A stretch of 64,000 bases of DNA. Origin: Kutzneria buriramensis. GTDB lineage: Bacteria > Actinomycetota > Actinomycetes > Mycobacteriales > Pseudonocardiaceae. The stretch lies in assembly GCF_003387475.1 (NCBI RefSeq), contig NZ_QUNO01000009.1:1-64000 (forward strand), in the 5' to 3' direction. A program made the translations under genes and the position numbers. A model generated the notes under the pieces. That model was not told the origin of the DNA. It saw nothing but the letters and a program-made list of their open reading frames with translations, and ran no database searches. Every line of letters begins with the position of its first letter. Position 1 is the first letter of the stretch. Positions 1 through 64,000 of the stretch are shown one piece after another.

Positions 1-132
1 GCCAACACCGACCTGCTGATCACCGGGGCGGAGGTGGGGGCGAGCAAGCTGGCCAAGGCGGACAAGCTCGGCGTCGAGACGGCCGACCAGGGCGTCATCT
101 GGCAGCAGCTCATCGACGCGGGGATCGCCTGA
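1..132 (+). CDS. C-terminal end of a BRCT-domain protein (5' truncated by window edge)
   Basis: The first 43 codons are open from the window edge to a TGA and read as the last two-thirds of a BRCT domain: a hydrophobic strand (LLITG), then SKLAKADKLGVETADQGVIW and a final short helix. BRCT domains bind phosphopeptides or DNA ends. In actinomycetes such a C-terminal BRCT occurs on DNA ligase LigA and on DnaQ-like exonucleases; which of these it is cannot be told from this fragment. The stop lies inside the 3' end of the convergent TetR gene (23-bp tail-to-tail overlap). Confidence 0.6.
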   Translation, partial: ANTDLLITGAEVGASKLAKADKLGVETADQGVIWQQLIDAGIA

Positions 133-802
133 CGTCGATCCGCGCGACGAGCGCGTCGAGTGCGAGGTCCACGGCGAACTCGTACTCGGCGGCGCCGTCG
201 AACCGGGCCAGGTACGGCGCGGCCGAGGCCACCGCTGGCAGGCCGCTGCCCGCAAGAACCGCCCGGCGCTGAGCGATGCCGGCGAGGTCGGTGGTGCCGT
301 ACGTCGGCCCGGCGTTGACCTCGCGCAGCAGCGCCCCGACGAGGGTGGCGACGAGCATCCGCAGCAGGTGCACGGACTCCTCGGCGGGGCAGCCGGCGTC
401 GCGCAGCACGGCCAGCACCGCCTCGACGGGGGCCAGCGCCTCAAGGGAGCCGAGCTGGCGGGTCAGCACCAGCGCGGCGGCCTCGGGATGGGCCAGGGCC
501 GGCTCACGGAACGCGTACGCGATGGCCCGCAGGTCGGCGCGCACGTCGCCGGTCCGCCCAGGTAGCACCATCCCGCCCAGCACGTGCTCGGTGACGGCGT
601 CGAGCAGCCCGTCCTTGCCATCGACGTGGTTGTACAGGCTCTTGGCGTCCACGCCGAGCACCCGCCCGACCGCCCGCATGCTCACGGCGGCGACCCCGTC
701 GGCGTCGATGACCCGCAGGGTCGCCCGGACGATGGCGTCGCGGGACAGCTGGGACTCCCCCTTGGGCGGCCGGCCCCGGCGTGCGGTGGTCATGGGCCCC
801 AT
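110..802 (-). CDS. TetR-family transcriptional repressor
   Basis: A 230-residue protein with an N-terminal TetR helix-turn-helix (about residues 15-65: AIVRATLRVIDADGV, then VLGVDAKSLYNHVDGKDGLL) followed by an alpha-helical ligand/dimerisation domain of the TetR C-terminal type. Family members are dimeric repressors released by a small ligand. The ATG at 802 is chosen because AAGGG lies 11 bases upstream; an ATG three codons later is possible. The frame stays open up to 862, but that part only translates the operator. It diverges from the SnoaL-like/metallo-hydrolase pair, with a perfect inverted repeat between them, so it most likely represses that pair. The ligand is unknown. Confidence 0.88.
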   Translation of the reverse strand: MGPMTTARRGRPPKGESQLSRDAIVRATLRVIDADGVAAVSMRAVGRVLGVDAKSLYNHVDGKDGLLDAVTEHVLGGMVLPGRTGDVRADLRAIAYAFREPALAHPEAAALVLTRQLGSLEALAPVEAVLAVLRDAGCPAEESVHLLRMLVATLVGALLREVNAGPTYGTTDLAGIAQRRAVLAGSGLPAVASAAPYLARFDGAAEYEFAVDLALDALVARIDVRRSPRR

Positions 803-816
803 CGTGCCGGACACCC

Positions 817-844
817 TTGAAGAAATCCACGGTGTGGGTATAAC
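817..844 (+). promoter_or_regulatory. Predicted promoter of the SnoaL-like/MBL operon
   Basis: TTGAAG at 817-822 and TATAAC at 839-844 are separated by 16 bp, close to the consensus for a vegetative sigma factor. The expected start point is near 851, about 32 bases before the ATG at 883. The left operator arm fills the spacer and the right arm lies just past the start point, which is the usual layout for a repressed promoter. Confidence 0.6.
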
Positions 845-870
845 GTGCAGTGAAACCCACACCGTGGATT
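824..870. promoter_or_regulatory. Perfect inverted-repeat operator, probably for the adjacent TetR protein
   Basis: AATCCACGGTGTGGGT (824-839) is repeated in exact inverted form as ACCCACACCGTGGATT (855-870), with a 15-base spacer. Each arm is itself nearly palindromic (CCAC-GGT-GTGG), so each arm could bind one dimer. Centre-to-centre spacing is 31 bp, about three helical turns. The site lies between the divergent TetR gene and the SnoaL-like gene. Confidence 0.8.
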
Positions 871-882
871 AAAGGGGTCGCC

Positions 883-1443
883 ATGTCCCGCTTCGCCCTG
901 CCGCCCGACGACGTGCTGCGCGCCCGCGAGAAGCTGGTGCTGGACCACTTCCACGACGAGGTGCGCCAGGACTGGGACGCCACGCTGGCGACGTTCCCGC
1001 ACCCCCGCTACGAGCTGATCGCCCAGATGACCGTGCACGACGGCGACGGCGAGGTCCGCGGCTACTACCACGACACGCGAGTGGCCTTCCCCGACCAGAA
1101 CCACGAGATCATCGCCCTGCGCCACGCGCACGACGCCGTGATCGTCGAGTTCTGGCTGACCGGCACGCACCGCGGCCCGCTCGGCAAGATCCCGCCGACC
1201 GGCTCGAAGCACCGCACCCGGATGACCGCCTACTTCGTCTTCGACGAGCACGAGAACCTGGTCGCCGAGCGCATCTACTTCGACCAGCTGACCATCCTCA
1301 AGCAGCTGGTCGCGGGCCTGGACAAGCGCAATCCGGCCGACCTGCTCACGCTCGGCCGGGTCGTCGCGGGGGCGCTGGGCATGGCCGGCGGCGAGCCCGA
1401 CCGGCGGCTGACCGACACGACAGCGCCGGAGCTCGGCCGATGA
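883..1443 (+). CDS. SnoaL-like/ester-cyclase-family protein
   Basis: A 186-residue protein with the cone-shaped alpha+beta-barrel pattern of the SnoaL/NTF2 family: an N-terminal helix, then RYELIAQMTVHDG, the GYYHDTRVAFPDQNHEI segment typical of SnoaL-like proteins, and later strands (VIVEFWLTGTHRGPL, TAYFVFDEHENLVAERIYFD). Family members include polyketide cyclases, but many have no known reaction. The ATG at 883 has AAAGGGG about 6 bases upstream; frames opening further upstream translate the operator. Its stop overlaps the next start by ATGA, so it is translationally coupled to the metallo-hydrolase. Probably induced when the divergent TetR repressor is released. Confidence 0.75.
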   Translation: MSRFALPPDDVLRAREKLVLDHFHDEVRQDWDATLATFPHPRYELIAQMTVHDGDGEVRGYYHDTRVAFPDQNHEIIALRHAHDAVIVEFWLTGTHRGPLGKIPPTGSKHRTRMTAYFVFDEHENLVAERIYFDQLTILKQLVAGLDKRNPADLLTLGRVVAGALGMAGGEPDRRLTDTTAPELGR

Positions 1444-2210
1444 AGATCCACCACCTCAACTGCGGCACCATGCGGCCCTGGGCGACGCCCGAGGGGCTGG
1501 TCTGCCACGTCATGCTGGTCGAGGCCCCGGACGGTCTCGTCCTCGTCGACAGCGGCCTCGGCCTGCGGGACGCCACCGACCCGGCCGGCCGCTTCGGTCC
1601 CGGGCGGCGCTACGTCCGGCCCGCCTTCGACCGGGACGAAGCGGCGATCGCCCAGGTCAAGGAACTCGGCTTCGACCCACGCGACGTCCGGCACATCGTG
1701 CTCACCCACTTCGACTCCGACCACACCGGCGGCCTCGCGGACTTCCCGTGGGCCCAGGTGCACCTCACCGCGGCCGAGAGCCTCGCCGTCCACAGCCCGG
1801 CGGGGTTCGTCGAGAGTCGGCGATACCTTTCTTCCCAACGGGATCACGGCCCGATCATGGTCGAGCACTCCCCCGAGGCCGGCGAGCCGTGGCGGGGCTT
1901 CGCCGGGGCCGAGGAGCTCTGGCCGGGCATCGTGCTCATCGCCCTGCCCGGGCACACGCGGGGCCACGCCGCCGTCGCGGTGGACGCCGGCGACCGCTGG
2001 GTGTTCCACGCCGGCGACGCCTTCTTCCACCGCAACCAGCTCGTCGGCGGCAAGGCGCCGCTCGCCGTCGCCGCGCTGGAACGCGGCGTCGCCCATGACT
2101 GGGCCAAGGTCCGTGCCAACCACCGGCGGCTGGCCGAGCTGCGTCAGACCCCGGACCTGCTGCTCGTCAACGCGCACGATCCGGAGTTGCTTCGCATGGC
2201 TACCAGGTGA
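1440..2210 (+). CDS. MBL-fold metallo-hydrolase
   Basis: A 256-residue metallo-beta-lactamase-fold enzyme. The metal-binding signature is H90-F-D-S-D94-H95, the HxDxDH variant of HxHxDH common in lactonase-like hydrolases. Further ligands are likely in LPGHTRGHAAV, in HAGDAFF (bridging Asp) and near the C-terminus (NAHDPELL). The fold starts at VCHVMLVEAPDGLVLVDSG. Relatives hydrolyse lactones, thioesters or phosphoesters; the substrate here is unknown. It starts within the stop of the SnoaL-like gene and ends 11 bp inside the convergent P450 gene. Confidence 0.85.
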   Translation: MKIHHLNCGTMRPWATPEGLVCHVMLVEAPDGLVLVDSGLGLRDATDPAGRFGPGRRYVRPAFDRDEAAIAQVKELGFDPRDVRHIVLTHFDSDHTGGLADFPWAQVHLTAAESLAVHSPAGFVESRRYLSSQRDHGPIMVEHSPEAGEPWRGFAGAEELWPGIVLIALPGHTRGHAAVAVDAGDRWVFHAGDAFFHRNQLVGGKAPLAVAALERGVAHDWAKVRANHRRLAELRQTPDLLLVNAHDPELLRMATR

Positions 2211-3381
2211 CGGGCAACGCCAGCACGCCCCGCATCAGCCGGCCGGTGCGCCACTTGACGTCGCCGGCCGGCACCGCGAGGCGCAGGCCGGGCAGCCGGC
2301 GGACGAGCGTGTCCAGCACGACGCGCAGCTCCAGCCGGGCCAGCGGCGCGCCGAGGCAGTGGTGCACCCCGAACCCGAACGACAGGTGGTGGTTGGCTTC
2401 GCGCCCGAAGTCGAGGTCCTCGGCGTCGGCGAACATGGTCCGGTCGCGGTTGGCGGAGTCCAGCTGCACGAGCACGGCCTCGCCGGCCCGGATGACCTGA
2501 CCGCCGAGCTCAAGGTCCTCCTTGGCGATGCGCGGCAGGTCGGCGACGGAGGCCAGCGGGGTGAGGCGCAGTAGCTCCTCGACCGCCGACGGGATCAGCG
2601 CCGGCTCGCGCACGAGCGCTTCCCAGCGGTCTCGGGCCGACAGCAGCTGGAACACGAAGCTGCCGATCTGGTTGGCGGTGGTCTCGTGGCCGCCGGCCAG
2701 CAGTGCGATGCCGAGCATCAGCAGCTCGTTGTCCGAGAGCCTGTCGCCCTCGTCGCGGGCGGCGACCAGCGCGGTCAGCAGGTCGTCGGCCGGCTCCACC
2801 CGACGCTGGGCGATCAACGTGTTCAGCAGCCCGGCCAGCTGGTTGCGCGCCGCCGCGACGTCCTCCGGCGTGACGCCGTTGCCCACCGACACGATCGCCT
2901 CGGTGCCGCTGCGCACCAGCCGCCGCTGGTCGATCGAGACGCCGAGCAGCTCGCAGATCACCTGCACCGGCAGCTCCCACGCCACGGTCTCGGCGAGGTC
3001 GATCGGCGGCGTCAGCCCGTCCAGGAGCGTGTCCACGATCTGCTGGACGCGTGGCTGCAACAGCTCGACGCGGCGGGCCGTGAAGGCCTTCGCCACGAGG
3101 GTCCGGATCCGGCCGTGCGCCGGCGGGTCCATGGCCAGCAGGTTGCCCGGCGGTTCGAAGCCCGGCCGCGAGCGCGGCACGTCCGCGCCGGCCGCCGCGG
3201 CCCGCGAGAACCGAGGGTCGGACAGCACGAACTTCGCCTGCTCGTAACGGGTGACCAGCCAGGCGTCGCCGCCGAACGGCATCGTCACCCGCAGCGGCGG
3301 CTCGCTCTCGCGCAGCTCGGCGAACCGCGGATGCGGCTCCAGGGCCACGGCCTCGCCGAACGGGTACCGGACAGCCTCCAT
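2200..3381 (-). CDS. Cytochrome P450
   Basis: A 393-residue bacterial class I cytochrome P450. Landmarks in order are the I-helix oxygen-activation motif AGGHETT (229-235), the K-helix ExxR pair E269-R272, and the heme loop FGFGVHHCLGAPLARLE with thiolate Cys342. Length is normal for soluble actinobacterial P450s, which need a separate ferredoxin and reductase; none is encoded nearby. The start at 3381 has GAGAGGGG just upstream, whereas the longer frame to 3471 has no credible start. It is monocistronic on this strand. The substrate is unknown. It is not obviously part of the neighbouring SnoaL/MBL unit, which runs convergently. Confidence 0.95.
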   Translation of the reverse strand: MEAVRYPFGEAVALEPHPRFAELRESEPPLRVTMPFGGDAWLVTRYEQAKFVLSDPRFSRAAAAGADVPRSRPGFEPPGNLLAMDPPAHGRIRTLVAKAFTARRVELLQPRVQQIVDTLLDGLTPPIDLAETVAWELPVQVICELLGVSIDQRRLVRSGTEAIVSVGNGVTPEDVAAARNQLAGLLNTLIAQRRVEPADDLLTALVAARDEGDRLSDNELLMLGIALLAGGHETTANQIGSFVFQLLSARDRWEALVREPALIPSAVEELLRLTPLASVADLPRIAKEDLELGGQVIRAGEAVLVQLDSANRDRTMFADAEDLDFGREANHHLSFGFGVHHCLGAPLARLELRVVLDTLVRRLPGLRLAVPAGDVKWRTGRLMRGVLALPVTW

Positions 3382-3590
3382 CTGCACCCCTCTCGCCGCG
3401 CCCAACATCCCACCCGGCCCGGCCGACGCGCATCCGCTGACCGGGCGGCAATCGGCCGCGCAAAGAAACACCTAACGTCGGATGATCCCGGAATGAATGC
3501 GTTTACGCCGTTCAGTCGGTGGCGGGAAAGCGTTGTCAAGATAAGGTGAGATCCGCTCGCCATTCTATCTCGCGTCGGGGGAAGGAATTC

Positions 3591-4217
3591 ATGCTCACCA
3601 CAATTGCCGCTGTCGGCGCGCTGTTGTCCGCGCTCACCATGGCGCCGCACGACTGGAGTTCGCCGCCGCCGCCGGACAAGATCGTCATCGATGTGGCCAC
3701 GGTGAACGGATCGGGTTGTCCCGCCCATACGGCGGCGGTGGCCGTGTCGGACGACAACACCTCGTTCACGGTGACCTACAGCAACTTCATGGCCAAGGTC
3801 GGACCGGGCGCGTCGCCGACCGACTTCATCAAGAACTGCCAGCTCAACCTGCGTGTGCACGTGCCGCAGGGCTTCACCTACGCGATCGCCGAGGCCGATT
3901 ACCGGGGATTCGCCCATCTGGAGCCCGGCGCCACCGGACAGGAGAAGGCGAACTACTACTTCCAGGGCATGCCGCAGACCGCGGCGGTGACCCATAAGTT
4001 GACGACGCCGCTCGATGACGATTGGCAGACGACCGACACGACCGATGTCGCGAGCCTTGTCTACGCCCCGTGCGGAGAGGAGCGCAATTTCAACATTAAC
4101 ACCGAACTGAGGGCCGGCCTGGGAACGTCCGATCCGACGAAGACGAGTTTTGTCGCCATGTTCTCGACCGACGGCGGCATCACCACGACATATCACTTCG
4201 CCTGGAAGACGTGCTGA
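3591..4217 (+). CDS. Secreted DUF4360-family protein
   Basis: A 208-residue protein with a short hydrophobic N-terminus (MLTTIAAVGALLSALTM) acting as a signal peptide, a proline-rich linker (SSPPPPDK), then a beta-rich domain with cysteines in GSGCP, FIKNCQLNL, YAPCGEE and a C-terminal WKTC. The GSGCP opening, the KNCQL motif and the C-terminal Cys match DUF4360, a family of small secreted proteins in actinomycetes and fungi with no established function. The ATG at 3591 follows a strong GGGGGAAGGA site. It is followed by a strong hairpin shared with the convergent FHA-gene operon. Confidence 0.8.
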   Translation: MLTTIAAVGALLSALTMAPHDWSSPPPPDKIVIDVATVNGSGCPAHTAAVAVSDDNTSFTVTYSNFMAKVGPGASPTDFIKNCQLNLRVHVPQGFTYAIAEADYRGFAHLEPGATGQEKANYYFQGMPQTAAVTHKLTTPLDDDWQTTDTTDVASLVYAPCGEERNFNINTELRAGLGTSDPTKTSFVAMFSTDGGITTTYHFAWKTC

Positions 4218-4229
4218 ATCGACGCAGGA

Positions 4230-4260
4230 ATCCCGGACGCCCGGCGGGGGCGTCCGGGAT
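4230..4260. terminator. Bidirectional hairpin terminator
   Basis: ATCCCGGACGCCC (4230-4242) pairs perfectly with GGGCGTCCGGGAT (4248-4260) across a 5-base loop. It lies between the ends of the convergent DUF4360 gene and the seven-gene signalling operon, so it can end both transcripts. There is no U-tract, as is usual in high-GC actinomycetes. Confidence 0.8.
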
Positions 4261-4273
4261 CAGCCGCCCCGGA

Positions 4274-4891
4274 TCAATCGCCCCGGACGGTGAGGGTCGT
4301 CCACGCGCCGACGTGCACGCGGTCGCCGTCGCGCAGCGGATGCGGCACGCCGGACTTCAGGCCGTCGCGCGAGTAGTTCAGGTACGTCCCGTTGGCCGAC
4401 TCCATGTCCACCACGGACCAGCCGCTCTCGCCGGGGACCAGCAGCGCGTGCAGGCGCGACACGCCCGGGTCCTCGGGCGGCCCGATCAGGTCGATGTCGG
4501 GCTCGATCCCCCGGCTGCGGCTGCGCCGCCCGATGGACATCTGCTGTCCCCGCAGCGAGAACCGCCGCTCCGGGCAGAACGGCGGGAAGCCGACGGTGTC
4601 GGCGTCCGGACCGCCCTCGGCCCGCACGTCCTCGAAGTACCGGCGATCGGCGCTGACCACCACCGACCAGGTCGTCGTCACCGGGGCCGCCGGGGACGAC
4701 GTGGGCACGGCAAGGGAATCGGCGCCGCACTCCTCGCAGAACCGCCCGTCCAGCGGCGCCCCGCAGGACGGGCAGTCACCGGCGACCGGCGCGGGAGCCG
4801 GCGCCGGCGCCGCGGCGGAGGAGAACGCCAGGCCGCAGACCTCGCAGAACTCGTCGTCGGCCGAGTCGTGGCCGTTCGCGCACACCGGCAT
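4274..4891 (-). CDS. Zinc-ribbon FHA-domain protein
   Basis: A 205-residue protein. Residues 1-60 hold two zinc ribbons built from paired CxxC motifs (CANGHD...CEVCG, then CPSCG...CEECG) around an Ala/Pro linker. The C-terminal half is a forkhead-associated domain with the expected SIGRRSRSRGIEPDIDL, VSRLHALL and SANGTYLN signatures, which bind phosphothreonine peptides. It is the last gene of the glnX-glnH-pknG operon, and its ATG shares one base with the stop of the VWA gene (TGATG). In mycobacteria PknG phosphorylates the FHA protein GarA; this protein could play a similar part, but a GarA-like N-terminal threonine motif is not evident. Cytosolic. Confidence 0.87.
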   Translation of the reverse strand: MPVCANGHDSADDEFCEVCGLAFSSAAAPAPAPAPVAGDCPSCGAPLDGRFCEECGADSLAVPTSSPAAPVTTTWSVVVSADRRYFEDVRAEGGPDADTVGFPPFCPERRFSLRGQQMSIGRRSRSRGIEPDIDLIGPPEDPGVSRLHALLVPGESGWSVVDMESANGTYLNYSRDGLKSGVPHPLRDGDRVHVGAWTTLTVRGD

Positions 4892-6210
4892 CAGTCGGCC
4901 TCCTCGGAGGAGCCGGCAGCCCGGCCGACGCGCTTGGTCACCTGGGACCGGCTCTCCAGGGTCATCGCGTCCACGGCGCTCACCCCGCGCTTGAGCCGGA
5001 TCGTGCCGTGCACCGGGTCGACCACGTCGACGACGTTGGCCAGCAGCTTCGCAGTGTCCTCGTGCCCCGACTCGTGCGCGAGCGCCACCGCCCGGCCGAG
5101 CTTGGCGGTGGCGGTCTCGACGTCGCCGCTGCGCTGCGCCTGGAGGCCCTCCTCGATGGCGGCGGCGAGTTCGGCCTGCCCGGTGTAGTGCGCCACCTCG
5201 GGGCTGATCTTGGTCGACAGCACGGTGTCGTCGGTCCAGACGGCCAGCACCTGCCCGCGCGAGCCCAGCTGATCGCCGCCGGCCGACACCAGGCTGACCC
5301 GCCCGGCCAGCATCTTGTCGCCGACCGCGGCCGGCGCGACCTGGATGCACACGTGGTAGTCCCGGCTCTCCGAACCCCACGAGCCGGTCGGGTAGTCGCC
5401 GCTGCGCGGCCCGGACTCGGTGCGCCGCGCTGTGAGGTCGAGCAGCGTCGGCTCCACCTGTTTGACGAACTTCACGGTCGCGCCCTGCGGAGTCCACAGC
5501 CGCAGCGCCACGTCCGCCAGCTTCTTGCCCATCGACGCCGCGGTCATCGCCTTGAAGTCGGCCTCCAGCCCCGCCGGCTCGGCCACGATGTCCACCGAGC
5601 CGAGCATCGTCTCGGAGATCCGCCGCAGCTCGCCGACCTCCCAGTCGGTGCCCACGCCCCGGCAGTCGCACACGAACTCGCCGGTCACCTTCTCCAGGAT
5701 CCGGGCCAGCTTCTCGGGCGGCTCGTGCTCGTTGCGGCCGTCGGTCAGCAGGATCGCGTGCCGCAGCCCGCTCGCCCTGCCGGCGAACAGCCTGGACGCC
5801 AGCCGCAGCCACTCCCCCATCGCCGTGCCGCCGTCCGCGACAAGCCGTTTCAGCGCGAACTTGGCCGCCTTCCGCGACTCCGCGTCGGCGCGGGCCAGGC
5901 CGCCCTCGTACGGGAAGACGACGGACGCGGTGTGCGTGCCGGCGATGACCGCGAACAGCACGCCGTCGCGCAGCGCGTCGATGGCGGCGGCGGTCGCCTG
6001 CTTGGCCGCCGCCAGCTTGGTCGACGGCCAGTCCATCGAGCCAGAGCAGTCGACGATGATCACCTCTGCGGCGGGTTCGTCCGTCACCTGCCCGGAAGAG
6101 GTCGGCCCAGCGTCGCCGCCGGTCGCGGTGACCGTTACGATCGCGTTGACCTCGGCCGCCCCCTGGGGCAGGTACTCGTTCTGGTAGACCTCGACCTGGA
6201 ACTCGTTCAT
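4891..6210 (-). CDS. VWA-domain (von Willebrand factor A) protein
   Basis: A 439-residue cytosolic protein with a VWA domain from about residue 45. The metal-ion-dependent adhesion site begins D-C-S-G-S (IIVDCSGSMDWPSTK), with further MIDAS elements in GGTAMGEWL and LLTDGRNEHEP. An all-beta region follows, then helical repeats and a basic tail. Bacterial VWA proteins of this type sit beside FHA, PP2C and kinase genes and are thought to act as scaffolds. The ATG at 6210 overlaps the PP2C stop by four bases. Which partner it binds is not shown by the sequence. Confidence 0.87.
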   Translation of the reverse strand: MNEFQVEVYQNEYLPQGAAEVNAIVTVTATGGDAGPTSSGQVTDEPAAEVIIVDCSGSMDWPSTKLAAAKQATAAAIDALRDGVLFAVIAGTHTASVVFPYEGGLARADAESRKAAKFALKRLVADGGTAMGEWLRLASRLFAGRASGLRHAILLTDGRNEHEPPEKLARILEKVTGEFVCDCRGVGTDWEVGELRRISETMLGSVDIVAEPAGLEADFKAMTAASMGKKLADVALRLWTPQGATVKFVKQVEPTLLDLTARRTESGPRSGDYPTGSWGSESRDYHVCIQVAPAAVGDKMLAGRVSLVSAGGDQLGSRGQVLAVWTDDTVLSTKISPEVAHYTGQAELAAAIEEGLQAQRSGDVETATAKLGRAVALAHESGHEDTAKLLANVVDVVDPVHGTIRLKRGVSAVDAMTLESRSQVTKRVGRAAGSSEEAD

Positions 6211-7043
6211 GCGCGCTCCTCGAACGGATACGGCAGCACCACAACGGTGATGTTGTCGTGGCCACCGCGGCGCAGGGCGACCGCGGTCAGCTCGGCGGCG
6301 ACCGTCAGCGGCGGACCGCCGGACACCTCGGCGGCCAGTTCCTCCGCGGTGGGCAGGTAGTTCCACAACCCGTCGCTGCACACCACGAGCCGGCCGGGCT
6401 CCTCGGCGGGCACCACCACGACGCTCGGCGGGCCCTGTATCGCGTCCGCGCCCACCCAGCGGGTCAGCGCGCCGGCGACGGGGTCGGCGTCGTCTTTCGT
6501 CAGCAACCGGCTGCCGGACTCGGCGACCCAGTACGCGCGGCTGTCGCCGATCCAGCCGACGGTGATGGCGTTCTTCGTAGCCACCGCGGAGACGAAGGTG
6601 CAGGACGGCGCGCTCGTCAACGGATCGCCCATGCCTCGCACGGCCGCGTACGCCTCGGCGGCAGCGCGGTGCGTCGCGGCGGCGGCGTCCGATCCGTCGT
6701 CGACACCGTCGACCAGCGCGGCGACGGCCGCATCGGCGGCCGCTTGTGCTGCGGCGTCGGCATGTTCGGTGGATCCGACGCCGTCACAGACCACCGCGAC
6801 GACGGCCTCCGGCGCCTCCTGCGGGCCGACCACCGCGAACGCCATCGCGTCCTCGTTGCGGGCACGGAGCGAGCCGCGATCGCTCACACCGGCGACGAGG
6901 CCGAGTTCGTACTCGGCGCGATCCCGCCCGGCCACGGCGTCCGGCGGGGTCCGGCGCAGCCGGATGCCCGCGCCGCAGCCCTCGCAGTAGCGGTCCGCCG
7001 GCCCGATCTCGTCGCCACATGCCGGGCAGTGCGTCAGAACCAT
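6207..7043 (-). CDS. PP2C-family Ser/Thr protein phosphatase with N-terminal zinc ribbon
   Basis: A 278-residue protein. Residues 6-25 form a zinc ribbon (CPACG...CEGCG). The rest is a PPM/PP2C catalytic domain with the metal-binding signatures RARNEDA, VVCDGVGS, GWIGDSRAY, VVCSDGLW and HDNIT in the right order. Such enzymes remove phosphate from Ser/Thr using Mn/Mg. No transmembrane segment is present, unlike PstP. It overlaps pknG by 10 bp and the VWA gene by 4 bp. Context makes it the likely opponent of the PknG-type kinase. Confidence 0.93.
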   Translation of the reverse strand: MVLTHCPACGDEIGPADRYCEGCGAGIRLRRTPPDAVAGRDRAEYELGLVAGVSDRGSLRARNEDAMAFAVVGPQEAPEAVVAVVCDGVGSTEHADAAAQAAADAAVAALVDGVDDGSDAAAATHRAAAEAYAAVRGMGDPLTSAPSCTFVSAVATKNAITVGWIGDSRAYWVAESGSRLLTKDDADPVAGALTRWVGADAIQGPPSVVVVPAEEPGRLVVCSDGLWNYLPTAEELAAEVSGGPPLTVAAELTAVALRRGGHDNITVVVLPYPFEERA

Positions 7044-9205
7044 GTTCTCGGCCTAATCTGGTTGGCCCGGTCCACCCAGGCGATGCGGTCGAGCCGGGTG
7101 GACGACTGCCGGGCCAGCGCCAGGTAGCAGCCCTCCATCCCCCGCCTCAGGTCTTCCGTCACGAGCCGCCGGCCCAGCACGGTGCCGCTGCCCGTGCCGG
7201 TGCGCGACCACTCGTAGGCGGCCTCCAGCAGCTCACGTTCGGCGTTCGTCCGCCGCACGTCGTCCAGTTCCAGCCCCGACAAACGGTTTCCGGCCAGCAC
7301 CAGGTCCACTTCGGACAGTTTGTCCGTCGCGATGCGCCCGCGAACGGCCGCCAGCTGCGCCACCAGGTAGTGGCTGGACGTCTCCGGCACCGACTCCAGC
7401 ACGTCCACCGCCTCGGCCCGGCGGCCGTCGGCCATCAGCACCCGTGCGAGGCCGAAGGCCGCGCTGAGGAAGCTGCGATCGGTGCGCCAGGCGAGCCGGT
7501 AGTAGCGGTCCGCGGCGGCGTTGTCGCCGGCGAGTTCGGCACAGGCGCCGATGGCCAGCTTCGGCGCGATCTCGCCGGGAACCAGGCCGTAGACCGCCTC
7601 GAACGACGCGCGGGCCAACGCCGGCTGGTTGCCGGCGAGTGACGCCAGGCCCCGATGCCATTCCACGCGCCAGTCGCCGGGCTCGATCTCGATGGCGTCG
7701 AGGGCCTTCCTGGCACCGTCGATGTCGCCGAGTTCGACACGGGCCCGCGCCAGCCGCAGTCCGACCTCGACACCCTTCACCTCGGCGTCGGCCAGCTCCT
7801 CGGCCAGCGCCGCCGGGTCGGTGAGGGTGATTCCCGCCAGGAACACCGTTCCAGGATCGTCGGCGTCCACTTTGGACACCGGCAGCGCCGCGGCGATCTC
7901 GGCGGCGGACGGCGGCCCGGACACGCCGAAGCTGCGCCGTTCGGCCGTGAACTCCACGGACAACCCGGGTCGCGGCTCGCCGTCCTCGGACGCCGCCACC
8001 TCGCGGAACACGCCCTCCAGCTGCTCACGCATCTCGCCGGCGGAGGCGAACCGCAGCGCCGGATCGCGATGCGTGGCCCGCAACAGCAGGCGGTGGAACG
8101 ACTCCTGCTCGGCCAGCAGCGGAACGGTGCCCGCGCTCGGCAGGGACTCCTGGTAGGCGTTGTGGAAGTCGAACGGGAAGGTCATCACGGCCAGCGAGCG
8201 GCCGACGGTGTAGAGGTCCGAGGACGGCGAGGGCAGCTCCTTGCCGACCTCCGGCGCCTGGTAGCCGACCGTGCCGTAGATCGGGCTCACCTGGTCGTCC
8301 ACGTGCCGCACCGCGCCGAGGTCGATCAGCTTGAGCTGGTCGCCGCCGTGGATCGCGTTGTCCGGCTTGAAATCGCAGTACACCAGGCCGCTGTCGTGCA
8401 GGTGCCCCAATGCCGGCAGCACCTTCAGCGTGTAGGCGATGGCCTGGGTGAGCGGCAGGCACGCGGTCGGGTCGCCGGCCTCGCGCAGCTGCTTGATCAC
8501 GTCCTTGATCGAGGTGCCGCCGACGTACTCCATCACGATGTAGCCGGTGCCGCTGTGCTCCACGAAGTTGAAGATCCGCACGATGGTCGGGTGCTCCACC
8601 TCGGCCAGGAACCGCGTCTCGGCGACCGCCGCGGCCATCGCGTCCGCGTCGCCGGAGTCGAGCAGGCCCTTGAGCACCACCCAGCGGTCGGCGACCGCGT
8701 GGTCCAACGCCAGGTAGATCCAGCCCAGGCCGCCGTGCGCGAGGCAGCCGAGCACCTCGTACTGGCCCTGCACCAGCTCGCCCTGCGCGAGCTTCGGCAC
8801 GAACGAGAACTGGTGCCCGCATTTGGGGCAGAAGCCCTCGGTGCGGCCGGGCCGATCGTCCCTGCCCCGCCCCACCTTCTCCCCGCAGCTGCTGCAGAAC
8901 CGTTTGCTCTCCGGCACGGTGGGGTCGACCAGCACGGCGTCGCGGGGATCGCGGCGAGGCACGCTCGGGATCTCCACCACGCCCTCGCCGAGGCGTTCCC
9001 GTGTGCGCGACCGGGTCGAGCTGTGCGTGGATCGCGACGACGTGGTGGCGCCCGTCGGCGTGCTCCACGAGGTCAACGTCCCTGTCGCCGTGGACCGCGT
9101 CGACACCGGCGTCGGGGCCGAGGTTGTCGCGGCCAGGCCGCACGTGTCGCAGAAGCCGTCTTCGTCGATCGTGCCGCCACAGCCGGCGCGTGCGCAGGAC
9201 GTCAT
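7034..9205 (-). CDS. pknG: PknG-type serine/threonine protein kinase with TPR domain
   Basis: A 723-residue protein with the full PknG layout: an N-terminal zinc-binding segment (CARAGCGG...CDTCG), a rubredoxin-like pair (CSSCG...CPKCG, about residues 98-130), a kinase domain, and a C-terminal TPR region of helical pairs. The kinase keeps the ATP lysine (VVLKGL), but the catalytic loop reads YCDFKPDN rather than HRD and the DFG is DLG (LIDLGAVRHV), both typical of PknG. In mycobacteria and corynebacteria PknG controls glutamate/2-oxoglutarate metabolism through an FHA protein and is governed by GlnX/GlnH. Here glnH and glnX lie upstream in the same operon, which strongly supports the assignment. 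It starts at ATG 9205, overlapping the coiled-coil gene by ATGA. Confidence 0.95.
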   Translation of the reverse strand: MTSCARAGCGGTIDEDGFCDTCGLAATTSAPTPVSTRSTATGTLTSWSTPTGATTSSRSTHSSTRSRTRERLGEGVVEIPSVPRRDPRDAVLVDPTVPESKRFCSSCGEKVGRGRDDRPGRTEGFCPKCGHQFSFVPKLAQGELVQGQYEVLGCLAHGGLGWIYLALDHAVADRWVVLKGLLDSGDADAMAAAVAETRFLAEVEHPTIVRIFNFVEHSGTGYIVMEYVGGTSIKDVIKQLREAGDPTACLPLTQAIAYTLKVLPALGHLHDSGLVYCDFKPDNAIHGGDQLKLIDLGAVRHVDDQVSPIYGTVGYQAPEVGKELPSPSSDLYTVGRSLAVMTFPFDFHNAYQESLPSAGTVPLLAEQESFHRLLLRATHRDPALRFASAGEMREQLEGVFREVAASEDGEPRPGLSVEFTAERRSFGVSGPPSAAEIAAALPVSKVDADDPGTVFLAGITLTDPAALAEELADAEVKGVEVGLRLARARVELGDIDGARKALDAIEIEPGDWRVEWHRGLASLAGNQPALARASFEAVYGLVPGEIAPKLAIGACAELAGDNAAADRYYRLAWRTDRSFLSAAFGLARVLMADGRRAEAVDVLESVPETSSHYLVAQLAAVRGRIATDKLSEVDLVLAGNRLSGLELDDVRRTNAERELLEAAYEWSRTGTGSGTVLGRRLVTEDLRRGMEGCYLALARQSSTRLDRIAWVDRANQIRPRTWF

Positions 9206-10296
9206 CGCCCCTCCCGTCGAGCCTGGAGCGCTTCCTGGTACCGCTTGACCGCCCGGGTGGCGGCCGCCAGGTCGCACGGGATCGTGTACAGCAGGACGCG
9301 GGCTTCCCGGTGCACCGCAAGGAGATCCAGGTCCTCGGCGTACCCGAGGGTCCTGGCCTTGGCGTGGTAGGCGTCGAGCCGGCCCCGCAGTTCGAGCCGC
9401 CGGTCGAGCAGCCCGGTGGCCGAGGCCAGCCGGTCCCGGGAGTCGGCCAGGGCCTCGCCGGCGTCGCCGCGGAGGTCGTCCAGGGCGGTCGCGAGTTCCC
9501 GCAGCTGCCCGGAAAGCGTTGGCAGGCCGGCGAGCCGGGACCGCAGCGCCGGCACCGGATCCGTCAGCGGGGCCAGCCCCGGCGAGGCGATCTTCTCCAG
9601 CACCGTCACGTGCGCGGCCCGGATCTTCGTGCCCACCTCGGCGATCTCGTCGATCAGGGCGCCGAGCCGTTCCAGCTGCTCCGTCAGGGAATCCCGGGCC
9701 GCGGCCAGCGCCGTCAGGTCCGTCTGCACGGCGGCGATCCGCTCCGTGAGCTCGCGTCCCGGGGCGGGGGCGGCCAGTGGATCGGCGGCGAGACGGTTGC
9801 GGACCCTGGTGAGCTCGTCGGCGATCCGGTCGAGGTCGGGCTCCTCGACGCCGAGCGACTCCGCGAACGTCCGGGCGGCACGGAGGTCGGTGTCGAGCGG
9901 GTCGAGCTCGTCGATCCCCTTGCGCCAGGCCGCCTCTACGGCGTCGAGCAGCTCCGTCACCATGGTGCAGGCCGTGTCCATCAGCGCCGACAGGCTCGAG
10001 AGCTTGCCGATCTGCGCGGTCAGCTCCGTCAGTTCGGCGTCGCCGGGCCGGGACCGGCGGGCTCGCACCGCACGGGCCTGTTCGAGCAGCGTGCGGTGCG
10101 TCGAGAAGTCGTCCCACAGCCCACCGAGCGCGAGGCCGGCCACACCCCAGCGCTGCTCGGTGACGCCGGTCAGCGCGCCGCCGGCCAGCAGCTGATGGCC
10201 GGGGCGATCCTCCATGGCCACCAGCGCCTGGGCGATCCGGTCGCTGTCCGCGCCGAGCCGTTCTAGCGCGTGATCCACGTCGTCGACGGTGAGCAT
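9202..10296 (-). CDS. Coiled-coil protein of the pknG operon, function unknown
   Basis: A 364-residue, almost wholly alpha-helical, Ala/Leu/Arg/Glu-rich soluble protein with no signal peptide or membrane segment. Long heptad-like stretches (for example the region around SLTEQLERLGALIDEIAEVG) suggest extended coiled coil. I recognise no catalytic motif. It is inserted between glnH and pknG, with 4-bp overlap to pknG and 6 bp from glnH, so it is certainly co-expressed. The glnX-glnH-pknG order known from corynebacteria has no such gene, so this may be an adaptor between the membrane sensor and the kinase. That role is inference only. Confidence 0.75.
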   Translation of the reverse strand: MLTVDDVDHALERLGADSDRIAQALVAMEDRPGHQLLAGGALTGVTEQRWGVAGLALGGLWDDFSTHRTLLEQARAVRARRSRPGDAELTELTAQIGKLSSLSALMDTACTMVTELLDAVEAAWRKGIDELDPLDTDLRAARTFAESLGVEEPDLDRIADELTRVRNRLAADPLAAPAPGRELTERIAAVQTDLTALAAARDSLTEQLERLGALIDEIAEVGTKIRAAHVTVLEKIASPGLAPLTDPVPALRSRLAGLPTLSGQLRELATALDDLRGDAGEALADSRDRLASATGLLDRRLELRGRLDAYHAKARTLGYAEDLDLLAVHREARVLLYTIPCDLAAATRAVKRYQEALQARREGR

Positions 10297-10302
10297 GGGC
10301 CA

Positions 10303-11271
10303 TCAGTCCCGGTACTGCGGCGTCGGCGGCGCGGGCGTGGCGCCGGGCAGCAGGCTGCCCAGCCAGCGCTGGTAGGACGCGGTCCACGTGCCGTTGGACT
10401 CGACGTTCTGCAGCACCCCGTTGACGAACCGGACGAAGTCCTGGTTCTGCAAGGGAATCGCCATGCCGTAGGGCTCGTCGGCCAGCGGCGCGCCGACGAC
10501 CTTCGTGTACTGGTCCTGCGCCGCCATGCCCGCGAGGATCACGTCGTCGGTCGACACGGCGTCCACCTGACCCTGCTGGAGCATGACCAGGCAGTCGGTC
10601 CAGTCCGACACCGACACGGGCACCGGCTTGGCCGGCAGCGCCGCGACGGCCGCCAGCGAGGTGGATCCCTTGGTGGCGCACACCTTCTTGCCGCCGAGCG
10701 CGGCCGGGCCGTCGATCGTCGAGTTCTGCTTGACCAGGATCCGCTGCTTGGCGTCGTAGTAGACGGCGGAGAAGCCGACCTGCTTGAGCCGGTCGCAGGT
10801 GATGGTCATGGTCCGCACCACGATGTCCACGTCGCCGTTCTGGAGCGCCGGGATCCGCTGGTCGGACGTGAGGACCTTGAGCTGGACCGCGTTCGGGTCA
10901 CCGAGCAGGGCCTGCGCGACGGCCCGCGCCATGTCGATGTCGAAGCCCTGGATCTGGCCCGTGGCCGGGTCACGGAAGCCCATGTGGAACGTGTTCTGGT
11001 CGACGCCGACGATCAGCCGGCCGCGCTGGGCGATCTTCGCCATCGTCGACCCGGCCGGCATCTGACCGGGCGCCGGCAACGGGTTGGGCGGCCGCAGGCT
11101 GGCCACCGGATCGGTGCACTGCTCGGCGGCCGCGGCGGGCGGCGCGGCCCCCACGCTCGCGTTGCCCGGCAACGGCTCCTGCGCCGGCACGGTCGGGATC
11201 ACGGTGGTGGAGACCGAGGCGCAGCCGGACAACGTCAGTGCGGCGGCGAGTACCACGAGCGCGCGTTTCAT
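10303..11271 (-). CDS. glnH: GlnH-like solute-binding lipoprotein
   Basis: A 322-residue extracytoplasmic binding protein of the family 3 (amino-acid) type. It has a lipoprotein signal (ALTLSGCASV, acylated Cys about residue 17), a disordered Pro/Ala linker to about residue 65, then the binding domain opening with GRLIVGVDQNTFHMGF and containing GFDIDMARAVAQALLG and DVDIVVRTMTIT. No ABC permease or ATPase is adjacent, so it is a sensor subunit rather than an importer. In mycobacteria GlnH binds aspartate/glutamate and signals through GlnX to PknG; the same operon partners are present here. Start and the glnX stop overlap by ATGA. Confidence 0.9.
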   Translation of the reverse strand: MKRALVVLAAALTLSGCASVSTTVIPTVPAQEPLPGNASVGAAPPAAAAEQCTDPVASLRPPNPLPAPGQMPAGSTMAKIAQRGRLIVGVDQNTFHMGFRDPATGQIQGFDIDMARAVAQALLGDPNAVQLKVLTSDQRIPALQNGDVDIVVRTMTITCDRLKQVGFSAVYYDAKQRILVKQNSTIDGPAALGGKKVCATKGSTSLAAVAALPAKPVPVSVSDWTDCLVMLQQGQVDAVSTDDVILAGMAAQDQYTKVVGAPLADEPYGMAIPLQNQDFVRFVNGVLQNVESNGTWTASYQRWLGSLLPGATPAPPTPQYRD

Positions 11272-12566
11272 CGGTAGTCCCTGAGTCGTCGCCAGATGCC
11301 GGCCCCCGCGCCGGCGGCCGTCAGCACCGACAGCACCGCCACCACCACGACGACCCCGTTGAGCGCGCCGCCGGCGTCGGCCACCTTCTGGTTGAAGGCC
11401 GCCCTGGTCTGGTCGATGGCGTCCCGCAGGTCGCCGTCGAGCTTGTCGAAGGCCGTCGCGGCACTGTCCGTGCCGGTGCCGATCGCGACCGTCACCGCGC
11501 CGCCGTAGTCGCCGGAATCGTCGGCCTTGCGCAGCTTTGCGTGCGCGGCGGTCCACGCCGCGTGGTCGCTCCTGGCCGCGTCGATCTTCGCCCGGACCTT
11601 GTCGTCGGTGGCCTGTGTGCCGGCCTTGGCGAGCAGGTCGCCGAGATGCTTGTCCACCTGCGTGTAGTCCGTCTGGTACGCCTGGCCGGCGCCGCGGGCG
11701 ACCAGCGTCAGCGTCTCGTCCGACCGTGCGGCCAGCGTGGCGATCCTGGCCGCCGCCAACGTGTCCACCTGTGCCGAGCCGTCGCGCTGGCTCGCGCTGA
11801 TGTCCCCCATCACCGCGATGCCGGCGACCATCACCCACAGCAGGGCCACCAACGCCGCCGCCGTCGCGCCCAGCAGGCCCACGTTGAACACGCGATTCGT
11901 CCGGCGGTACAAGGTGATCTGCGCCGCGACGAGCAGGCCCAGAACCGCCAGCCCCAGCAGAAGTTCGAGGATCGGGAAGGAGCCCGCGCCGTCCTGGTCG
12001 TCGGTGACCTGCCCGGTTTCGGTGCGGTACAGGTCCTGCGCCGCGGGTAACAGGCGCGTCCGCATCAGCGTGGACGCCTCCCGCTGATAGGCCGCGCCGA
12101 GCGGCAGCCCCTGCTGGTTGTCCGCCCGCGCCGTCTCCACGAGGCCCGCGTACACCGGCAGCTGCTCGGACAACGTCGCCAGCGTGCTGCCGGAAGCCGT
12201 GACATCGCCCGGATCCCGCGCCGCCACGGCGACCGCCAGCGTTCCGGACGCCTGCGCGATGTCCGCTTCGTACCGTCGACGGGTCGCGGTCGGTTCCAGG
12301 CCGCCGGACAGGAAGGCGCCGGTCGCCGTGGCGTCCGCGTCCGACAGCGATCGGTAGATCTGCTCCGCCGCCACGCTCAGTGGCCCCGTGCGTGCGGCGA
12401 GGTCATCCACCGCCTGCACGCGACTCTGCACGCCGAGGCCCGTCAGCGCGCCGGCCAGCAACGCCACCAGGATCAGGACCAGCGCGAACCCGCCCAGGAC
12501 GCCGGGCGTCGTCCCGGCCAGCCCCGCGAGCCCGCGCCCCCGTCTGTCCGCCTCGACGAGCGTCAT
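11268..12566 (-). CDS. glnX: GlnX-like four-helix membrane sensor
   Basis: A 432-residue integral membrane protein with four predicted transmembrane helices (around residues 22-46, 198-218, 226-250 and 403-425) flanking two extracytoplasmic helical domains. Both outer domains look like four-helix-bundle sensory domains. This topology, and its place as first gene before a glnH-like lipoprotein and pknG, matches GlnX, which transmits the GlnH ligand signal across the membrane to PknG. The ATG at 12566 follows an AG-rich stretch (GGAAGGGAGGCAGGGGG). This is the promoter-proximal gene of a seven-gene operon of 8.3 kb. Confidence 0.85.
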   Translation of the reverse strand: MTLVEADRRGRGLAGLAGTTPGVLGGFALVLILVALLAGALTGLGVQSRVQAVDDLAARTGPLSVAAEQIYRSLSDADATATGAFLSGGLEPTATRRRYEADIAQASGTLAVAVAARDPGDVTASGSTLATLSEQLPVYAGLVETARADNQQGLPLGAAYQREASTLMRTRLLPAAQDLYRTETGQVTDDQDGAGSFPILELLLGLAVLGLLVAAQITLYRRTNRVFNVGLLGATAAALVALLWVMVAGIAVMGDISASQRDGSAQVDTLAAARIATLAARSDETLTLVARGAGQAYQTDYTQVDKHLGDLLAKAGTQATDDKVRAKIDAARSDHAAWTAAHAKLRKADDSGDYGGAVTVAIGTGTDSAATAFDKLDGDLRDAIDQTRAAFNQKVADAGGALNGVVVVVAVLSVLTAAGAGAGIWRRLRDYR

Positions 12567-12711
12567 CGCGCCACCCCCTGCCTCCCTTCCAGACTGCCAC
12601 GAGTACGGGGGCGGCTGTGTGTCGTTTGACCTTGACTTAGTGTTCGGCCGGAACTGTCAGACCCACCGGTTAGGGTCGGCAGGACCGATCGACACCACCA
12701 GGACGGACGCC

Positions 12712-13137
12712 GTGGAACTCACCTCGCACCTCTCGCCCGCCGACCGCGAGCGGGTCGATGCCCGGCTGCGCAGCAACCTGATCGCCTGGCTGACCACCGT
12801 CCGGCCGGACGGGCAGCCGACCAGCGTCCCGGTGTGGTTCCTGGTCCGCGAGGACGGCACCGTCCTGGTCTACAGCCGCGCCGGCAACCCGAAGCTGCGC
12901 AACATCGCGGCCAACCCCAGGGTCAGCCTCACCCTCGACGTCACCGACATCGGCCGCAACGTCGTCCGCATCGAGGGCACCGCGGCACAGGTCCACGACC
13001 AGCCCGCCCCGGACAAGGAGCCCGCCTACCTCGCGAAGTACACCGAGCGCATGGCGGCCATGTTCGAGACCCCCGAGCAGTTCGCCGCGATCTTCACCAC
13101 CGCGATCGTCATCACGCCGACCAAGCTGCGGGTCTGA
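12712..13137 (+). CDS. PPOX-class (F420-dependent-type) oxidoreductase
   Basis: A 141-residue split-barrel flavin/F420-binding protein. Typical elements are AWLTTVRPDGQPTSVPVWF, VLVYSRAGNPKLRNIAANP and VSLTLDVTD, as in the small actinobacterial pyridoxamine-phosphate-oxidase-like F420 reductases (Rv3369 type). These reduce small substrates with F420H2 or bind it; the substrate is unknown. The GTG at 12712 is chosen because AGGA lies about 9 bases upstream; the longer open frame runs into non-coding sequence. It diverges from glnX and ends 7 bp from the convergent NmrA-like gene. Confidence 0.85.
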   Translation: MELTSHLSPADRERVDARLRSNLIAWLTTVRPDGQPTSVPVWFLVREDGTVLVYSRAGNPKLRNIAANPRVSLTLDVTDIGRNVVRIEGTAAQVHDQPAPDKEPAYLAKYTERMAAMFETPEQFAAIFTTAIVITPTKLRV

Positions 13138-13144
13138 CGGCGCC

Positions 13145-14047
13145 TCAGGCCGGGACGAAGTACGGGCCGCTGGCGTCGAACGCGGAGCGGTTGGCCGCGA
13201 CGAACTGCTCCACCGACTGCGGGATCCGGTCGCCGACCTTCTCCACGACGTCGTTGGTGCCGGCGAACACGCCGTGCTGGTAGTCGACGGCGACGTTGCC
13301 GAGGTGCTGCACCAGGTGCGTGGGGAGGCCGCGGCGGGTCATGGCCGCGGCGAACTCCTCGACGCTGATCGGCTCGTAGTGCACCGGGATGCCCAGCGTG
13401 GCGGACATCGTCCGGGCGATGTCGTGATGATCCGATTCCACCGGGCCGTGCAGGGTGTAGGCGGCGCGGTCGTGCGGCGCGGGGTCGGTCAGCACCGAAG
13501 CGATCACGTACGCCTGGTCGACGGAGGCGATCGGCGCGTGCCGGCCGTCGCCGAACGGCAGCCGGAGGTAGCCCTCGCCGTCCCGCAGCTCCCACCAGGT
13601 CGTCAGCCACTCGGCGAAGAACGTCGGCCGCACGTGGGTGACGAGCAGGTCGGTGCGGTCGAGGAGCCGCTCGCACAGCCAGTGCTGCCGCGCGGCCTTG
13701 CTGCCGGCCTCCCGGCGGGCGGAGATCTGCGACATGTTGACCACTGACCGGACGCCGGCCTCGGTCGCCGCCTGGGCGAAGATCATCGTGGCATCGGCCA
13801 GGCCCGGCCGGATCGGGTAGCACAGGTAGGCGCCGGACACCCCGCGCATCGCGGCGCTGACGCCGTCGAGGTCGAGCAGGTCCGTGTAGACCACCTCGGC
13901 GCCGGCGGCGGTCAGCCGCTGGGACCGCTCGTCCTCCCGATGCGCCACCGCCCGTACGCGATACCCGCGCTCCAGCAGGACGTCGACCGTCGCACCGCCG
14001 GTCTTGCCGGTCGCGCCGGTCACCAGGAACAGCCTGTCGTCGCTCAT
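13145..14047 (-). CDS. NmrA-like NAD(P)-binding protein
   Basis: A 300-residue atypical short-chain dehydrogenase of the NmrA/QOR2-like group. The Rossmann motif is GATGKTGG near the N-terminus, followed by RVRAVAHREDERSQRL, the region that reads the cofactor phosphate. There is no YxxxK catalytic pair in the expected place, as in NmrA proteins, which are often redox sensors. The ATG at 14047 overlaps the upstream SDR stop by one base (TGATG); two GTG codons just upstream are alternatives. It is cotranscribed with the SDR gene and so falls under the HxlR-type operators at 14834-14880. Confidence 0.85.
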   Translation of the reverse strand: MSDDRLFLVTGATGKTGGATVDVLLERGYRVRAVAHREDERSQRLTAAGAEVVYTDLLDLDGVSAAMRGVSGAYLCYPIRPGLADATMIFAQAATEAGVRSVVNMSQISARREAGSKAARQHWLCERLLDRTDLLVTHVRPTFFAEWLTTWWELRDGEGYLRLPFGDGRHAPIASVDQAYVIASVLTDPAPHDRAAYTLHGPVESDHHDIARTMSATLGIPVHYEPISVEEFAAAMTRRGLPTHLVQHLGNVAVDYQHGVFAGTNDVVEKVGDRIPQSVEQFVAANRSAFDASGPYFVPA

Positions 14048-14814
14048 CACCACTCCAGTTCCACGGGCAGGTAGGGGACGGAATCCGGGGCTTCCTTGCG
14101 GGCCTTCAACGCCCGCTCCGCCGGGGCGCCGGCCGGCACCCGCAGCGGCGGTTCGGGATGTTCGACCGTGTCCGCCACGACGGCCGCCACCTCCTCCGGC
14201 GTCACGGCCTCGCCGCGCAGCGCGCCGAGCTGCCGGTACAGCGGCAGGTAGGGATCGTCATCGGCGAAGAACGACTGGGCCTCGGCGGCACCGTCAGTGG
14301 CGACGGCCCCGGGTTGAACGATGCTCACCTTCACGCCGAAGTGTCCGGCCTCCAACGCCAGTCCCTCGGCGATCGCCTCCAGCGCCCACTTGCTCGCGCC
14401 GTACGGGGCGATGATCGGCAACACCATCCGCCCCTGGATGCTGGATACGAACACCAGCCGCCCGGAACCCCGCTGGCGCATCGCCGGCAGCAGGCCCTGG
14501 ACTACACGCAGCGCGCCGAAGGTGTTGAGCCGGAACAGTTCCTCGACGGCCGCCAGCGGCACGCTCTCCAGCGGCGCGCGGACGGTGGCGCCGGCGTTGC
14601 TGACCAGCACGTCGATCTCACCGGCGGCCCGGACGGCGGCGTCGACGCCGGCCTGGTCGGTCACGTCGAGCGCCAGCCGCTGATCGACGGGCAGGTCGGC
14701 CAGCGCCTCCGGGCGGCGGGCGGTGGCCACGACGCGATGACCCCGGTCGGCCAACTCGACGGCGATGGCGCGGCCGATGCCCCGGGACGCCCCGGTGACG
14801 AGCACGGACGTCAT
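14047..14814 (-). CDS. Short-chain dehydrogenase/reductase
   Basis: A 255-residue classical SDR. The cofactor motif is TGASRGIG (7-14), the NAG motif lies at 73-75 (SNAG), and the catalytic residues are Ser124/125, Tyr138 and Lys142 (YGASK). Arg33 and Arg34 after the second beta strand (ATARRPEA) favour NADPH. The substrate is unknown. It diverges from the patatin gene over an 87-bp region holding two copies of the HxlR-type operator, so it probably responds to that regulator together with the NmrA-like gene. Confidence 0.92.
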   Translation of the reverse strand: MTSVLVTGASRGIGRAIAVELADRGHRVVATARRPEALADLPVDQRLALDVTDQAGVDAAVRAAGEIDVLVSNAGATVRAPLESVPLAAVEELFRLNTFGALRVVQGLLPAMRQRGSGRLVFVSSIQGRMVLPIIAPYGASKWALEAIAEGLALEAGHFGVKVSIVQPGAVATDGAAEAQSFFADDDPYLPLYRQLGALRGEAVTPEEVAAVVADTVEHPEPPLRVPAGAPAERALKARKEAPDSVPYLPVELEW

Positions 14815-14833
14815 GCCGAACCTCCTCGTCTCA

Positions 14834-14880
14834 GTTCAGTGATTGAACCAACCGTAGCACAAGTGGTTCAATGACCGAAC
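14834..14880. promoter_or_regulatory. Two operator copies for the HxlR-type regulator
   Basis: GTTCAGTGATTGAAC (14834-14848) and GTTCAATGACCGAAC (14866-14880) are two 15-bp near-palindromes, centres 32 bp apart, between the divergent SDR and patatin genes. A third copy lies before the HxlR gene at 15702. The derived consensus is GTTCAGTGACTGAAC. HxlR dimers bind such inverted repeats, so both transcripts are probably controlled from here. Confidence 0.75.
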
Positions 14881-14901
14881 TATTCGAGGTGAGGCAGGAA
14901 C

Positions 14902-15714
14902 ATGAACGCTCTGGTACTGGGCGGCGGCGGGCCCGTCGGCGCCGCGTGGACGGCGGCGCTGCTGCACGGGCTGGTGTCCGCCGGCCTCCCGCTGGCCGAA
15001 TCCGACGTGGTGCTGGGCACCTCCGCCGGCTCCCTGGTGGGCGCCTGGCTGACCATGCGCCCCGGCGATCTGGCGACCGTGCCTGACCGGATGCGCCGAC
15101 GCGCCGCATGGCACGCCGGCAACGCCAAGTCCGGCCACGGCGACCGAAGCCTGATGGGCCGCGCACTGGCGAAGACCGAGCCCGCGGTGAGCATCGCCAA
15201 GGCGGCGGCCCAGGCGTTCCCGCCGATCTCCGCCGAGCAAGCACAGGCGATGTGGCAGGCCGACCTGCCCGACGACCCCTGGCCGCCGAGTCTGCGGGTG
15301 GCGTCGGTGAACGGCGGCACCGGTCTCGCGCATCTCTGGTCGGCGGCCGACGGCATCCCGCTCGCCGTCGCGGTGGCGTCCTCGACGGCCGCGCCCGGCG
15401 TCGCCCCGCCGGTCGCCCTGGGCGACGAGTTCTGGGTGGACGGCGGTGTGCGTTCCGGCACCAACGCCGACCTGATCGACGTACCCGGCAACGTGCTCGT
15501 CGCGACGGCACTGGCCGGCGATGATCTCGCCCGCGAGGAGGCGGTCCTCGTCGAGCGCGGGCACAGCGTGCGGATCGTCACCCCGACGCCGTTCTTCCGG
15601 GTCGTCACCGATCTCCTCGATCCCGGCCTCATCGACGCCGCCGCGGCCGTCGGCGCGAGCCAGGCCGCGGACATCGCCGCCGACATGGGGAAATGGTGGC
15701 AGTACAGTGACTGA
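14902..15714 (+). CDS. Patatin-like phospholipase
   Basis: A 270-residue patatin-fold hydrolase. It has the oxyanion-hole glycine run GGGGPVG at residues 7-13, the nucleophile elbow G-T-S41-A-G, and the catalytic aspartate in the DGG motif (FWVDGGVRSGTNADL). The Ser-Asp dyad hydrolyses acyl esters of lipids; the natural substrate is unknown. No signal peptide. The ATG at 14902 has GAGG 11 bases upstream. It is followed 22 bp later by the HxlR regulator gene, and its stop lies within the third operator copy. Confidence 0.9.
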   Translation: MNALVLGGGGPVGAAWTAALLHGLVSAGLPLAESDVVLGTSAGSLVGAWLTMRPGDLATVPDRMRRRAAWHAGNAKSGHGDRSLMGRALAKTEPAVSIAKAAAQAFPPISAEQAQAMWQADLPDDPWPPSLRVASVNGGTGLAHLWSAADGIPLAVAVASSTAAPGVAPPVALGDEFWVDGGVRSGTNADLIDVPGNVLVATALAGDDLAREEAVLVERGHSVRIVTPTPFFRVVTDLLDPGLIDAAAAVGASQAADIAADMGKWWQYSD

Positions 15715-15716
15715 AC
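15702..15716. promoter_or_regulatory. Third HxlR-type operator, upstream of the regulator gene
   Basis: GTACAGTGACTGAAC is the same 15-bp near-palindrome as the two copies at 14834 and 14866. It sits 20 bp before the HxlR start and overlaps the patatin stop codon, which suggests autoregulation. Confidence 0.7.
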
Positions 15717-15736
15717 TGTTCGGGTAGGCTGGGAAC

Positions 15737-16276
15737 ATGGTGCTGCCGAACACGTACGCGGAGCGCAACTGCTCGCTGACCCGGGCGTTGGAGGTGGTCG
15801 GCGAGCGCTGGACGCTGCTGATCGTCCGCGACGCGTTCCACGGCGTCCGCCGGTTCGGCGACTTCGCCACCCAGCTCGGGATTCCGCGCGCCGTGCTGAC
15901 GGCCCGGCTCAAGACCCTGGTACGGGAGGGAGTGCTGGTACGGGAGGAGGACGCCGCCGGCCTCGTCGAGTACAAGCTCACCGATCGCGGCATCGCGCTG
16001 TGGCCGGTCGTGCGGGCGATGATGCACTGGGGCGACGAGTCGTACTCGCCGGCCGGCGTCAAGCGCGCCCTGCGGCACGACGCCGACAACGGCCTGATCG
16101 GCGCGGACAACAAGTGCCAGATCTGCGGCGAACTCGTTCCCGTGCCGGACATCCGCATCGAGGCCGGCCCCGGCTTCGCGCCGTCGGCCGCCGAGCTGGA
16201 CCCGGTTTCCGAGGCGATGATCCAGCCGCGCCGGCTGCTCGAACCGATCGTGACCGGCCGGGCGGCGCAGGCGTAG
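15737..16276 (+). CDS. HxlR-family winged-helix regulator
   Basis: A 179-residue regulator. The HxlR signature is complete: a conserved N-terminal cysteine (ERNCSLTRALEVVGERW), the helix-turn-helix LLIVRDAFHGVRRFGDF...GIPRAVLTARLKTL, and the wing VREEDAAGLVEYKLTDRG. An extra C-terminal part contains a CxxC (KCQICGELV), possibly metal-binding. HxlR proteins often sense electrophiles or redox state through the N-terminal Cys. Its neighbours (SDR, NmrA-like, patatin) and the three shared operators make them its likely targets. Confidence 0.9.
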   Translation: MVLPNTYAERNCSLTRALEVVGERWTLLIVRDAFHGVRRFGDFATQLGIPRAVLTARLKTLVREGVLVREEDAAGLVEYKLTDRGIALWPVVRAMMHWGDESYSPAGVKRALRHDADNGLIGADNKCQICGELVPVPDIRIEAGPGFAPSAAELDPVSEAMIQPRRLLEPIVTGRAAQA

Positions 16277-16326
16277 GCGTCGGTCCACGGTGTCCGGATC
16301 GGCATGAGGATCCCTCGCCGATCGGG

Positions 16327-16488
16327 CACGAGCCGTCGGCACGAATTGCCGGCTCCTGTTCCGTACCGCCGGATGGCGTCGACCTCACGGTGGCCGACGC
16401 GTCCGTGATGCCGTCGGTCATCGGAGCCAACACCAACGCGACCGTGATGGCCATCGCGGAGCGGGCGGCGGAACTCGTCGCAGGGTGA
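16327..16488 (+). pseudogene. C-terminal remnant of a GMC-family oxidoreductase
   Basis: Between the HxlR gene and the MpaB-family gene, one frame encodes VDLTVADASVMPS, then IGANTNATVMAIAERAAEL and a stop. This is the conserved C-terminal motif of glucose-methanol-choline oxidoreductases (normally ...LRVADASVMPT...NTNAPTIMIAEKAADLI). Only about 50 codons remain; the FAD-binding N-terminus and the start are absent, and the preceding cysteine motif is degraded to GSCSVPP. It is therefore a decayed gene rather than a functional one. Confidence 0.65.
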
Positions 16489-16523
16489 GCAAATCCGGCC
16501 GGATCGGCGGACAATGACCGGTT

Positions 16524-17399
16524 GTGGAGGTTCTCGACAGGGAGTTGACGAAGGTCCGGCTCTGGCTCGCCGCCGGGCTGTCGGGCAAGGTCGCCGGGCC
16601 CAACGCCGCCGAGATGCACCACCGGATCATGGACACGCCCGGGCCGCGCTGGTTCGCGCCGGACCGGCCGATCCGGGTCGTGCACGGCGACGCGGCGGTG
16701 TTCATCGGCGGCCTGCGGGCGTTGCTGCTGCAATCACTTCATCCGCTGGCCATGGCCGCCGTCGCCGCGCACTCCGACTACCGCGGCGACCCGTGGGGAC
16801 GGCTGCAACGGACCAGCGCCTTCATGGCCACCACCACCTACGGCACCGCCGACGACGCCGAGCGGGCGGTGGCCATCGTGAAGGCCGTGCACCGGCGCGT
16901 ACGGGGCACCGCGCCCGACGGCCGCCCTTACGCCGCCGGGGATCCGCACCTGCTGGAGTGGGTGCACGTCGCCGAGGTGGACAGCTTCCTGCGCTGCCAC
17001 CAGCGTTACGGCGCGGAGCCGCTGGACGAGGCCGGCGCCGACGGCTACGTCGCCGACATGGCGCGAATCGGGACGGAGCTCGGCGTGCCGGACCCGCCGC
17101 GGACCCGGGCCGAGCTGACGTCCAGGCTGGCCGGTTTCCGGCCCGAGCTGGCGGGAACCCCGCAGGCCCGCGCCGCGGCCAGGTTCCTGCTGCTCAACGC
17201 TCCCCTGCCGCTGCCGGCGCGACCGGCGTACGCGGTGCTGGCGGCGTCGTCGGTGGCGATGCTGCCCGCCTGGGCCCGCTGGCCGCTGCGCCTGCCCTAC
17301 CTGCCGCTGACCGAGGCGACCGCGGTCCGCGCCGCCGGACACACGCTGGTCACCGCTTTGCGCTGGATCCTTGACACTCGGTCACGGCCGGACGTGTAG
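16524..17399 (+). CDS. MpaB/latex-clearing-protein-family oxygenase (DUF2236)
   Basis: A 291-residue, mostly helical protein of the MpaB/Lcp (DUF2236) family. It shows the segment RVVHGDAAVFIGGLRALLLQSLHPLAMAA, with its conserved histidine, and LLEWVHVAEVDSFL. Some family members are heme b proteins (rubber-cleaving Lcp, fungal MpaB); for most bacterial members the reaction is unknown. The GTG at 16524 is the first start in frame; no strong ribosome site is seen. The promoter of the following kinase gene overlaps its 3' end. Confidence 0.85.
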   Translation: MEVLDRELTKVRLWLAAGLSGKVAGPNAAEMHHRIMDTPGPRWFAPDRPIRVVHGDAAVFIGGLRALLLQSLHPLAMAAVAAHSDYRGDPWGRLQRTSAFMATTTYGTADDAERAVAIVKAVHRRVRGTAPDGRPYAAGDPHLLEWVHVAEVDSFLRCHQRYGAEPLDEAGADGYVADMARIGTELGVPDPPRTRAELTSRLAGFRPELAGTPQARAAARFLLLNAPLPLPARPAYAVLAASSVAMLPAWARWPLRLPYLPLTEATAVRAAGHTLVTALRWILDTRSRPDV

Positions 17400-17400
17400 A
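17371..17400 (+). promoter_or_regulatory. Predicted promoter of the Ser/Thr kinase gene
   Basis: TTGACA (17371-17376) and TGTAGA (17395-17400) are 18 bp apart. The start point would be near 17407, about 50 bases before the kinase GTG. The box lies inside the end of the MpaB-family gene. Confidence 0.5.
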
Positions 17401-17455
17401 TTCTCGCGGGATTCGGGTACCCAGTGGCGTTCCCGAGCACGGGGGAGGCCGATAC

Positions 17456-18598
17456 GTGGACGGTGACCCGTTCGACGCGACCAGCGAGCGACCACTGCTG
17501 TCCCACCGCTACCGCATCGGCGCGCTGCTCGGCTGCGGCGGCATGGCCGAGGTGTACCGGGCGTACGACCTGCGGCTGGAGCGGCCGGTGGCGATCAAGC
17601 GGTTCACCGGGACGTCCAACGCGCTCGACCGCCGGCGGTTCGACGACGAGGCCCGGCTGCTCGCCGGCCTGTCGCACCCGGGCCTGGTCGTGGTGTACGA
17701 CGCGGGTCAGTTCCGGGACAGCCGGTACCTGGTGATGCGGCTGGTGGACGGCCCGACCCTGCACGCGGCGCTGGACCGCGAGCGGCTCACCGTGGACAGG
17801 ATGGCGGCGCTGGCCGGCCGGCTGCTGCCGACGCTGGCGTACGTGCACGCGCGCGGCATCGTGCACCGGGACATCAAGCCGTCGAACATCCTGATCGGCC
17901 TGGACGGCGAGCCCTATCTGGCGGATTTCGGGCTGGCCCGGCTGATCGGCGGGGACAGCATCACCCGCTCCGGCGAGATCGTCGGCACCGCCGCCTACCT
18001 GGCGCCGGAGCAGGTCCGCGGCCAGCCGGCGACGCCGGCCTCCGACGTGTACTCCCTGGGCCTGGTGCTGCTCCAGTGCCTCACCGGTCGGCAGGAGTAC
18101 CAGGGCAGCCAGGCCGAGGCGGCGCTGGCCCGGCTCACGCGTGATCCGGAGATCCCGGACGGGCTGCCGGGCCCCGTGGCGCTGCTGCTGGCCGACATGA
18201 CCCACAAGGACCCCGCGCGGCGGCCGTCGGCGGTGGAGTGCGCGGAGCGCTTCGCCCGGCTCGACGCCGTCGAACTGGCGACGATCCCGCTGCCGCAGCC
18301 TCGTCGGCGCCCCATGGGCGCGGTGCTGATCGGGGCGGTCCTCGCGGCCGGCGGCGCGTTCGCTTTGGCGCTGTGGCCCGTGGAACCGACCGCGGAGACC
18401 ACCGCCCCTCCCCCGGCTTCGACCTCCACCACGTCGCCTCCGACGACGACCACTTCCACCAGCACGACGACCACCCCCGCCACGGTCGTCGTACAGCCTC
18501 AGGATCCGACGGACCAGGTTCCGCCCAGTCAGGTTCCGCCCGGTCAGGCCAAGAACAACGACCACGGGCCGCCCCCGGGCAAGGGCAAGCACCACTGA
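17456..18598 (+). CDS. Membrane-anchored Ser/Thr protein kinase
   Basis: A 380-residue Hanks-type kinase. The glycine loop is LLGCGGMAEVY, the ATP lysine is K48 (VAIKRF), the catalytic loop is HRDIKPSN with Asp139, and DFG is at 157-159, followed by the activation segment to APEQ. One transmembrane helix follows the kinase (about residues 286-305). The outer part is a low-complexity Thr/Ser/Pro tail ending in a basic KGKHH, with no PASTA or other sensor domain. The GTG at 17456 has GGGGGAGG upstream. Substrate unknown. Confidence 0.93.
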   Translation: MDGDPFDATSERPLLSHRYRIGALLGCGGMAEVYRAYDLRLERPVAIKRFTGTSNALDRRRFDDEARLLAGLSHPGLVVVYDAGQFRDSRYLVMRLVDGPTLHAALDRERLTVDRMAALAGRLLPTLAYVHARGIVHRDIKPSNILIGLDGEPYLADFGLARLIGGDSITRSGEIVGTAAYLAPEQVRGQPATPASDVYSLGLVLLQCLTGRQEYQGSQAEAALARLTRDPEIPDGLPGPVALLLADMTHKDPARRPSAVECAERFARLDAVELATIPLPQPRRRPMGAVLIGAVLAAGGAFALALWPVEPTAETTAPPPASTSTTSPPTTTTSTSTTTTPATVVVQPQDPTDQVPPSQVPPGQAKNNDHGPPPGKGKHH

Positions 18599-18599
18599 G

Positions 18600-19400
18600 T
18601 CAGCGCACCTGCTCGCCGCTGCACCACCACGTCGTGCGGCCGCCGACGGTGCCGCGGGCCATCGGCGCACGGTCGCGAGGACACAGCGCGCCCGCCCGCC
18701 GGAACGGGATGACGGTGAGCGTGTGCACCCCGCCGCCGGCCAGCGCCGCCTTCACCGCGGCACGGGTGGCGCGCAGGACCTTGCCCACCTCATCGGGCTC
18801 GAGCTCGTCCACCGGCTTGGCCGGATGGACCCGGGCCCGCCACAGGATCTCGTCCGCGAGCAGGTTGCCGATGCCGGCGACGGCGTGCTGGTCGAGGAGC
18901 CGGGCCTTGACCGGCGCGGTGCCCGTGGCCAGGGCCGCCCGGAACGCGCCGGGCGTGATGGTGGCGGCGTCCGGCCCGAGGCGGTCCACCGGCGGGTCCA
19001 GGGTGATCCGCCCGAGCCGCCGGGGGTCGACCAGCATCATCCGGCCGCCGTCGTCGAACGTGAGGGAGAACCGCGACCACCGGTAGTCGCCGGCGACGCG
19101 GCGCCCCTCCCAGTAGTCACCGCCGTCGATCTCGCCGCCGTCGGCGTCGGCGATGACGATCTTCCCCGACATGCCCAGGTGGATGCCCAGCGCCGGCCCG
19201 TCCGAGGTGTCGCACCACAGGCTCTTGCCCCGGCGGTGCGCGGCCACCAGGCGACGCCCGATGACCGCGGCACGGATCTCGCCGGGGCTGTGCGGGCGCG
19301 TCACATAGCCGTCGGAGTCGTCGACCTCGACGATCAACCGCCCGAGCGCCGCCCGCTCGATGACCGACCGGGCCGACTCGACCTCGGGAAGTTCAGGCAC
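18600..19400 (-). CDS. Fpg/Nei-family DNA glycosylase/AP lyase with incomplete zinc finger
   Basis: A 266-residue base-excision-repair enzyme. The catalytic N-terminus MPELPEVES (Pro after Met removal) and Glu are intact. The helix-two-turn-helix AVAGIGNLLADEILW is present, as are DNA-contact loops (LGMSGK, DPRRLGR). The C-terminal zinc finger normally has four cysteines as CxxC...CxxC; here only the first of each pair remains (CPRD and WCSGEQ), so it probably does not bind zinc in the usual way. Some actinobacterial Nei paralogues also have altered fingers. It acts on oxidised bases; specificity is not clear. It converges with the kinase gene with 1 bp between stops. Confidence 0.88.
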   Translation of the reverse strand: MPELPEVESARSVIERAALGRLIVEVDDSDGYVTRPHSPGEIRAAVIGRRLVAAHRRGKSLWCDTSDGPALGIHLGMSGKIVIADADGGEIDGGDYWEGRRVAGDYRWSRFSLTFDDGGRMMLVDPRRLGRITLDPPVDRLGPDAATITPGAFRAALATGTAPVKARLLDQHAVAGIGNLLADEILWRARVHPAKPVDELEPDEVGKVLRATRAAVKAALAGGGVHTLTVIPFRRAGALCPRDRAPMARGTVGGRTTWWCSGEQVR

Positions 19401-19413
19401 CGCCCGAGTCTAG

Positions 19414-19788
19414 TCAGCGCGCGGCGGACCCCACGGCCGCGCGGTTGCGCATGGCCAGCAGCGCGATGCCGCCGATGATGCACACCGCCTCGGTGATCAC
19501 GCCCCAGTACTCGGGCTGGCTGTTGAACTGGTCGTGCTGGCCGAGGAAGCCGACGGTCGCGGCCAGCGTGTACGAGCCCAGGGTCAGCACGCCGAAGCCG
19601 AGCGCGCCCAGCGCCGGCAGCCAGTGCCGCCAGGCCAGCACGGCGATCGCCAGCACCAGCCCGCCGATGGCGTTGAGCAGGAAAAGCGGGGTCACGATGC
19701 CCGGGTATCCCTGCCTGAAGAGGAAGAAGTGGATGGCGGCCGAACCCAGCAGCGCCACCGCGACGACGATCCGCAGCACCAATCCCAT
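19414..19788 (-). CDS. Small four-helix membrane protein
   Basis: A 124-residue hydrophobic protein with four predicted transmembrane helices (approximately 5-24, 33-50, 58-80 and 94-112). The opening (VVAVALLGSAAIHFFLF) with a His in the first helix resembles other uncharacterised actinobacterial membrane proteins. No motif indicates function. It lies 13 bp upstream of the glycosylase start and may be cotranscribed with it. Confidence 0.75.
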   Translation of the reverse strand: MGLVLRIVVAVALLGSAAIHFFLFRQGYPGIVTPLFLLNAIGGLVLAIAVLAWRHWLPALGALGFGVLTLGSYTLAATVGFLGQHDQFNSQPEYWGVITEAVCIIGGIALLAMRNRAAVGSAAR

Positions 19789-19890
19789 GACGGTCCTCCA
19801 CTACGCGTGTTCCGGCCCCGCTTGACACACGAGCAGAACCCCGGGCGGGTTCACGTGGCGACTGTAGATCCGAGCCCCGGCCGCCGCAGG

Positions 19891-20295
19891 TCAGCGGGCG
19901 GGTGAATCGGTGCGCTGGAGGATCCGCTCGGCTTCCCGGCAGAGCAGGCGCAGGTGTTCGGCGGTGAGGTCGTCGACCACGAGCCGCCGGACGTAGGCGG
20001 CGCGACCGGGCGCGGCCGACTCCAGCTTGCGCAGGCCGGCGGGCAGCAGGATGGCGTTGGTGAAGCGGCCGGCGGCGGGGTCGGGCTCGCGCCGGGCGTG
20101 GCCCCGCGACTCCAACCGCGTGACCAGGTGGGACAGCGAGGTGCCGGTGTTCTCGGCCAGCCGGCTCGTCCGCAGCGTCCAGTGCGGCGCCTCGGCCAGC
20201 ATGGCCATCGCCATGTACTCGACCATGCTGACGTCGGCGTCCCGCCGGAGCTGGGTGTCGATCGCCCACGGCAGCCGCGTGATCAGCCGGACCAC
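19891..20295 (-). pseudogene. MarR-family regulator lacking its 5' end
   Basis: The frame encodes a MarR winged-helix protein from VVRLITRLPWAIDTQLRRDA through SMVEYMAMAMLAEAP, the recognition region and the wing (ARREPDPAAGRFTNAIL) to a normal end. Sequence matching the family begins abruptly at 20295; the usual first 15-20 residues, which form half of dimerisation helix 1, are missing. Upstream codons belong to the antisense of an epimerase fragment. The recognition helix also seems about three residues short (SLSHLVTRLE). A GTG at 20295 could still start a shortened protein, but no ribosome site is present. Most likely inactivated by the deletion described for 20297-20610. Confidence 0.6.
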
Positions 20296-20296
20296 G

Positions 20297-20610
20297 CCGG
20301 TCGTCGACTTCCACGACCAGGTCGCGCTGGTGAAGGCGCTGAGCGACCCCGACGGGGCCGTGCACACCGCGAGCCCCGCCGAAGCGACGAGCGCGGAGCT
20401 GGACGAGGCGGCGGCGGACGCGGTCGGCGCAGCCGGCGCGGTCGCCGGTTCCGACGCGCAGGCGCGGGCGCGGCTCGGCGACTACTTCGCCGAGGTCCTG
20501 CTCCTCGACCAGGCCGCCGCCACCGGGCGCAGACCGAACTGCACTGGCGCCCGAGCCGGCCGACGCTGGTCGAGGAGTTTCGGCGCGGCGGGTACCGTTC
20601 GTCCAAATAG
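20297..20610 (+). pseudogene. Fragmented NAD-dependent epimerase/dehydratase
   Basis: From 20297 the plus strand encodes an internal piece of an atypical SDR epimerase (DGAVHTASPAEATSAELD). After about 20 codons it joins a distal piece (YFAEVLLLDQAAATG), then shifts frame near 20525-20531 and continues as TELHWRPSRPTLVEEF to a TAG at 20610. The typical C-terminal form is LGWRPSRP.L..EF..G.Y. The N-terminal Rossmann glycines, the catalytic YxxxK centre and the start are all absent. It directly abuts the beheaded MarR gene, divergent to it. Confidence 0.6.
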
Positions 20611-20616
20611 GACCGT

Positions 20617-20648
20617 TCGTCGGGGCGCCGCACGCGATGCCCCGACGA
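20617..20648. terminator. Hairpin terminator
   Basis: TCGTCGGGGC (20617-20626) pairs with GCCCCGACGA (20639-20648) across a 12-base loop. It lies just past the end of the leftward ABC exporter operon and can also stop rightward read-through from the epimerase remnant. Confidence 0.65.
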
Positions 20649-20650
20649 CG

Positions 20651-21409
20651 TCAGGCGTCCCGGACGTTCGCCGCCACGATCCCGGCCGCCAGCAGCGCGA
20701 CCGCGACGCCGGCGAAGTACAGCATCGAGACCCACACGCCCATCTGGTAGTGGATGCCGGACGCCCCCTGCCCGCCGGCGACGAGCTGCTGATCGCCGTG
20801 CAGGAAATGGCTCGCGACGTTGAACGGCAGCCAGGCCTGGATCTTCACGCCCACTGTCGGGATCAGCCCGACCAGGCTCTCCACCAGCAGCGACCACACC
20901 AGGATCACGGCCACCGCGCCGGCGGTCTGCCGGATCAGCAGCCCGACGCCCAGCGCCAGGATGGCACCGACCACGTAGACCAGGCCCACGCCGGCGACGT
21001 TGCGCCAGTCGTCGGCGGTCTGGATGGCCAGGCTCGCGTCCGGCTTGATCAGCCGCGACAGGCCCCAACAGCCGAAGGCGATGATCTCGCCGACGACGCC
21101 GGCCAGCAGCGCGACCACCACGGTCTTGCTGACCAGCACGGCGGTGCGTTTCGGCACGGCCTGGAAGGTCGCGCGGATGGTGCCGAACCGGTACTCGGTG
21201 GTGATGGCCAGGGCGGCCATCACCATGATCACCATCAGGCCGAAGTTGTAGGCGACCTGCGTGGTGGCGACCGAGAGCACGAACACGCCCCCGGCGTTGG
21301 CCACGATCAGGCCGGTGAAGCCCAGGGTCAGCCCCAGCGCCAGCAGCATGCACCACCAGGGCGACCGGGTGGAGAACAGCTTGATGCGCTCCACGGCGAG
21401 CAGCGCCAT
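20651..21409 (-). CDS. ABC exporter permease (ABC-2 type)
   Basis: A 252-residue membrane protein with about six transmembrane helices. It opens with ERIKLFSTRSPWW, typical of the lantibiotic/drug-export ABC-2 permeases of actinomycetes. The EYRFGTIRATFQAVPKR motif between helices 2 and 3 is the conserved coupling region of this family. It starts 4 bp after the ATPase stop, so the two form one exporter. The substrate is unknown. Confidence 0.9.
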   Translation of the reverse strand: MALLAVERIKLFSTRSPWWCMLLALGLTLGFTGLIVANAGGVFVLSVATTQVAYNFGLMVIMVMAALAITTEYRFGTIRATFQAVPKRTAVLVSKTVVVALLAGVVGEIIAFGCWGLSRLIKPDASLAIQTADDWRNVAGVGLVYVVGAILALGVGLLIRQTAGAVAVILVWSLLVESLVGLIPTVGVKIQAWLPFNVASHFLHGDQQLVAGGQGASGIHYQMGVWVSMLYFAGVAVALLAAGIVAANVRDA

Positions 21410-21413
21410 CGGG

Positions 21414-22337
21414 TCACGCCCCTTCGGTGACGACGTCGTGGCCGGTCTGGTACTCCACCGCGTCCTCGGTCAGCGCCATGAAGGCCTGTTCGAGCGACGC
21501 GCGCTTGGCGGTCAGCTCGTGCACCACGGCGCCCACGGCCGCGGCGACGTCGCCGACCTCCTCGGTGCTGGCCCCGCTGACCTTCAGGCCCTCGCCGTCG
21601 GTCTCGACGGTGAACCCCTTCTCCGCCAGGGCCGGTTCCAGCTTCGACAGCTGCGGGCTGCGGACGAACACGGTGGCGGCCGAGGACCGCTCGATGAACT
21701 CGGCGGTGGTGCACTGCGTGATCAGGCGGCCCCGGCCGATCACCACGAGTTCCTCGGCGGTGACGGCCATCTCGGACAGCAGGTGGCTGGACACCAGCAC
21801 CGTGCGACCCTGCGCGGCCAGGCTCTGCATGAACGTCCGGATCCAGACGATGCCCTCGGGGTCCAGGCCGTTCACCGGCTCGTCGAACAGCAGCACCTGC
21901 GGGTCGCCCAGCAGCGCCGAGGCGATGCCCAGCCGCTGCGACATGCCCAGCGAGTACGCGCCGGCCCGCCGCTTCGCGGCCGCGGTGAGGCCGACCAGGT
22001 CCAGCACCTCCTGGACACGGCGCTTGGGCAGCCCGTTGGACCGGGCCATCCAGAGCAGATGCGCGTAGGCGGACCGGTTGGGGTGCACCCACTTCGCGTC
22101 CAGCAGCGCGCCGACCGTCCGCAGTGGACGGTCCAGCTCGTGGTAGGTCTTGCCGTCGATGCGCACGACGCCGCTGGTCGGCCGGTCCAAACCGAGGATC
22201 AGTCGCATCGTGGTCGACTTGCCCGCGCCGTTCGGCCCGAGAAAGCCGGTGACCACGCCCGGTCGCACGGTGAACGACAGGTCGTCCACCGCCAGCGTCG
22301 GGCCGTAGCGTTTGGTCAGGCCCACGGCTTCGATCAC
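21414..22337 (-). CDS. ABC exporter ATP-binding protein
   Basis: A 307-residue ATPase of the drug/lantibiotic exporter group. It has Walker A GPNGAGKST, the signature YSLGMSQRLG (in place of LSGGQ), Walker B VLLFDEP and the switch His in SSHLLSEM. A C-terminal regulatory extension of about 90 residues follows. The GTG at 22337 is preferred because GGAGGGGA lies 6 bases upstream; another GTG two codons earlier directly abuts that site. It forms an operon with the permease. Confidence 0.93.
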   Translation of the reverse strand: MIEAVGLTKRYGPTLAVDDLSFTVRPGVVTGFLGPNGAGKSTTMRLILGLDRPTSGVVRIDGKTYHELDRPLRTVGALLDAKWVHPNRSAYAHLLWMARSNGLPKRRVQEVLDLVGLTAAAKRRAGAYSLGMSQRLGIASALLGDPQVLLFDEPVNGLDPEGIVWIRTFMQSLAAQGRTVLVSSHLLSEMAVTAEELVVIGRGRLITQCTTAEFIERSSAATVFVRSPQLSKLEPALAEKGFTVETDGEGLKVSGASTEEVGDVAAAVGAVVHELTAKRASLEQAFMALTEDAVEYQTGHDVVTEGA

Positions 22338-22490
22338 AGCCACTCCCCTCCCGAAGCAGTACGTCCGTGACGCTACGACCACGCCGCCGGTTTCGCTGGC
22401 GAACCGCGCCGCCGTTGCCGATCCGACACCGGGTCGGACGGGGGCTTACGCCGTTCGGCGTCGTTCGTTCTGCACTACTGGTCGTTCGGC

Positions 22491-22520
22491 TTGACAAACG
22501 ATTCCGGACGCGTTCACTAT
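22491..22520 (+). promoter_or_regulatory. Predicted promoter of the ATP-grasp/MFS operon
   Basis: A consensus TTGACA (22491-22496) is followed after 18 bp by CACTAT (22515-22520), giving a start point near 22527, about 50 bases before the first GTG at 22578. The surrounding region (22338-22577) is the divergent promoter region with the ABC exporter. Confidence 0.6.
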
Positions 22521-22577
22521 ACGCGTCGCCGCGTTCGATCTGATGGACGCTGCCGTGCCGAGACGGGGGAACATCCG

Positions 22578-23813
22578 GTGGCCCAGGACAAGCCGCTGCT
22601 GCTCATGGTGGGCAGCGCCGGGGCGGACTTTCGCGCCTACATCTTCGAATCGGTGTCCCGGCGGTACCGGTTGTGGCTGCTCAACGCGACGCCGCCCACC
22701 TGGGAGACGCCGTTCATCGAGTCGCACACGCTGGTCGACTGCGCGCAGCGGGACAGGCTGGCGGCCACCGCCCACGAGGTCGCCCTCGACCACGAGGTCG
22801 CGGGCGTTTTCTGTTACGACGAGCGATTCGTGGAATCCGCGGCTTCCATCAGTGTGGAACTCGGGTTCAAGACCTGGGATCCGGACGCCGTGGCCCGCTG
22901 CCGTGACAAGAGCGCCACCCGCGCGGCGATCCGGGACGCCGGGCTGCCGCAGCCGCTGTCGACGGCCGTGTCCACGCTGCCGGAGGCACTGAGCGTGGCC
23001 GCCGCCATTGGCTATCCGGTGGTGGTCAAGCCGCGCAACCTCGCCGGCAGCGTCGGCGTGCGCAAGGCGTCGAATGCCGACGAGCTCGCCGCGGCCTATG
23101 TGCTCACCGCCGGCGCGTCGCTGCCCGGTGTGGAGCGGTTCGAGCGGCACGTGATCGTCGAGGAGTTCCTCGACGGGCCCGAGATCGCCGTGGACTGCGT
23201 GTTCTACGACGGCAGGTGCCAGCCGATCGTCGTCGCGCACAAGCTGCTGGGCGGGAAGCCGCCGTTCGAGTTCGACGAGCAGGGCCACGACGTCGACGCC
23301 GCCGACCCGCTGCTGTCCGATCCGGTGCTGCTGGACGCGCTGACGCGCAGCCACGCCGCCGTCGGATTCCGTTACGGCGTGACCCACACGGAACTGAAGC
23401 TGACGCCTCGCGGGTTCTGCGTGGTCGAGATCAACCCGCGGATGGGCGGCGACCTGATTCCCCGCCTGGGGCACCTCGCCTCCGGCTACGACGAGTCGCT
23501 GGCCGCCGCGGACGTCGCCGCCGGCGTGATGCCGGCTGAGGTCACACGTGATCGTGCCGGCGCGGCGTCGATCCGGTTCGCCGTGCCCGACCACGACATG
23601 GAGGTCACCTCTTGTCGTGTGCGGCGGGAGCTGGTGACCGGACCGGTGCACACCGCGCACCTCGCCGTACGGCCCGGCCGCGTGCTTCGGCTGCCGCCCA
23701 AGGAGATCGCCCGCTTGGGCTGCGTGATCGCCGTCGCGGACACGGTGTCGGAGGCACGGGCGGCCGTGGCGGATCCGGGGCGGTTCTTCGACGTGACGGG
23801 CGTGCCGCTGTGA
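22578..23813 (+). CDS. ATP-grasp ligase (first)
   Basis: A 411-residue ATP-grasp protein of the amino-acid/peptide ligase type (the dapdiamide/BacD-like group). The N-terminal domain opens LLLMVGSAGADFRAYIF. The ATP-binding core includes GYPVVVKPRNLAGSVGVRKA, IVEEFLDGPEIAVDC and the metal-binding segment VVEINPRMGGDLIP. Such enzymes activate a carboxylate as acyl phosphate and join it to an amine. The GTG at 22578 follows ACGGGGGAA; the longer frame has no ribosome site. The next gene, an MFS exporter, overlaps its stop by GTGA. Substrates are unknown. Confidence 0.88.
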   Translation: MAQDKPLLLMVGSAGADFRAYIFESVSRRYRLWLLNATPPTWETPFIESHTLVDCAQRDRLAATAHEVALDHEVAGVFCYDERFVESAASISVELGFKTWDPDAVARCRDKSATRAAIRDAGLPQPLSTAVSTLPEALSVAAAIGYPVVVKPRNLAGSVGVRKASNADELAAAYVLTAGASLPGVERFERHVIVEEFLDGPEIAVDCVFYDGRCQPIVVAHKLLGGKPPFEFDEQGHDVDAADPLLSDPVLLDALTRSHAAVGFRYGVTHTELKLTPRGFCVVEINPRMGGDLIPRLGHLASGYDESLAAADVAAGVMPAEVTRDRAGAASIRFAVPDHDMEVTSCRVRRELVTGPVHTAHLAVRPGRVLRLPPKEIARLGCVIAVADTVSEARAAVADPGRFFDVTGVPL

Positions 23814-24994
23814 GCGCCACCGTCACCGGCACGCTCCGGTCGATGACCGGCACCGCTCGGCTGCTCGTCGTCGGCGTGTTCGTGAACAACCTGACGTCCT
23901 TCCTGAACGCCTTCCTGGTGCTGTTCCTCGTGCATCGCGGGGTTTCCCCGTGGCAGGCCAGCCTTGCGCTCGCGGCGTTGATGATCGGTCGGGTGATCGG
24001 CAGCGCCATGGGCGGCACGGTCTGCGCCCGGTTCGGCCGCCGCGCGACCATCGCCGGCTCGCTCGGCGCGGCGGCGGTGCTGACGGTGGCGTTGGTCTTC
24101 CTGCCCGTTGCAGCATTGGCGATCGCCGCCGCCATCGGGTTCGCGACCCGGGTCGGACTGCCGGCCGCGACCGCGTGGCTGGTCGAGCTGACCCCGGCCA
24201 ACCAGCAGGTGATGGTGTTCGCCGTGCAACGCCTGGCGTTCAACCTCGGCGTGACCCTCGGTTCGCTGCTGGCGGCGGTGATCGTGCAGTACTCGTACGA
24301 CCTGCTCTTCTATGCCGACGCCGTGACGACGCTGGCGTTCTGTCTGATCGCCGTTGTGTTCCTGCCGGCGGCGGGGCCTTCTGTGGCTCCTGTGCGTGCG
24401 TCGCGTGGCGGTGGCCGGCGGGTGTGGGGCGACACCCGGTTCATGGTGGTGGCTGCCGCGTTGTTCCTGGTTGCCGTCGCCTACGTGCAGGCGTCCGCAG
24501 CCCTGCCACTCTTCGTGACCGGCATCGGGCAGCCGGCGTCGGTGTACGCGCTTCTGTTGGCCGTCAACGGTTTTGTCGTGATCACGCTGGAAGTACTGGT
24601 GTCGCGGTGGACGCAGTCGCTGCCGACCTGGTTGCCGATGGCTTTGGGTATGGCGCTGCTGGGCGTCGGCGAGATGCTGTACCTCGTGCCCGGCGGCGTG
24701 CCGATGCTGGTGGTGGCGACGTTGGCCTGGACGCTCGGCGAAACGGTTGCCGCGCCGTCGATGCTGGCCTATCCCGGCCTCGTCGCGCCGGCCGATCTCC
24801 GTACGCACTACATCTCCTTCGCCACCGCCGCCCAGCAGCTCGGCTGCGCCGTCGGGCCGGTCGTGGGCACCGTGCTGTGGCAGGTGTCAAGCTCGGCCGT
24901 GTGGCTGGTGACCGGCGGATGCGCGGTTCTTGCCGCCGTACCGGTCATCGCCGGTGGTCGGGTGCGTCGCGTTGAAGACCTCGTTTCCTTCTGA
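23810..24994 (+). CDS. MFS transporter
   Basis: A 394-residue major-facilitator protein with about 11-12 membrane helices. It has an RFGRR loop between helices 2 and 3 (CARFGRRATIAGSL), the conserved MFS motif A position. It opens with a GTG that overlaps the preceding ATP-grasp stop by four bases and is followed 16 bp later by a second ATP-grasp gene. Placement between two amino-acid ligases suggests export of, or self-protection against, a small peptide product. Confidence 0.9.
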   Translation: MSATVTGTLRSMTGTARLLVVGVFVNNLTSFLNAFLVLFLVHRGVSPWQASLALAALMIGRVIGSAMGGTVCARFGRRATIAGSLGAAAVLTVALVFLPVAALAIAAAIGFATRVGLPAATAWLVELTPANQQVMVFAVQRLAFNLGVTLGSLLAAVIVQYSYDLLFYADAVTTLAFCLIAVVFLPAAGPSVAPVRASRGGGRRVWGDTRFMVVAAALFLVAVAYVQASAALPLFVTGIGQPASVYALLLAVNGFVVITLEVLVSRWTQSLPTWLPMALGMALLGVGEMLYLVPGGVPMLVVATLAWTLGETVAAPSMLAYPGLVAPADLRTHYISFATAAQQLGCAVGPVVGTVLWQVSSSAVWLVTGGCAVLAAVPVIAGGRVRRVEDLVSF

Positions 24995-25010
24995 TCAGAG
25001 GATTTTCGTC

Positions 25011-26261
25011 ATGGGCAAGCCCGTCGTCGCCGTTCTTGAGCCGTACAGTTCGGCCGCTCTGCTTGGCCCCGCCCTGCGCTCGGCCGGGTTCAGTCCCGTT
25101 GCCGTCACCTATCCCCCCGGCCGGGAGCACGCCGCCGCGCGTCCCACCCTGCACCTCGACGACTACGACGCCGTCGTCAACCATCTCGGCGACTTCGACG
25201 GCACCGTCGACCGTCTCGCCGCGCTCGGCCCCATCGCGGTGATTCCCGGCGCCGAGCGATCGCTGCACATCGCCGAGCAGCTCACCGGGGCGCTGGGCCT
25301 GGATGCCGCGAATGTGCCCGAACTGCTGCCCGCCCGTCAGAACAAGTACCTGATGCACCAGGCGCTCGCTGCTGCCGGCTTGCCGGTCATCCGCCAGATC
25401 TGCACCCGTGACGCCGACGAGGTCGCCGCGTGGATTCTGCGCGAGGGGCTCACCGGTCGGGACCTGGTCATCAAGCCCCCGGCCAGCGGTGGCACCGTCG
25501 GCGTGAGCCTGGCGGCGGGCGGGGTCGGCTGGCGGGAGCAGTTCGCCGCGCTGCTGGATCGTCGGGACAAGCTCGGGGTGTTCAACGATCAGGTGCTGGT
25601 GCAGGAGTACGTCACCGGCACGGAATTCGTGGTGGACACCGTCAGCGTGAACGGTCGGCATTCCGTCACGAACATGTTGGAGTACCGCAAGGTTCGGCGC
25701 GGCGAGGGCATGGCCGTGTACGAGAGCATGGAGTGGCTGCCTTACGACACCGCTGCGTATGGATCGTTGATCGAGTACGCCTTGGCCGCGTTGGACGCCG
25801 TCGGTTTGCGGAACTGGGCCGCTCACACCGAGATCATGATGACCGAGGACGGGCCCCGGTTGGTGGAGATCAACCCTCGGCTGTCCGGGGTCGGGAGTCC
25901 GGCGATCACGTTGATGGCGACCGGGGAAAGTCAGGTCACCCGCATCGTGGACGTCTGCGCCGGACGGGGTGATCGGCTGCCCGCCGGTTTCGATCTGCGT
26001 CAACACTACCTGGCGGTGTTCCTGATCGCGCATTCGTCGGGGGTGGTGCGGAACGCCGAGATCTTCGACCGGGCTAAATCGCTGGAGAGCTACCACTCGC
26101 CGGTGCAGGTGGTTCGGAGCGGCGACCGGGTGGAGGCGAGTACGGACCTGTGGACGAGCATGACCATGGGGTACATCGTGCTGGCGCATGAGAGTGCTGA
26201 GCAGACCCGAGCCGACCGGGAGGCGATCCGGGAGCTGGAGAAGGAGCTCGTGATCGAATGA
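25011..26261 (+). CDS. ATP-grasp ligase (second)
   Basis: A 416-residue ATP-grasp protein, paralogous in layout to the one at 22578. It shows DLVIKPPASGGTVGVSLA (ATP-binding loop), VLVQEYVTGTEFVVDTVSVNG and the metal-binding segment LVEINPRLSGVGSP. This ATEYVVD...HS-type core is shared with BacD-like L-amino-acid ligases used for dipeptides and related natural products. The ATG at 25011 has AGAGGA 9 bases upstream. It is the last gene of the ligase-MFS-ligase operon. Two ligases in one operon suggest either a tripeptide-like product or two different couplings. Confidence 0.88.
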   Translation: MGKPVVAVLEPYSSAALLGPALRSAGFSPVAVTYPPGREHAAARPTLHLDDYDAVVNHLGDFDGTVDRLAALGPIAVIPGAERSLHIAEQLTGALGLDAANVPELLPARQNKYLMHQALAAAGLPVIRQICTRDADEVAAWILREGLTGRDLVIKPPASGGTVGVSLAAGGVGWREQFAALLDRRDKLGVFNDQVLVQEYVTGTEFVVDTVSVNGRHSVTNMLEYRKVRRGEGMAVYESMEWLPYDTAAYGSLIEYALAALDAVGLRNWAAHTEIMMTEDGPRLVEINPRLSGVGSPAITLMATGESQVTRIVDVCAGRGDRLPAGFDLRQHYLAVFLIAHSSGVVRNAEIFDRAKSLESYHSPVQVVRSGDRVEASTDLWTSMTMGYIVLAHESAEQTRADREAIRELEKELVIE

Positions 26262-26344
26262 CTGTCCCCGCCTCCAACATCACCCCCGGCGCACCATGCC
26301 ACTCTTCACCGGCCGCCGTCCGCGTCTCCACGGGTTCGGCCATG

Positions 26345-26760
26345 GTGCGTGGGCTTCCCACCCATCCGCCCTAACCCCCATTGCCAACCGTCCGCGCCGC
26401 CATCCCCTACGGGCCGTAGTGCGTGGACTCCCCCGCCCGCCTCACGAATCTTCACCACCGACCGGCCGCGCCACCACCCCCTCAGGCCGCAGCGCGCGAA
26501 CTCCCCACCCGCCCCACGAATCTCCACCACCGACCGCCCGCGCCACCACCCCCTCAGACCCCAGCGCGCGAGCTCCCCACCCGCCCCACGAATCTCCACC
26601 CCCGACCGCCCGCGCCACCGCCCCCTCAGGCCGCAGCGCGCGAACTCCCCACCCGCCCCACGAATCTCCACCACCGACCGCCCGCGCCACCACCCCCTCA
26701 GGCCGTAGTGCGTGGGCTTCCCGCCCACCCGCCCCATCCCTCACCACCAACCATGTTCCC
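26345..26760. repeat. Tandem 72-bp repeat array
   Basis: The landmark CTCAG recurs at 26481, 26553, 26625 and 26697, exactly 72 bp apart. Degenerate flanking copies (beginning GTGCGTGG near 26345, 26419 and again 26707) bring the total to about six. Each unit contains CACGAATCTCCACC and CACCACCCCCTCAG; the outer copies share GTGCGTGGGCTTCCC, which the inner ones replace. Because 72 is a multiple of three, frames stay open on both strands, but no start, ribosome site or codon pattern supports a protein. The minus strand has a G-rich run (GGGGCGGGTGGGG) in each inner unit and could form G-quadruplexes. Confidence 0.8.
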
Positions 26761-26921
26761 CACCGCCACCCCGGACCGTGGTTGCGGGCCTGCGTGATAG
26801 TTGCCCAGTTCGCTCATTTCAGGCGGGGCGCACGCCAGGTGGTTTGCGGCCTGCTCCGTAGGTGGTTGCTTCTACAGAGGGCTTTGGACGGGTGAGGAAG
26901 TCAGGGACGCCGACAGGTTGG

Positions 26922-26935
26922 GGAAAGCGCTTTCC
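26922..26935. promoter_or_regulatory. Perfect palindrome of LacI/CRE type
   Basis: GGAAAGCGCTTTCC is a perfect 14-bp palindrome centred on CG, the form bound by LacI/GalR-family regulators. It lies 72 bp upstream of the HNH gene. It differs from the GTTAGCGCTAAC sites of the arabinose regulon further right, so it would need another regulator. It may be coincidental. Confidence 0.4.
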
Positions 26936-27007
26936 ATTGCCTCACTCGAACGGGTATTCCTCGGGACGGCAAGGCAAAACTGCTGGTCAGAGCGGTAGAA
27001 TAGGAGC

Positions 27008-28141
27008 ATGGAAGCGACCTGGGATCCCACCGCCGCATGGCGGATGGACGACACGTCGCTCTGGCACGCCTGTAGTGAAGCCCAAGACCTCCGCCGCGCC
27101 GCCTACACGCGCTTGGTCGAGATGGTCGCGGAGCTGTGGAACCGCACCGGGCGCTCCAAGGAAGACCGGGTGTCGTTGGTCGCGCAGGTCCAGACTCAGT
27201 TGCGCGTCACCAAGAAAGACGCGTTACAGATCGTCGCCCACGCACAACTCTTCGGCAGGGACGCAGTCCGGGACGCTGCCCGCGCCGGCAAAATCGACGC
27301 CGACCAGCTCACCGTTCTGAACGAAACCCTAGCCCAAGCACCGATCCTGGACCGCGACAAAGTCGAAGCCGAACTGCTCCACAACACCCACCTCCCGATC
27401 CACCAGTTCCGCCTAGCCGCCAAACGAATCCTCGTCCTGCTCGACCAGGACGGACCAGAACCCAAAGACGACCTCGCACAGCCGAAACGCGAGTTCCACT
27501 ACGGCAGCCGCCCTGACGGATCCGTCGCCTTCCGAGGCACCATCGACCAGGAGAGCGGCGCACTCCTCGCCGCACTGATCAGTCCGCTGGCCAAGCCCAC
27601 GGCCGACGACACCCGCACCACCCCGCAGCGACAGGGCGACGCCTTCACCGAGATCATCGAGCTCGCGGCCGGTAGCGACAAGCTGCCCGACGAAGGCGGC
27701 GAACGCCCCCACCTCGCCATCACCATGAACGCGACAGAATTCCTCCAGCACATCGGCATGGCCGAGATCCAAGGCGGCGACCCCATCGACGCCGAATCAG
27801 CCCGCCGCATCGCCTGCGACAGCACCACCTACCGCATGATCATCGACAACAACTCCGCACCCATCAACATCGGACGCAGCACCCGCACCATCCCCAACAC
27901 CATCCGGCGAGCACTCATCATCAGGGACAAAGGCTGCGCCTTCCCGGGATGTCATCGCAGACCTAGGCAATGCCACGCACACCACGTAACCCACTGGGCC
28001 GACGGCGGATGGACCAGCCTCGACAACCTCGTACTGCTCTGCAGCACGCACCACCGCATGATCCACCACTCGAAATGGACCGTGAAGATCATCGACCGAC
28101 AACCGGTCTTCACGCCACCTGCCGAACTCAGATCGGGTTAG
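27008..28141 (+). CDS. DUF222/HNH-endonuclease-domain protein (13E12 repeat type)
   Basis: A 377-residue protein with an N-terminal helical DUF222 domain and a C-terminal HNH nuclease domain. The HNH core reads CAFPGCHRR, CHAHHVTHWADGG, SLDNLVLLCSTHHRMIHH, with the two CxxC/CxxH zinc positions and catalytic His all present. The family is highly multicopy in actinobacterial genomes and behaves like a mobile or domesticated element; its function is unsettled. GC is visibly lower than in its neighbours. TAGAAT at 26996-27001 lies 6 bases before the ATG, which suggests a leaderless transcript. It ends 4 bp into the convergent PGM1-like gene. Confidence 0.88.
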   Translation: MEATWDPTAAWRMDDTSLWHACSEAQDLRRAAYTRLVEMVAELWNRTGRSKEDRVSLVAQVQTQLRVTKKDALQIVAHAQLFGRDAVRDAARAGKIDADQLTVLNETLAQAPILDRDKVEAELLHNTHLPIHQFRLAAKRILVLLDQDGPEPKDDLAQPKREFHYGSRPDGSVAFRGTIDQESGALLAALISPLAKPTADDTRTTPQRQGDAFTEIIELAAGSDKLPDEGGERPHLAITMNATEFLQHIGMAEIQGGDPIDAESARRIACDSTTYRMIIDNNSAPINIGRSTRTIPNTIRRALIIRDKGCAFPGCHRRPRQCHAHHVTHWADGGWTSLDNLVLLCSTHHRMIHHSKWTVKIIDRQPVFTPPAELRSG

Positions 28142-29589
28142 CAGGCGCCCTGCCGTCGGTCGGCGGTGGGCTGGGCCAGGTCGGCGGCCAGGGAACGCAG
28201 GGCGTCCTGCATGGCCTCGGCCTCCGGCACGGACTCGGCGATGCAGACGGCGCCGAACTTGCCGTAGGCGGGGAGGGTGCTGAGCAGGTGCAGGGCGACG
28301 CCGCGTTTGCGGACGGGGTCGAAGTGGAGCGGGGAACGTTCGACGGCGTCGATGAGTGTGTGGGGACGGAGGCCGATGTAGCGGTCTGAGGCGATGCTGT
28401 CGGAGGCTAGGTAGACGCGGCGGGAGGGGCCGACGCGGAAGTCGCCGGAGGGGTCGGGGGTGACGCCGAGGAGATGACTGACCATGTCGAAGCCGTGGCG
28501 GGTGCCGGTGGCGCGGAGATTGATCTCGCAGCCGAAAAGGTGCCAGCTGCCGGAACGAAGGACCGCTATGAAGTCGACGCCGTAGTCGCCGCGGTGGATG
28601 CCCTGGGCGGCCAAGGCGGTGCCTACGCGGAGGCCCAGGTCCATGACGGTGGATCGGTACGAAGCGTCCGCCGGGAAGCGAGAGCCGGTGTAGGTCTGGC
28701 CGTTGGGGGCCAGGACCTGTTCGTGGGTGGAGACGGCGACGGGACCGTCGGCGGTGAAACGGCCCTGGAAGCTGGGGCTGGCGAAGTCGTCGCCGGTCAG
28801 GAACTCCTCGGCGAGGATGCCGGCCTCGGCCACCAGGTCGGCGAAGGCGGGCCAGGCGAGAGTGGTGTCGATGACCTGGGCGCTGGGTAGGAGGGCCTCG
28901 ACGTCGGCGGCCGAAGCGACGTCCGGAAGGTCGAGGAGGGCGTTGCCCATGCCGGCGGCGTAGGCGGTGGAGTCCAGCTTCAAGACGAAACGGTGGATGC
29001 CGGACTGCACCAGAGGAACGAGGGCGGCGGCCAGGTCGGGGAGGGAGCGGACGAGAGGGGTGGCCCGAGCGACGGGGACGCCCAGCGACGAGAACAATGA
29101 GCGGCTGGCGGCCTTGGTGCCCAAAGGGATGGACCAGGAAGGGGCCTGTTCCGGGATGACGCCCAGCGAGGAAGCCAGGCGTTCCAAGGGCTCGGACGGT
29201 TCGAAGTACGACAGGAGCACTTCGCGGCCGGCGGCGCGTTCGCGGGCGACGGCGTCGTGCAGGAAAGAACGGGCGGCGATGGCGTCGGGATGGGTCGCGT
29301 CCAGGAGCTTCTCGCTGAGCCAGCGGGGAGAACGGTCCGCAATGGACAACACGGTGACGCGGTCGCCGACAGACGGGTGGCCGGCGAGACGGCCGAAGTA
29401 CGCGATCTGGGCGGCCATGTCCTCCATGGCGGGCGCGGAAACGCAGATCACGGAACCGCCGGGGCGGTGCAGGGCGGCGAGGATCGCGGCGCCGATGGGA
29501 CGCTCCGGATACAACGTCGAACCGGCCAGGCGCTCCAGCACCGCGGGGCTGCATTCCCGGCTCTGCACCGATATCCACATCATGGCCAT
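28138..29589 (-). CDS. ATP-grasp protein resembling peptide ligase PGM1
   Basis: A 483-residue protein. The middle contains an ATP-grasp core of the PGM1 type: LGTKAASRSLFSSLGVPVARA, then FVLKLDSTAYAAGMGNALLDL in place of the usual KLNEG-SGEGNA, and a C-terminal LFGCEINLRATGTRHGFDM (metal-binding Glu and Asn). PGM1 joins a nonribosomal amino acid to a peptide in pheganomycin-like pathways; relatives occur in several peptide natural-product clusters. The altered glycine loop may change ATP handling. ATG 29589 has AGGAAGGA upstream; ATGs at 29583 and 29580 are alternatives. It follows the flavoenzyme gene by 30 bp and is probably cotranscribed. Confidence 0.72.
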   Translation of the reverse strand: MAMMWISVQSRECSPAVLERLAGSTLYPERPIGAAILAALHRPGGSVICVSAPAMEDMAAQIAYFGRLAGHPSVGDRVTVLSIADRSPRWLSEKLLDATHPDAIAARSFLHDAVARERAAGREVLLSYFEPSEPLERLASSLGVIPEQAPSWSIPLGTKAASRSLFSSLGVPVARATPLVRSLPDLAAALVPLVQSGIHRFVLKLDSTAYAAGMGNALLDLPDVASAADVEALLPSAQVIDTTLAWPAFADLVAEAGILAEEFLTGDDFASPSFQGRFTADGPVAVSTHEQVLAPNGQTYTGSRFPADASYRSTVMDLGLRVGTALAAQGIHRGDYGVDFIAVLRSGSWHLFGCEINLRATGTRHGFDMVSHLLGVTPDPSGDFRVGPSRRVYLASDSIASDRYIGLRPHTLIDAVERSPLHFDPVRKRGVALHLLSTLPAYGKFGAVCIAESVPEAEAMQDALRSLAADLAQPTADRRQGAC

Positions 29590-29619
29590 GATCCTTCCTG
29601 CGGACGCCCGGCATCACCA

Positions 29620-30987
29620 TCACCGGTTCGGGCGAAAGACCTTGCCGGGGTTGAAGATGCCGGCCGGGTCGAGGGCGTCCTTGACCCGGCGGTGCATGTC
29701 CAGCACGGCCGGGCTGACCTCGTCGGCCAGGCCGCGCATCTTCAACAGGCCGACGCCGTGCTCGCCGGTGACGGTGCCGCCGAGAGCGAGAGCGGCATCG
29801 ACGATACGCTCCATGGCGGCGTGACCGCGGCGGGCGGTGTCGGTGTCGCCCGGCGGGAGGACAATCATGGGGTGAAGGTTGCCGTCACCGGCGTGGGCGA
29901 GACTGGCGATGCGAACACCACATGACTCAGCAATACCCTCGATGGCCTCGAACATGCGCGGCACGAGGGTGCGCGGCACGCAGACGTCCTCAGTGAGCAC
30001 TGGGCCGAGCCGCTCCAGGGCCGGATACACCAGCCGCCGGGCGGCGAACAGGGCGTCGGCCTCGGCCTCGTCGGTGGAGCGGGCTTGCCAGGTGGCGCCG
30101 GCGGAGGCGAAGCACTCGAGCAGGGTGTCGGCCTCGCCGGGAACGTCGGAACGGGCGAGCAGCAGCACGTTGCCGGTGTCCGAAAGACCCATGTTCTTCC
30201 ACTCGTCGACGGCGCGCAGGCAGAAGCGGTCGACGAGCTCCAGCGCACTGGGCACGACGCCGGACGCGGTGACGGCGGCAACGGCCCGGCCGGCGATGGG
30301 CAGGTCATCGAAGTACCCGACGATGGTGCTCTCCGGCGGTCGAGCGCCGCGGAGGCGAAGCGTGATCTCGGTGACCAGGCCCAGGGTGCCCTCCGAGCCG
30401 ACCATCAGGCCGGACAGGTCGTAGCCGGCGACGCCCTTGGCGGTACGGCGACCGAGGCGCACAACCTCGCCGCGACCGGAGACGACCTCCATGCCGAGCA
30501 CGTAATCGCGCGTGACGCCGTACTTCACGCAGCACACGCCGCCGGCGTTGGTGGCGACGTTGCCGCCGATGGTGGACCACGGGGCGCTGGCCGGATCGGG
30601 CGGATACCACAGGCCCTGCACCGCACAGGCCGCGCGCAGATCGGCGTTGACGACACCGGGCTGCACGACGGCGAGGCGTTCCAAGGGATCGATGTCGACG
30701 ATCTGGTTCATCGACTCGAACGACACGACCAAGCAACCGGAAACGGCGTTGGCCCCGCCGGACAGGCCAGTTCCCGCGCCGCGAGCGACGATCGGGATGC
30801 CCCGGACGGCGCAGAACTCTACCAGCGCGGCAACTTCGGCGGTGCAGCGCGGCCGAACGACGGCGGCCGGCGTGGCATACGGGGCAGCGGCGGCCTCGTC
30901 GCGCGCATAGCGGACGATCACGTCCGGGTCGGTGACCACGCGGCCGGCGGGGAGGATTCGGTCGAGCTCCGGAAACGTCACGCCCAT
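29620..30987 (-). CDS. FAD-linked oxidase, GlcD/D-2-hydroxyacid dehydrogenase type
   Basis: A 455-residue flavoprotein. The FAD-binding type 4 domain has GAGTGLSGGANAVSG and GGNVATNAGG. The C-terminal FAD-oxidase domain ends with the His-containing HAGDGNLHP and GEHGVGLLK motifs of GlcD/lactate dehydrogenases. Family members oxidise 2-hydroxy acids such as glycolate, D-lactate or 2-hydroxyglutarate. The ATG at 30987 (MGVTFPEL) is chosen; the frame extends 12 codons upstream without a clear site. It is the first gene of a two-gene unit with the PGM1-like ligase and diverges from the KS/ACP operon. It could supply a 2-keto acid for the nearby aminotransferase. Confidence 0.9.
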   Translation of the reverse strand: MGVTFPELDRILPAGRVVTDPDVIVRYARDEAAAAPYATPAAVVRPRCTAEVAALVEFCAVRGIPIVARGAGTGLSGGANAVSGCLVVSFESMNQIVDIDPLERLAVVQPGVVNADLRAACAVQGLWYPPDPASAPWSTIGGNVATNAGGVCCVKYGVTRDYVLGMEVVSGRGEVVRLGRRTAKGVAGYDLSGLMVGSEGTLGLVTEITLRLRGARPPESTIVGYFDDLPIAGRAVAAVTASGVVPSALELVDRFCLRAVDEWKNMGLSDTGNVLLLARSDVPGEADTLLECFASAGATWQARSTDEAEADALFAARRLVYPALERLGPVLTEDVCVPRTLVPRMFEAIEGIAESCGVRIASLAHAGDGNLHPMIVLPPGDTDTARRGHAAMERIVDAALALGGTVTGEHGVGLLKMRGLADEVSPAVLDMHRRVKDALDPAGIFNPGKVFRPNR

Positions 30988-31121
30988 GCGTCCGACCCTA
31001 TTTCGCCGCGGCGTGAGCATCAATCATGGCCGTTGGCCGTTGCCCTTAGGGCCAATTGAACCGGCCGGGCCGGCGCTGGTGTGATCGAACCCAAGCAGCG
31101 AGGACGTGGAGAGGACCGACA

Positions 31122-32138
31122 ATGCTGGGGGTGCTCACCGGTATCGGCGGCTATCTGCCGCCGACGGTCGTCACCAACGACGACCTGTGCTCCACATTGG
31201 ACACTTCGGACGAGTGGATCGTGGCTCGCACGGGCATCCGCGAGCGGCGCAAGGTGGCCGATGGAGCGTCCACAAGGGACCTCGCGGTGGAGGCCGGCAA
31301 GCGGGCGCTGCGGTCGGCCGAAAGGACGACGGTCGACGCGGTGGTGCTGGCGACGACGTCGTTCGACCGGCTCTGTCCGGCGGTCGCGCCGGAGGTGGCG
31401 CACCTGCTGGGCCTGGACACCGTGGCGGCCTTCGACCTGACGTCCGCGTGCAGCGGCTTCCTGTACGGTCTGGCCACCTGCAACGGCCTGATCGCCACCG
31501 GCGTCGCCGACAGCGTGTTGTTCATCGGCGCGGAGGCGTTCACCACCCTCGTCGACCCGGACGACCGCAACACCGCGCCGATCTTCGGCGACGGGGCGGG
31601 GGCGGTGGTGCTCCGAAGGGGCGAGCCGGAGGAACCCGGTGCGCTGGGCGGATTCGACCTCGGCAGCGACGGCGCCCGCGCCGACCTGCTGGCGATTCCG
31701 GCCGGCGGGTCGCGGCAGCGGTCGGCGGTCGGGCTGGGCTTCGCCGAGGTGCCGACCAACGAGTGGTACCTCCAGATGGCGGGTCGACCGTTGTACACGC
31801 AAGCCGTCGAGCGGATGAGCGCCTCGTCGCGGCGGGCGCTCAAGGACGCCGACTGGGCGGTGGCGGACGTCGATCTGTTCGTCGGCCACCAGGCCAACGT
31901 GCGGATCGTGCAAGCCGTCGCCGAGGAGCTGGGGCTGCCGCAGGAGAAGGTCGCGGTCAACATCGACCGGGTCGGCAACACGCTGGCGGCCTCGATCCCC
32001 CTGCTGCTCAACGACTGCGTCGACCGGGGTCAGCTGCGGGCCGGCGATCGCGTGCTGCTGTCGGCGTTCGGCGCCGGCCTGTCCTGGGGGTCGACGACGC
32101 TGGTCTGGCCGGACGTCCCGGTCGAGACCGTGCACTGA
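31122..32138 (+). CDS. FabH-like ketoacyl synthase III
   Basis: A 338-residue KAS III. The catalytic triad is complete: Cys110 (TSACSGFLYGL), His256 (VGHQANVRI) and Asn286 (RVGNTLAAS). The N-terminal segment DEWIVARTGIRERR is the usual FabH signature. KAS III enzymes start acyl chains by condensing an acyl-CoA with malonyl-ACP, but some FabH-like enzymes in clusters act as acyltransferases. It opens a seven-gene operon after GGAGAGGACC. An ACP follows in 15 bp. Confidence 0.94.
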   Translation: MLGVLTGIGGYLPPTVVTNDDLCSTLDTSDEWIVARTGIRERRKVADGASTRDLAVEAGKRALRSAERTTVDAVVLATTSFDRLCPAVAPEVAHLLGLDTVAAFDLTSACSGFLYGLATCNGLIATGVADSVLFIGAEAFTTLVDPDDRNTAPIFGDGAGAVVLRRGEPEEPGALGGFDLGSDGARADLLAIPAGGSRQRSAVGLGFAEVPTNEWYLQMAGRPLYTQAVERMSASSRRALKDADWAVADVDLFVGHQANVRIVQAVAEELGLPQEKVAVNIDRVGNTLAASIPLLLNDCVDRGQLRAGDRVLLSAFGAGLSWGSTTLVWPDVPVETVH

Positions 32139-32153
32139 GGAGGAGACAACGCT

Positions 32154-32396
32154 GTGGGTACCACCTTCGAATCCGTCGTCGCGGTGCTGGCCAAGCGGTT
32201 CGACATCGATCCGGCCGAGGTCAGCCGGGAGTCGTCCTTCGACGACATCAACCTCGACTCGCTGTCCCAGATCGAGTTCGGCACCGCGCTGAACAAGGCG
32301 TTCGCCGTGGACATCTCCGACGACGAGATGGCGGAGCTGTCGGTGATCGGCGAGGTCGTGGACAAGCTCGACGAGAAGCTGGCGGAGAAGGTCTGA
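32154..32396 (+). CDS. Acyl carrier protein
   Basis: An 80-residue ACP with the phosphopantetheine site in INLDSLSQIEF (Ser36). It is acidic overall, with a four-helix pattern. The GTG at 32154 follows a strong GAGGAGGAGAC. Its stop overlaps the next start by one base (TGATG). It carries the growing acyl chain for the two ketosynthases on either side. Confidence 0.95.
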   Translation: MGTTFESVVAVLAKRFDIDPAEVSRESSFDDINLDSLSQIEFGTALNKAFAVDISDDEMAELSVIGEVVDKLDEKLAEKV

Positions 32397-33595
32397 TGAC
32401 GGGTTTCGCGGCGGCGATCACCGGGATCGGGCTCGTCACCTCCGCCGGCGTCGGCGTGCCGGCGAACTGGGACCGGGTGGTGGCGGGACAGGGCACCGCG
32501 GCGGTCGACCCCGAGCTCGACGGTCTGCCGGTGCGGATCTCGTGTCGGGTGCCGGATTTCGCCGCCGACAACGCCTGGAAGTTCGACCGCTACACGCGTT
32601 TCGCCCTCGCGGCGGCGCAGGAGGCATTGCGGCAGGCCGGCCTCGACCCGTCGGGCTGGGAAGGCTCCCGGGTGGCGGTGGTGATCGGCTCGGGGGCGGG
32701 CGGCACGGCCTCTCTCGAGCAGCAGCACCGCGAGCTGTTGGAGGGCGGACCGTCGACGGTGTCGCCGCTGACGCTGCCGATGGGGCTGCTCAACATGGCC
32801 GCCGGCCAGGTGGCGATCGAGTTCGGCGCCACGGGCCCCTGCCTGGCGCCGTGCACCGCGTGCGCGTCCGGCGCGACGGCGATCGGCATCGGGCGGGACA
32901 TGTTGCGCCTGGGCACCGCCGACATCGTGATCGCCGGCGGCGCCGAGGCCCCGGTGACGCCGTTCTACTCGGCCGCCTTCGCCCGGATGCGGGCGCTGTC
33001 GCGGAACGCCGATCCGGAGACGGCATCGCGCCCGTTCGACGTGGCGCGGGACGGCTTCGTGCTGGGCGAAGGCGCCGGCGTGGTGGTGCTGGAGTCCGAG
33101 GAACACGCCCGGGCACGCGGTGCGGACACGCTGGCGCGGGTGATCGGCTACGGCGCGTCGGCCGACGCCCACCACGCGACCGCGCCGCATCCGGAGGGGC
33201 GTGGGGCCCGGCTGGCGGTCCAGGCGGCGCTGGCCGATGCCGGGCTGACCGGCCGCGACGTCGGCTACGTCAATGCGCACGGCACCTCTACCCCGATGAA
33301 CGACCGGGTGGAATCGGCGGTGATCCGCGACCTGATCGGCGCCGACGTGCCGGTGAGCTCGACCAAGGGCGTCACGGGGCACCCACTCGGCGCCGCCGGC
33401 GCCATCGAGGCCGCATTCGCGGCGCTGGCCGTGCGGCACGGGGTCGTGCCGCCGACGGCGAACCTCACCGACCCCGACCCGGTGGCCGACATCGACCTCG
33501 TGTTCAAGGCGGCCCGAACCGGCCGGATCGACGTGGCGCTGAGCAATTCCTTCGGTTTCGGCGGCCAGAACACCGCCCTGCTGCTCGCCGCGTGA
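32396..33595 (+). CDS. FabF-like ketoacyl-ACP synthase II
   Basis: A 399-residue KAS II. Catalytic Cys156 lies in CTACASGATAIG; the two histidines are in NAHGTSTPMND and KGVTGHPLGAAGAI. It has the FGFGGQN C-terminal motif. The cysteine makes it a true condensing enzyme rather than a chain-length factor (which has Gln there). No ketoreductase, dehydratase or enoyl reductase is encoded in the operon, so the beta-keto group is either kept or processed by housekeeping enzymes. Confidence 0.95.
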   Translation: MTGFAAAITGIGLVTSAGVGVPANWDRVVAGQGTAAVDPELDGLPVRISCRVPDFAADNAWKFDRYTRFALAAAQEALRQAGLDPSGWEGSRVAVVIGSGAGGTASLEQQHRELLEGGPSTVSPLTLPMGLLNMAAGQVAIEFGATGPCLAPCTACASGATAIGIGRDMLRLGTADIVIAGGAEAPVTPFYSAAFARMRALSRNADPETASRPFDVARDGFVLGEGAGVVVLESEEHARARGADTLARVIGYGASADAHHATAPHPEGRGARLAVQAALADAGLTGRDVGYVNAHGTSTPMNDRVESAVIRDLIGADVPVSSTKGVTGHPLGAAGAIEAAFAALAVRHGVVPPTANLTDPDPVADIDLVFKAARTGRIDVALSNSFGFGGQNTALLLAA

Positions 33596-33621
33596 ACCAC
33601 CCCATCGACCAAGGAGAACCG

Positions 33622-35376
33622 ATGACCCCGGCCGCCGAGCTCCTCCGGCTGGTCCACGACGGCACGTACGACGAGGCGCACCAGGACGTCCGCGCTGCGC
33701 TGCTGGACGAGATCTTCGACCCGCGCGAGGGCCTGAGCCTGCCCGAGGCCGGCCGGCTGGCCTACGAGCGCTGCCGGCACCTGCACGGCAAGCTGGCCCG
33801 GCCGCTGGACATCCTGCGCGACCCGCGCCGGCTGTTCGCGCTCGCGGAGTGGCCGTCGCTGCTGGACGTGTCGACGTTCTCGCTGCTGATGGTGCACTAC
33901 AACCTGTGTCTGGGCACGGTGTTCGACCACGGCCTGGACCGCCCGGACCTCCAGGACATGATCGCCGAGCTGGACGGTCTCTCCTCCTTCGGGCCGTACA
34001 TGGCGACCGAGCTCGGCTACGGCAACAACGTGGCGGCGCTGCGCACCGAGGCGGTGTACGACCGCGAGACGGAGACGTTCGTGCTGAACACCCCGGACGC
34101 GGCGGCGCAGAAGTACATGTCCTACAGCGGTTTCCGGGACATCCCGAAGATCGCCGTGGTGATGGCGCGGCTGCGGGCCGACGGCGAGGAGCAGGGCGTC
34201 TTCCCGTTCCTGGTCCGGATCAGCGACCACAATGGACTGTGTGAGGGCATCCGGGCGGTGCCGTGCCCGGAGAAGCCGGTGCAGGGCCTGGACAACGGCC
34301 TCACCTGGTTCGACCACGTCCGGATCCCTCGCAAGAACCTGCTGCTCGGCGATATGGCGACATTCGACGAGGACGGCACCTTCCGCGCGACCGGCGGCAA
34401 TCGGCGCAAGCGCTTCCTGAGGGCGATGAGCCGCATCCTGCCGGGCCGGCTGTGCGTGTCCAGCGCCGCGGTCGGCGCGGGCAAGGCCAGCGTGTACATC
34501 GCCCTGCGCTACGCGGCGAATCGCCTCACCAACGCGCCCGGCCGCGACGACGTTCCCATCCTCGCCTACCGCAGCCACCAGCTCGCGCTGTTCACGGCGC
34601 TGGCCAAGGTGTACGCGATGACGTTCCTGCTCAACCACGCCAAGCGGGAGTTCCTCGCCGGCGAGAACCCCGAGCTGAACGACCTGATCTCCATCACCAA
34701 GGCGCTGTCCACCTGGGAGATGACGGACGTCGTCGCGGTGTGCCGCGAACGCTGTGGGGCGCAGGGGATATTCAGCGTCAACCGGATCGCGGACTACGGC
34801 TCGCTGTTGCAGGGCCTGGTCACCGCCGAGGGCGACAGCCAGGTGCTGCTGGCCACCACGGCCGGCCAGATGCTCGCCCGCAGGGACGACGCCCCGGAGC
34901 CGGCAGTGCCCTGGCCGCACGACCGGGACATCGCGGATCCCGTCCGGCACGTGGAACTCCTGCGCTACCGCGAACACACCCTGCGCGCCGCCGCACGGAC
35001 GGCGATGGCCGCCGAGACCGGCTACTTCGCCGGCTGGAACAACGCCATCAACCCGGCGCTGGCGATGGCCCGAGTCCGCGGCGTCCGGATCGCGTTGGAG
35101 CAGCTCCTCAAGACGGGATCGGAGATCCTGCGTCCGCTGGCGGCGTTGTACGGGCTCACCGAGATCCAGCGCGACGCCGGGCTGTACCTGGCCCGTGGCG
35201 CGATGACCGCCGAACAGGTCGAGCGCCTGCCGGCCGTGATCGACGCGCAGTGCGCTCAGATCCTGCCGCACGTGAACACCCTGATCGACGGCTTCGGGCT
35301 GACGCCGGAACTGCTGCGGGCGCCGATCGCCGCCGACGACTACCTCGCGGCGTTCCAGCAGACGGTCGGGACCTGA
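33622..35376 (+). CDS. Acyl-CoA oxidase/dehydrogenase-family flavoprotein
   Basis: A 584-residue protein of the acyl-CoA oxidase size class rather than the 380-residue dehydrogenases. The fold is recognisable from an N-terminal helical domain, a central beta domain (ATELGYGNNVAALRTEAVYD, with FVLNTPDAAAQKY), and two C-terminal helical domains. Oxidases of this type introduce an alpha,beta double bond with O2. In Streptomyces a similar enzyme (Aco) takes part in making avenolide-type butenolide signals, which is one possible analogy. The ATG at 33622 follows AAGGAGAA. The thioesterase starts 3 bases after its stop. The substrate may be ACP- or CoA-bound. Confidence 0.9.
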   Translation: MTPAAELLRLVHDGTYDEAHQDVRAALLDEIFDPREGLSLPEAGRLAYERCRHLHGKLARPLDILRDPRRLFALAEWPSLLDVSTFSLLMVHYNLCLGTVFDHGLDRPDLQDMIAELDGLSSFGPYMATELGYGNNVAALRTEAVYDRETETFVLNTPDAAAQKYMSYSGFRDIPKIAVVMARLRADGEEQGVFPFLVRISDHNGLCEGIRAVPCPEKPVQGLDNGLTWFDHVRIPRKNLLLGDMATFDEDGTFRATGGNRRKRFLRAMSRILPGRLCVSSAAVGAGKASVYIALRYAANRLTNAPGRDDVPILAYRSHQLALFTALAKVYAMTFLLNHAKREFLAGENPELNDLISITKALSTWEMTDVVAVCRERCGAQGIFSVNRIADYGSLLQGLVTAEGDSQVLLATTAGQMLARRDDAPEPAVPWPHDRDIADPVRHVELLRYREHTLRAAARTAMAAETGYFAGWNNAINPALAMARVRGVRIALEQLLKTGSEILRPLAALYGLTEIQRDAGLYLARGAMTAEQVERLPAVIDAQCAQILPHVNTLIDGFGLTPELLRAPIAADDYLAAFQQTVGT

Positions 35377-35378
35377 TC

Positions 35379-35789
35379 GTGGCGCGACACGTGTACCGGT
35401 GCCCGCTGCGGTGGGCCGACATGGACGTCTACGGCATCGTCAACAACGTCGTCTTCCTCCGCTACCTGGAGGAAGCGCGGGTGGACTTCATCTACCTGAT
35501 GGCCCCGGCCGACGGCGACGCCTTCTTCCGCGACGGGTCGGTGGTGGTGCGGCACGAGATCGACTACAAGTGGCGGCTGGTGCACCGGCTGGCGCCGGTG
35601 GACATCGAGATGTGGGTGACCCGGCTGGAGACGGCGACCGTCTCCATCGGTTACACCGTCCGCGACGACGACCACGTCTACGCCACCGCCAGGACCGTGA
35701 TGGCGCCGTTCGACTACGTGAAGAACCGCCCCCGGCGGCTGACGGACGCCGAGACGGCGTTCTTCGAGAAGTATCTCGAGGAAGGCTGA
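35379..35789 (+). CDS. Hotdog-fold acyl thioesterase (4HBT/YbgC type)
   Basis: A 136-residue single hotdog domain. The active-site region is RWADMDVYGIVNNVVFLRYLEEARVDF, with the Asp and Asn positions of the 4-hydroxybenzoyl-CoA thioesterase family. It probably releases the acyl chain from ACP or CoA. The GTG at 35379 lies 3 bp after the oxidase stop; a second GTG four codons on is possible. The FAH-family gene starts 3 bp downstream. Confidence 0.9.
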   Translation: MARHVYRCPLRWADMDVYGIVNNVVFLRYLEEARVDFIYLMAPADGDAFFRDGSVVVRHEIDYKWRLVHRLAPVDIEMWVTRLETATVSIGYTVRDDDHVYATARTVMAPFDYVKNRPRRLTDAETAFFEKYLEEG

Positions 35790-35791
35790 GC

Positions 35792-36655
35792 ATGCGACTG
35801 CTGCGGATGGGCCGTCCCGGCGAGGAACGGCCCTGTGTCGAGGATCGGGACGGCGTGGTGCGGGACGTGTCGGCGTGGGTGCCGGACTGGACCGGCGCCG
35901 CGCTGGACCCGGACTTCCTGCGCGAGCTCGGGCCGACCGACGGCCTGCCCGTGGTGGATCCCCGCACCACCCGGGTCGGGCCACCGGTGCGGCCGGGCGG
36001 GCACCTGGTGTCCATCGGCCTGAACTACCGGTCGCACGCCGCGGATGCCGGCATGGCGCTGCCGGACGAGCCTATCGTGGCCAGCAAGGCACCGTCCACA
36101 ATGGTCGGTCCGTACGACGATCTGGTGATCCCGCCCGGCGGCGACAAGACCGACTGGGAGGTCGAGCTGGCGGTGGTGATCGGCCGGAAGGCCAAGTACC
36201 TCCCCGACAGCACCCGAGCCGCCGAGCACATCGCGGGGTTCTGCACCGCAAACGACGTCTCCGAGCGCGGCTGGCTGCTGGAGCGCGGCGGGCAGTGGTT
36301 GAAGGGCAAGTCCTTCGAGTCGTTCACCCCGCTCGGGCCGTACCTGGTGACGCCGGACGAGGCCGGCGATTCCGGTTCGCTGGCGCTGACGTGCCGGGTG
36401 AACGGCCGGCTGATGCAGCAGGCCAGCACCGCGGACATGGTCTTCGACGTGCACCACCTGATCTGGTACCTCAGCCAGTTCATGGTGCTCAATCCCGGCG
36501 ACGTGGTGCTGACGGGCTCCCCTGGCGGCGTCGCACTGGGCCGCCCGGACGAGCCGTACCTGCGGCCCGGCGATCTGGTCGAGGCCGAGGTCGGTGGGCT
36601 GGGCGCGCAGGCCCAGCGATGCCGGGCGGCGCGGGTCGTGGAGGCGATCGGATGA
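35792..36655 (+). CDS. Fumarylacetoacetate hydrolase (FAH) family enzyme
   Basis: A 287-residue protein of the FAH fold. It has SIGLNYRSHAADAG, the metal-ligand region DWEVELAVVIGRKAKYL and the C-terminal LTGSPGGVALGR with the usual LNPGDVV. Members cleave carbon-carbon bonds of acylpyruvates, hydrate 2-oxo acids or decarboxylate oxaloacetate, using Mg or Mn. The N-terminal domain is short, as in bacterial acylpyruvases. Its stop overlaps the aminotransferase start by ATGA. In this operon it probably acts on a keto acid intermediate. Confidence 0.9.
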   Translation: MRLLRMGRPGEERPCVEDRDGVVRDVSAWVPDWTGAALDPDFLRELGPTDGLPVVDPRTTRVGPPVRPGGHLVSIGLNYRSHAADAGMALPDEPIVASKAPSTMVGPYDDLVIPPGGDKTDWEVELAVVIGRKAKYLPDSTRAAEHIAGFCTANDVSERGWLLERGGQWLKGKSFESFTPLGPYLVTPDEAGDSGSLALTCRVNGRLMQQASTADMVFDVHHLIWYLSQFMVLNPGDVVLTGSPGGVALGRPDEPYLRPGDLVEAEVGGLGAQAQRCRAARVVEAIG

Positions 36656-37722
36656 TCACTTTCAGCACGATCCCGGCCGAGCGACGGCCGGCGCGGGAAC
36701 GTGAGCGCCTGTTGGCGGATCCGGTGTTCGGGCAGGTGTTCACCGACCACATGGTGACCGTCAAATGGTCGAGCGGTTGGCACGACGCCCGGCTGGAACC
36801 CTACGGCCCCTTGGCCTTGGAGCCGTCGGCGCAGGTCTTCCACTACGGCCAGGAGATCTTCGAGGGCATGAAGGCGTTCCGGCGGGCCGACGGCTCGATC
36901 GTGACGTTCCGCCCGCGGGCCAACGCCGAGCGCCTCAACCGGTCGGCGGCGCGGATGGCCATGCCGGAACTGCCGGTGGACGTCTTCATGCAGGCGGTGG
37001 ACCTGCTGGTCGGCGCCGATCGGGACTGGGTCCCGCACGGCGAGGGCCGCAGCCTCTACCTGCGGCCGTTCATGATCGCCACCCAGCCGTCGCTGGGCCT
37101 GCACGGGCCGTCGAACGCCTACCTGTTCGTGCTGATCGCCTCGCCGGTCGGCAGCTACTTCGGCGGCAAGCCGGTGTCGGTGTGGGTGTCGACGGAGCAC
37201 TGCCGGGCCGCGCCCGGCGGCACGGGCGCGGCCAAGTGCGGCGGCAACTACGCCGGCACGATCCTCGTGCAGCAGCAGGCCCGCGAGCACGGCTGCGACC
37301 AGGTCGTGTGGCTGGACCCGGTGGAGCGCCGCTGGATCGAGGAAATGGGCACCAGCAACATGTTCTTCGTCTACGGCTCGAAGCTGGTCACGCCGAGGCT
37401 GACCGGCACGCTGCTCGCCGGCGTCACCCGCGACTCGCTGCTCACGCTCGCCGCCGACCTCGGACACCCAGCCGCCGAAGAGGGCGTGAGCGTCGAACAA
37501 TGGCGCAAGGACGCGGAATCCGGCGCGCTCACCGAGACGTTCTCCTGCGGCACGTCATCGATGATCACGCCGGTCGACCGCGCCGTCGGCGTCGACGGCG
37601 AATTCCGCATCCCCGCGCCGGGACCGGTGACGGTGAGGCTGCGCGAGGAGCTTCAAGGAATCCAGGCCGGCACGCGGCCCGATCGGCACGGCTGGATGCA
37701 CGAGATCACGTGTGCTCGGTGA
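36652..37722 (+). CDS. Branched-chain-type aminotransferase (class IV)
   Basis: A 356-residue fold-type IV PLP enzyme with IlvE-type signatures: FHYGQEIFEGMKAFR, the PLP lysine K195 in GGTGAAKCGGNYAGT, and MGTSNMFFVY. It moves the amino group of glutamate to a 2-keto acid, in the usual branched-chain amino acid direction or its reverse. It ends the KS/ACP operon, so it may make a nonstandard amino acid or supply a branched keto acid for chain starting. Whether it is the only ilvE of the genome cannot be seen here. It overlaps the convergent regulator gene by 17 bp. Confidence 0.93.
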   Translation: MITFSTIPAERRPARERERLLADPVFGQVFTDHMVTVKWSSGWHDARLEPYGPLALEPSAQVFHYGQEIFEGMKAFRRADGSIVTFRPRANAERLNRSAARMAMPELPVDVFMQAVDLLVGADRDWVPHGEGRSLYLRPFMIATQPSLGLHGPSNAYLFVLIASPVGSYFGGKPVSVWVSTEHCRAAPGGTGAAKCGGNYAGTILVQQQAREHGCDQVVWLDPVERRWIEEMGTSNMFFVYGSKLVTPRLTGTLLAGVTRDSLLTLAADLGHPAAEEGVSVEQWRKDAESGALTETFSCGTSSMITPVDRAVGVDGEFRIPAPGPVTVRLREELQGIQAGTRPDRHGWMHEITCAR

Positions 37723-38617
37723 CCAGGACGGCCCAGGTCTTCGGCTCCAGCGCGCGGAACACGTGCGGGCGGTCGCCCGGGTACGAGATGCAGTCCCCCG
37801 GCCCCAGCTCCACCGGGTCCTCGCTGAGCCCCACCAGCGCGCGACCGGCGCTGATCACGACGTGCTCCACCACGCCCGGCATGTGCGGGTCGGAGGCGCG
37901 CGGCGCGCCGGGCTCGGCGGCGATGCGGTAGATGTCGCGGCGGGCGTTCGGCGGGCACGTCGCGAGCAGCGTCGCCTGGTAGTCGGCCTCGCCGGACGAC
38001 ACGCGGGGCCCCTCACCGGCGCGGATCACCTGCACCACCGGCCGCGGCGGCTCCAGCAGCCGGGAGAACGGCACGTTCAGCGCGACGCACAGCGCCCACA
38101 GGGTCTCCAGGCTCGGGTTGCCCGTGCCCGACTCCAGCTGGGACAGCGTGGACTTGGCGATGCCGGCCCGGCGGGCGACCTCGGCCAGCGACAGGCCCGC
38201 GCGGGTGCGCTCCCGGCGCAGCGCGACCGACACCAGGTCAAGCGGCGCCTTCGCCGCGTGGTCCTCGGGCTCGGCCACGTTCGCTCCACTGGTCGACTGT
38301 TCGCTTCGATGAACAGTCATCATAGGCAGCCGGGGCGCGGGCACGTCCAGCGTCGTGGCCAGGGACAGCGCGATCAGGCCCGCCTGCAGCCGCGACTCCA
38401 GCCCCAGTTTCAGCAGGATCCGGGCCACGTGGGCCTTGGCCGTCCGCTCGGTGACGCCCAGGCGCTGCGCCAGCGTCCGGTTCGACAACCCCTCGGCCAG
38501 CAGGTCGAACACCTCCAGTTCACGGTCGGACAGGGTGTCGACCCGGGTCAGCGCGGCGCGCCACCCGTCACCCTGCTCCGCGAAGTCCGCACTTCGAGTC
38601 ACTGCGGCAGCCCGCAC
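37706..38617 (-). CDS. Regulator joining a LuxR-type HTH and an XRE-cupin module
   Basis: A single 303-residue frame holds two DNA-binding modules. Residues 20-90 are a LuxR/GerE HTH (LSDRELEVFDLLAEGLSNRT, then VTERTAKAHVARIL). Residues 115-185 are an XRE HTH (LSLAEVARRAGIAKSTLSQL), and residues 225-300 a cupin sensor (GDCISYPGDRPHVF). XRE-cupin proteins normally stand alone. No stop or ribosome site separates the halves, although ATG codons at 38323 and 38320 lie at the junction. The GTG at 38617 has GGGGG 10 bases upstream; a TTG at 38623 is also possible. It converges with the KS/ACP operon and is the likely local regulator. Confidence 0.8.
   Translation of the reverse strand: MRAAAVTRSADFAEQGDGWRAALTRVDTLSDRELEVFDLLAEGLSNRTLAQRLGVTERTAKAHVARILLKLGLESRLQAGLIALSLATTLDVPAPRLPMMTVHRSEQSTSGANVAEPEDHAAKAPLDLVSVALRRERTRAGLSLAEVARRAGIAKSTLSQLESGTGNPSLETLWALCVALNVPFSRLLEPPRPVVQVIRAGEGPRVSSGEADYQATLLATCPPNARRDIYRIAAEPGAPRASDPHMPGVVEHVVISAGRALVGLSEDPVELGPGDCISYPGDRPHVFRALEPKTWAVLVTEHT
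38295..38318. promoter_or_regulatory. Inverted repeat at the LuxR/XRE junction
   Basis: GACTGTTC (38295-38302) and GAACAGTC (38311-38318) are perfect inverted copies with an 8-base spacer. The repeat lies inside the regulator's reading frame, just where the second half could begin at ATG 38320. It may be an operator for the XRE-cupin half or an RNA hairpin; it may also be chance. Confidence 0.4.
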
Positions 38618-38792
38618 GCTCAACGATCCCCCAACCGGTTCGGCGTCGCGTCGGGTTGAATCCTGGGCGCACCCCCACCCCTCACAACATCGGGGAAATC
38701 CCGTTCACCGGGTAGACCGGCGGCCGGCGACCTCCCCTCTGGGCCACCGGCCGCGGCTCACACAGCTAGTTGCCGACTTCGCGGCGGCCGCG

Positions 38793-39596
38793 TTACACGC
38801 CCTTGGCGAAGGTGTCGCAGGAGCCGGGCTGGCCGGACTGGTAGCCGGCGGTCAGCCACTGCTGGCGCTGCGCCGACGAGCCGTGCGTCCACTCCTCTGG
38901 TCGCACGGATCCGGTGGCGGCCTTCTGCTGGAAGTCGTCGCCGATGGCGGCCGCGGTCTTGAGGGCCTCCTCGATGTCGCCGGGTTCGAGCAGCCCCCGG
39001 CGGTACGTGGAGTGCGCCCACACGCCGGCATAGCAGTCGGCCTGGAGCTCGGTCATCACCGACAGGGTGTTGGCGGCGGACGGCTGGGCCCGCTCGGCCT
39101 TGGCGACGGCGGCGTTCACGCCGGTGACGTTCTGGATGTGGTGGCCCACCTCGTGGGCGACCACATAGGCCATCGCGAAGTCGCCCGAAACGCCGAACCG
39201 CTTGCTCATCTCGTCGAAGAACGTGACGTCCAGGTACACGGTGTCGTCGGCCGGGCAGTAGAACGGCCCGACCGCGGAGGTCTGCGGCCCGCAGCCGCTC
39301 CGCACGGCCGAGGTGAACAGCACCATCCTGGCCGGCCGGTAGCCGACGCCCGCCGCCGCGAACACCTTGGTCCACTGGGCCTGCGCGTCGGTGAACACGC
39401 CGCCGACGAACTGCTGGACCTGGTCGACGGTCTGCGGCGGCGTCACCGGGGGCGTGGCCGGGGCGTCGGGGAAGCCGGGCAGCCGGTCGCTCGGGCCGTT
39501 GGAAACCGACGGTGTCTCGGATGTCTGCGGCACACCGCCGCAGGCTGCCAGCATCAGCGCGGCCAGCAGCCAGGCGGCACTCCGCACGCGAATCAC
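38793..39596 (-). CDS. Neutral zinc metallopeptidase, lipoprotein
   Basis: A 267-residue secreted lipoprotein (lipobox LAAC, acylated Cys about residue 19) followed by a Pro/Ser linker. The catalytic domain belongs to the putative neutral zinc metallopeptidase family (YpfJ/KPN_02809 type), with AHEVGHHIQN (HExxH) and a downstream MTELQADCYAGVW, which gives the third ligand. The four cysteines probably form disulfides. The GTG at 39596 is chosen as it begins the signal peptide. No clear ribosome site is seen. Substrate unknown. Confidence 0.88.
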   Translation of the reverse strand: MIRVRSAAWLLAALMLAACGGVPQTSETPSVSNGPSDRLPGFPDAPATPPVTPPQTVDQVQQFVGGVFTDAQAQWTKVFAAAGVGYRPARMVLFTSAVRSGCGPQTSAVGPFYCPADDTVYLDVTFFDEMSKRFGVSGDFAMAYVVAHEVGHHIQNVTGVNAAVAKAERAQPSAANTLSVMTELQADCYAGVWAHSTYRRGLLEPGDIEEALKTAAAIGDDFQQKAATGSVRPEEWTHGSSAQRQQWLTAGYQSGQPGSCDTFAKGV

Positions 39597-39677
39597 GAGG
39601 CTCGATCGTAAACAGGCCGATATCGCCGCGCACATCGAGGACCGAATCTGTCCGCAATGACGCCTAGCATGGTCGCC

Positions 39678-40049
39678 ATGGACATCAAGCTCGAACTGGT
39701 CATCATCCCGGTCACCGACGTCGACCGGGCGCGCGACTTCTACGTGGACAAGATCGGCTTCAACCTCGACCACGACCACACCGTCAGCGAGGAGATCCGC
39801 TTCGTCCAGCTGACCCCGCCCGGCTCGGCCTGCTCGATCGCCTTCGGCAAGGGCCTCACGACCGCCGAGCCCGGCACGGTCAAGGGCCTCCAGGCCGTCG
39901 TCGCCGACGCCGACGAGGTGCACGCCGAGCTGGTGAAACGCGGCGCGCCGGTCAGCGAGGTCGAGGACCAGGCCTGGGGTCGCTTCGTGTTCTTCGACGA
40001 TCCGGACGGGAACCACTGGGCGCTCCAGCAGATCGTCCGCCCGTCCTGA
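39678..40049 (+). CDS. VOC/glyoxalase-superfamily protein
   Basis: A 123-residue single-module glyoxalase/bleomycin-resistance fold protein. It opens with KLELVIIPVTDVDRARDFY and shows the second half-motif FVFFDDPDGNHWALQQ with a metal-type Glu/Gln position. Function cannot be assigned. TAGCAT at 39665-39670 lies 7 bases before the ATG at 39678 with no ribosome site, which suggests leaderless expression; upstream ATGs at 39657 and 39669 are less likely. Its 3' end overlaps the next leftward gene. Confidence 0.85.
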   Translation: MDIKLELVIIPVTDVDRARDFYVDKIGFNLDHDHTVSEEIRFVQLTPPGSACSIAFGKGLTTAEPGTVKGLQAVVADADEVHAELVKRGAPVSEVEDQAWGRFVFFDDPDGNHWALQQIVRPS

Positions 40050-40362
40050 CCGCCGCCACCTCGATGGCGACGCCGGAGGCGATCATCCGGACCGGCAGCC
40101 AGGCGCCGAACGACGTGGCGGTCTCCAGGTCCCACGCCAGCATTGCGCCGTAGCCGACCACGAGCAGCATCCCGAACAGCCGGGCCCGGTCCGGACTGCG
40201 GGCCATCAGCAGACCGGCGGCGCCGGTCGCCAGCTGGGCCCAGTGCTGGACCGGGCTGAGCGGCAGCACGTGCAGCGCGGCCGCGGCGAGATTGAGCACG
40301 CCGACCACCAGCGTGACCTTCTGCGAGGCCGCGAGTTGGAAGCCGCCGTGGTCCGTGCTCAT
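39952..40362 (-). CDS. Small membrane protein (four helices, DUF4383-like)
   Basis: A 136-residue frame whose first 100 residues form four transmembrane helices (VTLVVGVLNLAAAALHVLPL, HWAQLATGAAGLLMA, ARLFGMLLVVGYGAMLAW, LPVRMIASGVAIEVAAV). This pattern resembles actinobacterial DUF4383 proteins. The basic, low-complexity C-terminal 35 residues run antisense through the VOC gene (98-bp convergent overlap), which suggests an original stop was lost and the tail is read-through. Confidence 0.65.
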   Translation of the reverse strand: MSTDHGGFQLAASQKVTLVVGVLNLAAAALHVLPLSPVQHWAQLATGAAGLLMARSPDRARLFGMLLVVGYGAMLAWDLETATSFGAWLPVRMIASGVAIEVAAVRTGGRSAGAPSGSRPDRRRTRSDPRPGPRPR

Positions 40363-40524
40363 GCCCGAGCATTCCCGGATCGCCGGCGGCCAAACGGTTC
40401 CATTGCACCCTGTCCGCCGATCGGTGATCTCCCTTGCGCCGCGCGTTCGTTGGTCGTGACGGCGGTTGTCCGTGCTGGCGTCGCCGCGCCATCCTGACCG
40501 CCGGCCGACCTGAGGAGGATCACG

Positions 40525-40971
40525 GTGCGACTGGTGGCAGGCATGGTTCTCGCGGCGCTCGCACTGGTGGCCGCGCCGGCCAACGCCCTGGCGGCGGGGC
40601 CGGTTCCGCCGACGTGCACGCAAATCGTCCGGATCACCGGGTTGGCGTTCACGCCGCCGACGGTCGCGCCGGGCGGCGCGTCCGCGGCGAACCTCTCCCT
40701 CCAGAACTGCACGCCCGGCCCCGAAGTGGTGACGGCAACGTGGACGGGCCGGTTCGTTGGGGCGGACGGCGGCATCCCGGTCGGCTGCCCGGTCCTCGAT
40801 CCGCTGCTCCAGAAGGCGACCCTCGGCCCGTATGGCGACTTCCACTCCGCCGTCACCTACACGGTGCCGGGCAGTTGCGCCGCGACGCAGCTCCAGGTCA
40901 CCGTGCGGATCCAGCAGGACACCAGGATCCTGGACCAGCGGACGGCGGCGCTGAGGATCACTCAGCCCTGA
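40525..40971 (+). CDS. Secreted protein of unknown function
   Basis: A 148-residue protein with a clear signal peptide (MVLAALALVAAPANALA, cleavage near residue 23) and an immunoglobulin-like beta-rich mature part. The four cysteines of the mature part (PTCTQ, QNCTP, VGCPV, GSCAA) probably form two disulfides. I recognise no family. The GTG at 40525 follows GAGGAGGAT. It ends 14 bp inside the convergent esterase gene. Confidence 0.8.
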   Translation: MRLVAGMVLAALALVAAPANALAAGPVPPTCTQIVRITGLAFTPPTVAPGGASAANLSLQNCTPGPEVVTATWTGRFVGADGGIPVGCPVLDPLLQKATLGPYGDFHSAVTYTVPGSCAATQLQVTVRIQQDTRILDQRTAALRITQP

Positions 40972-42325
40972 ACCGGATCCGGCGGGAGGCGGCGAGCGGG
41001 TCGGGCACGTCGCGCACCGGGACGTCCCAGATCCGGGTCCGGCGGTCGGCGACGTCGTAGGCCGGCCAGCCGGGATCGCCGGAGGCGGCGAATCCCGTCC
41101 AGGCGCGGCGGATCCGCGCCGACAGGTCGTCGAAGCCGGGTGGCGTCGGCGTGCCGAGGACCCGTGCGGCGAAACGGGTCCCGGGGTCGCCGAAGACGAG
41201 CGGGACGTCGACGCCGTGACCGGCCGGTCCGGGCCAGGCGAGGTCGTACAGCCAGGTCCGTCCGCCGGCGGCGGCGTGCGCCTCGGCGACCTCGAGGGTC
41301 GGGACGCGGACGAGGGCGTCGGAAAGCATGGTGGTGACGAGGTCGGCGTCGGGATAGGCGCGCCGGTAGTCGTCGGCGGCTTGCGGTGTCAGGCCGATGG
41401 CTTGGGCGACTACGGCCAGGTCGACGTCCGGCGGTAGTGGCGGGCCCTGGTTGAGGTACTCGTCGTGGGTGTAGCCGCAGACGAGGTCGACGTCGGGGTT
41501 GGCGGTGATCGTCGGCCCCGTGACCAGGTCGCCGTCGATGACGGGTGCGAAGGCGGTGAGCCCGGCGTCGCGGCCGCGCAGCGGCATGTCCTGCACTTGG
41601 AGGATCGCTTCCGGCGGCAGGGCGGCGAGTGCGTCGCGGGTGGGCTGGACGCCGGCGGCGGCGGCGATCGTCGTCGTGACGGCGGCGGCCTCGGCCTGGG
41701 TACGGATGCCGGCGGGGATGCTCTGGGCGATCGCACGATGGAACAGGCCCGTGGCGGTCAGCAGCGCGACGGAGGCGGCGCCGGCGGACTGGCCGAAGGC
41801 CGTCACGTTGGCGGGATCGCCGCCGAAGGACGCGATGTTCGCCCGCACCCAGTCCAGGGCGGCGATCTGGTCGCGGAGGCCGCGGTTGTCGGGTGTGTCG
41901 GGCAGGTGGCCGAAGCCCTCGAAGCCGACGCGGTAGTTGACGGTGACGACCACGACGCCGGATCGGGCGAGCGTCGTCGCCTCGTACTGCGGCATACGGG
42001 TCCCGCCGAGTTTCCACAGCCCGCCGTGGATCCAGACCATGACCGGCGATCTGCCGGCGAGGTCGGGGGTCCAGACGTTGAGCGTGAGGCAGTCCAGGCC
42101 GTCGGCGGGCTGCCAGATCGGCGGCACGCCCGGGGCCGCCGGGAGTTGCGGTGCGGCGGAGGCGAATTCCGTGCAGTCCCGGATGCCGTCCCAGGGGCTC
42201 GGCGGCACCGGCAGCTGGAAGCGCAGTTCGCCTTGGGGCGGTTGGGCGTACGGAATGCCCTTGAAGACGGCGATTCCGTTGTCCTGGCGGCCTCGGACAC
42301 GGCCGGAGGTGGTCGTCGTGATCAT
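40958..42325 (-). CDS. Type-B carboxylesterase/lipase
   Basis: A 455-residue alpha/beta-hydrolase of the type-B carboxylesterase family. Signatures are GIPYAQPP, LNVWTPDL, the oxyanion hole IHGGLW, and the nucleophile elbow in AFGQSAGAASV. Catalytic acid and histidine positions follow in the C-terminal half (VDVPLVFGDP region for the His segment is altered). It hydrolyses carboxylic esters. Its start overlaps the TetR stop by ATGA, so it is coupled to that regulator. No signal peptide. Confidence 0.9.
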   Translation of the reverse strand: MITTTTSGRVRGRQDNGIAVFKGIPYAQPPQGELRFQLPVPPSPWDGIRDCTEFASAAPQLPAAPGVPPIWQPADGLDCLTLNVWTPDLAGRSPVMVWIHGGLWKLGGTRMPQYEATTLARSGVVVVTVNYRVGFEGFGHLPDTPDNRGLRDQIAALDWVRANIASFGGDPANVTAFGQSAGAASVALLTATGLFHRAIAQSIPAGIRTQAEAAAVTTTIAAAAGVQPTRDALAALPPEAILQVQDMPLRGRDAGLTAFAPVIDGDLVTGPTITANPDVDLVCGYTHDEYLNQGPPLPPDVDLAVVAQAIGLTPQAADDYRRAYPDADLVTTMLSDALVRVPTLEVAEAHAAAGGRTWLYDLAWPGPAGHGVDVPLVFGDPGTRFAARVLGTPTPPGFDDLSARIRRAWTGFAASGDPGWPAYDVADRRTRIWDVPVRDVPDPLAASRRIRFRAE

Positions 42326-42885
42326 CGGAGGGCCGCCTCGACCAGTCGGAAGAACAGGGCTCGGCGGTCACGCCAGGTCCGCGCGTCCGGGATGGCCCGT
42401 TTCAGGCCTTCGGCGGCGGCGACGAGCACCTGGGCCAGCTCGATGCCGGGCACGTCCAGCTGGATTTCGCCGGCGGCCGCGGCGGTGTCCAGGGCGGTGG
42501 CCAGCCTGTCGAGCAGGGCGTGGTTGGACTCGGCGACGATGTCGGCGGTGACGGACAGGCCGGCGTCGAGGAGTTCGCCGCTGTGCGGGCTGGCGGCAGT
42601 GGGGGCCGTCAGCTCTGTGATGTAGGCGGACATCGCCCGATCGACGCGGGTGATCACGTGTCGCGGGGTGGCGAGGGCGGCGTCCGCCGCGGCCAGAGCC
42701 TGGGCGTGGGCGCGGCGGGAGCCGGCGCGGAAGAGCTCCTCCTTGGTGGAGAAGTGCAGGTAGAGGGCGGCCCGGGAGATGCCGGCGGCCCGGGCGACGT
42801 CGCTCATCGTCGTCTTGGCGTAGCCGTACTGGCAGAAGACGGCGAGAGCGGCGTCGAGCACCGGCCCGCTGCGGTCGTGGGTCAC
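42322..42885 (-). CDS. TetR-family regulator
   Basis: A 187-residue TetR repressor. The HTH is DAALAVFCQYGYAKTTMSDV...AGISRAALYLHFSTKEELF, with a C-terminal helical domain of the AefR type. The GTG at 42885 (VTHDRSG) is chosen because the sequence just upstream holds a palindrome rather than coding sequence. It forms an operon with the esterase, and its own promoter carries a 30-bp dyad, so it probably represses both. Confidence 0.88.
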   Translation of the reverse strand: MTHDRSGPVLDAALAVFCQYGYAKTTMSDVARAAGISRAALYLHFSTKEELFRAGSRRAHAQALAAADAALATPRHVITRVDRAMSAYITELTAPTAASPHSGELLDAGLSVTADIVAESNHALLDRLATALDTAAAAGEIQLDVPGIELAQVLVAAAEGLKRAIPDARTWRDRRALFFRLVEAALR

Positions 42886-42897
42886 GGCGAGCAGGCT

Positions 42898-42927
42898 GAC
42901 ACCTTGGACAAATTTCGTCAAGATGTC
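42898..42927. promoter_or_regulatory. 30-bp dyad, probable TetR autoregulatory operator
   Basis: The left half GACACCTTGGACAAA and the inverted right half GACATCTTGACGAAA match at 11 of 15 positions with no spacer. The leftward -35-like TTGACG (42916-42921, complement) lies inside. It begins 12 bp before the TetR start and abuts the stop of the DUF899 gene. Confidence 0.65.
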
Positions 42928-43670
42928 TAACGGCCCAGGGACTCCTCGGGAGTAGCCCCGGGCCGGGTCCACTGCGGCACCGGACGGCTGGTCGGGCCCC
43001 ACGTGGCGGTCCCGTCCGCGGCCGAGCGCCAGAACCAGCCCGGGGCCTGCCCCTCGGGCCAGCCCTCAGGGGTGTCCTGCCACGCCTCGCCGCGGCCGTA
43101 GGGCGTCATGTCGAGCAGCCCGAGGGACGAGTAGACGCCCTCGACGCCGCGTCCCGTCGTGGAGTACGTGAGGAACACTCGGTCACCGTCGCGCAGGTAG
43201 ACCGTCAGCGCGCCCATGGCGCCGCCGGCAGGGCCGTCCAGGCCGCGCACCGAGTACCAGGGCTCGGTATAGCCCATGAACTCCACGAACGCCGCCACCT
43301 CGGCCCAGCGGCCCGTGGTCAGCACGGCGTAGGACACGCCGCGGGCGCGGAGGTAGGCGGCGTCCGGCAGGTGCCAGGCGATGGCGGTGCAGCCCTCGCA
43401 CTGGCCCTGGTGCGGCGCGCCGTCCCACCACATGTGCTTGTAGACGACGAGCTCGTCCCGGCCCTGGAACAGGTCCAGGAACGGGACCGGCCCGTCCGGC
43501 CCGACCACCTCGACCTTGCCGTCGAACTCCACCATCGGCAGCCGGCGGCGGGCTGCGGCGATGGCGTCGCCCTCACGGGTGTGGGCCTTCTCGCGGAGCA
43601 GCAGCTCGTCGCGGGCGGCCTGCCAGGTGGCCAGGTCGACGACGGGCGGGCGGCCGGTCACGTTCGTCAC
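42927..43670 (-). CDS. DUF899-family thioredoxin-like protein
   Basis: A 247-residue protein with the features of DUF899: LLLREKAHTREGDAIAAARR near the start, FLDLFQGRDELVVYKHMWW, and the CEGCTAIAWHL cysteine pair in a thioredoxin-like fold. The family's function is not established. The GTG at 43670 follows GGAGGAACC with good spacing; the longer frame has no site. Confidence 0.9.
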   Translation of the reverse strand: MTNVTGRPPVVDLATWQAARDELLLREKAHTREGDAIAAARRRLPMVEFDGKVEVVGPDGPVPFLDLFQGRDELVVYKHMWWDGAPHQGQCEGCTAIAWHLPDAAYLRARGVSYAVLTTGRWAEVAAFVEFMGYTEPWYSVRGLDGPAGGAMGALTVYLRDGDRVFLTYSTTGRGVEGVYSSLGLLDMTPYGRGEAWQDTPEGWPEGQAPGWFWRSAADGTATWGPTSRPVPQWTRPGATPEESLGR

Positions 43671-43736
43671 GGTTCCTCCAGAGGTCGGGCTTACCTTCAC
43701 CTCCTGGTCGAAGCCGCCCGCGCCGTTTCGACACGC

Positions 43737-44960
43737 TCAGCGCGTCGCGCGGCGTTTGGTCCAGATGTCGTAGGCGACGGCCGCGAGCAGCACCAGGCCC
43801 TTCACCAGCATCACCTGCTCGCTGGGCGCGCCGATCAGCGACATGCCGTTGTTGATCACGGCCATGATCAGGCCGCCGGTGATCGCGCCGACCACCTTGC
43901 CCACGCCGCCCTGCACGGCCGCGCCGCCGATGAAGGCGGCCGCGATGGCGTCCAGCTCGAACGAGGTGCCCGCGGTCGGCCCGGCCTGGTTGAGCCGGCC
44001 GGCGAAGATCACCCCGGCCAGCGCCGACAGCACGCCCATGTTCACGAAGATCCAGAACACCACCGACTTCACCTTGACGCCGGACAGCGTCGCGGCCTGG
44101 AGGTTGCCGCCGATGGCGTAGATGCGACGGCCGAACACCGCCCGCGTGGTCAGCAGCGAGTAGAACAGCACCAGCGCCGCCAGCAGCACCAGCACCCACG
44201 GGATGTTCTTGAACCGCGCCAGCTGCACCACCACGGCCAGCACGACCACGCCCGAGCCGCCGATCTTGAGCAGGAACACCGGCAGCGGGTCCACCTCCTG
44301 GAGGTAGTGCTGCCGACCCCGGCGGGTGCGCCACTGCGAGAGGGCGATGCCGGCGACGACCAGCACACCCACCAGCAGGCTCACGATGTCCGCGCCGCCC
44401 AGCGGGCCGAGGCCGACGTTGCCGAGGTAGCCGTCGGTGAAGCCGTTGGACAGCGTGCGGATCGGGTCCGGGAACGGGCCGATGCCCTGGTTGCCCAGCA
44501 CGGTCAGGGTGAGCGCGCGGAACACCAGCATGCCGGCCAGCGTCACGATGAACGCCGGGATGCCGAAGTAGGCGATCCAGTACCCCTGCCACGCCCCGAT
44601 CAGCGCGCCGACCACCAGCGTGACCAGCAGCGCCAGCAGCCACGGCATGTTCAGGTTGACCATCAGCACCGCCGACACGGCGCCGGTCACCGCGACCACG
44701 GAGCCGGCGGACAGGTCGATGTGGCCGGCGATGATGATCAGGATCATGCCGATCGCCAGGATCAGCACGTACGAGTTCTGCACGATGATGTTGGAGATGT
44801 TCTCCGGCTGGAGCATCGTGCCGCCGGTCAGCACCGTGAACAGCGCGACGATCAGCACGAACGCCACGTAGATGCCGCTCTGCCTGGGGTTGAAGGAGAA
44901 CCGGCGCGGCGGCTGGTCGATCCGGCCGCTGACCCGCCGGGTCTCGACGGTGCTGCTCAT
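43737..44960 (-). CDS. Sugar ABC transporter permease (GguB/MmsB-like)
   Basis: A 407-residue permease with about 10-12 membrane helices. Conserved elements of the monosaccharide importers are [32 protein letters not shown] and [14 protein letters not shown]. Length matches GguB, the larger permeases that pair with ChvE-type binding proteins. It is the last gene of the arabinose operon and overlaps the ATPase stop by ATGA. It probably forms a homodimer that imports arabinose and related sugars. Confidence 0.93.
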
Positions 44961-46495
44961 GGGATGTGCTCCTGGTTCCTGGTCATGTGCTGCATCAGGC
45001 GCTCCTGGGTCGCCTCGGCCCGGCTCAGCTCGCCGGTGATCCGGCCGGCGGCCAGCGTGTAGATCCGGTCGCACAGGCCGAGCAGCTCCGGCAGCTCCGA
45101 GGAGACGACCAGCACCGCCTTGCCCTCGTCGGCCAGCCCGTTGATGATCGAGTAGATCTCGTACTTGGCGCCCACGTCGATGCCGCGGGTCGGCTCGTCG
45201 AGGATCAGCACGTCCGGATCCGTGAAGATCCACTTGGACAGCACGACCTTCTGCTGGTTGCCGCCGGACAGCGTGCCGGTGACCGTGTCCACGGTCGGCA
45301 CCTTGATGTTCATGCTGCGCCGGAACTTCCCCGCGACCTGGTGCTCCTCGTTCTCGTTGACCCAGCCGCGGCGGGCCAGCTTGCCCAGGCCCGCCGCGGA
45401 GATGTTGCGCTTGACGTCCTCGATCAGGTTGAGGCCGTAGCGCTTGCGGTCCTCGGTGACGTAGGCGATGCCGTGGCCGATCGCCTCGCGCACCGTCCGC
45501 GCGTGGATCTCCTTGCCGTCCTTGACAAGTCGGCCCGAGATGTCGCGACCGTAGGACCGGCCGAACACGCTCATCGCGAGCTCCGTCCGGCCGGCGCCCA
45601 TCAGGCCCGCCAGTCCGACGATCTCCCCGCGCCGGAGCACGAGGCTGGCCGCGTCGACCACCTTGTGCTCCGGCCGGGTCGGGCTGTGCACCGTCCAGTC
45701 CTCGATGCGCAGCGCCTCCGCGCCGATCTTCGGCTCGTGCGGCGGGAAGCGGTGCTCCAGGTCCCGGCCGACCATCCCGGCGATGATCCGGTCCTCGCTG
45801 ACGTCGTCGGCGCGCACGTCCAGCGTCTCGATCGTGCGGCCGTCGCGGAGAATGGTGATCGAGTCGGCGATCGCCATGATCTCGTTGAGCTTGTGCGAGA
45901 CGATCACGCACGTGACGCCGTCCTCGCGCAGACCCCGCAGCAGGTCCAGCAGGTGCCGGGAGTCCTCCTCGCCCAGCGCCGCGGTCGGCTCGTCCAGGAT
46001 CAGCAGCCTGACCTTCTTGGACAGCGCCTTGGCGATCTCCACCAGCTGCTGCTTGCCCACGCCGAGCTCGCTGATCGGCGTGACCGCCGGCTCCCGCAGC
46101 CCCACCCGGTCCAGCAGCTCGGCCGCCCGGTGGTTGGTGCGGTTCCAGTCGATCAGCCCGCGGGCGGTCTGCTCGTTGCCGAGGAAGATGTTCTCCGCGA
46201 TCGACAGCTGCGGGCAGAGCGCGAGCTCCTGGTGGATGATCACGATGCCGCGGTGCTCGCTGTCCCGGATGCCGCCGAACTCGCAGGCCTGGCCGTCGAA
46301 GGTGAACTCGCCGTCGTACGAGCCGTGCGGGTACACCCCCGACAGCACCTTCATCAGCGTGGACTTGCCGGCGCCGTTCTCGCCGCAGATGGCGTGGATC
46401 TCGCCGCGGCGCACGGTCAGGCTCACGTCGGCCAGCGCCCGCACGCCCGGGAACGACTTGCCGATGCCGGTCATCGTCAGGATGGAGTCGACCAT
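44957..46495 (-). CDS. Sugar ABC transporter ATPase (GguA/MmsA-like, duplicated)
   Basis: A 512-residue tandem ATPase. The N-terminal half has Walker [10 protein letters not shown], a signature-like [16 protein letters not shown] and Walker [12 protein letters not shown]. The C-terminal half has an altered Walker A (GLMGAGRTE), signature [11 protein letters not shown] and Walker [13 protein letters not shown], as is usual for this carbohydrate-importer class. The partner proteins are the adjacent permease and the ChvE-like binding protein. Confidence 0.95.
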
Positions 46496-46500
46496 GGCGA

Positions 46501-47631
46501 CTACTTCAGCTGGCCGGCGGTGTAGTAGCCGGAGTCGACCAGCGCCGCCTGGTAGTTGTCCTTGGTGACGACCACCGGCTGGAGCAGGTAGGACGGCACG
46601 ACCTTCTTGCCGTTGTCGTAGTCCTTGGTGTTGTTGACCTGCGGCTTGCCGCCGGTGAGCAGCGCCTGCGCCATGTCCACCGCGGTCTTGGCCAGCTGGC
46701 GGGTGTCCTTGAACACCGTGGAGTACTGCTCCCCCGCGATGATCGACTTGACCGACGCGACCTCGGCGTCCTGCCCGGTGACCACCGGGTAGGGCTGGCC
46801 GGCGGTGCCGTAGCCGTTGCTCTTGAGCGCGGACAGGATGCCGATGGACAGCCCGTCGTACGGCGAGAGCACGCCGGCGACCTTGGTGGTGGCGTTGTAG
46901 GTCTTGGTGAGCAGGTCCTCCATGCGCTTCTGCGCGGTGGCCGGGTCCCAGCGGAGGATGGCGCAGGTGGCGAAGTCGGTCTGGCCGCTCTTGACCACCA
47001 GCGTGCCCTTGTCCAGGTACGGCTTGAGCACGGACATCGCGCCGTTGAAGAAGAAGGTGGCGTTGTTGTCGTCCGGCGAGCCGGCGAACAGCTCGATGTT
47101 GAACGGCCCGGTGACGCTGGCGTCGTCGCTGCCGTCGGCCTTCTTCAGCTTCAGCCCGGTGAGCAGGGAGTTGGCCTGCTCCACGCCGACCTTGAAGTTG
47201 TCGAAGGTGGCGTAGTAGTCCACATTGGACGTGTTGCGGATCAGGCGGTCGTAGGAGATCACCGGGATGTGCCGGTCGGCGGCGTCCTGGAGCTGGGTGG
47301 TCAGGGCGGTGCCGTCGATGGAGGCCACGATCAGCGCCTTGGCGCCCTTGGTGATCTGGTTCTCGATCTGGTTGGCCTGGGTGGGGATGTCGTTCTCGGC
47401 GTACTGGAGGTCGACCTTGTAGCCGAGCTTCTCCAGCGCGCCCTTGATGTTGTCGCCGTCGTGGATCCAGCGCTCCGACGACTTGGTCGGCATGGTCACG
47501 CCGACCAGCGCGCCGGCGTTGGAGCCGGGGGTGAGCGCCTGGTCCACGGTCTTCACCGCGGAACCGCAGGCGGTCAGGGCCGCGCCGAGCGTGAGGGCGA
47601 CGCCGGCCGCCGCCCAACGGGGAAATCGCAT
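46501..47631 (-). CDS. ChvE-like sugar-binding lipoprotein
   Basis: A 376-residue periplasmic-type binding protein with a lipoprotein signal (LTACGS). It matches the ChvE/multiple-sugar-binding group in having [17 protein letters not shown] and [17 protein letters not shown]. In plant-associated bacteria ChvE binds arabinose, galactose and xylose. It follows araA by 17 bp and starts with AGGAG seven bases upstream, so it is cotranscribed with araBDA. Confidence 0.93.
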
Positions 47632-47648
47632 GTGCACTCCTGAATTGG

Positions 47649-49151
47649 TCAGAACCCCTGGGCCAGGCGGTAGTACGCCTGGTTCCAGCGGATTCGGTCG
47701 CCGAAGTCGGCGGTGGTGCTGTTCCTGTCGATCACGAGCAACTCGGTGTTGAGCATGTTGCTGAAGTCCCGCAGCGTCTCCGCGCCGACGGCCTGCGTGA
47801 GCACCGTGTGGTGCGGGCCGCCGGCCATCAGCCACGCCTCGGCGGACTCCGCCAGCGACGGCGCCGGCCGCCAGACCGCGCGGGCCACCGGCAGCCTCGG
47901 CAGCGGCTCGTCCGGCGCGGTCACCTCGACCTCGTTGGCCACGAACCGGAATCGGTCGCCCATGTCGACGAGGCCGATGACCGTCGCGGGGCCGGCCGCC
48001 GCGTCGAACACGAGCCGCACGGGGTCCTCGCGGCCGCCGATGCCCAGCGGGTGGACCTCGCAGGACGGCCTGTCGGCGGCGATGCTCGGGCAGACCTCGA
48101 GCATGTGCGCGCCGAGGATCTTCGGCTCGCCCGGGCCGAAGTGGTAGGTGTAGTCCTCCATGAACGACGAGCCGAGCCCGGTGCCCCGGCCCATCGCCTT
48201 GATCGCCGCGAGCAGCGTCGAGGTCTTCCAGTCGCCCTCGCCGCCGAAGCCGTAACCGTCGGCCATCAGCCGCTGCACGGCGATACCCGGCAGCTGGCGC
48301 AGCCCGCCCAGGTCCTCGAAGTTCGTGGTGAACGCGCCGAAGCCGCCCTCGGTGAGGAACTGCCGCAGCCCCACCTCGATCCGCGCGGCGTAGCGCAGGG
48401 AGTCGTGACGATCGCCGCCGGGGGCGAGTTCCGGCGCTACCGCGTAGGAGGCGACGTACTCGGCGACCACTTCGTCGACATCGTTGTCGGATGCCGAGTC
48501 GACCACGGACACCAGGTCGTTGACGCCGTACGTGTTGACCGAGACGCCGAACCGCAGCTCGGCCTCGACCTTGTCGCCCTCGGTCACGGCGACGTCGCGC
48601 ATGTTGTCGCCGAACCGGGCCAGCCGGAGGTTTCGCAGATGCGACAGGCCGATCGCCGCGCGCGTCCAGTCCTCGACCCGGCCCAGCAGCCGCTCGTCGG
48701 TGGCATGTCCGGCCACCGTCTTGCGCGCGACGCCGATCCTGGTCTGCACGAACCCGAACTCGCGGTCGCCGTGCGCGGCCTGGTTGAGGTTCATGAAGTC
48801 CATGTCGATGGTCGCCCACGGCAGCGTCCGGTGCAGCTGGGTGTGCAGGTGCAGCAACGGCTTGCGCAGCGCGTCCAGGCCGCTGATCCACATCTTGGCC
48901 GGCGAGAACGTGTGCATCCACGCGATCACGCCGACGCAGTCCGGGTCGCCGTTGGCCTCCAGCATCAGCCGGCGGATCGCGGCCGCGTCGGTCAGCACCG
49001 GCTTGCCGATGATTTCCGCCGGGATCCGGCCGGACGCGGTGAGCAGCTGTTGCACCTGCTCGGACTGGGCGGCGACCTGGCGCAGCGTGTCCTCGCCGTA
49101 GAGGTGCTGGCTGCCGGTGAGGAACCACAGTTTCGGCTTGCTCGCGGTCAT
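47649..49151 (-). CDS. araA: L-arabinose isomerase
   Basis: A 500-residue enzyme that converts L-arabinose to L-ribulose. It matches the AraA family over its whole length: the opening [38 protein letters not shown], and the metal region [10 protein letters not shown] with GEGDWKTS and [11 protein letters not shown]. Length equals the usual 500. ATG 49151 overlaps the araD stop by ATGA. Gene order here is araB-araD-araA. Confidence 0.98.
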
Positions 49152-49858
49152 GTGCGGTTCTCCTGGGACTGTCCAATGACGTTCTGGCCGTAGACGTTCT
49201 GGTAGCGGTGGTGCAGGCGGTCGATGTCCTCGCCGCGCAGCGGGGGAAGCTCGCCGAGCTGGTGTGCGATGTGGACGGTCCGGGCCACGTCCTCGACCAT
49301 CACGGCCGCCTTCACCGCGGCGCGGGCGTCCTTGCCGACCGTGAACGGGCCGTGGTTGCGCATCAGCACCGCCGGCGAGCGGCTCGTCCGCAGCGTTTCG
49401 ACGATGCCCCGGCCGATCGAGTCGTCGCCGATCAGCGCGAACGGCCCGACCGGGATCTCGCCGCCGAACTCGTCCGCGATCATCGTCAGCACGCAGGGAA
49501 TCGGCTCGCCGCGGGCCGCCCACGCCGTGGCGTATGTGGAATGGGTGTGCACCACGCCGCCGACCTCGGGCATGTGCCGGTAGACGTAGGCGTGCGCGGC
49601 GGTGTCCGAGGACGGCGCCAGTTCCCCCTCGACGAGCTCGCCCTTCAGGTCGGTGACGACCATCGTGTGCTCGCTGAGCTCGTCGTAGGACACACCCGAC
49701 GGCTTGATCACCATCAGGTCTCGGTCGGGGACACGCGCGGACACGTTGCCGGCGGTCCAGATCACCAGGCCGTTACGGGTGAGTTCGCCGTGCAGGTCGG
49801 CGACGGTCCGGCGCAGCCTGGTGATGGTGTCGCGCACATCGGCGCCGACGGACGTCAC
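49148..49858 (-). CDS. araD: L-ribulose-5-phosphate 4-epimerase
   Basis: A 236-residue class II aldolase-fold epimerase that converts L-ribulose 5-phosphate to D-xylulose 5-phosphate. Features are [24 protein letters not shown], the zinc ligands in [13 protein letters not shown] and a third His in [10 protein letters not shown]. The GTG start overlaps the araB stop by four bases. It is the last step of the arabinose pathway before the pentose phosphate pathway. Confidence 0.97.
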
Positions 49859-51525
49859 TGGTCCCGTCCCTTCCTGGCATTCCTGCGGCGCTCCTTGAGC
49901 CGCCGCATGACCTCGTTCACCCCGCGCCCGAAGTAGTCGTGCAGGGTCAGGTACTCGGTGAACAGCTCCTCGTAGCCGGCGACATTGGCCGGGATCGGCA
50001 GGTACACGTCACGCTCCACCGATCCCATGGCCGCCGCGGCCGCGCGGATGTCCGGGTACGCGCCCGCGGCGACGGCGGCGTGGATCGCCGAGCCGAGCGC
50101 GGGGCCGTTGCTGGAGCCGATCACCGACAGCGGCATGTCCAGCACGTCGGCGTAGATCTGCATCAGCAGCGGGTTGCGGATCAGGCCGCCGGCGACGACG
50201 AACTCCGTCACCGGCACCTGGGCGTCGATGAACGTGTCGACGATGACCCTGGTGCCGAACGCGGTCGCCTCCAGCAGCGCGCGGTACGTGTCCTCGGCGC
50301 GGGTGGCGAGCGTCTGGCCGACGACCAGCCCGGACAGCTCGTGGTCGACGAGCACCGAGCGGTTGCCGCTGTGCCAGTCGAGGGCGATCAGCCCGTGCTC
50401 GCCGACCTCCTGCTGCGCCGCCAGTCCCGTGAGGAGCTCGTGCACGGAGACGCCGAGTTCCCGGGCCCGGTCGTGGTATTCCGGCGGGACGCCGTGATCG
50501 ACGAACCAGCCGAAGATGTCGCCGACGCCGCTCTGGCCGGCCTCGTAACCCCACAGGCCCGGCACGATGCCGCCCTCGACGACGCCGCACATGCCCGGCA
50601 CCTCGCGCAGCTCGGCGCCGTTCATCACGTGGCAGGTGGAGGTGCCCATGATCGCGACCAGCTGCCCCGGCTCGACCGCCTGCGCGGCCGGGGCCGTCAC
50701 GTGCGCGTCGACATTGCCGACGGAGACCGCGATGCCGGCCGGCAGGCCGGTCCACGCAGCGGCCTCTGCGGTGAGCCGGCCGGCGGCGTCGCCCAGCTGC
50801 CCCAGCGGATGCGCCAGCTTGTCGGTGACGAAGCGTTCGAAGCGGGGGTTGAGCTCACGGAGGTAGTCCGCGCTCGGGTAGGCGCCGTCCTGGTGGATGC
50901 CCTTGTAGCCGGCGGTGCAGGCGTTGCGGACGTAGTTCCCGGTGAGCTGCCAGACGATCCAGTCCGCCGCCTCGACGAACCGCCACATCGCGGCGTACAC
51001 CTCGGGCGCTTCCTCGAGGATCTGCAAGCCCTTGGCGAACTCCCACTCCGAGGAGATCAGGCCCCCGTAGCGGGCGAGCCACTTCTCGCCCCGAATGCGG
51101 GCCAGGTCGGTGATGCGGTCGGCCTGCCCCTGCGCCGCGTGGTGCTTCCACAGCTTCACGTACGCGTGCGGCTCGGCGTGGAATTCCGTGAGCTCGCATA
51201 AGGGAGTTCCGTCCGCGGTGACCGGAATCATCGTGCAGGCGGTGAAGTCCGTGCCGATGCCGATCACGTTCTCGCCCGAGACGCCCGCGGCCTCGAGGGC
51301 GTTCGGCACGGCGTTGCGGAGCACGTCGACGTAGTCCGACGGCACCTGCAATGCCCAGTCCGGCGGCAGTTGCCGGCCGTGCAGCGCGTCTTCCACGACG
51401 GCGTGCGGGTACTCGAAGACCGCGCTGCCCAGTTCGGCGCCGTCCCGCACGCGCACGACGACGGCCCGGCCGGACAGCGTGCCGAAGTCCACGCCGACCA
51501 CGAGCGGTTCCGTTAGCGCTAACAT
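49855..51525 (-). CDS. araB: Ribulokinase
   Basis: A 556-residue FGGY-family kinase that phosphorylates L-ribulose. The N-terminal phosphate loop is VVGVDFGTLSGRAVVV; the second domain has VAIMGTSTCHVM and AGGLIRNPLLMQIYADVL. ATG 51525 starts MLALTEP. The first codons overlap a perfect GTTAGCGCTAAC palindrome (51512-51523), the operator of the regulon. The upstream sugar permease ends 38 bp before, so araB can be reached from the upstream promoter or have its own. Confidence 0.97.
   Translation of the reverse strand: MLALTEPLVVGVDFGTLSGRAVVVRVRDGAELGSAVFEYPHAVVEDALHGRQLPPDWALQVPSDYVDVLRNAVPNALEAAGVSGENVIGIGTDFTACTMIPVTADGTPLCELTEFHAEPHAYVKLWKHHAAQGQADRITDLARIRGEKWLARYGGLISSEWEFAKGLQILEEAPEVYAAMWRFVEAADWIVWQLTGNYVRNACTAGYKGIHQDGAYPSADYLRELNPRFERFVTDKLAHPLGQLGDAAGRLTAEAAAWTGLPAGIAVSVGNVDAHVTAPAAQAVEPGQLVAIMGTSTCHVMNGAELREVPGMCGVVEGGIVPGLWGYEAGQSGVGDIFGWFVDHGVPPEYHDRARELGVSVHELLTGLAAQQEVGEHGLIALDWHSGNRSVLVDHELSGLVVGQTLATRAEDTYRALLEATAFGTRVIVDTFIDAQVPVTEFVVAGGLIRNPLLMQIYADVLDMPLSVIGSSNGPALGSAIHAAVAAGAYPDIRAAAAAMGSVERDVYLPIPANVAGYEELFTEYLTLHDYFGRGVNEVMRRLKERRRNARKGRDQ
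51512..51523. promoter_or_regulatory. LacI-type operator in araB start
   Basis: GTTAGCGCTAAC is a perfect 12-bp palindrome at codons 1-5 of araB. It matches the sites at 56163, 57319, 57565, 61655 and 62932. A regulator bound here could act as a roadblock or on an internal araB promoter. Confidence 0.85.
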
Positions 51526-51563
51526 ATCCGCCAAGGCGTTCTTTCCTCCCTCAGATCCGCAGG

Positions 51564-52550
51564 TCAGCGGGCGCGGCGGGCGATCAGCCGCTGGAGCGCG
51601 ATGAACACGAACAGCAGGACGCCGATCACGATCCGGGTCCACCAGGAGCTCAGCGTGCCGTCGAAGGTGATCAGGGTCTGGATGATGCCGAGCACGAGCA
51701 CCCCCAGCACGGTGCCGAGCACGTAGCCGGAGCCGCCGGTGAGGATGGTGCCGCCGATGACCACCGCCGCGATCGCGTCCAGCTCCATGCCCACGGCGCC
51801 GAGCGGGTCGGCCGACAGCGTGTAGAACGCCATCAGCACCCCGCCCAGCGCCGAGCACAGGCCGCTGATCGTGTAGACGGAAACCTTGGTGCGGGCCACC
51901 TTGAGCCCCATCAGCAGCGCCGACCGCTCGCCGCCGCCGACCGCGTACACCGTGCGGCCGAAGCGGGTGAAGTGCAGGACGTACCAGGCGATCGCCACCA
52001 CGACCAGCGCGATCACCACGCTCGGCGACACGTGCAGGCCGGCCCCGAGCGTGATCGGCGTCTGGGCCATGGCGGTGTAGGTGGGGTTGTCGATGGAGAT
52101 GGACTCGGTGCTGATCGTGTAGCACAGGCCGCGGGCCAGGAACATGCCCGCCAGCGTCACGATGAACGGCTGGATCTCGAAGTAGTGGATCACCAGGCCC
52201 ATCAGGAAGCCGAGCAGCGCGCCGAGCGCCAGCACGACCGGGATCACCGCGTAGGCCGGCCAGCCCTTGTGCTGCAACAGGTCGGCGGAGGCCATTGTGG
52301 ACAGTGCCGCGACCGAGCCGACCGACAGGTCGATGCCGCCGGTCAGGATCACGAACGTCGCCCCGACGGCCACCACCAGCAGGAAGGCGTGGTCGATGAA
52401 GATGTCCAGCACGACCTGGCCGGAGCCGAAGGCGGGGTACCGCACGGCGCCGAAGCCGTACGCGCCGACCAGCAGCGCGAGGGCGGCGAGCACCGGCAGG
52501 TAGCGGCGCTGCGGCCGGTAGGTCCGCAGGCGCACGGTCAACGCGGTCAT
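51564..52550 (-). CDS. yjfF: Sugar ABC transporter permease (YjfF-like)
   Basis: A 328-residue permease with about 9-10 membrane helices. It has [30 protein letters not shown] and ELDAIAAVVIGGT motifs of the monosaccharide importer family. Paired with the YtfT-like permease it forms a heterodimer, as in E. coli YtfT-YjfF (galactofuranose) and in Shewanella-type arabinose transporters. It overlaps the upstream permease stop by ATGA. Confidence 0.92.
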   Translation of the reverse strand: MTALTVRLRTYRPQRRYLPVLAALALLVGAYGFGAVRYPAFGSGQVVLDIFIDHAFLLVVAVGATFVILTGGIDLSVGSVAALSTMASADLLQHKGWPAYAVIPVVLALGALLGFLMGLVIHYFEIQPFIVTLAGMFLARGLCYTISTESISIDNPTYTAMAQTPITLGAGLHVSPSVVIALVVVAIAWYVLHFTRFGRTVYAVGGGERSALLMGLKVARTKVSVYTISGLCSALGGVLMAFYTLSADPLGAVGMELDAIAAVVIGGTILTGGSGYVLGTVLGVLVLGIIQTLITFDGTLSSWWTRIVIGVLLFVFIALQRLIARRAR

Positions 52551-53611
52551 GAGGCCACCTCCACCTTCTCCGGCTGGGCGGCGACCGCCGGCGACTCGGG
52601 CCGTCGTCGGCGCTTGACCAGCTTGGCGCGGAAGGCCGGCGACTGCACGAGGCACACCACCGTCACCACGACCGCCTTGAACAGCAGCGTTTCCTGCGAC
52701 GGGATGCCCAGCGCGTACACGGTCGTCGTCAACGTCTGGATGAGCAGCGCGCCGATCACCGTGCCGCCCAACGAGAATCGCCCGCCGGTCAGCTGCGTGC
52801 CGCCGATGACCACGGCCAGGATGGCGTCCAGCTCGATCCACAGGCCGGCGTTGTTGCCGTCGGCCCCGGTCACGTTGGAGCTGATGATCAGGCCGGCGAC
52901 GCCCGCGCACAGCGCGCTGAACACGTAGCAGAGCCAGATCAGCCGGCCGGAGCGCAGCCCCGACAGGCGGCTCGCCTCCGGGTTGCCGCCGACCGACTCC
53001 AGCAGCAGGCCCAGCGCGGATCGCCGGACCACCAACGAGGTCAACGCGTAGACGGCCATCGCGATCAGGAACGACAGCGGCAGCGTCAGCAGGTAGCCGC
53101 CGGCGATCGCCAGGAACGGCCCGTTCTGGACGGTGACGATCTGGCCGCCGGTGATCAGCTGCGCCAGCCCGCGCCCGGCGACCATGAGGATCAGCGTCGC
53201 CACGATCGGCTGGATCTTCAGGCCCGCGACCAGCCAGCCGTTCCACGCGCCGAGCACCAGGCACAGGCCGAGCGCCGCGCCGATGGCGAGCAGGATGCTG
53301 GTGCTGCCCAGCTCCACGCACGCCACCGCGCCGCTGACCGCCACCACCGCGCCGACCGACAGGTCGATGCCGCGGGTGGCGATCACCAGCGTCATGCCCA
53401 CCGCGATCAGGATCAGCGGCGAGCCGTTGCGCAGGATGTCGATCAGGTTGCCGTAGAGGTGGCCGTCGCGGATCTCCACGGCGAAGAACCGCGGCGAGAC
53501 GATGAGATTGCCCAGCAGCAGGGCGATCAGAGCGGCGGCCGGCCAGAACAGGCGGTGTTTGGTGAGGGCGGCCGGCCCGCGGCCGCGATCGGTGGCAAGG
53601 TTCCTGATCAC
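52547..53611 (-). CDS. ytfT: Sugar ABC transporter permease (YtfT-like)
   Basis: A 354-residue permease with about 9-10 membrane helices. It has the same family motifs, ATRGIDLSVGAVVAVSGA and ELDAILAVVIGGTQL. The basic C-terminal tail is cytosolic. The GTG start overlaps the ATPase stop by GTGA. It partners the YjfF-like subunit. Confidence 0.92.
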   Translation of the reverse strand: MIRNLATDRGRGPAALTKHRLFWPAAALIALLLGNLIVSPRFFAVEIRDGHLYGNLIDILRNGSPLILIAVGMTLVIATRGIDLSVGAVVAVSGAVACVELGSTSILLAIGAALGLCLVLGAWNGWLVAGLKIQPIVATLILMVAGRGLAQLITGGQIVTVQNGPFLAIAGGYLLTLPLSFLIAMAVYALTSLVVRRSALGLLLESVGGNPEASRLSGLRSGRLIWLCYVFSALCAGVAGLIISSNVTGADGNNAGLWIELDAILAVVIGGTQLTGGRFSLGGTVIGALLIQTLTTTVYALGIPSQETLLFKAVVVTVVCLVQSPAFRAKLVKRRRRPESPAVAAQPEKVEVAS

Positions 53612-55113
53612 GAGCGGCCTCCGTCCGCGATGGTCGCCATGATGTCCTCGGGCGTGAGCCCCTCGTTGGCCAGCTGGGCCACGACCTTCCGGTCCCGCAG
53701 CACCGCCACGTGATGGCTCAACCGCAGCACCTCCTCCAGCTCGGCCGACACGAACAGCACCGCCATGCCGTCCGCCGACAACGTCGCCACCAGCCGCTGG
53801 ATCTCGGCCTTGGCGCCGACGTCGATACCCCGGGTGGGTTCGTCCAGGATCAGCAGCCGCGGCTGGGTGGCCAGCCATCGGGCCAGCAGCACCTTCTGCT
53901 GGTTGCCGCCGGACAGCGTGCCGACGACGGCCTCGGGGTCGGCCGGCCGGATGTCGAGGGCCTCGATGTACTGCGCGGCCAGCTCCAGCTGGCGTCGCCG
54001 GGACAGCGGCCGCAGCCAGCCGCGGCCGGCCTGCACGGCCAGCGCGATGTTCTCGCGGATGGTCAGCTCGGCGATCAGGCCCTCGGTCTTGCGGTTCTCC
54101 GAACAGAAGGCCACGCCCTGGTTCATCGCGACCCGCGGCGACCGCAGCTGCACCCGCCGGCCGTCGATGTCGACGGTGCCGTGATCGGCGTGGTCGGCGC
54201 CGAACAGCAGGCGCGCCAGCTCGGTGCGGCCGGAGCCGAGCAGCCCGGCGAGGCCGACGACCTCGCCGCGCCGGATCGTCAGCGAGAACGGCTCGATGCC
54301 GCCGGCGCGGGCGAGACCGTCGGTGGCGACGAGCTCGGGACCGGTCGCGGCGGAGCGCTCCGACACCTCGTCCAGCGCGGCGAGCTCCTTGCCGATCATC
54401 TTCGTCACCAGCTCGACCTGGGTGATCTCCGACGTCCGGTACTCGCCGACCAGCTTTCCGTTGCGCAGCACGGTCATCCGGTCGGCGATGGCGAACACCT
54501 GGTCGATGAAGTGCGACACGAACAGGATGGCCATGCCGTCCGCGCGCAGCGCCCGCAGCACGGCCATCAGCTGCTCGACCTCACGCGCGTCCAGGCTGGA
54601 GGTCGGCTCGTCGAGCACCAGCACGCGGGCCTCGACGTCCAGCGCCCGGGCGATCGCCACCATCTGCTGCACGGCGATCGACAGCGTGCCCAGCTCGGCC
54701 GACACGTCGATGCGCAGGTCGAGCCGGGCCAGCAGCTCCTCGGCCCGCTTGCGCATGCGGGACCACTGGATCCGGCCGAACCGGCGGGGTTCACGGCCCA
54801 GCAGGATGTTCTCCGCGACCGACAGGTTCGGGCACAGGTTCACCTCCTGGTACACCGTGCTGACGCCGGCGAGCTGGGCCTGGTCGGGGCCGGCGAAGGC
54901 GACGGCGGCCCCGGCCAGTTCGATCGAGCCCGCGTCCACGCCCTCGACCCCGGTGAGCACCTTGATCAGGGTCGACTTGCCGGCGCCGTTCTCCCCCATC
55001 AGGGCGTGCACCTCGCCGGGGAAGAGCCGGAAGTCGACGCCGTCCAGGGCGGTGACGCCGGGGAACCGCTTGCGGATGCCGGTCATCCGGAGGATCTCTG
55101 CGGTGTCGTTCAT
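53608..55113 (-). CDS. ytfR: Sugar ABC transporter ATPase (YtfR-like)
   Basis: A 501-residue tandem ATPase. The first half has Walker [10 protein letters not shown], signature TLSIAVQQMVAIARAL and Walker B VLVLDEPTSSL. The second half has a degenerate Walker A (GLLGSGRTE), signature [11 protein letters not shown] and Walker [13 protein letters not shown]. It energises the YtfT/YjfF pair. It lies 37 bp downstream of the binding-protein gene. Confidence 0.95.
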   Translation of the reverse strand: MNDTAEILRMTGIRKRFPGVTALDGVDFRLFPGEVHALMGENGAGKSTLIKVLTGVEGVDAGSIELAGAAVAFAGPDQAQLAGVSTVYQEVNLCPNLSVAENILLGREPRRFGRIQWSRMRKRAEELLARLDLRIDVSAELGTLSIAVQQMVAIARALDVEARVLVLDEPTSSLDAREVEQLMAVLRALRADGMAILFVSHFIDQVFAIADRMTVLRNGKLVGEYRTSEITQVELVTKMIGKELAALDEVSERSAATGPELVATDGLARAGGIEPFSLTIRRGEVVGLAGLLGSGRTELARLLFGADHADHGTVDIDGRRVQLRSPRVAMNQGVAFCSENRKTEGLIAELTIRENIALAVQAGRGWLRPLSRRRQLELAAQYIEALDIRPADPEAVVGTLSGGNQQKVLLARWLATQPRLLILDEPTRGIDVGAKAEIQRLVATLSADGMAVLFVSAELEEVLRLSHHVAVLRDRKVVAQLANEGLTPEDIMATIADGGRS

Positions 55114-55150
55114 CGCATCGCCGTTCTCAGGGGTGAACGCGGGCTGACGA

Positions 55151-56131
55151 TCAGTACTGCCGGCTGGGCAGCGCGGCCTTGGCGGCGTCCTGGTCGAACG
55201 CGGTCTCCTTGGTGAGGATCCGGTTCGGCACGCTCTGGCCGGCGGCGACCTTCTTGACCAGGTCCATCAGCTGCGGACCGAGCAGCGGGTTGCACTCGAC
55301 GACGTAGTTGAACTTGCCGTCGGCCAGCGCCTGCATGCCGTCGTGGGTGGCGTCGACCGTGACGATCTTGATGTCCTTGCCCGGGGTGAGGCCGGCGGCC
55401 TGGATGGCGTCGAGCGCGCCGAGGCCCATGTCGTCGTTCTGCGCGAACAGCACGTCGATCTTGCTCTGCGACTTGAGGAAGGACTCCATCACCTGCTTGC
55501 CCTGGGCGCGGGTGAAGTCGCCGTCCTGCGAGGCCACGACCTTGAACTTCGAGTCGGCCTTGATGACGTCGTTGAAGCCCTTGGAGCGGTCGTTGGCCGG
55601 CGCGGAACCGGTGGTGCCCTCCAGCACGGCGATGTTCACCGGGCCGGTGGCCGACGCGTACTGCTTGGCCACCCAGTCGCCGGCTTCCTTGCCCTCGTTG
55701 ACGAAGTCGGAGCCGAGGAAGCTCTTGTACAGCGTGGTGTCCTTCGAGTCGACCGCGCGGTCGGTGAGGATCACCGGGATGCCGGCGGTCTTGGCCTCCT
55801 TGAGCACGGTGTCCCAGCCGGTCTCGACCACCGGCGAGAAGGCGATCACGCTGACCTTCTGCTGGATGTAGGAGCGGATGGCCTGGATCTGGTTGGCCTG
55901 CTTCTGCTGCGCGTCGGAGAACTTCAGCGTGATGCCGGCGTCCTTGGCCGAGCTCTGGATGGACTTGGTGTTGGCCGTCCGCCAACCGCTCTCCGCGCCG
56001 ACCTGGGCGAAGCCCAGCGTGATGGCGCCGCCCCCTCCGCTGCCACTCGCGGCGGTGCCGCCGCCGCAGCCGGTCAGCACGGTCAGGCCGACCACGGCGG
56101 CCACCAGTAACGCCACTCTGCTACGCGACAC
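55151..56131 (-). CDS. ytfQ: Sugar-binding lipoprotein (YtfQ-like)
   Basis: A 326-residue binding protein with a lipoprotein signal (VLTGCGGG). It shows the YtfQ-type core: ITLGFAQVGAESGWRTANT, VVETGWDTVL, ILTDRAVD and FAQNDDMGLGALDAIQAAG. This family binds furanose sugars, including arabinofuranose in some bacteria. GTG 56131 follows GAGGAGTGAAC. An operator lies 32 bp upstream, making this the promoter-proximal gene of a leftward run to 43737. Confidence 0.93.
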   Translation of the reverse strand: MSRSRVALLVAAVVGLTVLTGCGGGTAASGSGGGGAITLGFAQVGAESGWRTANTKSIQSSAKDAGITLKFSDAQQKQANQIQAIRSYIQQKVSVIAFSPVVETGWDTVLKEAKTAGIPVILTDRAVDSKDTTLYKSFLGSDFVNEGKEAGDWVAKQYASATGPVNIAVLEGTTGSAPANDRSKGFNDVIKADSKFKVVASQDGDFTRAQGKQVMESFLKSQSKIDVLFAQNDDMGLGALDAIQAAGLTPGKDIKIVTVDATHDGMQALADGKFNYVVECNPLLGPQLMDLVKKVAAGQSVPNRILTKETAFDQDAAKAALPSRQY

Positions 56132-56162
56132 GTTCACTCCTCGATCACCGTTGATCCGATCC

Positions 56163-56174
56163 GTTAGCGTTAAC
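56163..56174. promoter_or_regulatory. LacI-type operator upstream of the transporter/ara operon
   Basis: GTTAGCGTTAAC differs by one base from the perfect GTTAGCGCTAAC. It lies 32 bp upstream of the YtfQ-like gene, at the head of the ten-gene operon. Confidence 0.85.
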
Positions 56175-56217
56175 ATTCGACGGGGCCGGGTGGCGGCTAG
56201 CCGGGCCGTCCCGCCCG

Positions 56218-57294
56218 TTATCGGGGGCCGGTGCTCTCCCTGACGACGAGCTCCGGTGTGATCAACCGCCGTACTCCCTCGGCCTCGTCGCGCAGCCGTA
56301 GCAGCAGCAACTCGAACGCCTGCCGGCCGACCTCGATGAAGTCCTGGCGGACCGTGGTCAGCGGCGGGCTGAAGTAGGCGGCCTCCGGCACGTCGTCGAA
56401 GCCGACGACGTGCACGTCGTGGGGCACGGTCACGCCGGCCTCGGTGAAGGCCCGCAGCATGCCCAGTGCCATCTGGTCGTTGGCGACGAACACGGCGGTC
56501 ACGTCGCCGCCGGCGATCAGGGCCCGGCCGGCTTCGTAGCCGGAGCGCGGGCTCCAGTCGCCGCGTAACACCGTCGGCGCCTCGATGCCGTGCGCCTCAA
56601 GGGTTTCACGCCAGCTCTGCTCGCGGGCGCGGGCCTCCAGCCAGTCCTCCGGGCCGGCGATGTGCCACACCGTGCGGTGCCCCAGCGCCAGCAGGTGCTC
56701 GGTGGCGCGGCGGGCGCCGTCGTGCTGGTCGACCGTGACGACCGGGACCGGCGCCGACTCGGCCGCGCCGACGGCGACCAGCGGCACGTCCCGGGGCGTG
56801 AACTCGAGCGCGCGACCGGCGGCCACGTGCGGGGCGATCACCAGGATGCCCTCCACGGCCTGTCGGCGCAGCACCTCGACGGCGTCCGAAATGGACTGTC
56901 GCTGCGGGCGGCTGACGCTGGAGATCGTGATGGCGTAACCGGCCTCGCGGGCGGCGTGCTCGATGCCGTACAGCATGCTGGCCGGCCCGTACAGGGTGGA
57001 GTCCAGGGCGACGACGCCCAGCGTCTCGGACTTGCCGGTGGCCAGCGTGCGCGCGGCGGAGTTGGGCCGGTAGTCCAACTCCTGGATCGCGGCCTGCACG
57101 CGGGCGCGGGTCTCGGGCCGCACCGGTCCGGTGCCGTTGATCACCCGGGACACCGTCATGTGCGAGACCCCGGCGAGCTCGGCGACATCGGTCAGGCTCG
57201 CCTGCCGCATGCCCGGACCACCCGAGACCCTGCGACCGTCGTCTGTCGAGGACGTGCGTGCCACCTGCGTCAGCTCCCGTCGCCTCACCGTCAT
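56218..57294 (-). CDS. LacI-family regulator, probable arabinose-regulon repressor
   Basis: A 358-residue LacI/GalR regulator. The HTH lies at about residues 32-80 (SLTDVAELAGVSHMTVSRVI, hinge-proximal ELDYRPNSAARTLA), with a sugar-binding domain after it. An N-terminal extension of about 28 residues precedes the HTH; an ATG at residue 29 (MRQASL) could be the true start. An operator copy lies 25 bp upstream of 57294, so it is probably autoregulated. It sits between the importer operon and the GH51 gene, both carrying the same operator, making it the best candidate for the regulon's repressor. Confidence 0.9.
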   Translation of the reverse strand: MTVRRRELTQVARTSSTDDGRRVSGGPGMRQASLTDVAELAGVSHMTVSRVINGTGPVRPETRARVQAAIQELDYRPNSAARTLATGKSETLGVVALDSTLYGPASMLYGIEHAAREAGYAITISSVSRPQRQSISDAVEVLRRQAVEGILVIAPHVAAGRALEFTPRDVPLVAVGAAESAPVPVVTVDQHDGARRATEHLLALGHRTVWHIAGPEDWLEARAREQSWRETLEAHGIEAPTVLRGDWSPRSGYEAGRALIAGGDVTAVFVANDQMALGMLRAFTEAGVTVPHDVHVVGFDDVPEAAYFSPPLTTVRQDFIEVGRQAFELLLLRLRDEAEGVRRLITPELVVRESTGPR

Positions 57295-57318
57295 GTGCGG
57301 TTCATCGAGGTGCACAGT

Positions 57319-57330
57319 GTTAGCGATAAC
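57319..57330. promoter_or_regulatory. LacI-type operator between lacI-type gene and GH51 gene
   Basis: GTTAGCGATAAC, flanked to give TGTTAGCGATAACA (57318-57331), a single mismatch from the perfect palindrome. It lies in the 241-bp divergent region between the regulator and the arabinofuranosidase. Confidence 0.85.
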
Positions 57331-57535
57331 AACGACTCGGTCAATGACCGGCAGGTAACGGTTCGATGGCGGCATCGACGGGCGAGCGGGCCGGTAACGG
57401 CTCGGCAACGAAGCCCGCCGGGGCCATTGCACAGGCGTTGACCTGGTCCTACGGTCAGCCACCGGGCGCGTGGCGGCGGTCACATCGCCGTCTTCATCGA
57501 TTCTTCGCACCTCTACGCCATCTCGGGAGTCCTCA

Positions 57536-60337
57536 GTGCAGAGGCCACGTTTGATCGCCACAGTGTTGGCGCTAACACTCTTAGGCGCGGGCATGACCAC
57601 GGCCTCCGCGGCGGCCGCCGACGGGCCCACGCTGTCGGCCGACGTGAACCGCACGACGACCAGCGTGAACAAGACGCAGTTCGGCGACATCGTCGAGGAC
57701 ATCAACCACTCGGTCGAGGGCGGCCTCGGGGCGAACATGGTGCGCAACAGCACCATGAAGGAGAACGGCATCGGCGACTGGTCGGCCGTCACGGCCGGCG
57801 GGGGGGCCGGCGCGGTCGCGCTCGACACCACGCAGCCGCTCAACGCCGCCAACGGCAACTCGCTGAAGTTGTCCATCACGGCCAACGCCCGCGGCCAGCG
57901 CGTCGGCGTCGCCAACGACGGCTTCTACGGCATCGGCCTGCGGCCGTCGACCACCTATACCGCCACCTTCTTCGCCAAGTCCGACGGCGCCTTCCACGGC
58001 GGCCTGACCGTCGACCTGGAGAGCACCACCGGGACGGTGTACGCCAAGGCCACCGTCCGCTCCGTCGGCTCGAAGTGGACGAAGTACAGCGTCACCATGA
58101 CGACCGACCGGAACACGCCGGTGTTCACGGCGAACCGGTTCGTGATCGCCGCTGACGGCGTCGGCGCGGGATCCTCGCTGTACTTCGACGTCGTCACGTG
58201 CCGGCCGCCGACGTACCACGACTCCGGCCTGCGCTCGGACCTGATGACCCAGCTGGCCGCGACCAAGCCCGGCTTCTTCCGCGTCCCCGGCGGGAACTAC
58301 CTCGAGGGCAACACGCTGTCGACGTACTTCGACTGGAAGAAGTCGATCGGCGCGATCGAGAACCGCCCCGGCCACCAGGACGACGCCTGGGGCTACTGGT
58401 CCACCGACCAGGTGGGGCTCAAGGGCTACCTCGACATGGCCGAGCAGACCGGGGCGCAGCCGCTGCTGGCGGTCTTCGCGGGCTACACGCTCAACCACAC
58501 CGTGGTGCCGCGGGACCAGCTCGCACCGTACGTGCAGGACGCGCTGGACGAGATCCAGTACGTGATCGGGGGCGCGGACACCCCGTGGGGCGCGAAGCGG
58601 GCCGCCGACGGCCATCCCGCGCCGTACGACCTGCACTACGTGGAGATCGGCAACGAGGACTGGTTCGACGGCACCGGCAGCTACAACTCCTACCGCTTTC
58701 CCATGTTCCGTGACGCGATCAAGGCCGCCTACCCGCAGCTGCAACTCATCGCCACGGCCACGGTGACCAGCAGCCAGGTCGACGTCATCGACGACCACTA
58801 CTACAGCGGCGACACCTCGTACTTCACCAACGCCGCGCACGCCTACGACGGCACGTCCCGCAACGGGCCCAAGCACCTGGTCGGCGAGTACGCGACCACC
58901 AACGGCACCAACGACAATCCGACCGGCACCCTGGCCGGCGCGGTCAGCGAGGCCGGCTTCATGACCGGCATGGTGCGCAACGCCGACGTGGTGATCGGCG
59001 CGTCGTACGCGCCCGCGCTGGCCGACGTGAGCAGCTTCCAGTGGCCCACCAACGAGATCGCGTTCGACGCGTCCACTTCGTACGGTTCGCCCTCGTACTG
59101 GGTGCAGCACATCTTCGGCAACAACACCGGCGACTACGTGGTGCAGTCCTCCTTCACCGGAACCGGCCTGAACGAGGTGGTGACCCGCACCAAGTCGGGC
59201 ACCGTCTACATCACCGTCGCCAACCCGACCGGCTCCCCCGTCACCACCCAGGTCGCCCTCAACGGCACGACTTCCATCCGTCCAAAGGGGACGGCGACGG
59301 TGCTGACCGGCGACCCGAACGCGCGCAACTCCATCACCGCGCCGAATGCCATCGCCCCGGCGACCAGCACCTTCGCCGCGTCCAAGTCTTTCGGCTACAC
59401 GTTCCCGGCGAACTCCGTGGTGGCGCTGAAAGTGGAGACGTCCGCGCCGATGGTCCCGGTGCTGAACGTCAACCGGGGGCTGTCGCTGCACGTCACGACG
59501 CCCGGGGCCACCGACCGGTCCGTCGCCGTGGCCAACGGTGTCGGCACCACGAACGCCGTGTCGGCTTCCTCCTCGGACGCCGACAAGCTCAACGCCACCT
59601 TCCTGCTGCGCCCCGGCCTGGCCGACGCCAACTGCTACTCCCTGGAGTCACGGGCGAATCCCGGCCAGTACCTTCGGCACCAGGGCGATCGGATCCTGCT
59701 GGGGGCCAGTGGTGGCAAGCAGGCCGCGACCTTCTGCGCGGTGCAGGCCACCACCGGGGTGTCCTTCCGCTCGTACGACGAGCCGGGCCGGTACCTGAGC
59801 TACCACGACGGCGGTCTCCGGCTGGACAGCTGCGGCGACGGTTTCACCGTCGGTGAGCCCTGGTGGCGCAGCGACATCTCGGTGCCGCTGGGCCACAGCT
59901 CGTGGCAGGCCGACAACGGGAACTTCCTGCGGCACCAGAACTACGTCGCCAAGACCTCGCCGATCACGGCGAGCAACCCGCCGACGGATCTCCAGGACGC
60001 GACGTTCGATCTGGTGCCGGGTCTGGCCGACGATTCCTGCTATTCCTTCGAGGCGGTCAACTTCCCCGGTTACTACCTGCGGCACTACAACTTCCAGGTG
60101 GTGTTGAACCAGAACGACAAGTCGGGGCTGTTCGCCGAGGACGCCACGTTCTGCGCGACGACCGGTCACAACGGCCAGGGCATTTCCTGGCAGGCGTACG
60201 CCTATGAGGACCATTACCTGCGGCAATACGCCGGAAACGTCTACATCGGCGCGAATGGCGGTCCTCGCGTCGGCGACACGGCGGCGGGCTGGACCGACGA
60301 CACCAGCTGGCTGCGCGCGGCCCCCTGGGCCGGCTGA
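57536..60337 (+). CDS. Secreted GH51-type alpha-L-arabinofuranosidase with C-terminal AbfB-like domains
   Basis: A 933-residue extracellular enzyme. It has a signal peptide (IATVLALTLLGAGMTTASA), an N-terminal carbohydrate-binding-like beta domain, then a GH51 catalytic barrel with acid/base Glu374 in VEIGNEDWF and nucleophile Glu451 in VGEYATT. After about residue 650 come two AbfB-like (arabinose-binding beta-trefoil) regions with repeats such as NATFLLRPGLAD, GQYLRHQ and ATFDLVPGLAD, GYYLRHYNF. It removes arabinose side chains from arabinan or arabinoxylan. GTG 57536 follows GGGAG; the operator at 57565 lies inside the signal-peptide codons. Confidence 0.93.
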   Translation: MQRPRLIATVLALTLLGAGMTTASAAAADGPTLSADVNRTTTSVNKTQFGDIVEDINHSVEGGLGANMVRNSTMKENGIGDWSAVTAGGGAGAVALDTTQPLNAANGNSLKLSITANARGQRVGVANDGFYGIGLRPSTTYTATFFAKSDGAFHGGLTVDLESTTGTVYAKATVRSVGSKWTKYSVTMTTDRNTPVFTANRFVIAADGVGAGSSLYFDVVTCRPPTYHDSGLRSDLMTQLAATKPGFFRVPGGNYLEGNTLSTYFDWKKSIGAIENRPGHQDDAWGYWSTDQVGLKGYLDMAEQTGAQPLLAVFAGYTLNHTVVPRDQLAPYVQDALDEIQYVIGGADTPWGAKRAADGHPAPYDLHYVEIGNEDWFDGTGSYNSYRFPMFRDAIKAAYPQLQLIATATVTSSQVDVIDDHYYSGDTSYFTNAAHAYDGTSRNGPKHLVGEYATTNGTNDNPTGTLAGAVSEAGFMTGMVRNADVVIGASYAPALADVSSFQWPTNEIAFDASTSYGSPSYWVQHIFGNNTGDYVVQSSFTGTGLNEVVTRTKSGTVYITVANPTGSPVTTQVALNGTTSIRPKGTATVLTGDPNARNSITAPNAIAPATSTFAASKSFGYTFPANSVVALKVETSAPMVPVLNVNRGLSLHVTTPGATDRSVAVANGVGTTNAVSASSSDADKLNATFLLRPGLADANCYSLESRANPGQYLRHQGDRILLGASGGKQAATFCAVQATTGVSFRSYDEPGRYLSYHDGGLRLDSCGDGFTVGEPWWRSDISVPLGHSSWQADNGNFLRHQNYVAKTSPITASNPPTDLQDATFDLVPGLADDSCYSFEAVNFPGYYLRHYNFQVVLNQNDKSGLFAEDATFCATTGHNGQGISWQAYAYEDHYLRQYAGNVYIGANGGPRVGDTAAGWTDDTSWLRAAPWAG
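57565..57576. promoter_or_regulatory. LacI-type operator inside the GH51 gene start
   Basis: GTTGGCGCTAAC, in the extended form TGTTGGCGCTAACA (57564-57577), one base from the consensus. It starts 29 bp into the coding sequence. Intragenic placement near the start also occurs at araB. Confidence 0.8.
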
Positions 60338-60342
60338 GAGCC

Positions 60343-60383
60343 GGGCGCCGGCGGCTTGTGCCGCCTCCAGGCCGCCGGCGCCC
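60343..60383. terminator. Bidirectional hairpin terminator
   Basis: GGGCGCCGGCGGC (60343-60355) pairs perfectly with GCCGCCGGCGCCC (60371-60383) across a 15-base loop. It lies between the convergent GH51 and alditol-oxidase-like genes. Confidence 0.8.
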
Positions 60384-60392
60384 ACCCACAGG

Positions 60393-61625
60393 TCAGCCGA
60401 TATTCCTTGTCACGTATGGACTGCGGAACGCGCCGTTCGGGTCGAGCCGGTTCCGGAGCTCCCGGAACCGGCCGAGCGCCGGCCAGGCCTCGTCGGTCGG
60501 GCTGTGGTGGAACAGCTTGCCCCAGTGCGCCCGAACGCCGAACGGCGCCAGCCGCTCCTCGATCGCCGGCAGCAGCGCCTCGACCTCGTCCTGGCGCGGA
60601 TGCCACGTGAAGTGCAGCGCGACCCGGTCGCCGCCGTGCGCCGGGCTCAGCCAGAGGTCGTCGCCGGCGATAGTGCGGATCTCGGAGCACAGCACCAGCG
60701 GCGCGATGCGCGGGCCGAGCTCGCGCAGGGCCTCGAACGCCTCGGCGGCGTGGCGGTAGGGCACGAAGTACTCGGACTGGAGCTCGTCGCCGGTGCTCGG
60801 CGTGAAGCCGAGACGGAAGTGCGGCAGCCGCTCGTGCCACGGTCCCGGGACGCCCAACTGCTCGGTGCAGTTGTCGGCGGGAACGCCGGCGGCATGCGCC
60901 GGGTGTCGGGGACCGTGGGCCGGCCGCGCGCCGAAGAGATCCGTCCTTGGTTCGCCGACGCTCTTCAGCCACACCTGGTCGACAGTGTCGTTGGCCCAGT
61001 TGGTGAAGGCGCTGACGCTGTAGGCGGCGTCCTGGATGTCGTCGAACCGCGTGAGCAGCGCGTCCCAGGGCAGGCCGTCGAAGACGTTCTGCCGCACCTC
61101 GAAGGCCGGCACGAGGTCCAGGTCCAGCCGTGTGACGACCCCCAGCGCGCCGACATTCACCACGACACCGGCGAAGTCCCGGTCGCCCCGGGTGTAGGCG
61201 CGCAGCTGACCGTCCGCGGTGACCAGCTCGATCCGGGACACCGCCGACGCGAGGCCCTGGTTGCGGCGGCCGGAACCGTGCGTGCCGGTCGCGACGCTGC
61301 CGGCGATCGTGCAGTGCGGCAGCGACGCCAGGTTGGCCAGCGCGAATCCCTCGGCATGCAGGACGGGGGCCAGTTCGCCGTAGCGCGTCGCGCCACCGAC
61401 GGTGACCGTCGACGCGGCCGAGTCGATCTCCATCGACGTCGCAAGGCCGGAGATGTCGATCTGCGCGCCGCCCTCGAAGTCGGCGATGTCGTTGAAGCAG
61501 TGCCGGGTGCCCAGGGGCTTGATCCGCGCCGTGGCGGCGACCATTTCGCACACCTCGTCGGGTGTGCGCGGACGCAGGATCCGCTCGGCCGCGTACACGC
61601 GGTTGCCCGCCCAGTTGCGTTCCAC
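60393..61625 (-). CDS. Alditol-oxidase-like FAD flavoprotein (AldO type)
   Basis: A 410-residue FAD-dependent oxidase. The opening NWAGNRVYAAERILRP and KPLGTRHCFNDIAD match AldO (alditol/xylitol oxidase), including the His that carries FAD covalently. The FAD loop is GSVATGTHGSG, and a D-arabinono-lactone-oxidase C-terminal domain follows. Family members oxidise polyols or sugar lactones with O2. GTG 61625 is preferred because GGAG lies 5 bases upstream; a GTG two codons earlier overlaps that site. It carries a copy of the arabinose-regulon operator just upstream, so the substrate may be arabitol, arabinose or a related polyol. Confidence 0.9.
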   Translation of the reverse strand: MERNWAGNRVYAAERILRPRTPDEVCEMVAATARIKPLGTRHCFNDIADFEGGAQIDISGLATSMEIDSAASTVTVGGATRYGELAPVLHAEGFALANLASLPHCTIAGSVATGTHGSGRRNQGLASAVSRIELVTADGQLRAYTRGDRDFAGVVVNVGALGVVTRLDLDLVPAFEVRQNVFDGLPWDALLTRFDDIQDAAYSVSAFTNWANDTVDQVWLKSVGEPRTDLFGARPAHGPRHPAHAAGVPADNCTEQLGVPGPWHERLPHFRLGFTPSTGDELQSEYFVPYRHAAEAFEALRELGPRIAPLVLCSEIRTIAGDDLWLSPAHGGDRVALHFTWHPRQDEVEALLPAIEERLAPFGVRAHWGKLFHHSPTDEAWPALGRFRELRNRLDPNGAFRSPYVTRNIG

Positions 61626-61654
61626 GGGCACTCCAGGATGTCGACGATCAGCGT

Positions 61655-61666
61655 GTGAACGCTAAC
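61655..61666. promoter_or_regulatory. LacI-type operator upstream of the AldO-like gene
   Basis: GTGAACGCTAAC matches GTTAGCGCTAAC at 10 of 12 positions. It lies 30 bp upstream of the AldO-like start and overlaps the stop of the second LacI-type gene. Confidence 0.65.
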
Positions 61667-62690
61667 ATCCTGCACACGACGATGTCATCGGCGCGGGCGC
61701 CGTGCTCTCCCGGACGGTGAGATCCGGCGCGAGCAGCCTGGTCTCCGGCGGCGGAGCCGTGTCGAGCTGACGCAGGGCCGTGTCGACGGCCAGCCGCCCG
61801 AGCTCGGCGGTCGGCAGCGCCACCGACGTGACGCGCAGTGGCGGCCGGTCGGCGATGTCGTCGTGTCCCACCGCGACAACCGAGATGTCCTCGGGCACGC
61901 GGCGGCCGCGCCAGCGCACCTGCTCCAGCACGTCCGGCAGCACGGTCTCGTTCTCCACCACCAGCGCCGTGATCGTCGGGTCCTCGGCGAACAGCGCGTC
62001 CAGGCAGCTGCGGATCGCCTCGACGGATTCGCCGCAGGCGCGCCACCGCGTGCGCAGGCCCCGCCGGCCGGCGACGGTCTCGAACGCGCGGGTGAACCGG
62101 CGGGCGTGATCGACCTCCCGGACATAGGACGACAGCGGCGACCCCACCAGACCCACGGACCGGTGTCCCAGACCCGCCAGGTGGGCGACGGTGCGCTCGG
62201 CCGCCCGAGCGAAGTCGAGGTCGACGCCGGGCAGGCCGGTCGGGCGGCCGGCGGCCCCGACCAGCACGGCCGGCCGGTCCAGTGTCAACAGCGCCGGCAC
62301 GCGGGGATCGGCGTCGTGCACATCCAGCACGATCAGGGCGTCGGTGACAGCGATCGACATCGCCCGCCGCAGCCCGGCCACGCCGGTGTCATGCGTGAGC
62401 ACCAACAGATCGTGGTCACGGACCCGCGCCGCGGCCATGGTCGCGCCGACGAACCGGGTCAGGGCCGGCATGTTCACGTCAACACGTAGTGGCGCAAGCA
62501 GCCCCAGCACATTGGTCCGGTGCCGCGGCGACGGCGTCCGCCGGTTGGACGGGCGGTAGCCGAGATCGCGGATGCACTGCTCCACCTGCCGCCGGGTCTC
62601 GACGGAGATCGGCCGCTTCCCGTTGAGGACGTACGACACCGTGCTGGGCGCCACCCCGGCCGCCCTCGCGACGTCGATGATCGTCACCAC
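61662..62690 (-). CDS. Second LacI-family regulator
   Basis: A 342-residue LacI/GalR regulator. The HTH is at residues 3-50 (TIIDVARAAGVAPSTVSYVL, RDLGYRPS), followed by a sugar-sensing domain. The first GTG of a GTG-GTG pair, at 62690, has AAGGAG seven bases upstream. It diverges from the GH54 gene across a 304-bp region and lies 36 bp upstream of the AldO-like gene. Its recognition helix differs from that of the first LacI-type protein (APSTVSYVL against SHMTVSRVI), so it may read a different operator. Confidence 0.9.
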   Translation of the reverse strand: MVTIIDVARAAGVAPSTVSYVLNGKRPISVETRRQVEQCIRDLGYRPSNRRTPSPRHRTNVLGLLAPLRVDVNMPALTRFVGATMAAARVRDHDLLVLTHDTGVAGLRRAMSIAVTDALIVLDVHDADPRVPALLTLDRPAVLVGAAGRPTGLPGVDLDFARAAERTVAHLAGLGHRSVGLVGSPLSSYVREVDHARRFTRAFETVAGRRGLRTRWRACGESVEAIRSCLDALFAEDPTITALVVENETVLPDVLEQVRWRGRRVPEDISVVAVGHDDIADRPPLRVTSVALPTAELGRLAVDTALRQLDTAPPPETRLLAPDLTVRESTAPAPMTSSCAGC

Positions 62691-62994
62691 GTTGCGGCTC
62701 CTTGCCGTCGAATCTGGCCGATGGCGACCGAAAGTAGACGAGAGCGGGGACAACGCACAAGCACGGGGTCGACAAACCTGCTCGTCGAATGTGTCGAACA
62801 CACTTCCCATGTCTGCCAACAATGGCCCGGAACCCCGCCTTGACAACACAATCCGGCCGGCGCGATAGTGATGTGCGTCGCGGAGCGAACCCCCGTCGGA
62901 GATCGAGCACGCGATTAGCGTGATTAATTGTGTTAGCGCTAACACAGTCCTCGCGCCGCGATTCCCCCTGCCATGCGGAGCAAAGGAGCTCACC
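62691..62994. other. 304-bp divergent promoter region
   Basis: The gap between the second LacI-type gene and the GH54 gene holds no coding sequence. It contains the perfect operator at 62932-62943 and an AT-rich patch just before it (GATTAATTG, 62922-62930) that may be part of the GH54 promoter. No other strong repeat was seen. Confidence 0.7.
62932..62943. promoter_or_regulatory. LacI-type operator upstream of the GH54 gene
   Basis: GTTAGCGCTAAC, extended perfectly to TGTTAGCGCTAACA (62931-62944). It lies 51 bp before the GH54 start. Confidence 0.85.
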
Positions 62995-64000
62995 ATGCCT
63001 CGTGTCCGACAGGCTCTCTGGGCCGCCGGCGCGACAGCAGCGCTCGCCGTCGCCACCGCCGTCGGGACGGCGCCCGCCGCCACGGCCGCCTCCCAGGGAC
63101 CGTGCGACATCTACGCCGCCGGCGGCACCCCCTGCGTCGCCGCGCACAGCACCACCCGCGCCCTCTACGCCGGCTACAACGGCTCGCTGTACCAGGTGCG
63201 GCGCAACTCGGACGGCCACACCGCCAACATCGGCCCGCTGTCGCGCGGCGGCGTCGCCAACGCGGCCGCACAGGATTCCTTCTGCGCCAACACGAGCTGC
63301 GTGATCACCGTGGTCTACGACCAGTCCGGCCGCGGCAACAACCTCACCCAGGCGCCCGGCGGCGGCGCGGCCGGCGGGCCCGACAACCTCGCCAACGCCA
63401 CCGCCGCGCCGACCACCGTCGGCGGCCACAAGGCGTACGGCGTGTACGTCGCGCCGGGCACCGGCTACCGCAACGACCGCACCTCGGGCATCGCGACCGG
63501 CGACGCAGCCCAGGGCATGTACGCGATCTTCGACGGCACCCACTACAACGGCGGCTGCTGCTTCGACTACGGCAACGCCGAGACCAGCAACAACGACACC
63601 GGCAACGGGCACATGGAGGCCATCTACTTCGGCAACATCAAGGTCTGGGGCTACGGCGCCGGCAACGGGCCGTGGATCATGGCCGACCTGGAGAACGGCC
63701 TGTTCTCGGGCGTGAACCAGCACTACAACGCCAATGACCCGACGGTCAACCACCGTTATCTGACCGCCGTGGTCAAGGGCGGCCCCGGCAAGTGGGCGAT
63801 TCGCGGCGGAAATGCCCAGTCCGGCGGCGTTTCGACGTTCTACAGCGGACAGCGGCCGAATGTCTCCGGCTACAACCCGATGCACAAGGAAGGCGCGATC
63901 ATCCTCGGCATCGGCGGCGACAACAGCAAGGGCTCCGCCGGCACCTTCTACGAGGGCGTCATGACCTCCGGCTACCCCTCGGACGCCACCGAGAACTCGG
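62995..64000 (+). CDS. Secreted GH54-type alpha-L-arabinofuranosidase (3' end beyond window)
   Basis: The first 335 residues of a secreted enzyme. A signal peptide (QALWAAGATAALAVATAVG) is followed by the GH54 catalytic domain (ArabFuran-catal) opening GPCDIYAAGGTPCVAAHSTT. Other family signatures are YDQSGRGNNLTQAPGG, CCFDYGNAETS, GHMEAIYFGN, GPWIMADLENGLFSG and FYEGVMTSGYPSDATEN. GH54 is best known from fungi, where it acts with a C-terminal AbfB domain; a similar domain would be expected beyond the window. ATG 62995 has AAAGGAG seven bases upstream. Complements GH51 in arabinan breakdown. Confidence 0.93.
   Translation, partial: MPRVRQALWAAGATAALAVATAVGTAPAATAASQGPCDIYAAGGTPCVAAHSTTRALYAGYNGSLYQVRRNSDGHTANIGPLSRGGVANAAAQDSFCANTSCVITVVYDQSGRGNNLTQAPGGGAAGGPDNLANATAAPTTVGGHKAYGVYVAPGTGYRNDRTSGIATGDAAQGMYAIFDGTHYNGGCCFDYGNAETSNNDTGNGHMEAIYFGNIKVWGYGAGNGPWIMADLENGLFSGVNQHYNANDPTVNHRYLTAVVKGGPGKWAIRGGNAQSGGVSTFYSGQRPNVSGYNPMHKEGAIILGIGGDNSKGSAGTFYEGVMTSGYPSDATENS

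Follow-up and report, generated by a model that had tools for sequence, protein, structure and literature searches.

The window analysed here, a stretch of 64,000 nucleotides of Kutzneria buriramensis DNA (contig NZ_QUNO01000009.1, positions 1 to 64,000), carries a compact operon of seven genes together with several flanking genes, given below by coordinates, strand and assignment.

22578..23813, +, ATP-grasp ligase, possible member; ATP-grasp_4 over cut-off, LAL_C2 below
23810..24994, +, MFS exporter, possible member; MFS_1
24954..26261, +, second ATP-grasp ligase, distantly DdaF-like, possible member; PRK07206 399.5 over 302
28138..29589, -, ATP-grasp amino-acid/peptide ligase, distant BesA relative; Pfam PGM1_C over cut-off
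29620..31023, -, GlcD-like FAD-linked 2-hydroxy-acid oxidase/dehydrogenase; FAD_binding_4 and FAD-oxidase_C
31122..32138, +, ketosynthase III (FabH-like), starter ketosynthase (KS3); Pfam ACP_syn_III and ACP_syn_III_C, TIGR00747 fabH 318.5 over 292.1
32154..32396, +, acyl carrier protein (ACP); PP-binding, Ser in an LDSL motif
32396..33595, +, ketosynthase II (FabF-like), elongating ketosynthase (KS2); ketoacyl-synt domain
33622..35376, +, acyl-CoA-oxidase-family flavoprotein (ACO); ACOX_C_alpha1 and ACOX
35379..35789, +, 4HBT hotdog thioesterase (TE); 4HBT_2
35792..36655, +, FAH-fold enzyme; FAA_hydrolase, PDB 8gsr E 9.9e-64
36652..37722, +, branched-chain-type aminotransferase (BCAT, class IV); TIGR01123 384.2 over 250.05, Lys motif
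37706..38623, - (convergent), fused LuxR-HTH/XRE-HTH/cupin regulator; three domains in one ORF

The existence of the seven-gene operon is confirmed, and it is intact. Domain and NCBIfam searches bear out the seven families, all on the plus strand between 31122 and 37722, that an earlier sequence-only reading had assigned, and the tight spacing with start/stop overlaps that it described is evident in the successive intergenic distances from KS3 to BCAT (15, -1, 26, 2, 2 and -4 bp). The families and motifs of a chain-assembly set, comprising a starter ketosynthase, an elongating ketosynthase and an ACP, are present; both condensing enzymes had been described as having intact active sites, and a motif search located the C/H/N residues of KS3 and the C/H/H residues of KS2, while the ACP Ser, the BCAT Lys, the FAH metal Glu/Asp and the ACO Glu403 motifs are likewise found. 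KS2 scores below the fabF model (468.8 bits, cut-off 493.75) and above the subfamily model PRK07314 (464.9 over 387). The PDB matches of ACO are acyl-CoA oxidases (best E 6.5e-34), and its Glu403, which is invariant in alignment A1 and whose motif occurs in 24/24 of the core loci described below, is the presumed catalytic-base position, which we take to be equivalent to Glu421 of ACOX1. The FAH-fold enzyme has Asp at the position of the lid Glu of FAHD1, a position occupied among 25 sequences by Glu in 17, Gln in five, Val in one and Asp in the window alone, with one (L076) unreadable. This change is suggestive of an enzyme that may no longer act as a hydrolase; because the lid Glu is retained in 17 of the 24 readable sequences, we take it as a hint and nothing stronger.

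The sequence-only reading missed the divergent GlcD-like and ATP-grasp genes, the convergent regulator and the ketoreductase of the relatives. The GlcD-like protein scores 391.7 bits with TIGR00387 (glcD), under the equivalog cut-off of 567.9, and by family it and BCAT would be able to yield and aminate a 2-oxo acid. Behind it, 30 bp away on the same strand, the ATP-grasp gene encodes a protein that matches a single PDB entry at E<=0.001, 8yi6 (E 4.8e-32), the propargylglycine-glutamate ligase BesA; the two share an amino-acid pathway context, although the score of 129.8 bits does not reach the cut-off of 750 of the BesA equivalog NF042917. The fused regulator has partial counterparts in the relatives, one locus (L056) having an XRE-cupin gene without GerE and another (L066) a GerE gene without XRE. 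These three genes, namely the divergent GlcD-like oxidase, the ATP-grasp behind it and the fused regulator, belong to the same system. The ATP-grasp/MFS/ATP-grasp genes at 22.6-26.3 kb are possible members. The second of these ligases scores 149.8 against a DdaF cut-off of 840 and matches an L-amino acid ligase in the PDB (30vh, E 4.7e-43), and its relatives occur in 26/297 genomes of the family, for which reason membership is kept at possible. In one genome (G1041), an ATP-grasp relative adjoins genes that, judged by eye, are amino-acid related in appearance.

A search for the same gene set among GTDB representatives was restricted to the best 80 of 233 stretches, with 38 loci studied in detail, and within those 80 it returned 24 core loci, spanning Actinomycetota and Pseudomonadota, in which KS3, ACP, KS2, ACO, FAH and a GlcD-type oxidase occur together. 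Thioesterase is present in 23/24 of these (at 56-78%; L089 has no match and carries its core genes in a different order), a ketoreductase of the SDR type in 23/24, BCAT in 16/24, and an exporter in 20/24 (AzlC in 14, EamA in six, family-level names since the NCBIfam cut-offs of the azlC equivalog and of the EamA-type model were not reached). The claim that the system lacks a reductase or dehydratase stands for the window, which has no match to the ketoreductase or to the AzlC/EamA exporters, but fails for the relatives, where the ketoreductase is joined in the Pseudoalteromonas and Rhodococcus loci by a MaoC-like dehydratase. Among the 38 loci, GlcD accompanies FAH in 24/24, and in the loci without FAH neither GlcD nor BCAT occurs (0/14), two of these loci (L079, L081) ending <=0.6 kb behind the oxidase. 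The GlcD-type protein is 72-76% identical to that of the window in 14 actinomycete loci, 51% in Rhodococcus and 32-35% in the proteobacterial loci, and its match lies in the same divergent place in 14/14 Streptomycetaceae/Actinophytocola core loci. The occurrence of two distant versions of this oxidase and of two exporter families is an argument that the pathway needs both the oxidation of a hydroxy acid and export, and the frequencies of GlcD-type oxidase, BCAT and exporter lend support to the earlier proposal of a non-standard amino acid derived from an ACP-bound chain. With strict patterns, the KS3 Cys, His and Asn motifs were matched in 23, 21 and 23 of the 24 loci, the third KS2 motif in 13 and the FAH Asp in 23; a looser pattern recovers the third KS2 motif in 24/24, and the printed KS3 outliers have Cys and His, the Asn of L064 not being found.

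Duplication of isoleucyl-tRNA synthetase (IleRS) was considered as cluster-linked self-resistance and rejected: two copies occur in 1/25 cluster-bearing genomes, the window's own. At least two copies occur in 5/6 other genomes of the genus (60 relatives searched, the window's genome included; G397 has three matches, one partial and below cut-off), and the duplicate is a trait of the genus.

The closest annotated parallel is the nine-gene operon PFLU3201-3193 of Pseudomonas fluorescens SBW25, published in 2013, whose order in the available text of the source is KS, ACP, KS, acyl-CoA oxidase, thioesterase, three unnamed genes (PFLU3194-3196) and PDH E1, and whose genes PFLU3196-3201 are described there as having their best matches in Streptomyces (PMC3641028). 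PFLU3193 has been named aceE2 (PMC5210274). Three of the five Pseudomonas loci (L072, L074, L076) read KS3-ACP-KS2-ACO-TE-FAH-GlcD-KR-AceE and match this order, ending in PDH E1 as it does, when compared by the published annotation words rather than by sequence; AceE is absent from the fetched stretch of the other two (L071, L073). The window shares the KS, ACP, KS, acyl-CoA oxidase, thioesterase order and differs, at the level of annotation, in having BCAT, ATP-grasp and a divergent GlcD and in being without KR and AceE. Genes, gene order, conservation and co-occurrence are direct observations, and the likeness to SBW25 is one of annotation.

SBW25 is, with Streptomyces threomyceticus, a described producer of L-furanomycin, an isoleucine mimic and antagonist. 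Its biosynthesis is described as a polyketide route that draws on propionate and acetate and is followed by six or more further steps, the genes being given as not identified as of 2013 (PMC3662646). The Parry feeding studies cited there describe this same polyketide origin, several post-assembly steps and an isoleucine-like amino acid; reference titles and dates place the antagonism in 1967 and the acetate and propionate origin in 1983. No gene assignment was found in the available text of literature mentioning furanomycin, and a literature search for the operon's gene families in combination gave no match. The earlier statement that no named pathway has this set is accordingly revised as regards the gene order, which matches an annotated operon of a furanomycin producer. 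The idea that Pseudomonas sp. ATCC PTA-122608 is a published furanomycin strain was discarded, the one paper found naming it as an Antarctic-grass isolate. Identity with the cispentacin cluster amc was also rejected: the weak matches of ACP to AmcB (20.6 vs 80) and of KS2 to AmcF (234.2 vs 325) are below cut-off and are outscored by generic ACP and FabF models.

Taken together, the operon is probably the core of a furanomycin-type pathway, for which we infer the identity of the product and every chemical step. KS3 would join a short starter, by analogy with furanomycin propionyl-CoA, to a malonyl unit carried by the dedicated ACP; a ketoreductase (cluster-encoded in relatives, presumably host FabG here) and a dehydratase would give a 2-enoyl-ACP, and the acyl-CoA oxidase would desaturate the short chain, possibly at the gamma,delta position. 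A precedent for such desaturation of a short diketide thioester is offered by HliR and TcsD (haliangicin, FK506), of the same acyl-CoA dehydrogenase/oxidase superfamily, HliR carrying out the gamma,delta-dehydrogenation of a pent-2-enoyl thioester in the available description (PMC4768178); HliR has 392 aa whereas ACO, of the acyl-CoA oxidase branch, has 584, and the two are compared by family, not sequence. KS2 would then add the last malonyl, TE would release a C7 acid, the GlcD-like flavoenzyme would oxidise C2 to a 2-oxo acid, the FAH-fold enzyme would isomerise or cyclise this acid through a metal enolate, and BCAT would aminate it to an isoleucine-like amino acid, which in most relatives may leave by the linked AzlC or EamA exporter. 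Branched-chain amino acids are substrates of both BCATs and AzlC exporters. Furanomycin requires C2 oxygenation, and domain and NCBIfam searches found no oxygenase family for this step among the operon's proteins; that none of its enzymes is assigned to it counts against the furanomycin reading. In the window's host the pathway perhaps ends in a peptide, into which the ATP-grasp adjoining GlcD may couple the amino acid. A more specific version, in which the product is a furanomycin-type isoleucine mimic in peptide form, linked to a further amino acid by this ATP-grasp, and the FAH-fold enzyme a new dihydrofuran-forming cyclase that would close the ether ring on the metal-bound 2-oxo-acid enolate, we regard as doubtful.

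The same kind of pathway could instead deliver, in place of a dihydrofuran, a non-standard alpha-amino acid that is linear and either unsaturated or hydroxylated, or a peptide of it. The domain logic requires just a 2-oxo acid, its amination and export, a ring-forming enzyme is not proved, and the additional genes vary from host to host (carboxyltransferase, phosphopantetheinyl transferase, AceE, ATP-grasp); against these points stand the SBW25 operon order and the known product of that strain, and we consider a linear product a possible but less likely outcome. That the amino acid serves as a component of some larger peptide whose assembly is encoded elsewhere in the genome, and not as an exported antimetabolite, would agree with the window's ATP-grasp ligases, its want of an AzlC/EamA match and, by eye, the G1041 neighbourhood, but seems improbable given an NRPS domain in 0 of 20 window proteins scanned and exporters in 20/24 relatives.

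An ordinary fatty-acid or branched-chain amino-acid operon is very improbable, even if every one of these families is known from primary metabolism as well. These are not the genome's sole fatty-acid or ilvE copies: it has 12 KSIII C-terminal matches, one locus (L004) pairing a KSIII match with ACP and KS2 matches, and another ilvE_II match over cut-off at C30. Distribution is also patchy, with the cluster in 2/398 Pseudomonas genomes (the centre genome counted) and no oxidase match above 42% identity in 394 sampled genomes of the class, the window's own excepted, and relatives have linked exporters and regulators. Avenolide-type signalling clusters combine an acyl-CoA oxidase with a cytochrome P450, and the avenolide-like lipid once suggested, for which the membership of ACO in the acyl-CoA oxidase family is the sole support, can be dismissed as extremely unlikely in view of the adjoining BCAT, FAH and GlcD, the exporters of the relatives and a P450 in 0 of 20 window proteins scanned.

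For the furanomycin-type pathway, the link to SBW25 makes both ether-ring formation and the conversion of a polyketide into an amino acid testable in a tractable strain, and the 25 clusters (the window counted), from two phyla, constitute a family in which variants, a possible peptide form included, may be sought.

The seven families that the sequence-only reading had named for the operon (FabH-like ketosynthase, KS3; ACP; FabF-like ketosynthase, KS2; acyl-CoA-oxidase-family flavoprotein, ACO; 4HBT thioesterase, TE; FAH-fold enzyme, FAH; and branched-chain-type class IV aminotransferase, BCAT) were all confirmed by Pfam and NCBIfam searches, and the active-site motifs are intact in the window proteins. 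Further copies of these genes exist in the 12 Mb host genome (the window being G000:C9:1-64000). Neither a ketoreductase (SDR type, KR) nor a known exporter was found within the window, whose relevant features are as follows.

31122-37722, + strand: seven-gene operon, intergenic gaps 15, -1, 26, 2, 2 and -4 bp
Upstream of the operon, divergent, 98 bp off: GlcD-like FAD oxidase
30 bp behind the GlcD-like gene: ATP-grasp ligase with PGM1_C domain, sole PDB match BesA
Behind the aminotransferase gene, convergent: single ORF with LuxR, XRE and cupin domains
22578-26261: ATP-grasp, MFS, ATP-grasp trio
26387-26712: 4.5 copies of a 72-bp tandem repeat, with the ATP-grasp/MFS genes on one side and a DUF222/HNH gene on the other

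Among 394 genomes sampled across the class, 15 contained an oxidase (ACO) match at E<=1e-60, the best apart from the window's own being 42% identical; one of 60 relatives examined (G411) has an oxidase 57% identical, accompanied solely by KS3-ACP-KS2. Scanning GTDB representatives with a four-sequence oxidase alignment gave 233 confirmed stretches, of which the 80 best were retained; ten window proteins were compared against all 80 loci, and an enlarged set against the best 38 (L056-L093). The sequence-only reading had proposed a search for the same gene order in other actinomycetes; a core set of KS3, ACP, KS2, ACO, FAH and a GlcD-type oxidase recurs in 24 of these best 80 (L056-L067, L071-L076, L080, L082, L083, L085, L086, L089). 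TE accompanies it in 23 (no match in L089, where gene order also differs), KR in 23 (L064 reaches its contig end behind FAH) and BCAT in 16, the latter not being found in the five Pseudomonas, the Paraburkholderia and the Massilia loci or the contig-end L064. The exporters AzlC and EamA occur in 14 and 6 of the 24, neither being found in L058, L064, L075 or L080, and the 14 Streptomycetaceae/Actinophytocola members include a carboxyltransferase in 12 cases and an L056-type phosphopantetheinyl transferase in six. The Massilia locus (L080) carries two GlcD-type genes (13144-14634 and 17741-19204) with very similar N-terminal parts, and in Pseudomonas sp. Kh13 (L076, ~12160-13093) the FAH gene start appears shortened or out of frame relative to the other four Pseudomonas loci.

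Neither GlcD nor BCAT was found in the 14 detailed loci without FAH, although two of these (L079, L081) run no further than 0.6 kb past the oxidase; most of the 14 carry at least two of KS3, ACP and KS2 beside it, L092 having the oxidase alone. The remaining 42 of the 80 share the oxidase alone, at 34-38%, save for weak KS2 matches (L095) and a GlcD match (L122). The KS-ACO module is also reused beside dioxygenase-like and HPPD-like genes (L070, 2527-12249), 2-oxoacid-dehydrogenase-like genes (L053, 8587-19366), both named by eye from translations, and a MaoC-like gene (by eye) with a carboxyltransferase (by match; L091, 6513-13280).

On a 35-row tree of KS3+KS2+ACO, all 25 FAH-bearing rows, the window included, share one side of a branch with three FAH-less Streptomyces rows (support 100/100). 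The FAH label requires two changes on this tree, consistent with a single origin and a single loss. Two groupings fall below the starred level of support, that of the window with Actinophytocola (91/78) and that of all nine proteobacterial rows (94/96); L085-L089 lie on long branches and are unsurely placed.

The available text of PMC3662646 names S. threomyceticus and P. fluorescens SBW25 as furanomycin producers, describes a polyketide origin of the compound in which propionate and acetate are the precursors and no fewer than six steps follow, and gives its genes as unidentified in 2013. In SBW25, the operon PFLU3201-3193 is annotated as KS (3201), ACP (3200), KS (3199), acyl-CoA oxidase (3198), possible thioesterase (3197) and, at 3193, PDH E1, with best matches of PFLU3196-3201 in Streptomyces; furanomycin is unmentioned in the available part of that account (PMC3641028), and PFLU3193 is elsewhere named aceE2 (PMC5210274, in part). 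Three of the five Pseudomonas loci (L072, L074, L076) run KS3, ACP, KS2, ACO, TE, FAH, GlcD, KR, AceE (PDH E1; identified by Pfam in L072), and thus agree with the published annotation of the SBW25 operon at its six named positions out of nine and in gene count. No AceE match was found in the retrieved stretches of L071 and L073. The literature searched, chiefly open-access, yielded no furanomycin gene assignment.

Furanomycin has the formula C7H11NO3, and a propionyl starter with two malonyl units would supply the same seven carbons; AceE of some Pseudomonas loci could provide propionyl units from 2-oxobutyrate. By count, going from 3-hydroxyhept-4-enoic acid to the 2-oxo acid C7H8O4 would take three two-electron oxidations, or two were one ketone retained, and the acyl-CoA oxidase and GlcD-like enzyme are two candidate oxidants. 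Diene formation has a precedent in HliR, an acyl-CoA dehydrogenase that introduces a gamma,delta double bond into a pent-2-enoyl thioester (PMC4768178, in part). Ring closure of a 3-hydroxy-2-oxo-diene might proceed via an enolate on the FAH metal site, giving a dihydrofuran 2-oxo acid as substrate for BCAT. The catalytic centre of FAHD1 includes lid residues H30 and E33 (PMC7056447, in part); at the matching Glu position, readable in 24 sequences, the window has Asp and six others have Gln or Val, whereas three paralogues retain Glu, a pattern compatible with a non-hydrolytic role. The chief gap in the scheme is oxygenation at C2, for which it has no matching enzyme.

The ATP-grasp genes bear on whether the amino acid would be built into a peptide. 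Of 297 genomes of the family, three carry relatives of the one beside GlcD at 53-61% and another three carry weaker ones at 36-38%; the operon was not found in the 33-35 kb examined around each of the closer three. The 22578-26261 trio looks like a small peptide-maker with exporter, and could be either part of the cluster or independent of it; the DUF222/HNH gene and the repeat array stand between. In one of the closer three, G1041 (L182, 11409-16352), the PGM1-type ATP-grasp gene adjoins genes that by eye are cysteine-synthase-like, alanyl-tRNA-editing-like and transporter-like; this may be a further cluster for a non-standard amino acid.

An extra isoleucyl-tRNA synthetase was rejected as a cluster-linked feature: among 25 cluster-bearing genomes the host alone has two (C16:203808-206252 and C3:565349-567844), and at least two matches occur in five of six other same-genus genomes. 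Because the window holds neither KR nor known exporter and this link is missing, we regard the cluster as a candidate furanomycin-type pathway with somewhat better than even confidence; that its product is some polyketide-derived amino acid, or a peptide thereof, is very probable.
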